IMG/VR virus record: IMGVR_UViG_3300042397_003672
Span: 1-28,889 of that record
From: a virus
DNA: 28,889 bases
Strand: one strand, 5' to 3'
Made by a program: the position numbers and the translations under genes. This document shows positions 1 through 28,889 of this stretch, one piece after another. How positions within the stretch are numbered: position 1 is the stretch's first letter; each line of letters opens with the position of its first letter. The notes under the pieces were generated by a model. The model saw nothing but the letters and a program-made list of their open reading frames with translations, was not told the origin of the DNA and did not search any database.

Positions 1-891
1 TGGTGACTTTACTGCAGATATAGATGGAGCAGTAAGAGGATCTGAATATTTTGTGAGCAAGTATCCAGTTACTAAGCTTGTTTGTAAATTTTTATCTCTT
101 ACATATATAAATGTGTCGTAGTCAATTTCAAATGCTGTAGACTGACCAAATACTTTTTGAAGCTGGTTTACAGAAATTGTTATTTTTTGCTCAAGTGGAG
201 GCAACTTAGTTTTTTCTACAGATGTCCACCATGTAGCATCAGTATCATTTGCAGTATCGAGCATCTGCAATCCAAACGAGTCTGCAAGTGTATTGTCAAA
301 ATTATCATCTTTGAATGTTGGATCAAACTTCCAAAATACTGACAAGTTACCTACATTATCCCACTGATGTCTAATGTCATATACAGCCTTTGGCTCTCTT
401 AACATTGTTACACAAAATGAGCTTGAGAATGAAGAGAATTTATTTAGCTTTGTTTCCGCCTGTAGCTTTACACAATAGGTAGCTTTTTTTGTTGCATTAA
501 TCTGTATAAGACCAGCTTTTGTAAAAGATGTTCCATACTGCTTAAATTCAGTTCCGAAGTCTCCACCTTTAATCCATACGTTTACCTGTTTTAAAATAGA
601 GCTGGGATATTCAAGTCCGCTAGAATCTTTTCCGTTCCAGTTTATATAAAGTATGGAGCCTTCGGCAGATAAATCGTTTAATGTAAATTGAGGTGCAAGC
701 AGTCCTACCTGATCATCAGTTGTAAAATTAAATCTATCTGATAACTCACTTGTTCCTTTTGACTTATCTGTATAGACCCATCCTGCTTGTAAAGCATAGT
801 CTGTATCAAAGTCTAAATCTGGAATGACTATATCCCAATAGTCTCCGTCTTTACTTTGAGTAATTCCTAAATCTTTATATTGCTCAGACAT
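1..891 (-). CDS. Minor tail protein with FnIII-like beta-sandwich repeats (partial, C-terminus outside window)
   Basis: The reading frame is open from the ATG at 891 to the window edge (297 codons, no stop), so the C-terminus is missing. The start lies 1 nt after the TAG stop of the upstream gene. The protein begins MSEQYKDLGITQSKDGDYWD. Residues 1-60 end in a beta-strand pattern typical of fibronectin type III-like modules (Y-x-L-x-A-G-W-V-Y-T-D then F-N-F-T-T). Two further beta-rich stretches follow, at about 61-165 and 166-297, with regularly spaced Trp and Tyr. No enzymatic motif is visible. Its position at the distal end of the tail block suggests a tail-tip or fibre component that binds the cell surface. 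The fold assignment is inferred from strand pattern only. Confidence 0.6.
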   Translation of the reverse strand, partial: MSEQYKDLGITQSKDGDYWDIVIPDLDFDTDYALQAGWVYTDKSKGTSELSDRFNFTTDDQVGLLAPQFTLNDLSAEGSILYINWNGKDSSGLEYPSSILKQVNVWIKGGDFGTEFKQYGTSFTKAGLIQINATKKATYCVKLQAETKLNKFSSFSSSFCVTMLREPKAVYDIRHQWDNVGNLSVFWKFDPTFKDDNFDNTLADSFGLQMLDTANDTDATWWTSVEKTKLPPLEQKITISVNQLQKVFGQSTAFEIDYDTFIYVRDKNLQTSLVTGYLLTKYSDPLTAPSISAVKSP

Positions 892-892
892 G

Positions 893-1753
893 CTAGCTAC
901 CAAACGATAAATCTAGTTTAAACTCTATTGCTGCTTCTCTTCCAATTACTTTAACCATTGTTGAGTCTAATATAGATCTAGCAATTAATCCATAGTCTGG
1001 GTCAAAAGTATCCTCATCATTTATTCTTAGCCCGTCCATAGATACTGAAGTTGCAGAAGTGGTTGGGGTAATTATTATTCCAAGCTTATTTATACCTTGT
1101 GAATTAAATGTACCAGTAGTAACACCTTGAGACATATATAAAGACTTTATATTGTTTCCTACAGAATGCCCTGTAAAAGTAAACTCCATATAGTCTGAAT
1201 CAGAGCTGTATAGTCTTGCTTTCACAGAAGACAGGTTTGCGTCATTTGCTTTGTATGAAAGACACATTGTATCAAGTGGATTATATCCAGAAATGTCCAA
1301 GTCAAGTATTGGGTAAGTGTACTCCCTTGGAGATGTTGAGTTTGAAGTAAATGTCAAAGAGCTATCTAATACTCTGCTATTTACCTGATCTAATTCTGGC
1401 TCTGGAGTCCATTGGTATGGCAATTCAAAATTTGAAAGGAACTTACTATCGTAAATATTTCTGGTAGAAGATTGTCCAGAATATATTCCTATCTCGTTAA
1501 TTTTTCCTGCTATGTTTGTAGGAAGAGTTGCAGAAAATATTACTGTGTACTTTGTTGGTGATGAGGTTGCATCAATATCTATTCCGCCCTGCCTAATTGG
1601 AATTCTATAGAATTCAAATCCTAGTCTTGAGTTAGTATCTGCAAGAGGATACTCTGTTGAAGTTGCAATTCCTATAGCCATTTCTTTTGACGAAAGAGAT
1701 GAGTTACCAGCTATAAAGTTGGTCAAGAATCTTTTTCCAAACTTTGTTATCAT
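893..1753 (-). CDS. Minor tail protein
   Basis: This 286-residue protein starts at ATG 1753, overlapping the upstream stop by 4 nt (ATGA), with a strong AAGGAGG Shine-Dalgarno 6 nt upstream. The N-terminal part (about 20-95) contains a YTVIFSATLP stretch followed by GKINEIGIYSG. This resembles the N-terminal attachment regions of phage tail fibre and minor tail proteins. The rest is Ser/Thr-rich and beta-strand-like with no catalytic motif. It lies between the glycine-rich small protein and the FnIII-like protein, so a role in the tail tip or receptor-binding apparatus is inferred. I do not recognise a named family with certainty. Confidence 0.6.
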   Translation of the reverse strand: MITKFGKRFLTNFIAGNSSLSSKEMAIGIATSTEYPLADTNSRLGFEFYRIPIRQGGIDIDATSSPTKYTVIFSATLPTNIAGKINEIGIYSGQSSTRNIYDSKFLSNFELPYQWTPEPELDQVNSRVLDSSLTFTSNSTSPREYTYPILDLDISGYNPLDTMCLSYKANDANLSSVKARLYSSDSDYMEFTFTGHSVGNNIKSLYMSQGVTTGTFNSQGINKLGIIITPTTSATSVSMDGLRINDEDTFDPDYGLIARSILDSTMVKVIGREAAIEFKLDLSFGS

Positions 1754-2076
1754 GCTCTTCCTCCTTGAGTATCAGATATGGTCAAAGCAAATAAGAAGCC
1801 ATCTATTTCTTGCTTGCTTGAGTTATAAATTCTAAACTTTGCTTTTTGCTTTTGCATGCCATTTGAATCATTATATGTTTCAAATCCTTTTAGTATTATA
1901 TCGTTAAGCTGTGGTCTTGTAGGGCCATCTCCGCCGTCTCCACCGCCGCCGTCTCCGCCGCCGCCGTCTCCAGATTCAGTCCTGGACTTGGTTTCTCCAG
2001 TGTTGCCTTTCCACACATCGGCAAGGCGTGGGTCATCGTCATATAGTACTACCGTTTTACCTGCTTGAATTCCCAT
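1750..2076 (-). CDS. Small glycine-rich tail-region protein
   Basis: This 108-residue protein has three parts: an N-terminal beta-like segment (1-35), a low-complexity linker of repeated GDGGG units at about 36-51, and a C-terminal beta-rich segment (55-105). The linker is encoded by a GC-rich 15-nt tandem repeat. Glycine-rich linkers are common in minor tail proteins of actinobacteriophages, where they form flexible or triple-helical spacers. The ATG at 2076 has no Shine-Dalgarno sequence. A TGG-TATAAT extended -10 box ends 6 nt before it, so translation is probably leaderless. The stop overlaps the next ATG by 4 nt. The function is unknown; the tail-tip role is inferred from position. Confidence 0.6.
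   Translation of the reverse strand: MGIQAGKTVVLYDDDPRLADVWKGNTGETKSRTESGDGGGGDGGGGDGGDGPTRPQLNDIILKGFETYNDSNGMQKQKAKFRIYNSSKQEIDGFLFALTISDTQGGRA
1925..1971 (-). repeat. 15-nt tandem repeat encoding GDGGG units
   Basis: On the plus strand the hexamer gtctcc recurs at 1936, 1951 and 1966, exactly 15 nt apart, separated by ccg-rich sequence. On the coding strand the unit is GGAGACGGCGGCGGC or a one-base variant. The tract is GC-rich inside an AT-rich genome and is prone to copy-number change in steps of five residues. Confidence 0.75.
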
Positions 2077-2082
2077 TTATTT

Positions 2083-2088
2083 ATTATA
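2083..2088 (-). promoter_or_regulatory. Extended -10 box for a leaderless start at 2076
   Basis: On the minus strand TGG-TATAAT ends 6 nt before the ATG at 2076. No Shine-Dalgarno precedes that ATG and no good -35 box is visible, so the extended TGn element would have to suffice. The expected start point falls at or next to the A of the ATG. The box sits in the short gap after the hub gene. Confidence 0.5.
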
Positions 2089-2099
2089 CCATTATGCCT

Positions 2100-5000
2100 T
2101 TAGATTGCTCTACATGCAATTGTTGTGGTAAGCCCCTCTCTATATTCTAGGGTGCATTTTGTAACTATATATTTATTAGTTGCTGTATCCATACCTAGTA
2201 TTGGATAGTTAATTCTAACTATATCTCCAGCCGAAATTATTGGGTTACCGAAGACCGTCATGTCTACAAATCTTCCTTTATTTAATACATTGGACTTAAT
2301 CCATTCAGCAAGAGCTTTAGCGTCTTGCTCTCTTTGAATCCATACTGAGTCAAATACTACGGACTCTTTATTTGAAGAATCTGTAGACTGGTCTGTATCA
2401 TAGTCTATAACTCCCGATCTTTGAATTGAGTTACCTAAAACATAAAAGCTTGTATTATTATTATCATCTAGAGCTACTGTAGTAGATGTGTTATTTAGAA
2501 CATAGCTCTCTGCTCCAAATGGCTGTAATCTCTGATCTAATACAGTTACATATTTATTTAAAGATGTTCTAAAAGTAATTGGTATGGCTGGTCTATCTTC
2601 ATATGATATTTTTGTTTTTTTAATCTCTCTGGCCGTAGTTCCAAATTCAAATACTGGGCCAGTGTTGTCAGAAACTGATTCTCCATCATTATATATAATA
2701 TCTCCATACAGCATTGAGACAGTGTCATCTGAATATACGCCATTATATTCATATATAATTGCCTTGCTATTTTTCTCATAAACTGCTTGTGGAATTGTTT
2801 TAGCATAAAGGTATTCAAAATATGCAACTCCTTGACCGCAATGAACACCGACATTTTTTGTTATTGATATCGGTGGTACGTAAATGCTTGGACCGTCATA
2901 TCCTGAATCTACCGCTGTTATTTTATATCCATTAATAAATACTGTAATTATATTTTTAAATGCTCCCCCAGGCAGTGGCTCCGAAGGCTTAAGTAAAATA
3001 TCAATATTATAAGAAACGCCAGCATATATTCCAGCTAGTGTTTTTGTGGAGCTTTGCTGGCTATCTTTTAAAACAGTAAGTCTTCCATTTTGAACTTTTA
3101 CTAGCATTATATCTTTTTGTAGCTCTGCATATGCAGTTGTTCTTACTAGCAAATAATATCCATTTTTACCGTCAGAATCTAAACAGAATCCTATTCCCCC
3201 TACCTGCTCTGGTGTATTAAGCTGACTTTCAAAAAACATTCTAGTGCCAAATGAAAAATAAGGGCCAGAGGGTGCTACTGATTCAAATTTTTTAATTGCA
3301 ATATCAAAACTTTTTTTATTTTGGTCTAGATTAGAAATAGCTAAAAACCCTTTTCTAATTCCTTTACTTGTACTTCCAGTTGGAATAAAGTAATTACCCG
3401 AACCTGGCTTATCTTTTGCTATATCTGGTGTTGCTAATGTGATTGAATATTTATTAAATTTATTTGTATCATTCTCTCCTGCTTTATTTATATAAGAATC
3501 TGGAGCAACTTCATGAACTGATTTAGATGTTGATAATGCACCTCTTGTTTTAATACTATATCTGTTAGTTGGTTGAAAATTCTTATAACCTGGTTTTGCC
3601 AATGCTGAGTATTTCCAAATATCGGATTGGCTTTTAATTAATACTTCTATTGGAGTAGTTCCGTTTACTGGAACATACTGATAATATACTCCATCATATT
3701 CAATAATTTCGCCGTTAATTAAAACATATCCGCTAAACTGATCAAGTATTCTATCTGTTCTATCAGAATTAACTACGCTAGGCTGAAGCGAAAAGTCTGT
3801 GCTAGAAAGATCAATTTTTTTTGTTAATGCTCCAGCTCCAAGAAATGATGTATCTGATTTCCAAAGTGGGGATGATGACTCAGTATTAGATGCTGTAAAT
3901 GCAGTAGAGTATCTAACCCTTACTTGGTTTGCAGAAAAAAGTTCTTTAGTTGATAATGATTGTATGTTAGGGGCATAATCTAGCACAGAGTTAACATTTA
4001 TATTTTCGCTTGTAAATGTCCACGATGGCTCTCTTGTTTTATCATATATAAAATTTCTGCTGTAAAAGTTTAGTGTATTATATTCATCTACAAAAGCATT
4101 CATCTGTATGTCTCTACATAATTCTTGTAAAACATCCCACACTGTCTTATCTCCGTCAGACCACCAGTAAGACAGGGAAGGAATGGAGTCATCATCAACT
4201 TTACCATCTACCGTCTTAACGTTAATTTTATATGTAGAAAATCCAATTGAGTCTAATATTCTTTTTATAATTGAAGTTATTGGTGAGTCTTGTACTAGCA
4301 ACTGTGGGCATAATGTATCTTGCAATATTTTTGCAGCATCTGTAGCATCTATTGAAGCTTCTCCAAATTCTGATAATGACCATGTATTTACGTAGAATGA
4401 TCCTTGAGGAACCTTTTGAGATGTTGCTCCATCTCCAACATTTATATATGGCTTAATTAATGCATTTTTTAATAAATAAATTTTAGTACTATCAATTGCT
4501 GCATTCCTATCATACTCAACAATTGACCTGGAAGTTGTATGCGGCTTAGATATAAACATATTTAAATAGTTTGCTGTAATTATTCCAACTGGGACAATTG
4601 ATGTATCATCTGATGTTGTTTCTTTATTGACCAAAAATGACATAATGTCAGAATCAACATTTATAACCCACCTAGGACTAAACTCAATAACTCCAATAAA
4701 TTTTCCAGTCTTTGAGTTTACAGCGGATAAAGATATTCTTTTTAGGTTTTGAGTAGTAGTGTAAGTTGCTGGCTCTGTTGTAGACCATGTGGATCCGTTG
4801 TAGTATATTACTGCTTCTCCATTTGAATTAAGTGTTGTACCAGTTACAGATATTGTTGTGTTGTCTGGCTTAACTCCAGTTATGGTCCACGAAGTTGGTT
4901 TGTCATGATTTGTTTCAAATCTTGCAATAATTTTGTTAACAGGTATTATCTTAGGTTCAGATGTAACAGTATCATCTACAAAATAGTTTACAGATATATT

Positions 5001-5369
5001 AATATTAGTATCTTTTGGTGCCAACCAATATTTATACACAATGTCTGGGCCAGGATAGTACAGCCTAGGCTTTGTTCCTAATGACACATCTCTAGGGTTT
5101 TCAAAAGAATCTTTAGGGGTATCTGTGCTATTAGTTGTATGCACTAAATATTTAATTCCTGGTGATAGTGGTCTGAATGGCTTATATATTGTATCTATTG
5201 GAAAAAGCTTTTTAAATGCCACGCTATAATTATTTGTCATTGCATCTGAAGTTGCAGATACATTTTCTACCATTGAGTTTAAGTTGTACTCAATTGTTGC
5301 TCCCGCCGAAGTCGAAATAGAATATCCCTTTTTTAATAAATCTCTTGTAGCGGTTGATACAGGTATCAT
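2100..5369 (-). CDS. Tail hub / tail-tip protein with an inserted lectin-like (LamG-type) domain
   Basis: This 1089-residue protein starts at ATG 5369 (GGAG 5 nt upstream) and overlaps the upstream stop by 4 nt. The C-terminus (about 990-1089) has features of siphovirus hub proteins: Ala-Leu-Ala-x-W-I, then VFGNPIISAGDIVRI, then a GL(T)TT-x-x-x-CRAI end. The N-terminal 600 residues are beta-rich and include a region around 390-450 (WWSDGDKTVWDVLQELC) like the hub modules of tail-associated proteins. At about 665-860 a concanavalin/LamG-like sandwich is inserted, with strands such as FSFGTRMFFES, GYYLLVRTTA and ITVFINGYKI. It probably forms the tail tip below the distal tail ring and may bind surface glycans. 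Hub identity is fairly secure; the lectin fold is inferred. Confidence 0.75.
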   Translation of the reverse strand: MIPVSTATRDLLKKGYSISTSAGATIEYNLNSMVENVSATSDAMTNNYSVAFKKLFPIDTIYKPFRPLSPGIKYLVHTTNSTDTPKDSFENPRDVSLGTKPRLYYPGPDIVYKYWLAPKDTNINISVNYFVDDTVTSEPKIIPVNKIIARFETNHDKPTSWTITGVKPDNTTISVTGTTLNSNGEAVIYYNGSTWSTTEPATYTTTQNLKRISLSAVNSKTGKFIGVIEFSPRWVINVDSDIMSFLVNKETTSDDTSIVPVGIITANYLNMFISKPHTTSRSIVEYDRNAAIDSTKIYLLKNALIKPYINVGDGATSQKVPQGSFYVNTWSLSEFGEASIDATDAAKILQDTLCPQLLVQDSPITSIIKRILDSIGFSTYKINVKTVDGKVDDDSIPSLSYWWSDGDKTVWDVLQELCRDIQMNAFVDEYNTLNFYSRNFIYDKTREPSWTFTSENINVNSVLDYAPNIQSLSTKELFSANQVRVRYSTAFTASNTESSSPLWKSDTSFLGAGALTKKIDLSSTDFSLQPSVVNSDRTDRILDQFSGYVLINGEIIEYDGVYYQYVPVNGTTPIEVLIKSQSDIWKYSALAKPGYKNFQPTNRYSIKTRGALSTSKSVHEVAPDSYINKAGENDTNKFNKYSITLATPDIAKDKPGSGNYFIPTGSTSKGIRKGFLAISNLDQNKKSFDIAIKKFESVAPSGPYFSFGTRMFFESQLNTPEQVGGIGFCLDSDGKNGYYLLVRTTAYAELQKDIMLVKVQNGRLTVLKDSQQSSTKTLAGIYAGVSYNIDILLKPSEPLPGGAFKNIITVFINGYKITAVDSGYDGPSIYVPPISITKNVGVHCGQGVAYFEYLYAKTIPQAVYEKNSKAIIYEYNGVYSDDTVSMLYGDIIYNDGESVSDNTGPVFEFGTTAREIKKTKISYEDRPAIPITFRTSLNKYVTVLDQRLQPFGAESYVLNNTSTTVALDDNNNTSFYVLGNSIQRSGVIDYDTDQSTDSSNKESVVFDSVWIQREQDAKALAEWIKSNVLNKGRFVDMTVFGNPIISAGDIVRINYPILGMDTATNKYIVTKCTLEYREGLTTTIACRAI

Positions 5370-5956
5370 ACTTGCTCCAGTGATATGGTAACATTCCAGT
5401 AGGTCTGAAGTCCTCTTTTTACAATAGAAAAATCACATGAAGTAAACATAACCGTATACGTATAGTCATCTGCTAAAAATCCATCGGCTTGTTCAACTAA
5501 CTCTGGATTAAAAGCTGTTGGATTAAGTTTTATTCTAAAGGGGCCACGTCCAGCTGGGCTCTCATAAAAATTCTTTAAATCTTCAGCTCCCCAACCTCCG
5601 TCAACTGTTTCATTTCGAAAAGATGGAAGCATTTCCCAGGACATAGATATATTTAATTTATCTGCAACAAAATATCTTCTAAGGGTTCCGTTTGCCATTC
5701 TGGTAGACTGCTCAATTCTATTATTATTAAAAGACAATGGACTTCTATTATGTTCTGAAACTCTTCTAAATCTTAATTGTGTTTTTGAGCTTAGGGCTAG
5801 CCCGTTGGTTGTTGCTACTGCAGATGTATATGTGTTTCCTGGAGCAACTGCAGTTCCGCCTTTATAATCAAAAGAGTTAGTAGCTGTATCAATTGCATAT
5901 GGGTCTGTTGCCTCAATGTATAGAATTGATCCTTTGGGTAGTTTTTGAAAACTCAT
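5366..5956 (-). CDS. Distal tail-like minor tail protein
   Basis: This 196-residue protein directly follows the tape measure; the stop and start share one base (TAATG). A GGTGGG Shine-Dalgarno lies 7 nt upstream. It is beta-rich, with a central RYFVADKLNISMSWEMLPS and a C-terminal YTVMFTSCDFSIVKRG ending in WNVTISLEQ. This looks like a compact tail-ring beta-sandwich. By gene order (tape measure, this gene, hub) it occupies the position of the distal tail protein that caps the tube and holds the hub. No catalytic motif is seen. The role rests mainly on order and size. Confidence 0.6.
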   Translation of the reverse strand: MSFQKLPKGSILYIEATDPYAIDTATNSFDYKGGTAVAPGNTYTSAVATTNGLALSSKTQLRFRRVSEHNRSPLSFNNNRIEQSTRMANGTLRRYFVADKLNISMSWEMLPSFRNETVDGGWGAEDLKNFYESPAGRGPFRIKLNPTAFNPELVEQADGFLADDYTYTVMFTSCDFSIVKRGLQTYWNVTISLEQV

Positions 5957-8900
5957 TATTTGCCCACCGTTCTATTTACTCCAGCTGCCATTTCTTTTAT
6001 TCTCATCTCTCTATGTATTTCCATTGCAACGTCTTTTGCTGTTACTGTAGTTCCGTTTAGCTCTACATTAATATTATATACTGATCCTGATGCCACGGCG
6101 GAAGATGTAGCATTTGGATTAAATGGATTCATGTTGGCTGGAATTACCGCTTCATTCTTATGAATCATTGCTAACATGTCAGCTGGGACCACATTAATTC
6201 CCGCTTCAAATTTAGGTATTCCCACTAATCCACCCTTAGCCATTTTAGTCGCTATTGCGTACTCCAATAATTTTTTAAGCTGGAATGAATCATTTGGTGT
6301 AGTTTCATCCACATGATATCTCTTTAATGCCGCGATATAACCTTCTCCCTTTTTAGCAAGGTGGGAAGGAATATTTTCATCTGCTATTAGTGCTTCCCAA
6401 AATTTAGGACTTCTATAGTGTGTGTACCCTTCACGCATAGATGACTTAAGCATTGAAGCTAATTTAAATCCATATATATCAGCATAAGGATTGCCCAAAT
6501 CTAATCCTGCAGGCTTTATATTAGGTATTTGCGAATTTGCATTTTTTTCTAATAGACCTCTCCAGTATGGTAGATGCTGTGGTGCATATGTCTCTAGGTT
6601 GCTGGCTACCGAATCATAAAGCCATGCTGGTCTATTTCCACCACTTTTAGCTACGCCATAAGAATTCATCATTGATTCATTAAATACTATCTCTGCGGCT
6701 TTTCTATCTGTCTTTAATAGATACCTCAGCATGTCCTCAAAAGACCAATAAGCTCCCTGAAAGTCCGCCGCATGCGTTATTTCATGAGCTACAACGCTAC
6801 CCCTAGTTTTATCTGGGAAATACACTGACTGTGTGTCACTGCGATGATATCCAGCGGTGCCAGCAGTCATTTTCTGTCTAATAACTGAAGGACGAACATC
6901 AACTTTATAAAATGCGCTTAATTCAGTTAATATTTTCATAATATCACTATTTTCTGTTATTAGGCTGCCCCAGTTTTCAGTTCCTACTACCCTTTGTCCT
7001 CCAACTATATCTGGTCCAGAGAAGCCATCTAGGTCTGGATCTTTAACTTTAGGTAATTGTGTAACTACATGATTTTTATTTCTAAGTTTTGCTGCGTCAA
7101 GTTGCGCCTGTGTCCAATCTCCTGGAAGCCAACTATCGTTTAAAGGTACAACTGGGTCTCCAATGCTGTGTGCAAATATATCACCAGCTGGAGTTCTGTA
7201 TGAGCTGTGTGTAATTGGGGCAATTGTTTGAGCCTTGTTGTACATTGCTGTTGCAACATTCTTGCCTTGGTGTTTAGGGTATACCTGTAAGTTTTCAACA
7301 ACCCCCGTCTCTTTATCCCATGTTAGGTATCCTGCAACCTCATCTCCTAATTTAACTTCTATTCTATGCATAGATCCAGATGCATCATAGGCTAAAGAAT
7401 ATTCGGATGGCATGACTTTTTTGGGCTTTAAGACATCAGGCATCAGTGATGGCAATGTTGGTTTTGGTTTAGCAAGACCTACTGATGCTGCTGCTCTTGC
7501 TGCTGGAAATGCTGCAGCATTTACTGCTGTTTGTTGAGAAGTTCTGGCTACCATTCCAAATGGTACAACGGCTGCTAATATAGAAGCCACATCCATTCCT
7601 TTTGACCATCCGCTTGACATTCCTAGCCCTGATTCTCCCCATGGACTTGGGAATCTTTCACTTCCAAATAATCTGGATGCTGGACCTACAAGTGTTGTTT
7701 CTGCAGCGCTTGCTATGTCTCTTTCTCTTGCAGGAAGAGATGGAACAACACTGCCGATAGCTACGGCACCTAAAGATTTTATTGCATCAAGAATGCCAAA
7801 CCCAGTCATTCCTACAGGGTTCATCATTCCGTCTGGCTTATAAGACATCTTTAATCCAAGTTTATCCCACCAAGAACCTTGTGAAGAAGCTGTATTGCCA
7901 GATGTTGAAGGAGCATTTCTTCCATGCCTATGACCGACTGGCCCTCCTTTATGAAATCCCTTTGGAATCATGTTTGGAGTTATTGCAGCAATTGCTGCAG
8001 CAGAGTCGCCTATTTCTGCAAATGTTATTGGAACTCCACCATTTTCTGTGAGGTACTGTTTTCTAAGTGTAAGTGTGTCGTCAAAAGATGCACTGTCACC
8101 CATTCCAAATCCTGTCATAACAGATTTAAATCTAAAATTATTGTTATATGGATGCCAGGTGAAGTTTTCAGAAGATGGATCTCTTTTATCAAATGCTGGG
8201 ACATCTCCGTAAGATGCAGTCAGAGTTTGGCTTTTAAGAAGCGTGTCTATAACAGACTTTTTTATTTGAGGAATATATCCGTTGGAATACATTTCTTTAA
8301 ATATACCGCCAGCCATTACATCGGCTCCAGATTCTATATTAAGGAATCCTGGAGTTGGCTTATTGGGATCTCCTACATCAGTTAATCCTCTTGATTTTTG
8401 TGAATTTTTTATGTATCCGTTTATTCTAAATTGTAGCGCATGAGCAAATTCATGGAATAATGTAGTTAAAATTTCCATTCTTCCATATGGATTTTTTTGT
8501 GCATCCTTTGAAATAGATTCTATGTAATCAACTGGAGACATTCCTTTTGCTAAAAACGGAAAGGACGAGATTAGATTAAGATTTTTCATTGTGGATGGTT
8601 CATTTATTGGATTTGGTATAAACATTGGTTTTCCAGCCAAGCCTAAGCCCATAGTTATTGAAGAATCGTAATGTCTATATTGCCCCCCGTACTGTTGGGT
8701 ATCAAGTAAAGCTTTATCTGGATCTTTAACTACCTTGGTGCCTTTGACAACAGGCATTGTATCTAATGAAGTTACAATTTTTTCTCCTGGCTTAAAGCTA
8801 AAAATGTCCTTGTACTTTGCAGCATAGTAGGTGTTTAATAAATTGGTCCAATCTCTTAAATACTTAATCTGCGCTTGTGTAGTTTTACCTAGCTTTGATA

Positions 8901-11900
8901 TTGGTGTAGAGGGAAGTGGGGTATAGTCGACTGCAGGCCTTGGCTCATTAAGTACTAAACCACCATCTGCATATTTTCCAGCATTCAGTGCATCAAATGT
9001 TTGAGTTCCATATTTCGCAACGGAAGCTGCTTTTATTACATATTCTCCATTTGAAAGCATTGCTGGAATAGAATCAGATGTTCCAGTTCCTGGACCAGAT
9101 ACAACTCCTCCAGGGGATCCCTCACTATAAGTCTTAACTCTGCCATTACCATTTGGCAAGAAATGCCACCATCGGCCTACAATAGCTTTGTCTTTGTATA
9201 CCAGACCATTTGATAAGTATCTATATCCATCAACACTCTTGTACTCTGCTTTATTATTATTTAAATCAGCAAATTCTTTCTGTACAGCAGACATGCTTCC
9301 AAAAGCTTTGCTCTTTAGCCCATCTATAGGTACTGAAAAATTAGTTCCGCCGCCAGGGGAAGAAGATGGCATACTTTCATATTTTTCTTTTGTTATTGGA
9401 TTTCCAGCAGAGTCATAATACTTTGTAGGTGTGCCTCCCTTACCAGGTACAACCTTGCCTCCAATTGTTGTTGGGTCAGCTGTTGCTGAACTGCTTTTTC
9501 CTAGAGCTTTTAGCAAATCTAGTCTGAGTTGATTTAAAGTAGTTCCTCCAGTTATATCTAGTGCAAGGGAGGTTACTGCCTTCATATCTTTAGCAAATTG
9601 CTCTGTTAGACCTGAGTTTATTGTAGTGGTAGTTGGAATGATTGGTTTGCCGTTTGCATCAACTCCTGTTGGCATTCCGCCTGTAGGTTTTGTTGTAGTT
9701 ACTGGAATTGCTTTTCCATCTTTGTCAAATAGCCCTAGCTTAAAGAATGCGTTACGTATTTCTTTTGAAAGAGCAGAGCTTCCAGTTCCAGCAGTTTGAA
9801 CTTCTTTTGCAAATGCGAGTAGAGATTCTCTAACTGCTTTTTCTTCTTTCTTTCTTTCTGCGTCTGGAAGAAGTTGAGCCTGAATTCCTCTTTCAACTAT
9901 TTCGTTATATCTTTCCTGGAACTCCGTAAGCTTTGCAGCTATTTCTGATGCGGAAGCAGCTTTGTCTTGATTTGTTGCAATAGTATTAGATCGTTTATCT
10001 GAGGCATCTTGTATGTCAGTTGCCTTCTTTTCTAATGGTGCTTTAGCTTTTGCTGCAGCATCTTCAATTGCCTTAATAGCAAGATCCATCTGCCTATTCA
10101 TTGTAAGCTGATCTATTTCTAGCTGAGCACGATTTGCTGTAGCCATGTCTCCACGAGATACTGCATCAGCATATTCTATCTGTAGCTTTTGCAACTGTAG
10201 TGCATAGTTAGATGCTTCTTGTGTTGCTCTTAGCGCTTCCAGCTTTTTATTTTTTTCATCATCAATAAGTTTAATCTTTTTAGCAATTAGCTTTAACTCT
10301 TCTTGTGCGCTTCTTTGTGCAGCATTAGCTGCTCTTTGAGATGCTGCAGATACAGATCCGATGGTCTTCTTTAATCTTTCTAGTGCTGATCCAACTGAAG
10401 AGAATGTAGTTGCATTATCAGCTGAATCAGTTAATTTTTGAATTCCTGTTCCAATTGCTTGGGAAAATCCAGCTAACTTAATTGCTAAGGTTGAATCAAT
10501 CCTGCTTAAGTCTATATTAACTCCAGATGTAAACAACTTCCACTTTGCTAATATGCCCTTAATGCTATCTGATTTATTTGCAATTAGCTCTAGCAGTGGC
10601 TGTGAGTCAATTAAATTTGAATAAACACTTTGTCCTATCGCATCATTAATCTTTGGGTTATTACTTTCTGCATCTCCCATAACCATTTGCCAGGCTTGAT
10701 ATTCATCGATTACATTACCTAGCGCATCTTTAGTTCCAATTAAAGAATTTGTAGCTGAGCTAAATACATTTATTAATCCTTCAAATCCTACGCCAACTTC
10801 TTTGCCCCAGTCAGCGGTTCCGTCGCCACTATTCAATGTATTGATTAAGCTCTTAACAGAATATTCTGCTGCTGAAGCCTTATCAGTAATTGATCCAAAT
10901 GCACTGTTGCCTATAATATTAAATACTTGACCTGATTTTTCACTGTTAAGCATCGCTCCGTATATTTTTCTATTTGCGTCCGCTATGCTCATTCCACCTG
11001 CAATATATTGTGCTTTTTGATTTGCTACGAGTCTCTTAGTTTCAGCAGCACTTGTAGACCTATTAATAGATTCAATTAAATCTGTTAGACCCTTACCCTC
11101 TTCTTTTGCCTTCTTCATGTCTTCTATAGACTGTGGGAGTCCAGGCATTCCTATTGAATTATACTGTGAAGCCTTGCCTGCAATTGCTACAGCCTTTTGC
11201 TTATCAAGGTAGCCTTGCATTGTTTCTTGAAGGTTAAAGTATTTAACTCCAGCCTGCTCTGCCGCCTTTTCGGTCATAGAGAGACCCATTCTGGCATCTT
11301 GCCATGCGTCGTTATTGGCTTTAAAGATTGAGAACGCGGCTGTAGCTGCTGTTATAATTAATCCGATTGGACCAAAGGCTTTGGCAAAGTGTAGCAATTT
11401 TGGAAGTATTTTTATAAAGAATGTTCCAGCTTTAGCTGCCGCTGCCATTCCTTTTGCAAGACCTACTGATGCAGTTCCTGCGCTCTTAAGTCCAGCACCC
11501 ATTTTTGCATATGGCAGGAATGGAAGTATGCTGCTTGCAGCCATAACACCCATTCCTGCTGATGCTCCAGACATTTCATAACCAAGTACGTTAACCTTTT
11601 CTTTCTGCATCAAGGCCATACCGCCCATTGATCCAGCCATTCCGATTCCCATTTGGCTGCCCATGCCCATACCTCTTGGAGGCAAAGCAACTCCTGCTGC
11701 CTTTGCTTGAGCCTTAGTCATATGCTGACCATCAATCATATACTCTGTTTTTCTAAATCCGAGGCTTCCTACTTTTCTTTTCTGTATTCCATCTTGACCA
11801 GTGCTTCTCCAGTCTCCGACCATTCCAGGCCCGAAGTATGATCTTTGATAAGGATCGAATCCTCCATTAGGATAATGTCTTGCTGTAACTAAAGCCTGCT

Positions 11901-14900
11901 CTCTTAATATTTCAGCCTGTCTTCTTTGTATAAAGCCTTTAGCCATATCAGCTGACGATGTTGCAAAATTTCTAGCTGTTGCTACAGCAGTTTTTGAAGT
12001 ATTAATAATTGACATTGTAGACTGCTTGTAGGCTTGGCTAATGCGTGTTCCAGACGTCTGGAGTCCCGCTCTTAGTCTTTCTGAACCAATTTGAATTGAT
12101 TTTGTTAATGAGTCAAGTGCGCTATTTATTGGTAATGGTATAAGATTTCCGACTCTTAAAGCATTAATAGTTGCAGATGCATTTGGGGTAAAAGATCCAG
12201 TGTATGCATTTCCACGGACTCCAGTTCCTCCAACATAAGGGACACGTACAACTTGTGCTTGTGGATTACCAGTCGCTGTGTATGAGGATGTTCTGCTTGG
12301 AGTATAAGATGCTGCTCTTTCTGCTCTTAATCTTTCTTGCTCAGCTCTTTTTGCTGGATTTCCTGATCTTCTTGATCCATCTTTTTTAGCACCGTAGGCA
12401 TATCTACCTCTTCTAATTAAGCCTCCGCCGATTGGACCTCCAGCATTAAGATATGTTGGATTAGCATGCAAAGAATGGTATTTACTCCAATCAACTTCGA
12501 TTCCATCATCCAACCTTTTAAGCATTGCAATATAAGGGCCACGAATTTCTTTAGGCAATCCGTTTATAATCTTTACTAATTCTGGACGAGCTTGCACTAA
12601 TGCATCCTTCATTAGTCGACCATATCTTCTTGGGCTCATCTTAGCAACTATTGGAGCCGTATCACGTGCAAAGTCTTTTCTTGCTCCACCTCTAACAGCA
12701 AGCAAGTTAATCATTGCTTGTTTTTCCATCGAGTTCATTTCTTCAGCTTTTGCGACTGCTGTATTTCCAGATGCTCTAGTAAATACTCCAGATTGTCCAA
12801 CATCTGGATTAAAGTTACCAAATACATTTGACCTAGACAAATCTTTATTATTCATAAGAAGAGAAGCGGCAAGCTGTCTAATTACTGTACCTTCATCCCA
12901 TGGCACATTAGTTTTTACAAAGCGTGGGTCGTAGTCTGATTCTAGAGCAAGAAGTTTACTATTTTTTGTTGGGTCTAAAGGATTAGATACTGTTCTAGCT
13001 CCCATTACTGGGGTATTTATCTTAAACCCATTTCTAACAATTTCCGCCCCTATTGGCTCATGAATTGCAACTGCTTCATGTGAGACGCCTTTAACAAAAA
13101 CTAGTTTGCCTTTAGCGTCTCTGTATACACCAGATACACCAGGTATCGGGTAGCTCATGCCAGAGCTGCCAGCAATTCTATGTCCGTATTGAGTTATTGG
13201 CGTATCAGCAAATGATCCTAACGCTTCTCTTGAGCTTAATTGCTTTGCTGTTGTTAAAATCTTAAGCATCTTCTCTGGTGCCAACAAAGGAATAGGGTTT
13301 CCGTAAGAACTTCTACTCCTAGATATACTTCCGCCTGGAATCATTCCACCCTTATTAAGCAAAACTGGAATAGGTGGTCTGCCTCTAAAGACCCACTTCT
13401 TTCTAGAGGCTGCTGCTTCTAGTAGCATGCTTAAAGAACTTCTCTGTTTTTTGTTTGCCTTTACTACATTTCCAGAAGCATATTGCTCCTTAGTTTTAAA
13501 CAGTCCGTCATCCTGTAGTGCTGTAAATATATCATCTGGGCTAGCAATTTTTGATAGACCAACATTTCTTAATGCTATTTCAAGGTTTTTTCTTGCATCT
13601 GCTCCAGTTAAGCTTAAAATGTCGGGGGATATACCTATTTTTTGAAGTGTTGCCATTACGCTATTTATTGAATGAGGAAGAACAGCTGCAACTCCCATAT
13701 GTCCTCTTGTAGCATATCCTATCTGACCATGTCTTAATAAATGACCTCTTACATTTTGATCTAGTAAAGGTACTGCTTTTGGATCAATATTTTTTACTGT
13801 TGGTGTTACACGCTCAATTAGATCAAAAACATTTTTAAACTCTGACATACCAAGCATGGATTTTCTAACCAAATTTAAATGTTTATTTAATGCTTGGCTG
13901 GATGGATTTCTTGTTGCTGACGAATCTGGATGTTTTAATAATGGGAACTTTTTTTCAAGTCCCTTTACCTGCTTAATTCTTTGCTCAATAAATTTTTCTA
14001 GGGATCCTCCAGAAGCTGATTTAGCTAGATCAAAATTGCTTCTTGCAATACGAATAGCTTTTTCAGGAGACATCTTGGCATACTCTACTAATTCAGATGC
14101 ATCAAGCATTATCATTCTTAATCTTACATCATCTTCGTATCTTGGATTATTAATAAATCTTAGATACTCTTTCATCTGCTTTTTAAATCCAGCCTTATCT
14201 ATTCCCTTTGGAGTGTTTGCTGTTTCTCTTCCGTACCCAGTGACACTACTTATTATTTGCCCGCCAAAATTATAACCATTGTTTGCTGCATCTACTGCTG
14301 CATATAACTCAGGCATTCTTTGAATTTGAGGTCCAAAGACCACTTCCCGTGGAGTAAGCGCTGCAGTAATGTTTCCACCGTTATTTAAATAAGTGCTTGG
14401 TGCCATTGCTACTAATGCAGCATTAGCTGGATCCATTGCGGCTTGCTGATTTAATACATATCCACCAACTGGAACGCTACCTAATCTATCATCATAATTA
14501 ATTGAAGATGGTCCAGACACAATGGTTTTACCTGGGCCAAATGACTCGATGCCTCCACCATCATTAAATCTAGGCATTCTAGTAGTTTGAATACTATAAG
14601 GAGCTCCAAATGTTCTTATGCCTCGAAGTCTTCCAAACTCTTCCATTACAGAAGCATTTGCTTTTTTCTTATATAAATCTCTTAGCGTAAACTGCCCATT
14701 TGCATCAACGACTGGCTGGTCCATCATTGGAGCTCTTGTTAAATCAATTGTTCTTCCTCGTGATGCAGCGTAGGCAGTTACTGCAGCACCCATGTCTGCT
14801 TCTATTTGTGCGTTTAGTGCAAGTATTCTTGCCTTTGCTTGCTCAACTGTTATTTCTGAATTTCTTAATTGTTGAACTATTGCTGCTGCTTGTGTTGCTG

Positions 14901-17262
14901 CGCTGTCGGCAAATCTTTGAGTTATTGGAAGAATATCATCGAATGTATCCAGAAGCTCTCTGCTTACTGTTCCACCCATAGCAATTGTTTTCTTTAATGA
15001 TGCTACTTCTTGCTCTGTCTGCATTCCAAGTGTTGCCATTAATGCATGGAATTTTGCTGCCTCTCCTGGAACAATTCCAGTTGATATTCCCTTAACACTT
15101 GTTAGACCCTCAACGTTTGGAAGTCTATCATGCATGTACATTTGAGGAGTTCTTGCTATTCCTCTGTTTACTGGAACTGCTCCTGGGACCCCTCCAAATA
15201 TTGTTGCAGGATTATTTGGGTCTCTAGGATTAATGTGTGACATTGCCCTTGTATTAGGATCTCCCACATAAGGATCAGAAGCATCTACAATTCTTCTTCC
15301 AGCAGTAACTATTGTGGATCCGCCAACTGTGCTTACTCCTGGATTTACTGGAACTGCACCCTTCATTGATGCAGCTTGAAGGTTTTGATAATCTAAAACA
15401 AGTTTTTGTAATGCATTGTGAAGAACCTGAGCCGCAGCTGCATCTGAATAAAATGCATTCTCGACCATCTCTGCTGCTTTTTGTGCGGCAATAATTTCTG
15501 GAGTAAGCATTTTCCATCCGCTTGCTTTCATGAAAAATGCTCTAAGCTGTACAATTCCTTTTGTTATATACCCAAAGAAGTTAGCAAGCACACCCGTTAA
15601 CATAATAAGTGGTCCAACTAATGCAGTAAATCCTGCCATAAATGTTACTGCTTTTTTAATTGGTGCTGGTAAATTACTAAAGAAGTCTAGTATCTTTGAT
15701 GCGGCATTTATAAGCTTTGTTGCAACTGGAAGAAAGTCTTCTCCAATATCTGCAAGAGATGCTTTTAGCGATTCCATTGCTCTTCTGTATTTTCCAGAAG
15801 CTGACTCAGTTATCATTCCTAATTCTCGCTCAGCAATTCCTGCTAAATCTGAAGTACTTGCTTTCATTAATTCCATAACCTGTAAAGTCTGGCTTCCCTC
15901 TTTACCTAGGTTATTTAAAAGTGCGCTCATTCTTGCAAACTGGAACTTTCCAAACATCTGCTCCATTGCTCTAGCCTTACTTAAAGGATCCAGTTTATCT
16001 AGAGCAAATTGCAAATCCATTAATAACCCAGTTGTGTCTCCAGTATTTTTTGCAACCATTCCCATTACATCTATACCAAAATCTGACATCATTCCGATTG
16101 TTTGTTTTGTTGGATTAATTAAAGAAGCTAAACCTGACTTTAATGCGTTTGCGCCTTCTGAAGCATTAATTCCACCCTCTCTCATTGCAGTCATATAAAG
16201 GGCTAAGTCTTCAATGCTGCCGCCAAGCTGCTGTACAACTGGACCAGCTTTTGGAATTGCTTCTACTAAATCATTAAGTGTTGTAGATGTTTGGTTTTCA
16301 ACTGCGTTAAGAAAGTTAATTGATGCCGTAAGCTCTTCTGTATTTTGCTTAAATGCTGTTTGAATTGAAAGAGTTGCTTTCATAGCATCTTGTCTATCTA
16401 CTTCACCAAGTATTGCTAGTCTTGTTGTTTCTTCTATAGAACCTAAAAGATCGTTACCCATTTTTCCAGTTGCAGCAATATCAGCACCTAAAGCAATTGT
16501 GTCTTTAAAAGAAGCTCCCATAGTTTGAGATAAAGACTTTGCTGTCTGAACAACTTCTTCTCTAATTGCTTTTAAATCTGCTGCTGAAGTTGAAGCCAAT
16601 CCACCATAAACCTTTGTTAGTCTTACAAGCTCTTGATCTGCTTCTCTAAAAGCTTTTCCTGCTGCAGCACCGAACATTGTAAGAGGGACAGTTAATCCTA
16701 CTGTAAGCTGTCTACCAGCCCACTGAGTATTTTTACCCCAGTTAATTAAAGATCCAGCTCCTTCTGACAATGCACGATTCATAATCTGCATTTCCATTCT
16801 AGCTAGCTGTGCACTATTCTTTACAGCATCAAGACCTCTTGGAATCATTACGTTATACTGCATTAGCCCCTGGGCATTTCTTCCCAACGGCTGTAGTACT
16901 GAATTTTGAAGCATTACTTGCTCTTTAGCAAGTTCCCTAATCATACCCTTTTGGGTAGTGGCATGTTCTCTAAATGTTGAGAAGTAGTTCTTAAGCTTTA
17001 ATCTTCCAGCATCTAAGTTTTTACCAAACTTGTCTACATCTGAATTAAGGTTTACAAAGTGACTAGAGAACTGCCCGCTACCTGTTAATGTATCTCTAAA
17101 TAAGTTGTTTGCTAACTTTGTTGAAGAAGCTATTGCTCTGTTTGAAGAAAGAAGCTCTCTTTGTAATTGTTGGAGACTGGAACTAGCCCTGTGTACTTCA
17201 GACACAAGGCTAGACAAGTCGGCTTTGGCGACTATACTCGTTACAATTTGTTCGTCAGCCAC
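5956..17262 (-). CDS. Giant multidomain tail tape measure protein
   Basis: At 3768 residues this is far longer than most tape measures. It starts at GTG 17262, sharing the G of the upstream TAG stop, with AGGAG 6 nt before. The N-terminus (1-160) is helical. Residues about 200-470 match the phage tape-measure core domain (for example AFREADQELVRLTKVYGG and LVEAIPKAGPVVQQLGGSIE). Hydrophobic stretches lie at about 536-575 and 1894-1983, and a long coiled coil at about 2304-2490. The classic GPGTGTSDSIPAMLSNGEYV motif is at 2723. Embedded modules: an unknown one (about 960-1303), kinase-like (1304-1608), zincin 1 (2767-3106, H2937EFAH), GNAT-like (3284-3377) and zincin 2 (about 3400-3676, H3493EITH). 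The C-terminus has a typical VPADMLAMIHKNEAVIPANM stretch. It sets tail length; at roughly 0.15 nm per residue the tail would approach 560 nm if all of it were extended. Effector roles are inferred. Confidence 0.93.
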   Translation of the reverse strand: MADEQIVTSIVAKADLSSLVSEVHRASSSLQQLQRELLSSNRAIASSTKLANNLFRDTLTGSGQFSSHFVNLNSDVDKFGKNLDAGRLKLKNYFSTFREHATTQKGMIRELAKEQVMLQNSVLQPLGRNAQGLMQYNVMIPRGLDAVKNSAQLARMEMQIMNRALSEGAGSLINWGKNTQWAGRQLTVGLTVPLTMFGAAAGKAFREADQELVRLTKVYGGLASTSAADLKAIREEVVQTAKSLSQTMGASFKDTIALGADIAATGKMGNDLLGSIEETTRLAILGEVDRQDAMKATLSIQTAFKQNTEELTASINFLNAVENQTSTTLNDLVEAIPKAGPVVQQLGGSIEDLALYMTAMREGGINASEGANALKSGLASLINPTKQTIGMMSDFGIDVMGMVAKNTGDTTGLLMDLQFALDKLDPLSKARAMEQMFGKFQFARMSALLNNLGKEGSQTLQVMELMKASTSDLAGIAERELGMITESASGKYRRAMESLKASLADIGEDFLPVATKLINAASKILDFFSNLPAPIKKAVTFMAGFTALVGPLIMLTGVLANFFGYITKGIVQLRAFFMKASGWKMLTPEIIAAQKAAEMVENAFYSDAAAAQVLHNALQKLVLDYQNLQAASMKGAVPVNPGVSTVGGSTIVTAGRRIVDASDPYVGDPNTRAMSHINPRDPNNPATIFGGVPGAVPVNRGIARTPQMYMHDRLPNVEGLTSVKGISTGIVPGEAAKFHALMATLGMQTEQEVASLKKTIAMGGTVSRELLDTFDDILPITQRFADSAATQAAAIVQQLRNSEITVEQAKARILALNAQIEADMGAAVTAYAASRGRTIDLTRAPMMDQPVVDANGQFTLRDLYKKKANASVMEEFGRLRGIRTFGAPYSIQTTRMPRFNDGGGIESFGPGKTIVSGPSSINYDDRLGSVPVGGYVLNQQAAMDPANAALVAMAPSTYLNNGGNITAALTPREVVFGPQIQRMPELYAAVDAANNGYNFGGQIISSVTGYGRETANTPKGIDKAGFKKQMKEYLRFINNPRYEDDVRLRMIMLDASELVEYAKMSPEKAIRIARSNFDLAKSASGGSLEKFIEQRIKQVKGLEKKFPLLKHPDSSATRNPSSQALNKHLNLVRKSMLGMSEFKNVFDLIERVTPTVKNIDPKAVPLLDQNVRGHLLRHGQIGYATRGHMGVAAVLPHSINSVMATLQKIGISPDILSLTGADARKNLEIALRNVGLSKIASPDDIFTALQDDGLFKTKEQYASGNVVKANKKQRSSLSMLLEAAASRKKWVFRGRPPIPVLLNKGGMIPGGSISRSRSSYGNPIPLLAPEKMLKILTTAKQLSSREALGSFADTPITQYGHRIAGSSGMSYPIPGVSGVYRDAKGKLVFVKGVSHEAVAIHEPIGAEIVRNGFKINTPVMGARTVSNPLDPTKNSKLLALESDYDPRFVKTNVPWDEGTVIRQLAASLLMNNKDLSRSNVFGNFNPDVGQSGVFTRASGNTAVAKAEEMNSMEKQAMINLLAVRGGARKDFARDTAPIVAKMSPRRYGRLMKDALVQARPELVKIINGLPKEIRGPYIAMLKRLDDGIEVDWSKYHSLHANPTYLNAGGPIGGGLIRRGRYAYGAKKDGSRRSGNPAKRAEQERLRAERAASYTPSRTSSYTATGNPQAQVVRVPYVGGTGVRGNAYTGSFTPNASATINALRVGNLIPLPINSALDSLTKSIQIGSERLRAGLQTSGTRISQAYKQSTMSIINTSKTAVATARNFATSSADMAKGFIQRRQAEILREQALVTARHYPNGGFDPYQRSYFGPGMVGDWRSTGQDGIQKRKVGSLGFRKTEYMIDGQHMTKAQAKAAGVALPPRGMGMGSQMGIGMAGSMGGMALMQKEKVNVLGYEMSGASAGMGVMAASSILPFLPYAKMGAGLKSAGTASVGLAKGMAAAAKAGTFFIKILPKLLHFAKAFGPIGLIITAATAAFSIFKANNDAWQDARMGLSMTEKAAEQAGVKYFNLQETMQGYLDKQKAVAIAGKASQYNSIGMPGLPQSIEDMKKAKEEGKGLTDLIESINRSTSAAETKRLVANQKAQYIAGGMSIADANRKIYGAMLNSEKSGQVFNIIGNSAFGSITDKASAAEYSVKSLINTLNSGDGTADWGKEVGVGFEGLINVFSSATNSLIGTKDALGNVIDEYQAWQMVMGDAESNNPKINDAIGQSVYSNLIDSQPLLELIANKSDSIKGILAKWKLFTSGVNIDLSRIDSTLAIKLAGFSQAIGTGIQKLTDSADNATTFSSVGSALERLKKTIGSVSAASQRAANAAQRSAQEELKLIAKKIKLIDDEKNKKLEALRATQEASNYALQLQKLQIEYADAVSRGDMATANRAQLEIDQLTMNRQMDLAIKAIEDAAAKAKAPLEKKATDIQDASDKRSNTIATNQDKAASASEIAAKLTEFQERYNEIVERGIQAQLLPDAERKKEEKAVRESLLAFAKEVQTAGTGSSALSKEIRNAFFKLGLFDKDGKAIPVTTTKPTGGMPTGVDANGKPIIPTTTTINSGLTEQFAKDMKAVTSLALDITGGTTLNQLRLDLLKALGKSSSATADPTTIGGKVVPGKGGTPTKYYDSAGNPITKEKYESMPSSSPGGGTNFSVPIDGLKSKAFGSMSAVQKEFADLNNNKAEYKSVDGYRYLSNGLVYKDKAIVGRWWHFLPNGNGRVKTYSEGSPGGVVSGPGTGTSDSIPAMLSNGEYVIKAASVAKYGTQTFDALNAGKYADGGLVLNEPRPAVDYTPLPSTPISKLGKTTQAQIKYLRDWTNLLNTYYAAKYKDIFSFKPGEKIVTSLDTMPVVKGTKVVKDPDKALLDTQQYGGQYRHYDSSITMGLGLAGKPMFIPNPINEPSTMKNLNLISSFPFLAKGMSPVDYIESISKDAQKNPYGRMEILTTLFHEFAHALQFRINGYIKNSQKSRGLTDVGDPNKPTPGFLNIESGADVMAGGIFKEMYSNGYIPQIKKSVIDTLLKSQTLTASYGDVPAFDKRDPSSENFTWHPYNNNFRFKSVMTGFGMGDSASFDDTLTLRKQYLTENGGVPITFAEIGDSAAAIAAITPNMIPKGFHKGGPVGHRHGRNAPSTSGNTASSQGSWWDKLGLKMSYKPDGMMNPVGMTGFGILDAIKSLGAVAIGSVVPSLPARERDIASAAETTLVGPASRLFGSERFPSPWGESGLGMSSGWSKGMDVASILAAVVPFGMVARTSQQTAVNAAAFPAARAAASVGLAKPKPTLPSLMPDVLKPKKVMPSEYSLAYDASGSMHRIEVKLGDEVAGYLTWDKETGVVENLQVYPKHQGKNVATAMYNKAQTIAPITHSSYRTPAGDIFAHSIGDPVVPLNDSWLPGDWTQAQLDAAKLRNKNHVVTQLPKVKDPDLDGFSGPDIVGGQRVVGTENWGSLITENSDIMKILTELSAFYKVDVRPSVIRQKMTAGTAGYHRSDTQSVYFPDKTRGSVVAHEITHAADFQGAYWSFEDMLRYLLKTDRKAAEIVFNESMMNSYGVAKSGGNRPAWLYDSVASNLETYAPQHLPYWRGLLEKNANSQIPNIKPAGLDLGNPYADIYGFKLASMLKSSMREGYTHYRSPKFWEALIADENIPSHLAKKGEGYIAALKRYHVDETTPNDSFQLKKLLEYAIATKMAKGGLVGIPKFEAGINVVPADMLAMIHKNEAVIPANMNPFNPNATSSAVASGSVYNINVELNGTTVTAKDVAMEIHREMRIKEMAAGVNRTVGK
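6235..7065 (-). other. Zinc metallopeptidase-like module 2 in the tape measure (residues ~3400-3676)
   Basis: The segment contains GSVVAHEITHAADFQGAYW with the motif H3493-E-I-T-H3497. A candidate third ligand, E3557 in NLETYAPQ, lies 60 residues downstream. The module ends at AKGGLVG (3675). It is not a close copy of module 1: the sequences around the two HExxH motifs differ, so these are two distinct zincin-like domains. Confidence 0.6.
7132..7413 (-). other. GNAT acetyltransferase-like domain in the tape measure (residues ~3284-3377)
   Basis: The pattern is GDEVAGYLTWDKETGVVENL, then QVYPKHQGKNVATAMYNKA. The second part is a good match to GNAT motif A (V-x-P-x-x-(R/Q)-G-x-x-(I/V)-A-x-x-(L/M)), which binds the pyrophosphate of acetyl-CoA. 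The first basic residue of the R/Q-x-x-G-x-G/A signature is His/Gln (H3331-Q3332-G3333). The domain is short and sits between the two zincin modules. Confidence 0.5.
7945..8964 (-). other. Zinc metallopeptidase-like module 1 in the tape measure (residues ~2767-3106)
   Basis: This 340-residue segment is bounded by ADGGLV (2765) and KGGPVG (3105). It contains LTTLFHEFAHALQFRINGY with the zinc motif H2937-E-F-A-H2941. About 36 residues later, IESGADVMAG supplies E2977 in an ExxAD context, as in gluzincin-type metallopeptidases where that Glu is the third zinc ligand. All three ligands and the catalytic Glu are present, so the site looks intact. Confidence 0.65.
12439..13353 (-). other. Kinase-like module embedded in the tape measure (residues ~1304-1608)
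   Basis: The module is bounded by NKGGMIPGG (from K1304) and NAGGPIGGG (from A1607). Inside it, GVYRDAKGKLVFVKG resembles a glycine loop followed by a beta-3 lysine (K1391). A helix HEPIGAEIVRN follows, with E1402 or E1407. Then comes NKDLSRSNVFGN, with D1474 and N1479, like a kinase catalytic loop (D-x-x-x-x-N). The order Lys, Glu, Asp, Asn fits HipA or PI-kinase-type folds, though the Lys-to-Asp spacing (83 residues) is short. No clear DFG is seen; D1487 is a candidate. The assignment is from motif order only. Confidence 0.4.
15853..16665 (-). other. Tape-measure core domain (residues ~200-470)
   Basis: The conserved N-terminal region of TP901/PhageMin-type tape measures. Landmarks are FREADQELVRLTKVYGG, GSIEETTRLAILGEV, LVEAIPKAGPVVQQLGG, ALYMTAMREGGI and KARAMEQMFGKFQFARM. 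It is followed by a hydrophobic stretch at 536-575 (15538-15657) that could insert into the host membrane during DNA delivery. Confidence 0.8.
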
Positions 17263-17929
17263 TAATCACTCCTAGAGTATCCTAACCCTGCTCCGATTCC
17301 AAATCCCGCTTGTGCTGCAAAGGGTCCTTGTAAACTAACAACATCATCTGCTGATGTATGTATTCCAAGGGCTCTTCTTTGGATGTCTTCAAAGGTAGAA
17401 CCTTTTTCTTTTTCTTCTACAGCATCATCTAATTGTATTCCTTTTAGTGATGCTGCAAATCTTCTCTGGTTATGCTCTTTTTCATTTATCGCTGTTATTG
17501 TTTGAACTAACTCTGGCATCGATAAATTTTCTTCTAGTTCTTCGTAATTCTTCCAGTGTCCTAGAAGAAAAACTTGACCCTCTAAAGCGGCTAAATCTAG
17601 TTCTGACCAGCCAGTACCGCTGCCGCTATTAGGTTTGGGTCGTCCATCTTAATTCCTCCGCAAACTTCAAGAATGCGATTGATTGTTGGAACGTCTAATG
17701 CTTCTTCAAGCTTGTCTATATCCTTAACAAGATCTGGTAGTTGAACTTCTAATGCTACTCCGCATGCTTCAACTAAAATTCCAAGTGTTGCAGTCTCGTC
17801 TTCTGCATCTTGCACTTTCTTAATTACTTCCATAAACTTGCGTAGTTGCTTGATTGATAATGGCTTGAGCTTTACTTTAGCCCCGCTTTGTAGTTCAATC
17901 TCTTCTACGTCATATACTGTTGTTGCCAT
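17262..17929 (-). CDS. Frameshifted long tail assembly chaperone (gpG-T-like), 222 aa
   Basis: A -1 shift at CCCAAAC (17633-17639) after codon 99 of the short chaperone joins it to the downstream frame. I translated the junction: after the slip the frame reads PNSGSGTGWSELDLAALEGQ and continues open through VFLLGHWKNYEELEENLS into the downstream frame (from MPELVQ at 17519) to TAG at 17262. The fused product is 222 residues. This is the conserved arrangement for siphovirus tail assembly chaperones, which coat the tape measure and recruit tube subunits. The stop shares its G with the tape measure GTG. The downstream frame has no Shine-Dalgarno at its first ATG (17519), which supports expression by frameshift only. 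Confidence 0.85.
17597..17929 (-). CDS. Short tail assembly chaperone (gpG-like), 110 aa
   Basis: The ATG at 17929 has AGGAGG 5 nt upstream and a strong promoter about 30 nt upstream. The protein starts MATTVYDVEEIELQSGAKVK and is mostly helical, with KPLSIKQLRKFMEVIKKV, typical of tail assembly chaperones. It lies between the tail tube gene and the tape measure, as in lambda-like viruses. The zero-frame product ends at TAG 17597-17599, just after the slippery heptamer. It would be made in excess over the frameshifted form. Confidence 0.85.
   Translation of the reverse strand: MATTVYDVEEIELQSGAKVKLKPLSIKQLRKFMEVIKKVQDAEDETATLGILVEACGVALEVQLPDLVKDIDKLEEALDVPTINRILEVCGGIKMDDPNLIAAAVLAGQN
17633..17639 (-). 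promoter_or_regulatory. -1 ribosomal frameshift slippery heptamer CCCAAAC
   Basis: On the minus strand the heptamer C-CCA-AAC is in the zero frame of the chaperone gene (codons 98-99). This is the canonical X-XXY-YYZ form. The downstream frame is exactly -1 (offset 2 mod 3) and open. A possible stimulator, AGCGGC (17622-17627) pairing with GCCGCT (17586-17591), begins 5 nt after the heptamer; its 30-nt loop contains the zero-frame stop. Confidence 0.85.
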
Positions 17930-17957
17930 TTTATCCTCCTTAAGGATCGTCTAAATT

Positions 17958-17986
17958 ATTATAGCATAACCATTATACGGATACAA
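17958..17986 (-). promoter_or_regulatory. Sigma70-type promoter for the chaperone-tape measure block
   Basis: On the minus strand TTGTAT, a 17-nt spacer, then TATAAT preceded by TGC (extended -10). The start point would be near 17951, giving a leader of about 22 nt with AGGAGG before ATG 17929. It lies immediately downstream of the terminator at 17990-18017. Confidence 0.7.
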
Positions 17987-17989
17987 CAC

Positions 17990-18017
17990 CAAAGCCCCCA
18001 ATTTCTTGGGGGCTTTG
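17990..18017 (-). terminator. Intrinsic terminator after the major tail protein gene
   Basis: A perfect 12-bp stem with a GAAA tetraloop on the coding strand and a run of G/C in the middle (AGCCCCCAA / TTGGGGGCT). It follows the tail protein stop by 19 nt. The end of the stem is AT-rich, but only a short T-run (TTT, inside the stem) follows the GC core. It shares its core stem with the terminator after the capsid gene. Confidence 0.75.
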
Positions 18018-18036
18018 ATATTAATTATATTAATAA

Positions 18037-18780
18037 TTAAAGTGTTATAACACGGTCAATAATCTTACCGTATTCTGAACCAACAGCATTTACGTCTGGT
18101 AGCAGACGGAATGTTACTGGGAATGTTGTTGCTGCTGTACGAGCCAAAGAGAACTGTGACTGCTCAACAGAAAGAACACGACGTGCATAATATACACGCT
18201 CAGTTTCTGATGCCTCTGAAGTTGGAGCCTGTCCAACTGCAATTAGCTGACGCTCTGTTGGAGCTGCACCAAGTGCACCTGCTTCCAAACCTAGTGTGTC
18301 AACTGCTGTTGCACCTGTTCCTGCTGATGTAAGTGTTGATGACTTCTGTCCGAATACTGCAAGAATGTTCTCTAGAGTACCTTCTGACATTTCTGTTGAA
18401 ATTTGAACCTGCATTGCAGACTTAAACAACTTAGCTGTATCTAGCAACTGGTCAACAGTTACTGAGTCAAATGTTGGCTGGTAGCTGATCTGAAGACCGT
18501 TATTTGTAAATCCTACGTTTCTGTAAGCTCCACCCTTTGCTTCTGCTGGTGCTGTTGTTTGTGTTGCTGCTTTTTCAGTCAAAACACTGTTTAGTGTTGT
18601 TGTGTAAGACTTTCCTGATTCAAAAGCTGGTACATACTGATTCTTGTTTGCAACAAATGCGTTTAGTACGCCTGCTTCCATGCTTGAATCATAACCAGCT
18701 GATGTTGAATCTTCTACTGATAAAAATAGCGGTGATGCGCCTACGAGAATATTGCGGGCGTCTCCTTGTGATTGTGCCAT
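18037..18780 (-). CDS. Major tail tube protein, 247 aa
   Basis: I place the start at ATG 18780 (MAQSQGDARN), not at an upstream in-frame ATG at 18801, because AGGAGG lies 7 nt before 18780. The protein is Ala/Thr/Ser-rich with alternating beta strands, for example GLQISYQPTFDSVTVDQLLD and RVLSVEQSQFSLARTAATTF, and ends FRLLPDVNAVGSEYGKIIDR-VITL. This fits tail tube proteins of long-tailed phages. It lies between the tail terminator and chaperone genes, flanked by its own likely promoter and a strong terminator, as expected for a very abundant subunit. Codon use appears more GC-rich than in most neighbours. Confidence 0.8.
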   Translation of the reverse strand: MAQSQGDARNILVGASPLFLSVEDSTSAGYDSSMEAGVLNAFVANKNQYVPAFESGKSYTTTLNSVLTEKAATQTTAPAEAKGGAYRNVGFTNNGLQISYQPTFDSVTVDQLLDTAKLFKSAMQVQISTEMSEGTLENILAVFGQKSSTLTSAGTGATAVDTLGLEAGALGAAPTERQLIAVGQAPTSEASETERVYYARRVLSVEQSQFSLARTAATTFPVTFRLLPDVNAVGSEYGKIIDRVITL

Positions 18781-18787
18781 TGTATTT

Positions 18788-18793
18788 CCTCCT
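18788..18793 (-). promoter_or_regulatory. Ribosome binding site AGGAGG deciding the tail tube start
   Basis: A perfect Shine-Dalgarno 7 nt before ATG 18780. It lies inside the extra N-terminal codons of the longer reading frame, so the longer version is unlikely. Confidence 0.8.
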
Positions 18794-18794
18794 G

Positions 18795-18823
18795 ATTTCA
18801 TATGAAATTAATATATATATATT
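18795..18823 (-). repeat. Two adjacent AT-rich palindromes in the tail tube leader
   Basis: ATTTCATATGAAAT (18795-18808) and AATATATATATATT (18810-18823) are perfect 14-nt palindromes just upstream of the Shine-Dalgarno. In RNA the first could form a small 5-bp hairpin. They may stabilise the leader or bind a regulator; neither is shown. Confidence 0.4.
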
Positions 18824-18851
18824 GGCTGGCTAGGCCCTTTCCTCTGTTCTA

Positions 18852-18880
18852 ATTTTACTCTACTATTTTATAAAAGGCAA
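18852..18880 (-). promoter_or_regulatory. Likely promoter of the major tail tube gene
   Basis: On the minus strand TTGCCT, 17-nt spacer, TAAAAT, starting 2 nt after the upstream stop. The leader would be about 65 nt. The same -35 (TTGCCT, 17-nt spacing) occurs before the protease gene. Confidence 0.5.
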
Positions 18881-18881
18881 G

Positions 18882-19391
18882 TTAGGCAAATCTGCCTTGG
18901 CCATTGGTTATTCTGGAGTATTTTGCTTCCAATATTACATCTGCTGCAAAGAATCCCTGTATTTCTTCTGATGGAGCTGTAGAAGATATATCGGCTATAT
19001 GAATACTATGGAACTTAAATTTATCTGATAGGCCAGCCCACCTGTTCATATCTCTAGCCGATTCGTCCATTCTTCTAAACTCGTCAGTTAGGAAGTTTCT
19101 TATCTCGACAATATCTAAAAGGTCTGGTGAATATATAGTTAACAATATCTGCTCGCAACAGATCATCCAGTTATTCTCGTATGACATCCCGACCTTGTCA
19201 TAAACTATATGTTTTTTCCCACTTAAAAATTGATTCATTTCTGGCTGCTGTTGAACTGGAACTATTGGGATAAGAGACTCTCTAAGATTATCCGAATAGT
19301 AATCTTCTTGATCAAATATATTAAGAGCAGTTAGCCTACCCCACAAAAACTTTCTTATTTCAAACATTGCATCTAGTTTATAATTAGCCAT
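18882..19391 (-). CDS. Tail terminator / tail completion protein, 169 aa
   Basis: I choose ATG 19391 (MANYKLDAMFEIRKFLWGRL) over the upstream ATG at 19427. It has GAGG 7 nt upstream, and the longer version would overlap the previous gene by 44 nt. The overlap from 19391 is 8 nt. The N-terminal helix is followed by mixed beta strands (MICCEQILLTIYSPD, then helix EIRNFLTDEFRRMDE, then FHSIHIADISST). This is similar in size and layout to siphovirus tail terminator proteins that cap the tube and join it to the head. Placement just before the tail tube gene supports this. Confidence 0.6.
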   Translation of the reverse strand: MANYKLDAMFEIRKFLWGRLTALNIFDQEDYYSDNLRESLIPIVPVQQQPEMNQFLSGKKHIVYDKVGMSYENNWMICCEQILLTIYSPDLLDIVEIRNFLTDEFRRMDESARDMNRWAGLSDKFKFHSIHIADISSTAPSEEIQGFFAADVILEAKYSRITNGQGRFA

Positions 19392-20175
19392 TTGCCAACC
19401 TCGCAAAAGATGATGATATTGCAACATCTGCCTCGTTTGCTAGCTGGTTGGCAGAAAAACTATATTTAACTGTTTTAATTTGAACTGGCACTCCAAGTGC
19501 TCTGGATAAAGATGAATTAAAAAGTCTTTGGAATCCAGATTTTTTAATAGACATACTGACAAGTTGACCAGTAAAAAAATACTTATATGCAGAAAAGAAA
19601 GAGTTTTTAGTTCCAGCCCCGCCTGGCTTTCTTACAGTAACAGGTTGCCCCTTTGGCATGAATACAGTATATCCACTTACATCAAATACTAGTCTTTCAG
19701 AAAATCGTGGCGCAATGACTACAGGCTTTCCCTCTTCCATAACTTCTGCTTTTTTAATAAATACATGTTTATTATTAGAATTCTCAGATGGAACAAACGA
19801 CTGAGAGTCTATTAATTCATAATTAACTTTTAAAGATAGTCCATCTGCTGGCAACTTATTTAATTTAAATAATCGAGCTTCGTCATCTCCAATCCTTCCC
19901 CATTCATATACATGGTGAAAAGATTTGGGGCCCGATCTGGCTTTTGCATCAATGTAATCTCCAAAATCAACCTGAAGCTGATCAAATATAATATTCCTAA
20001 ATGCTGATTGAAACTGCGGGTTTGACGCAAGCTTTGCCATTACATTTGTTTTATAAAAAAGAGCTGCAGATATTTGTGCGACTGTACTGTCTTTTATTGC
20101 ACCACTTACTGGCTTCTTAGACATTAAATTAACTAAGCCGCTTGCTGCTCTAATTGCTAAAATTTCAGATGCCAA
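19384..20175 (-). CDS. Putative neck / head-tail joining protein
   Basis: This 263-residue protein appears to start at TTG 20175 (codons TTG-GCA-TCT), overlapping the previous gene by 11 nt, with a GGAG about 10 nt upstream. An ATG at 20124 (MSKKPVSG) is an alternative without a Shine-Dalgarno. Its N-terminus is helical. The centre has FHHVYEWGRIGDDEARLF and GKPVVIAPRFSERLVFDV, and the C-terminus has KKSGFQRLFNSSLSRAL. The HVYEWG element is reminiscent of HK97 gp10-like neck proteins, but the protein is about twice their usual size. Gene order (closure protein, this, tail terminator) also suggests the neck. Confidence 0.5.
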   Translation of the reverse strand: MASEILAIRAASGLVNLMSKKPVSGAIKDSTVAQISAALFYKTNVMAKLASNPQFQSAFRNIIFDQLQVDFGDYIDAKARSGPKSFHHVYEWGRIGDDEARLFKLNKLPADGLSLKVNYELIDSQSFVPSENSNNKHVFIKKAEVMEEGKPVVIAPRFSERLVFDVSGYTVFMPKGQPVTVRKPGGAGTKNSFFSAYKYFFTGQLVSMSIKKSGFQRLFNSSLSRALGVPVQIKTVKYSFSANQLANEADVAISSSFARLANG

Positions 20176-20590
20176 TTTGCTGGTTCTCCGCTCTTTGTAA
20201 TGATGAGTTGTACCCTAGTACATTTCCAAAAGGATCTGATATGGGTGTTGTTCCTACAACGTCAAACACTGTTGGGGTGTCACTTGGATAGTTAAGCTCA
20301 TACCATATTGGTTTACCACTGGCGTCCCTAATGTTTTTTATCTTATCTCTTGGCGTTAGCCTTTCTGATGTTCTAGCTTCTATGTATTGGTTATTAGAAT
20401 ACTTATTTGAAAAGCTTTGATTGTCATTACTTCTATTTCGGCTTTCTGTAATTATTCCTCTGGCATAGCAGTCTATTGTTTTTATGTAAGAAAACTCTCT
20501 TACGATTGCACCAGTGTCTGGATCCTGTTGTTCACTTTGAGCATATATGTCCATCTTCATAGACATCAATCCATCAACTACGTCTAGCAT
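20165..20590 (-). CDS. Head closure (stopper-like) protein, 141 aa
   Basis: The ATG at 20590 shares one base with the upstream TAA (TAATG). The protein is small and beta-rich: MKMDIYAQSEQQDPDTGAIV near the N-terminus, then ERLTPRDKIKNIRD and PTVFDVVGTTPISDPFGNVL. A strand-loop-strand pattern with DPDTGAI near the N-terminus is typical of head closure proteins (SPP1 gp16 type), which seal the connector after packaging. An internal ATG at residue 9 is a possible alternative start. The role rests on size and position. Confidence 0.6.
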   Translation of the reverse strand: MLDVVDGLMSMKMDIYAQSEQQDPDTGAIVREFSYIKTIDCYARGIITESRNRSNDNQSFSNKYSNNQYIEARTSERLTPRDKIKNIRDASGKPIWYELNYPSDTPTVFDVVGTTPISDPFGNVLGYNSSLQRAENQQIGI

Positions 20591-21573
20591 TACACCACTA
20601 CCATTTGTGTGACCACATAGTCTAGAAGAAGCTTATCTGCGTATGCAGATCCTGTTCCAGTAAATGCGTCTGAACCGTATTGGAAATTCCAGTCTGTTGT
20701 AGAAATTTTATTTATATATCTATCTTTCCATGCCCTATCTTTAGCAAAATAGGTACGCATTATTTCAATGGTTGCCTGCTCTACTTCATCTGGAACATAT
20801 TCCCATCCAAATCTTGCATAGATATCATAATGCTTATTCCTTCTAAAAATATTTGGGCTTGAGTCATGTATAGACGGAGGAACCATTCCATTTGCAATAT
20901 AAACATCGTTATCTACAAAATTAACCACATTTACTCTAATTCCAAAACCACTTGTAGTAGGCTCAATATCGTATCCAACATAAGATACGTCGTTTAACTT
21001 ATCTACTAGCATCTGGTCATTTTGCTCTAAAGTAAAAAGTGTATGAATTTTCCTAGGCAATGGCAGCGTGTCTGAATCATTTCCCATTACTGTAAATGTA
21101 TCGTCAAACAAAAAGAACTTTTGCCCAGTGTAAAACTCTACCATTTTTCTGGCATATTTTTCTGCCATCCTTACTTCATGATATGTTTTATAATTTGGAT
21201 CATTTGCATCAGAACCAAATCCTAAATCTTCTATTGCTTCTTGTATAGAAACGTATGGTGTAACTACATCTAGGTAAGTTACGTGCTGATGCATGACTGA
21301 TTTATAAGCATAGTTCCATACTAAACGGAATTTTCTATCTCTTGATGTATAACCCAATGGCAAATAAAAACTGTAAACCCCAGTATCTACCTCGGAAGGT
21401 AGAGCAGTTTGCAATGTTAAAGATTGTGTTGGATCAATTCGTGGAGACACAAGAGGATCTTTAGTTATATCAAATACGTTTACCGTGACTGCGCCGTCTG
21501 GCTCAATTGCTTCTCCATTTACATATAACTTATTTGATACTGCTGTATTACTATACTTATATATCTCTGCCAT
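20590..21573 (-). CDS. Head-tail connector (adaptor) protein with N-terminal beta domain
   Basis: This 327-residue protein has two parts. Residues 1-105 are beta-rich and Ig-like, ending YLDVVTPYVSIQEAIEDLGF. Residues 110-327 hold a helical adaptor domain: VRMAEKYARKMVEFYTGQKF, LPLPRKIHTLFTLEQ, and EVEQATIEIMRTYFAKDRAW. The AEKYAR-x-x-(V/I)-E-x-YTGQ-x-F pattern and the later PRKI are characteristic of connector proteins that bind under the portal. A fused N-terminal beta domain is common in actinobacteriophage adaptors. The ATG at 21573 has no close Shine-Dalgarno (CAGGAG lies about 19 nt upstream) and is 9 nt after the previous stop, so translation may be coupled. Confidence 0.7.
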   Translation of the reverse strand: MAEIYKYSNTAVSNKLYVNGEAIEPDGAVTVNVFDITKDPLVSPRIDPTQSLTLQTALPSEVDTGVYSFYLPLGYTSRDRKFRLVWNYAYKSVMHQHVTYLDVVTPYVSIQEAIEDLGFGSDANDPNYKTYHEVRMAEKYARKMVEFYTGQKFFLFDDTFTVMGNDSDTLPLPRKIHTLFTLEQNDQMLVDKLNDVSYVGYDIEPTTSGFGIRVNVVNFVDNDVYIANGMVPPSIHDSSPNIFRRNKHYDIYARFGWEYVPDEVEQATIEIMRTYFAKDRAWKDRYINKISTTDWNFQYGSDAFTGTGSAYADKLLLDYVVTQMVVV

Positions 21574-21582
21574 TTGTTAGGC

Positions 21583-21981
21583 TTAGTTATAGTACTCCTG
21601 TACTTCTCTAGGCGTAGCTAATCTAAACCCTTCCTCCTTATCAAAAATTTCTTGAGCCACATCTGGTTTCATTGCTACAAAAGGATGATCTCTTGTAAAT
21701 GTAAATCCTAGGGCATCATATCTAGCATTTGGTCGATCCATCTTTACTAGAATCATATCTTCATCAAGCTTCTGATTTGGATCTAGTCTAGGAAGAATTT
21801 CATCTGCGTCTTCTTTTGAATTCTCTATGTTTTTTAGTGTTCCTTGGTAGACTGCCCAGGTAACCCCTTCTTCTGTTAGAGCTGCAATTACATCAGCTTT
21901 ATTTTTTAGTCCATCGACGTCAACTGCAAAGTTTGCTGCTAGCGTCTTTAGATCTTTGACCTTAAGTGTGTCAAATGACAT
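21583..21981 (-). CDS. Small structural protein with Rho_N/HeH-like N-terminus
   Basis: This 132-residue protein starts at ATG 21981 with AAGGAG 5 nt upstream. Residues 1-45 (LKVKDLKTLAANFAVDVDGL and KNKADVIAALTEEGV) match the helix-turn pattern of Rho N-terminal, SAP or HeH motifs, often found in short phage proteins next to the capsid gene. The C-terminal half (ILVKMDRPNARYDALGFTFT, then VAMKPDVAQEIFDKEEGFR) is a compact mixed domain. It is the first gene after the capsid terminator and has its own promoter. A capsid-associated or connector role is inferred from position only. Confidence 0.6.
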   Translation of the reverse strand: MSFDTLKVKDLKTLAANFAVDVDGLKNKADVIAALTEEGVTWAVYQGTLKNIENSKEDADEILPRLDPNQKLDEDMILVKMDRPNARYDALGFTFTRDHPFVAMKPDVAQEIFDKEEGFRLATPREVQEYYN

Positions 21982-22006
21982 ATTTACTCCTTTGGTAAGT
22001 ATATAA

Positions 22007-22035
22007 ATTATAGCACTATAAAATTAAAATGAAAA
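22007..22035 (-). promoter_or_regulatory. Extended -10 promoter for the connector block
   Basis: On the minus strand TTTTCA, 17-nt spacer, TGC-TATAAT. The -35 overlaps the T-run of the capsid terminator, so terminator and promoter are fused. The leader is about 20 nt, with AAGGAG before ATG 21981. Confidence 0.6.
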
Positions 22036-22057
22036 GCCCCCAAAATTAATTGGGGGC
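22036..22057 (-). terminator. Intrinsic terminator after the major capsid gene
   Basis: Stem GCCCCCAA / TTGGGGGC with a 6-nt loop, followed on the coding strand by TTTTC then further T-rich sequence. It lies about 25 nt after the capsid stop. The core stem equals that of the terminator at 17990-18017. Confidence 0.8.
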
Positions 22058-22082
22058 CTTTCGGTAGTTAATTCTTATTTAA

Positions 22083-23132
22083 TTAAGAAGCAACCTTAAC
22101 GTCTTTAACTACAACCCATGCATCTGCCTGCTCAATTTGGGTTCCAACGCGAGTATACATTGTATATTCGATTGAGTCCTTCTTTGGCCAGAAGAAGCGG
22201 TAAACAGTTACATCGCGCTTGATACCAATAACAACGTTATTTGGGAATGTCAAGTGGACGTCTCCGTGCTCTCCTGTTGGTGTTGCATATGAGCCAGTCT
22301 GAGTTTCTTTAAGTAGCGGAACTTCAACAATTGGAATACCAAATGCGAATGGTGCTACGAAACCTGCTGGACCACCTAGACCACCCTGGTCACCACGGAT
22401 AATGCTTGAAGCAATATCTTGTGGGTTAACATTCTGGATGTTCTGTGATGTTGAGTATAAGTAGTCTTGAATTAAGTTTGAGCCAGCAAGGAAGCGTAGG
22501 TCTGGACGACGCTGCTTGTACTTACGTGGCATTGCCTTAAGTGCCTTGTTGAAGATATCACGGGAAATTGCTGCGCCCGCTCCTGCTACTACATGGCCAT
22601 TTGCCTTTGCAATCTTAACAACACCGTCGAATGACTTATAAAGTGCATCTCCAGTTAGAGCTGTGTTACCGTTAAGGACTACGTCCTCAAGGTCGTTACC
22701 AGCCTGTGTTGCCATAAGTCTTGCAATGTGATCTTCGAGATCAGCACCTTCAATATTGTCTTCTAGAGACTCAGTTGAAAGCTCCCAATCTAGGCGAAGC
22801 TTCTTTGTTGTGAGAGAAATCTTTGAGAACTGTACGGCAGCATTTGTGCCTGTGTTCTCTGCTTCAGCTGCAAGCTTCATAAGCTTCTCACCGACGCCGA
22901 TACGATCAATCTCTGTAGTGTCAGCTCTCATTCGAACTGTACGTGCTACTTTACCGATTACTGTTGCATCGAACATGTAATCAAGGAATCTTGCGGATTG
23001 CTCAGGATTGAGCAAGCCTCCCTTACCCTCGGAACCTACGTGAATTCCGTCGGTAGGGTTTGCAGAACCTGTCATGCTACCTGTTAAAGTAGAATTTGCT
23101 TCTGCTGCTTTAGCTAATAGTTCATTACTCAT
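22083..23132 (-). CDS. Major capsid protein, HK97 fold, 349 aa
   Basis: The ATG at 23132 has GGTGA 7 nt upstream. A flexible N-terminal arm (1-45) is followed by LLNPEQSARFLDYMFDATVI and ISLTTKKLRLDWELSTESLE. Next come a helical LEDHIARLMATQAGNDLEDV and a long RKYKQRRPDLRFLAGSNLIQ segment. The C-terminal part has GFVAPFAFGIPIVEVPLLKE and VVIGIKRDVTVYRFFWPKKD. These are standard features of HK97-fold capsid proteins (spine helix, P domain, A domain with a PI-x-EVP strand). The gene uses many CGC/CGT arginine codons and looks GC-richer than its neighbours, consistent with very high expression. It is followed by a strong terminator. Confidence 0.88.
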   Translation of the reverse strand: MSNELLAKAAEANSTLTGSMTGSANPTDGIHVGSEGKGGLLNPEQSARFLDYMFDATVIGKVARTVRMRADTTEIDRIGVGEKLMKLAAEAENTGTNAAVQFSKISLTTKKLRLDWELSTESLEDNIEGADLEDHIARLMATQAGNDLEDVVLNGNTALTGDALYKSFDGVVKIAKANGHVVAGAGAAISRDIFNKALKAMPRKYKQRRPDLRFLAGSNLIQDYLYSTSQNIQNVNPQDIASSIIRGDQGGLGGPAGFVAPFAFGIPIVEVPLLKETQTGSYATPTGEHGDVHLTFPNNVVIGIKRDVTVYRFFWPKKDSIEYTMYTRVGTQIEQADAWVVVKDVKVAS

Positions 23133-23150
23133 TAGTTTTTCACCATACCC

Positions 23151-24467
23151 TTATTTTGTTAATTCGCTAACGGAACCGAGGAAAGTGCCGTTCCATTTTG
23201 ATTTTTTGATTGTTACCCCTGCTGACCCGCCAAGGTCAGAGGACTTCTTGATTGCAGTGTCTGATTCTACTGCGTCTACTCTCTTTTCAACTGTATCCAT
23301 TATTGATTTAATTGAATCTACAGCTGATGAAAGTTCTGTGTGCTTTTCTGCTAATTCTGAAATTCTCAAATCGACATTCTTGCTAAAAGCTTCGACTGTC
23401 TCCTTGATTGTTGAAACCTGAGCAGCGTTTGCCTCAGAGGCCTTTTCCAAAGTCTCTGAGAAGAAACCCTTAAGGTCGCCTAGCATTTTAACAAAATCAG
23501 GGGATTCCTGAGTTGTTAGTTCTGCTGATTTTTCCAGAACTTCGGCAGAAGTTTCTTCAGCTACAATTTCAGCAGAATCTTGTTCTACTGGTGCAACTTC
23601 TTCAATAATTTCTGCAGGTGCTTCTGTAGCTACTGCTTCTTCTACTACTGGAGTTGCTTCTGTTGTGTTAAGCTTTTCCACTTCATTTCCTCCTTCTGCA
23701 ATTGCCATATTTATATTTGTGTTGTCAGGCAATGTTTGCAATCTTGATCTACGTGAATCAAGAATCTTTTCTATTTCTTTTCCTTTGTTTACATCGTTTG
23801 ATTCTACCCATCCGATGAGCTCTGTCTTTTTACCAGTCACTGGTGATAGGTATTCTGATTCTGTTGACATAAATACAGAATCACTGTCTACGCAATAAAA
23901 AATATTTTCCATCTTTACATCTGCTGCGATGCCTTTAAAAATCATTTGTCCATTTACTTTTTCAATAGATAAAATGTTACATAGTTCGTTTGCTGGTGAA
24001 TCAACGATTGATAGCTCGACTAATGCATAATCTTTAATAAATCTTACTGATGCACCTGTTGATTTGTTTACTTCGTTATCTGATTCAAGAATCTTTCCGC
24101 CAATTGAAAATCCTGTTAGGGTTCCGTCTAAAACCTTTTCCCAAGTGTCCTGAGCTCCCTTAGATATATATGCGTCTACGTAAACTCCGTTATAAAACTC
24201 TTTTGTTGTTGGATCATAAAAAGTTTCTGGTCTAAATGATGCTACTTTACCTACTGCAAGTGGCTGATGCATTTCTCTTAGATTACCTCTAAAGTTTTCA
24301 AATGCTTTCATGCTTGCTTCTTGCGTAACGACATCACCAGTCTGATCCAGGTTGTCTAATGTTGCGAATCCTGAGACTGTTCTTTTTTCTCTATTGACCT
24401 TTGTAAATGGAACAGCTAGGTTGATAGCGTTTCCATTGGAAGACCAATGTGACTTTTCGATAATCAT
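23151..24467 (-). CDS. Prohead protease fused to a scaffold-like C-terminal region, 438 aa
   Basis: Residues 17-165 form an HK97/XkdF-type prohead protease: VSGFATLDN, then GNLREMHQPLAVGKV with H67, LTGFSIGGK with S121, and ALVELSIVDSPANEL with E151. The spacing of His, Ser and Glu matches the HK97 protease triad. Residues 170-235 are a poorly defined insert. Residues about 245-310 are an acidic Glu/Ala/Pro/Val-rich tract. Residues 315-410 are a helical coiled-coil-like segment, and the end is basic (IKKSKWNGTFLG). The C-terminal half fits a scaffold, and no separate scaffold gene lies before the capsid gene. The ATG at 24467 lacks a Shine-Dalgarno; a -10 box ends 9 nt upstream. Confidence 0.82.
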   Translation of the reverse strand: MIIEKSHWSSNGNAINLAVPFTKVNREKRTVSGFATLDNLDQTGDVVTQEASMKAFENFRGNLREMHQPLAVGKVASFRPETFYDPTTKEFYNGVYVDAYISKGAQDTWEKVLDGTLTGFSIGGKILESDNEVNKSTGASVRFIKDYALVELSIVDSPANELCNILSIEKVNGQMIFKGIAADVKMENIFYCVDSDSVFMSTESEYLSPVTGKKTELIGWVESNDVNKGKEIEKILDSRRSRLQTLPDNTNINMAIAEGGNEVEKLNTTEATPVVEEAVATEAPAEIIEEVAPVEQDSAEIVAEETSAEVLEKSAELTTQESPDFVKMLGDLKGFFSETLEKASEANAAQVSTIKETVEAFSKNVDLRISELAEKHTELSSAVDSIKSIMDTVEKRVDAVESDTAIKKSSDLGGSAGVTIKKSKWNGTFLGSVSELTK

Positions 24468-24476
24468 ATGTTATAT

Positions 24477-24505
24477 ATTATAGAGATTGTTCTATAAAAA
24501 GGCAA
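24477..24505 (-). promoter_or_regulatory. Promoter for a (near-)leaderless protease-scaffold mRNA
   Basis: On the minus strand TTGCCT, 17-nt spacer, TATAAT. The -10 ends 9 nt before ATG 24467, so the leader would be 0-3 nt. No Shine-Dalgarno is present. It lies in the short gap after the portal gene. Confidence 0.6.
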
Positions 24506-24508
24506 ATA

Positions 24509-24528
24509 ACTAGTTGAGCAGGACTAGT
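24509..24528 (-). repeat. ACTAGT inverted repeat at the portal stop
   Basis: ACTAGT at 24509-24514 and 24523-24528 can pair as a 6-bp stem with an 8-nt loop that overlaps the portal TAG stop. T-rich sequence follows on the coding strand. It could be a weak terminator, but the stem is short and AT-rich. Confidence 0.25.
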
Positions 24529-26104
24529 CGACTTGTCTTCCATCTCCCTTTGAATTTCTTCCCTCTCCCGATTTGTCTGGGGAGTTGGCTGACCTTTCTT
24601 GGTCACGAGTTCTACTTTGGTTAGCCTGAGCTTTTATTTCGGCTGCTTGGGCTGCAAGGTCTACTGGGACATCTCCGCCTTCTCTTGGTACCATGCCCAT
24701 TCTAACTCTAATTTCATTTGGAGTTATTACCTGGAATCTAAGATATCTTTCGTCAATCTTTGATTGGGTATCTGCATCCGTTAAACTTAATTCATTAAAT
24801 TTAAGCTCTAGGGCATCTGTCATTTCTTGAACTATTTTATTTAATTTCTTTTCTAAATTCTCTTGGGCTGGTCTGCAGACCTGCTCTTTAAATGTTTTAT
24901 CTGCATCACGAGCAGCAGCCAGATTTATTCCAGCTGGTGTTCCAATTTTATTAATAGGAACTCTATGAGCCATTAGTATTTCATCTCTATTTGACTGACG
25001 ATAAATATTAAATGAGGACTCTTGAGATCCTGCCTCAATAGGCTCCATTTTAAATTCAGTCTTTGAGTCTGGGGAGTCTGGAGGAAGAGGAATATATAAA
25101 GATCTGTGATTTTTACCTCTTAGCCCTACCTGGAAAAACTCAAGCAATTTTCTTTCAGACTCTGGTGAAAGCTTAGCTCCTTTTACTGTGATAATATAAC
25201 GAGGAACCGCCTTATTTTCAAAGTAGTCTAGGTTATACTTTCCAGCGAACTCATTTCCAGCCATTGCATTTTGGGCAGCAATAATATCTGGAATTCCATA
25301 ATAATTATTTTTTGGAGTGTATTTTTTTAAGTGAATAATTTCATTAGGTCTATCTTCTTGACCTGCAATTGGATTAGGAGTTTTTGTATCTCCAAAGTTT
25401 CTAAAAAATACAGCCTTGCCATACAACAACTGTATAAAACCGTCTCTGAAGCGTCTTACACGCATTGTCTTTGAAGGGATATGTCCGATATACCCTATCT
25501 TGCCAGTTGTCGTTCTACCGACCTCCAGGTACCCGTTGCCAGTAGCTTCTACGTCTGTGTAGAACTTAATAAGGGTTTCTTTAAATGTTTCATCCTCATT
25601 GCAGTCTTCAAGCCACTGATGGAGGTCTTGCTTAATTCTATTTAGCTTTTTACGTGCTCTCTCAAGCTGTTTTTCATCTTCTATTTCTTCAAGAGTGTCT
25701 GTTGTTTTTTTAGATTCAATAAAATCAAATCCTAGTCCAACTATGTTTGCAACCTTTGCATTTATTGCCGCATAGTTATATGGCGAAATTTCATAAATTG
25801 TTGAAAGATAATCTAGGTTATACTCTGGCTGAATTAAATCAAATGTGGCATATCCGCTAACTGCCTGTTGATGCTGAAGCTGCTGGCTAACAGATCCATC
25901 TTTTCCAACAAAAGCTTTTTGAATATCTCTAGAGACCTTTCTTCTAAATGATGCGCCTAAACCAGATAGCTTTAAAACCTCTTCAGCATCTATATCAAAT
26001 AGGTCATCATTTTTTTGAGTTGTTGGATTATTAAACTTCATCCAATCCGCAACATTAGATATCTCTACACTATCTGCAACTGAGTCTTCTTCGTATTCTC
26101 TCAT
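24524..26104 (-). CDS. Phage portal protein, 526 aa
   Basis: The ATG at 26104 overlaps the upstream TGA by 4 nt. Features of PBSX/HK97-type portals: YDLSTIYEISPYNYAAINAK-like N-terminal region, then GNGYLEVGRTTTGKIGYIGH, IIHLKKYTPKNNYYGIPDII and AQNAMAGNEFAGKYNLDYFE. Next come LLEFFQVGLRGKNHRSLYIP and MAHRVPINKIGTPAGINLAA. The last stretch (residues about 380-410) is the conserved region near the portal tunnel loop and long helix. The C-terminus is low-complexity, rich in Gln, Arg, Ser and Asp. The portal forms the dodecameric ring at one capsid vertex through which DNA is packaged and ejected. Length is within the usual range. Confidence 0.88.
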   Translation of the reverse strand: MREYEEDSVADSVEISNVADWMKFNNPTTQKNDDLFDIDAEEVLKLSGLGASFRRKVSRDIQKAFVGKDGSVSQQLQHQQAVSGYATFDLIQPEYNLDYLSTIYEISPYNYAAINAKVANIVGLGFDFIESKKTTDTLEEIEDEKQLERARKKLNRIKQDLHQWLEDCNEDETFKETLIKFYTDVEATGNGYLEVGRTTTGKIGYIGHIPSKTMRVRRFRDGFIQLLYGKAVFFRNFGDTKTPNPIAGQEDRPNEIIHLKKYTPKNNYYGIPDIIAAQNAMAGNEFAGKYNLDYFENKAVPRYIITVKGAKLSPESERKLLEFFQVGLRGKNHRSLYIPLPPDSPDSKTEFKMEPIEAGSQESSFNIYRQSNRDEILMAHRVPINKIGTPAGINLAAARDADKTFKEQVCRPAQENLEKKLNKIVQEMTDALELKFNELSLTDADTQSKIDERYLRFQVITPNEIRVRMGMVPREGGDVPVDLAAQAAEIKAQANQSRTRDQERSANSPDKSGEGRNSKGDGRQVD

Positions 26105-26445
26105 TTTTTAGGACCCTTAAGCTTAGCCATTTCTTCCTTGTGAACTCCTATGTCCAAAGGATCTGGGGTTAATCCCCACCTTAATCTTTGTTTTTGATAT
26201 TCAAACTCTTCTTCATCAATTTGTCGGCTTCCCTCAATAAATTTAGGTTGACCTTCTTCTATACCGTAATGAGATACGGCTTTTGCCAACAACTCAATTC
26301 TTTCTTTATTGCCAAACATAGATTGTATTGAAAGAAAATTATTATCTTCGTCGCCGATCCATCTGCCGTCTGGCATTTCCCATACGTATACACCTAATCT
26401 GGTCTCACCAGATTTCATTTGGGCGTTAATTCTTTTTATGTCCAT
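26101..26445 (-). CDS. Small conserved-looking protein before the portal
   Basis: This 114-residue protein has an N-terminal beta hairpin (LGVYVWEMPDGRWIGDEDNN), a helical middle (NKERIELLAKAVSHYG) and a charged C-terminal tail rich in Glu, Lys and Asp (EEEFEYQKQRLRWGLTPDPL). No family is recognised. Its stop overlaps the portal ATG by 4 nt, so it is co-translated with the portal and may act in packaging or portal assembly; this is inference. The ATG at 26445 has no Shine-Dalgarno, but a TGG-TAAAAT box ends 8 nt upstream. Confidence 0.65.
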   Translation of the reverse strand: MDIKRINAQMKSGETRLGVYVWEMPDGRWIGDEDNNFLSIQSMFGNKERIELLAKAVSHYGIEEGQPKFIEGSRQIDEEEFEYQKQRLRWGLTPDPLDIGVHKEEMAKLKGPKK

Positions 26446-26453
26446 AGTTAATT

Positions 26454-26482
26454 ATTTTACCATCTTTGTCTCTACAAGTCCA
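26454..26482 (-). promoter_or_regulatory. Promoter for a leaderless mRNA starting at 26445
   Basis: On the minus strand TGGACT, 17-nt spacer, TGG-TAAAAT (extended -10). The box ends 8 nt before ATG 26445, leaving a leader of about 0-2 nt. It would drive the portal operon. Confidence 0.55.
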
Positions 26483-26485
26483 GCT

Positions 26486-26508
26486 TTTTGTCATGCAAAG
26501 TGACAAAA
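26486..26508 (-). repeat. Dyad TTTTGTCA-N7-TGACAAAA after the LamG gene
   Basis: A perfect 8-bp inverted repeat abutting the stop codon of the LamG gene and lying just upstream of the next promoter. It lacks a GC-rich stem and a proper T-run on the coding strand, so it is either a weak terminator or an operator-like site for the adjacent promoter. Confidence 0.4.
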
Positions 26509-28272
26509 TTATAATATTTGGAAGATTACTCTGTCTCTAGAGTAGGTTGATACAGACTCTTCTGTCAGGGACAGTGACGAATCTTCTCCGATAGAGGCTG
26601 GCTTCCCAATATACAATTGATAGTGATCAAGGTGATTAATTGATGGGCTTAAATAGGTAGCAATATTTTGGTAAATATTATCATCTAGAACGCCAGACCT
26701 TACGCCCTCAATCTGCTTACCATTAATCCAAAGCTGGCCAGAAACGGGGTTTGTAGTTACAATAAGAATATAGTTTGGCTCATCTATATATAAATATGAA
26801 GATATATCTGTAGCAGAAGTTGCTACTTGTCCATTTATATAAAGTCCGCTAATATTAGATTTCGATATTGTTCCATTTGTAGACCAAGAGAGGGATGTCT
26901 CTGTGTTGCCTGTTTTATTAAAAACCAAGTGACCGCTAGATAAAGATTTTGGAGTAAGGATCATCTCTATAGACCTTGCCTCATCTAGCAGGTCTATAAA
27001 AAATGCTGATGATTTTGTTTTAACTCCATTATTGTATTCTCTGCTTCTTACAGTATGGCTTTTAGATCCTATGTCTATGTCCCAAACTGATCCTGAGCTT
27101 GGCTGTGATGTTGAAATTATATTGCCGCTATTATGAGAAAATAATCTTTTTTCCAAGTAAAAAGAAATATTTAATGAGTAAAGCTCTGGCTTATACAAAG
27201 AAGAATTTGTTGATGAAAATTGTATTTTAAAATATAGAATTTTTGTTGAAGAAAAGTTAGAGCCTTGAGTAAATCCTGGGATAGAAGATCCATTTATGCA
27301 TTGAGTCCACGGACCAGTTTCTGAAACTTCTGAAACATAAACATCAACTCCAGTTGATGCAATCCAATCAATCTTTGAAGATATGTACTCTTTTGTTATA
27401 TTTAAAACTAAATCTTCTACAAACTCTCCTGATGTTGATCCTGGAGACAAGTAAATACTATTATTAGTATCATCATAAGAAAGATTTACATTGTCATATA
27501 TTAAAGAACTCCAACTTTCTTGTTGTGGGTAAGAGTATATTGTATCTACCCTGTTGTATTTTTCTGATGCTACAAAAAGCTGACCCAGCTCTGGAACAGA
27601 AACCTGCTCATCATTAGTTAAAAGAAAATCTTTATAGTGTGATGATATTGCTTCTGGAGACAAGCCATATCTATATACTGCGGGACTGTCAATTAAAAAA
27701 TATTCTCCAGAATTTGCTGGTCCGCAAGACAGCAACACACTAGAGTTTGTAAATTTAATTCTAATATCTTTTGTTGCAACTCTTACTCCGTTGACGTACA
27801 GACTCATTGATGTAACTGAATAAACTGCAACAACATGAATTGCTCTATTTGAATTTGGTACAGAGTAATCAATTCTTTCATTTTCTAACTTAAATACAAT
27901 ATTGCCTTTATCCCAGTACAAGCCTATGCCGCTAGAATCTGCAAATATAGGAGTTAAAGATGTAATTGTTTTTGGATGTATCCATACCTCTATTGTAAAG
28001 TCATTATCGTAAGTATCTTCTGTTGCAAATCCGCCAGTTCCATTTGTACCAGAAAAGTCTTTTGATAGGTTGAACTGAACATAATTAGAGTTATCTATTT
28101 TATTTGAGTGGTCTCCTCCAGAAACTATGGGCATTCCAGACTTAACAATTTGTCCAACATATGTTCCATTGTTTCCACATCCAGATGAGTCGTACGCTAC
28201 TGATCCAGAAGGCTCGTCCATTTTCCAAAGGCCTATGGGTGAATTTTTTAATACTGACAAATAATAAGACAT
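26509..28272 (-). CDS. Double LamG (concanavalin-like) virion surface protein
   Basis: This 587-residue protein begins with a LamG_3-type domain (about 5-215). Its landmarks are SPIGLWKMDEPSGSVAYDSS, GNNGTYVGQ, FTIEVWIHPK and MSLYVNGVRV, ending with an AISSHYKDF segment. A middle beta-sandwich (about 255-380) follows, then a second LamG-like domain (about 385-560) with SIEMILTPKSLSSGHLVFNK and SGQLWINGKQIEG. Such domains bind carbohydrate or protein ligands. The gene sits upstream of the portal rather than with the tail fibres, so it may decorate the head or neck. The ATG at 28272 has no Shine-Dalgarno. A TGC-TATAAT box overlaps the preceding stop and ends 6 nt before it. Confidence 0.75.
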   Translation of the reverse strand: MSYYLSVLKNSPIGLWKMDEPSGSVAYDSSGCGNNGTYVGQIVKSGMPIVSGGDHSNKIDNSNYVQFNLSKDFSGTNGTGGFATEDTYDNDFTIEVWIHPKTITSLTPIFADSSGIGLYWDKGNIVFKLENERIDYSVPNSNRAIHVVAVYSVTSMSLYVNGVRVATKDIRIKFTNSSVLLSCGPANSGEYFLIDSPAVYRYGLSPEAISSHYKDFLLTNDEQVSVPELGQLFVASEKYNRVDTIYSYPQQESWSSLIYDNVNLSYDDTNNSIYLSPGSTSGEFVEDLVLNITKEYISSKIDWIASTGVDVYVSEVSETGPWTQCINGSSIPGFTQGSNFSSTKILYFKIQFSSTNSSLYKPELYSLNISFYLEKRLFSHNSGNIISTSQPSSGSVWDIDIGSKSHTVRSREYNNGVKTKSSAFFIDLLDEARSIEMILTPKSLSSGHLVFNKTGNTETSLSWSTNGTISKSNISGLYINGQVATSATDISSYLYIDEPNYILIVTTNPVSGQLWINGKQIEGVRSGVLDDNIYQNIATYLSPSINHLDHYQLYIGKPASIGEDSSLSLTEESVSTYSRDRVIFQIL

Positions 28273-28278
28273 ATTTAT

Positions 28279-28284
28279 ATTATA
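28279..28284 (-). promoter_or_regulatory. Extended -10 box for a leaderless start at 28272
   Basis: On the minus strand TGC-TATAAT ends 6 nt before ATG 28272, placing the predicted start point on the A of the ATG. The box overlaps the TAA stop (28280-28282) of the preceding gene. No convincing -35 is seen. Confidence 0.55.
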
Positions 28285-28885
28285 GCAGATTAGTCTTGCT
28301 AGTCTTTTCTTCCTTTAAAGTAAACTTACACTTAATGTAATACAGTGGCTCTACCTTGTTCATGCCTTGAGAATGATCTACCATGTCTCTAATCATTAGT
28401 GCCGTTCCTGGCTCTGGATTAATATAGATACCTTTAGATCTATCAACGCAAAATGGAGAAGAGGACAGTTCCGTGTTTATCAATAAGTAAACAGATACAG
28501 AGTTTTCATCATATGTATTTTCAAATAGCTGCTCTCTACTAAACTCCAGCATTGGCAGTGATTTAAAAAGTGTTATTTCTTCTAGGTCGCCTGTTTCTCT
28601 CATTATATAATTAGAGTAGTGCTCTTTACAAAAAGATAAACCTGATTTAAAGCTGTTATATATATACAAGCATTTCTGCAACATTCTTTCAGACATCATG
28701 CTTGTATTTTTGTTAAAAGTTTTGTATACAGTAAATTCATTAAATGTGGTCCATGGAGATATGTATCCGTGAGTTGATTCGTCTAAATCGCACTCCTCAA
28801 TAAATCTAAGTAGGGTGTCTGATTCGGTTAGATTGTTTTTAAAATAGAGACAATCGCTATCTAGTATCGCTGGCAAATGCATCAT
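28280..28885 (-). CDS. Possible degenerate 2OG-Fe(II) oxygenase-fold protein
   Basis: This 201-residue frame starts with two consecutive ATGs only 4 nt from the window end, so a longer N-terminus cannot be excluded. The C-terminal half resembles the double-stranded beta-helix of prolyl-hydroxylase-like 2-oxoglutarate oxygenases. VSVYLLINTE is followed by IYINPEPGTALMIRDMVDHS and then PLYYIKCKFTL. These fit the PxPG-x-A-(L/M) strand, the distal iron-binding His (the MVDHS His) and the strand that normally carries Arg in a G-x-R-Y context. The HxD part of the iron site and the Arg are not visible, so it may be catalytically dead. Oxygenase-like genes are known near structural genes in some phages. 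The assignment is tentative. Confidence 0.4.
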   Translation of the reverse strand: MMHLPAILDSDCLYFKNNLTESDTLLRFIEECDLDESTHGYISPWTTFNEFTVYKTFNKNTSMMSERMLQKCLYIYNSFKSGLSFCKEHYSNYIMRETGDLEEITLFKSLPMLEFSREQLFENTYDENSVSVYLLINTELSSSPFCVDRSKGIYINPEPGTALMIRDMVDHSQGMNKVEPLYYIKCKFTLKEEKTSKTNLL

Positions 28886-28889
28886 AATT

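Follow-up and report, generated by a model that had tools for sequence, protein, structure and literature searches.

Putative terminator–promoter boundaries behind the capsid and tail-tube genes of a phage genome

Capsid and tail-tube junctions of the window

The window, the whole 28,889-base stretch of viral DNA that was analyzed, carries two junctions of similar build, one behind the major capsid gene and one behind the major tail (tail-tube) gene. At each, a strong hairpin is followed on the minus strand by an extended −10 promoter and then by a gene start. The features are as follows:

22083..23132, minus strand: major capsid protein gene (phrog_1623, 1.3e-88; Pfam Phage_capsid)
22031..22062, minus strand: terminator-like hairpin 3′ of the capsid gene (13 pairs, 6-nt loop)
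22007..22035, minus strand: putative capsid-site extended −10 promoter (TGC TATAAT, with a weak −35-like TTTTCA inside the stem)
21583..21981, minus strand: first gene downstream of the capsid-site promoter (132 aa, phrog_9487)
20590-21573: head-tail adaptor, after the 132-aa phrog_9487 gene
18037..18783, minus strand: major tail (tail-tube) protein gene (phrog_2175; Pfam Phage_TTP_17 below its cut-off)
17990..18017, minus strand: terminator-like hairpin 3′ of the tail-tube gene (12 pairs, 4-nt loop)
17958..17986, minus strand: putative tail-tube-site promoter (TTGTAT, 17 nt, TGC-TATAAT)
17597..17929, minus strand: first gene downstream of the tail-tube-site promoter, in the tail assembly chaperone position
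5956-17262: tape measure gene, after the chaperone-position gene

The capsid protein of the window shares ~60% identity with proteins annotated as major capsid proteins in Streptomyces phages. The tail-tube gene was identified by its phrog_2175 match, obtained on a longer open reading frame (18037-18801), and also by its homology to, and shared gene order with, annotated major tail proteins. The gene at 17597..17929 was placed by its syntenic counterparts, Circinus gene 34 and Anedea gene 55.

The initial annotation had described the same stem core behind both genes, each time with an extended −10 (TGC-TATAAT, 17-nt spacer) and then a gene start, and the analysis found the two cassettes on the minus strand. 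A search of the rest of the genome placed the core, GCCCCCAA/TTGGGGGC, at the two junctions only in the 28,889-base record, where a reversed-pattern control had no occurrences. That the promoter begins within 0-4 nt of the hairpin is true of the tail-tube site, where 3 nt separate the stem from the −35 (TTGTAT, 17986-17981), but not of the capsid site, where the −35-like TTTTCA (22035-22030, 17 nt from the −10) shares 5 nt with the stem. Because of this overlap, we describe the capsid-site terminator and promoter signals as fused. The capsid-site TATAAT lies at 22012-22007, preceded by TGC, with the start codon at 21981; at the tail-tube site, the 17-nt spacer and TGC lead to a −10 at 17963-17958, with the start codon at 17929. 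By hand count, 8 of the 12 bases after the capsid-site stem are T, and the T-run at the tail-tube site is imperfect (7 T in the 12 bases after GGGGGC).

The two cassette stretches fold at −23.8 (z −6.0) and −27.6 kcal/mol (z −6.9) relative to 200 shuffles, and their hairpins are the two strongest among the 18 listed gene junctions of the window. Terminator-like sites between positions 12000 and 28889 number 19, compared with 10.3 (sd 3.0) in shuffles; a simple terminator scan picked up the tail-tube hairpin in the antisense direction only. The window has 49 consensus promoter matches, with 49.6 expected. Because this total equals the shuffled expectation, the scan was not counted as promoter evidence, and the case for the predicted promoters is built on conservation among relatives, not on consensus matches by themselves. 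A general repeat search returned chance-like families only. Rfam gave weak Phe_leader matches to the tail-tube hairpin (31 bits) and the capsid hairpin (27.7 bits), both below the gathering score of 55; these were discarded as chance.

Conservation of the cassettes in related phages

Among the best 80 of about 600 candidate loci for the capsid site, TGnTATAAT is present in 72; the other eight stop short of the −10 or, in one case (L021), turn back at the contig end. The 72 usable loci gave 39 unique aligned sequences, with the window standing in for L003. For the tail-tube site, again from the best 80 of about 600 candidates, TGnTATAAT is present in 78 loci and TAGTATAAT in two, and 30 unique sequences were aligned, with the window standing in for L083. 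Every fetched relative with sequence reaching far enough carries the −10 at both sites; the selecting regular expression demands a TATAAT-like box, so that the invariance of the −10 inside the two alignments is due in part to selection.

The stems covary. At the capsid site, 4 of 13 pairs have changes on both sides among the 39 sequences, a value reached in 0 of 500 shuffles, and a weaker measure that considers further pair types is reached in 18 of 500. The corresponding values for the tail-tube site are 6 of 12 pairs among 30 sequences, 0 of 500, and 2 of 500. Alignment columns T40-T42, beyond the capsid-site stem, are invariant in all 39 sequences, among which no conserved −35 was found. 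At the tail-tube site, TTGT of the −35 is invariant in the 30 unique sequences, 17 nt from the −10.

Stanwilliamsviridae and the Rhodococcus phages Trina, Dorin, and Francesca have, where annotated, the gene order of the window. They also have the hairpin-then-promoter layout after the capsid and tail-tube genes, but their stem sequences and GC content are unlike those of the window. Judged by eye, a hairpin followed by a −10-like box is present at 7 of 7 capsid junctions and 12 of 12 tail-tube junctions of named phages, the latter count including BillNye and Francesca, which are near-repeats of Circinus and Dorin; TG precedes the −10 in most, not all, of these phages. The two junction hairpins rank 1 and 2 in six of eight genomes, 1 and 3 in Wakanda, and 1 and 5 in Anedea, and a T-rich run follows the stem in several distant relatives. 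Because the layout has been kept in relatives though the letters have changed, it looks like a real device, one that, from these comparisons, would raise the output of capsid and tail-tube protein above that of the neighboring genes.

These genomes carry the fused hairpin–promoter design at further junctions as well. A survey of six long phage records and seven named regions found 125 hairpins, of which 24 have a fused promoter (score at least 10.5) in the structural-gene direction and none in the opposite direction. These are not 24 independent events because homologous sites are counted repeatedly. Laxer scores give 27 versus 4 (score 10), 34 versus 8 (score 9), and 41 versus 17 (score 8). 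Record G013 was turned round for this count; before turning, there were 127 hairpins and 22 versus 1 at 10.5.

The near-identity of the two window cassettes had been ascribed to duplication or shared selection, and it is the latter that our comparisons favor. Cassette identity between genomes averages 0.818 at the capsid site and 0.742 at the tail-tube site, and cross-site identity is 0.629 within one genome (n = 63) and 0.628 between genomes (n = 3906). Because cross-site identity is equal within and between genomes, the likeness is best explained by shared selection, not by recent duplication. It would be very surprising if one cassette were a recent copy of the other: the window cassettes do have an identical 8-nt stem core and TGC-TATAAT, but GCCCCCAA occurs at both sites in 10 of 63 within-genome pairs (7.3 expected), the −35 layouts of the two cassettes are unlike, and the layout persists in distant phages whose stems are unrelated.

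Upstream promoters and the tail-tube leader

Upstream of the two structural genes lie the following predicted features:

24477..24505, minus strand: protease-capsid unit promoter (TTGCCT, 17 nt, TATAAT)
18852..18880, minus strand: tail-tube gene promoter (TTGCCT, 17 nt, TAAAAT)
18824..18844, minus strand: tail-tube mRNA 5′-terminal element (GAGGAA, 3-bp GGC/GCC stem, loop CTAGCCA)

The start codon of the protease-capsid unit lies 9 nt past the −10, which would make its transcript almost leaderless. Among relatives, all 53 loci that extend far enough upstream have a TTTGC...TA[T/A]AAT...ATG box, with 7-9 nt from the −10 to ATG.

Judged from the position of its −10, the tail-tube mRNA should begin with GAGGAA and a hairpin. 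This leader, with a covarying stem and an invariant CUAGCCA loop, is present in metagenomic and Streptomyces phages and is kept from AT-rich metagenomic to Streptomyces genomes (about 37 to 53% GC). Its pattern loci number 119, of which one survey covered 80 and another all. The alignment consists of 50 hand-picked rows of 95 unique sequences and omits known chance matches, near-duplicates, and all rows L275 to L310. A tail-tube homologue lies no more than 900 nt away in all 50 members, and a −35/−10 pair was recognized upstream in 48 of them, with a spacer of 17 in 47. The covariation measure that considers further pair types is weak here (68 of 500 shuffles are as high), and when the window leader is folded by itself, the predicted stem differs from the covarying one and does not outdo those of shuffled sequences (z 0.39); covariation is the sole evidence for the short predicted stem.

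A pseudoknot between the CTAGCCA loop and the start region was considered and rejected. Of the 50 members, 46 have TGGC, the complement of GCCA, no farther than 130 nt away; because this TGGC is the common ATGGCA start (45 of 50 members) and longer loop complements are rare (at most 6 of 50), no pseudoknot is claimed.

A covariance model of the leader has no match in Trina, Dorin, Francesca, or Streptomyces phage Mandalore. Rfam searches of the window, L193, and L194 returned 11 matches up to E 5, none at the gathering score and none over the leader. Searches of open-licence literature, judged by title and the start of the abstract, listed nothing on these junctions or on the tail-tube leader, and of the six open-licence papers listed as mentioning Stanwilliamsviridae, none is on transcription by title. 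We regard the leader as a candidate new RNA element. Leaders of the nut/put antitermination type, which were considered for comparison, have a hairpin near the 5′ end of the transcript and let polymerase pass terminators with boxA or a cognate protein. The tail-tube leader would have its covarying hairpin at such a position if transcription starts as predicted from the −10; its membership in that class is not claimed.

Putative unit boundaries and known phage systems

Virions need capsid and tail-tube proteins in many copies. We consider it highly probable that the capsid and tail-tube sites are boundaries of transcription units, each an intrinsic terminator with a restart promoter, and that the two units have their own upstream TTGCCT promoters. 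At the terminator, most transcripts of either unit, capsid or tail-tube, would end; a sigma-70-like (host-type) extended −10 promoter, fused to the terminator or lying immediately after it, would start the next unit, which is in lower demand: the connector genes in one case, the chaperone and tape measure in the other. Each high-output unit would have its own upstream promoter of the TTGCCT type. Because of these promoters and the stop-restart boundaries, capsid and tail-tube mRNAs would be short and abundant, and their neighbors would be made separately at a lower level. The earlier reading, in which the cassettes isolate the two structural genes and restart transcription of the next, fits the comparative evidence, which shows the sequence and position of the signals, their conservation and covariation, and their spread over distant phages; we infer from it the stopping and starting of polymerase at the junctions, the relative strengths of the signals, and their stoichiometric purpose.

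Several other explanations have to be weighed. The terminator could serve mainly to shield the downstream promoter from upstream traffic and not to set product ratios, a reading that we consider possible but distinctly less likely. The hairpin–promoter fusions at other junctions are in its favor, but the cases that rank at or near the top for strength in the examined genomes sit after the capsid and tail-tube genes; shielding and the setting of product ratios are also compatible. It is rather improbable that the hairpins are 3′ caps left by RNA processing, protecting the mRNAs, with the next genes supplied independently by the promoter. Stems of 12-13 pairs would slow exonucleases, and the T-run is imperfect at the tail-tube site, but the invariant T40-T42 at the capsid site resembles a U-tract (though it possibly serves the promoter), and several distant relatives have a T-rich run past the stem. 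That hairpins and promoters arose by chance would agree with the lack of enrichment of promoter-like consensus matches in the window, but it is contradicted by conservation, covariation, and position across many genomes, and we give it almost no weight.

With boundaries as the preferred reading, a group of phages, many of them metagenomic, seems to set how much it makes of its two commonest virion proteins through junctions that stop and restart transcription and whose layout is more durable than their sequence. The findings point to compact fused terminator–promoter parts and to a candidate new RNA element dedicated to the tail-tube mRNA, and the exact predicted RNA ends are testable in cultured Streptomyces phages. 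We are evenly divided on a broader proposal: that virion-protein ratios are set by a hard-wired modular circuit, in which the capsid and tail-tube units each have a shared TTGCCT-type promoter and a fused terminator–promoter end, and that the tail-tube mRNA in addition opens with an undescribed structured RNA, a new family serving this one gene, which controls mRNA stability, translation, or polymerase.

Terminators behind the capsid gene are already known in T7-like and T4-like phages. T7-like phages (T7 and LUZ100) are described as having a local promoter and a strong terminator around the major capsid gene (PMC10134795). The local promoter of T7-like phages is phage-specific, whereas the boxes of the window look host sigma-70-like; in addition, the window has this arrangement at the tail-tube gene as well as at the capsid gene, with each terminator touching or overlapping the restart promoter. 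Gene 23 of T4 is the major capsid gene. A predicted terminator lies downstream of gene 23 in 6 of 6 T4-like genomes compared (PMC1524935), a conserved position that is matched at the capsid junction of the window. T4 late promoters are reported to be read by a phage sigma factor, whereas the boxes of the window look host-type, and the source passages on T4-like phages describe no fusion of stem and −35 like that of the window. With a terminator predicted from sequence immediately 3′ of the major capsid gene, as in the insulated capsid cistrons of T7-like and T4-like phages, the junctions of the window would work like such cistrons, and we do not claim them as members of either system.

Putative terminator–promoter cassettes and the units they would close

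The window is a virus record of 28,889 bases. Its identified virion genes are encoded on the minus strand in the order portal, protease, capsid, connector genes, tail tube, chaperone position, and tape measure, with the chaperone and tape measure assignments resting on synteny. Extra genes aside, this order is that of Streptomyces phages Circinus and Anedea and Rhodococcus phages Trina and Dorin, and the capsid protein shares ~60% identity with major capsid proteins annotated in Streptomyces phages. The tape-measure-position reading frame exceeds the annotated tape measure genes of Circinus, Trina, Dorin, Wakanda, Birchlyn, and Beuffert.

Features of the window discussed here
24505–24477, minus strand: promoter of the protease–capsid unit, TTGCCT-17-TATAAT
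18880–18852, minus strand: promoter of the tail-tube gene, TTGCCT-17-TAAAAT
18824–18844, minus strand: predicted leader at the 5′ end of the tail-tube mRNA, with GAGGAA and then a covarying hairpin with an invariant CTAGCCA loop
5956–17262, minus strand: open reading frame at the tape measure position, 3768 aa

The initial annotation had placed a hairpin with a common stem core and an extended −10 promoter after both the capsid and the tail-tube gene. Both cassettes can be read in the sequence: 3′ of the capsid gene, a 13-pair hairpin and then TGC-TATAAT, and 3′ of the tail-tube gene, a 12-pair hairpin, TTGTAT, 17 nt, and TGC-TATAAT. A search of the whole record finds the common core at these two cassettes only, and the predicted folding energy of each stretch lies six to seven standard deviations under that of shuffled controls. 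At the capsid site the stem includes the −35-like hexamer, so terminator and promoter signals overlap; the T-run behind the tail-tube hairpin is imperfect. Immediately ahead of this hairpin, at the stop codon of the tail-tube gene, is an inverted repeat made up of A and T only (~18019–18040, minus strand), also seen by eye in many relatives.

The protease start codon is just 9 nt past the −10 box, so the protease–capsid mRNA looks almost leaderless; such a box is kept, 7–9 nt before ATG, in 53/53 relatives' loci with enough upstream sequence. In three relatives' long records (G013, G014, and G015), a strict TTGCCT-class pattern has exactly two matches, at the capsid unit and the tail tube. G005 and G016 match at the capsid unit and not at the tail tube, where the box is a variant, and G016 has one additional match on the opposite strand. 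The window matches at the capsid unit only, and G001, a record that starts within the capsid gene, has no match; its tail-tube box is CTTGCCT, like that of the window. With TTGCCT-type promoters upstream of both high-output units (capsid and tail tube), each is predicted to lie between a promoter of its own and a stop-and-restart junction.

Conservation and origin of the cassettes

Among the best 80 of at least ~600 IMG/VR candidates for each gene, the hairpin with TGnTATAAT is present at the capsid site in 72/80 loci; in the remaining eight the sequence stops too early or, in locus L021, folds back at the contig end. The L021 contig turns back at the capsid hairpin (9048–9136), where it repeats its flank in inverted orientation, probably as an artefact of assembly or amplification at the stem. 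At the tail-tube site TGnTATAAT is found in 78/80 loci, with TAGTATAAT in its place in L138 and L139. The alignments indicate that both stems vary with compensation: pairs changed on both sides number 4/13 at the capsid site (39 unique sequences) and 6/12 at the tail-tube site (30 unique sequences), each reached by 0/500 shuffles, which leave relatedness among sequences in place. Slid controls fall below the observed changes at both stems. For further pair types, a weaker measure, 18/500 (capsid) and 2/500 (tail-tube) shuffles do as well.

The near-identity of the two cassettes had been ascribed to duplication or shared selection. Comparison of 63 unique cassette pairs from 130 loci favors shared selection over recent duplication, which we reject: mean shared positions are 0.818 (capsid) and 0.742 (tail tube) between orthologous cassettes, whereas capsid and tail-tube cassettes are no more alike within a genome (0.629) than between genomes (0.628). 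The core GCCCCCAA occurs at 23 capsid sites and 20 tail-tube sites, and at both in 10 pairs versus 7.3 expected. Given these values, the window's two identical cores seem to be a coincidence among hairpins built in one common style of terminator.

A candidate leader element of the tail-tube mRNA

In our reading, the tail-tube mRNA begins with this leader, which is a candidate new RNA element. In 50 members, all with a tail-tube homologue downstream, GAGGAA (GAGGAG in one) is followed by a short stem closing on the invariant loop CTAGCCA. GAGGAA sits 7–8 nt past the −10 box in 42/50 members, and 6–10 nt across the 48 with a recognised box. Pair 18–30 is AU in 23 members, GC in 16, and UA in 6, and does not form in 5; moving outward, the next two positions lack pairing in 20/50 and 33/50. 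Paired cells amount to 76.8% versus 65.2% in shuffles (0/500 as high); pairs changed on both sides are reached by 2/500 shuffles and further pair types by 68/500.

A scan of IMG/VR based solely on the DNA pattern returned at least 119 loci. In 82 the pattern lies 41–81 nt upstream of a tail-tube homologue (identity 46–100%); of the other 37, two are leaders cut off at a contig end and the rest are chance-like. A covariance model whose members include the window, the named regions, and close relatives of the long records has 11 matches in 38 sources. Each of the 11 falls at the tail tube of a different source (the window, five long phage records, and five named Streptomyces regions), and Trina and Dorin have none. 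Among five further named phages, BillNye, StarPlatinum, and Tomas match and Mandalore and Francesca do not. Rfam gave no match over the leader in the three sources searched. Three Rhodococcus phage loci (L314, L315, and L322) are without the CTAGCCA leader and share another, CAGGTAGGATTTA, in the same place. Stability, translation control, and an antitermination-like function are all candidate roles.

Fused terminator–promoters and a proposed stop-and-restart mechanism

The layout is kept in distant named phages with quite different letters: a strong hairpin and a −10-like box, judged by eye, occupy the same place in seven phages with both junctions visible and in five further ones with the tail-tube junction only, a set with near-repeats (BillNye resembles Circinus, and Francesca resembles Dorin). 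The extended TG is not universal (CGC precedes the Circinus capsid-site TATAAT, and AGG the Beuffert tail-tube box), and the Circinus tail-tube box is ambiguous. Of the junctions compared in each genome, the two sites rank 1 and 2 in hairpin strength in 6/8 genomes, the exceptions being Wakanda (1 and 3 of 17) and Anedea (1 and 5 of 16).

A loose stem search of ten relatives' records (64–117 kb) found both sites in nine and the capsid site only in G018, with zero to two further places per record. The fused design recurs with other stems. Across 125 hairpins from six long records and seven named regions, counts that include homologous sites repeatedly, promoters scoring ≥10.5 are fused in the structural-gene versus opposite direction 24 to 0 times; laxer scores give 27 to 4 (10), 34 to 8 (9), and 41 to 17 (8). 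Some cassettes carry a TTGAC- or TTGTC-type −35 within the hairpin loop, the 3′ arm serving as spacer; others have TTGCCC inside the 3′ arm (G014 29499, G005 90865, and G016 49538).

Cassettes with the −35 in the loop
G001: 36477
G005: 56400 and 88738
G014: 113336
G016: 47393
L315: 9675
Dorin: tail-tube junction

Most likely, host polymerase would initiate at the TTGCCT-type promoters and halt at the hairpin behind each gene, yielding short, abundant capsid and tail-tube messages, while other polymerases initiating at the fused promoter would transcribe the next unit. The insulating principle is already known, since a terminator behind the capsid gene, as predicted here too, is described in T7-like LUZ100 (PMC10134795) and T4-like phages (PMC1524935). 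What is new here, judged from sequence comparison, is that the predicted terminator and promoter are fused, that the tail tube is paired with the capsid in this layout, and how deeply the position is conserved.
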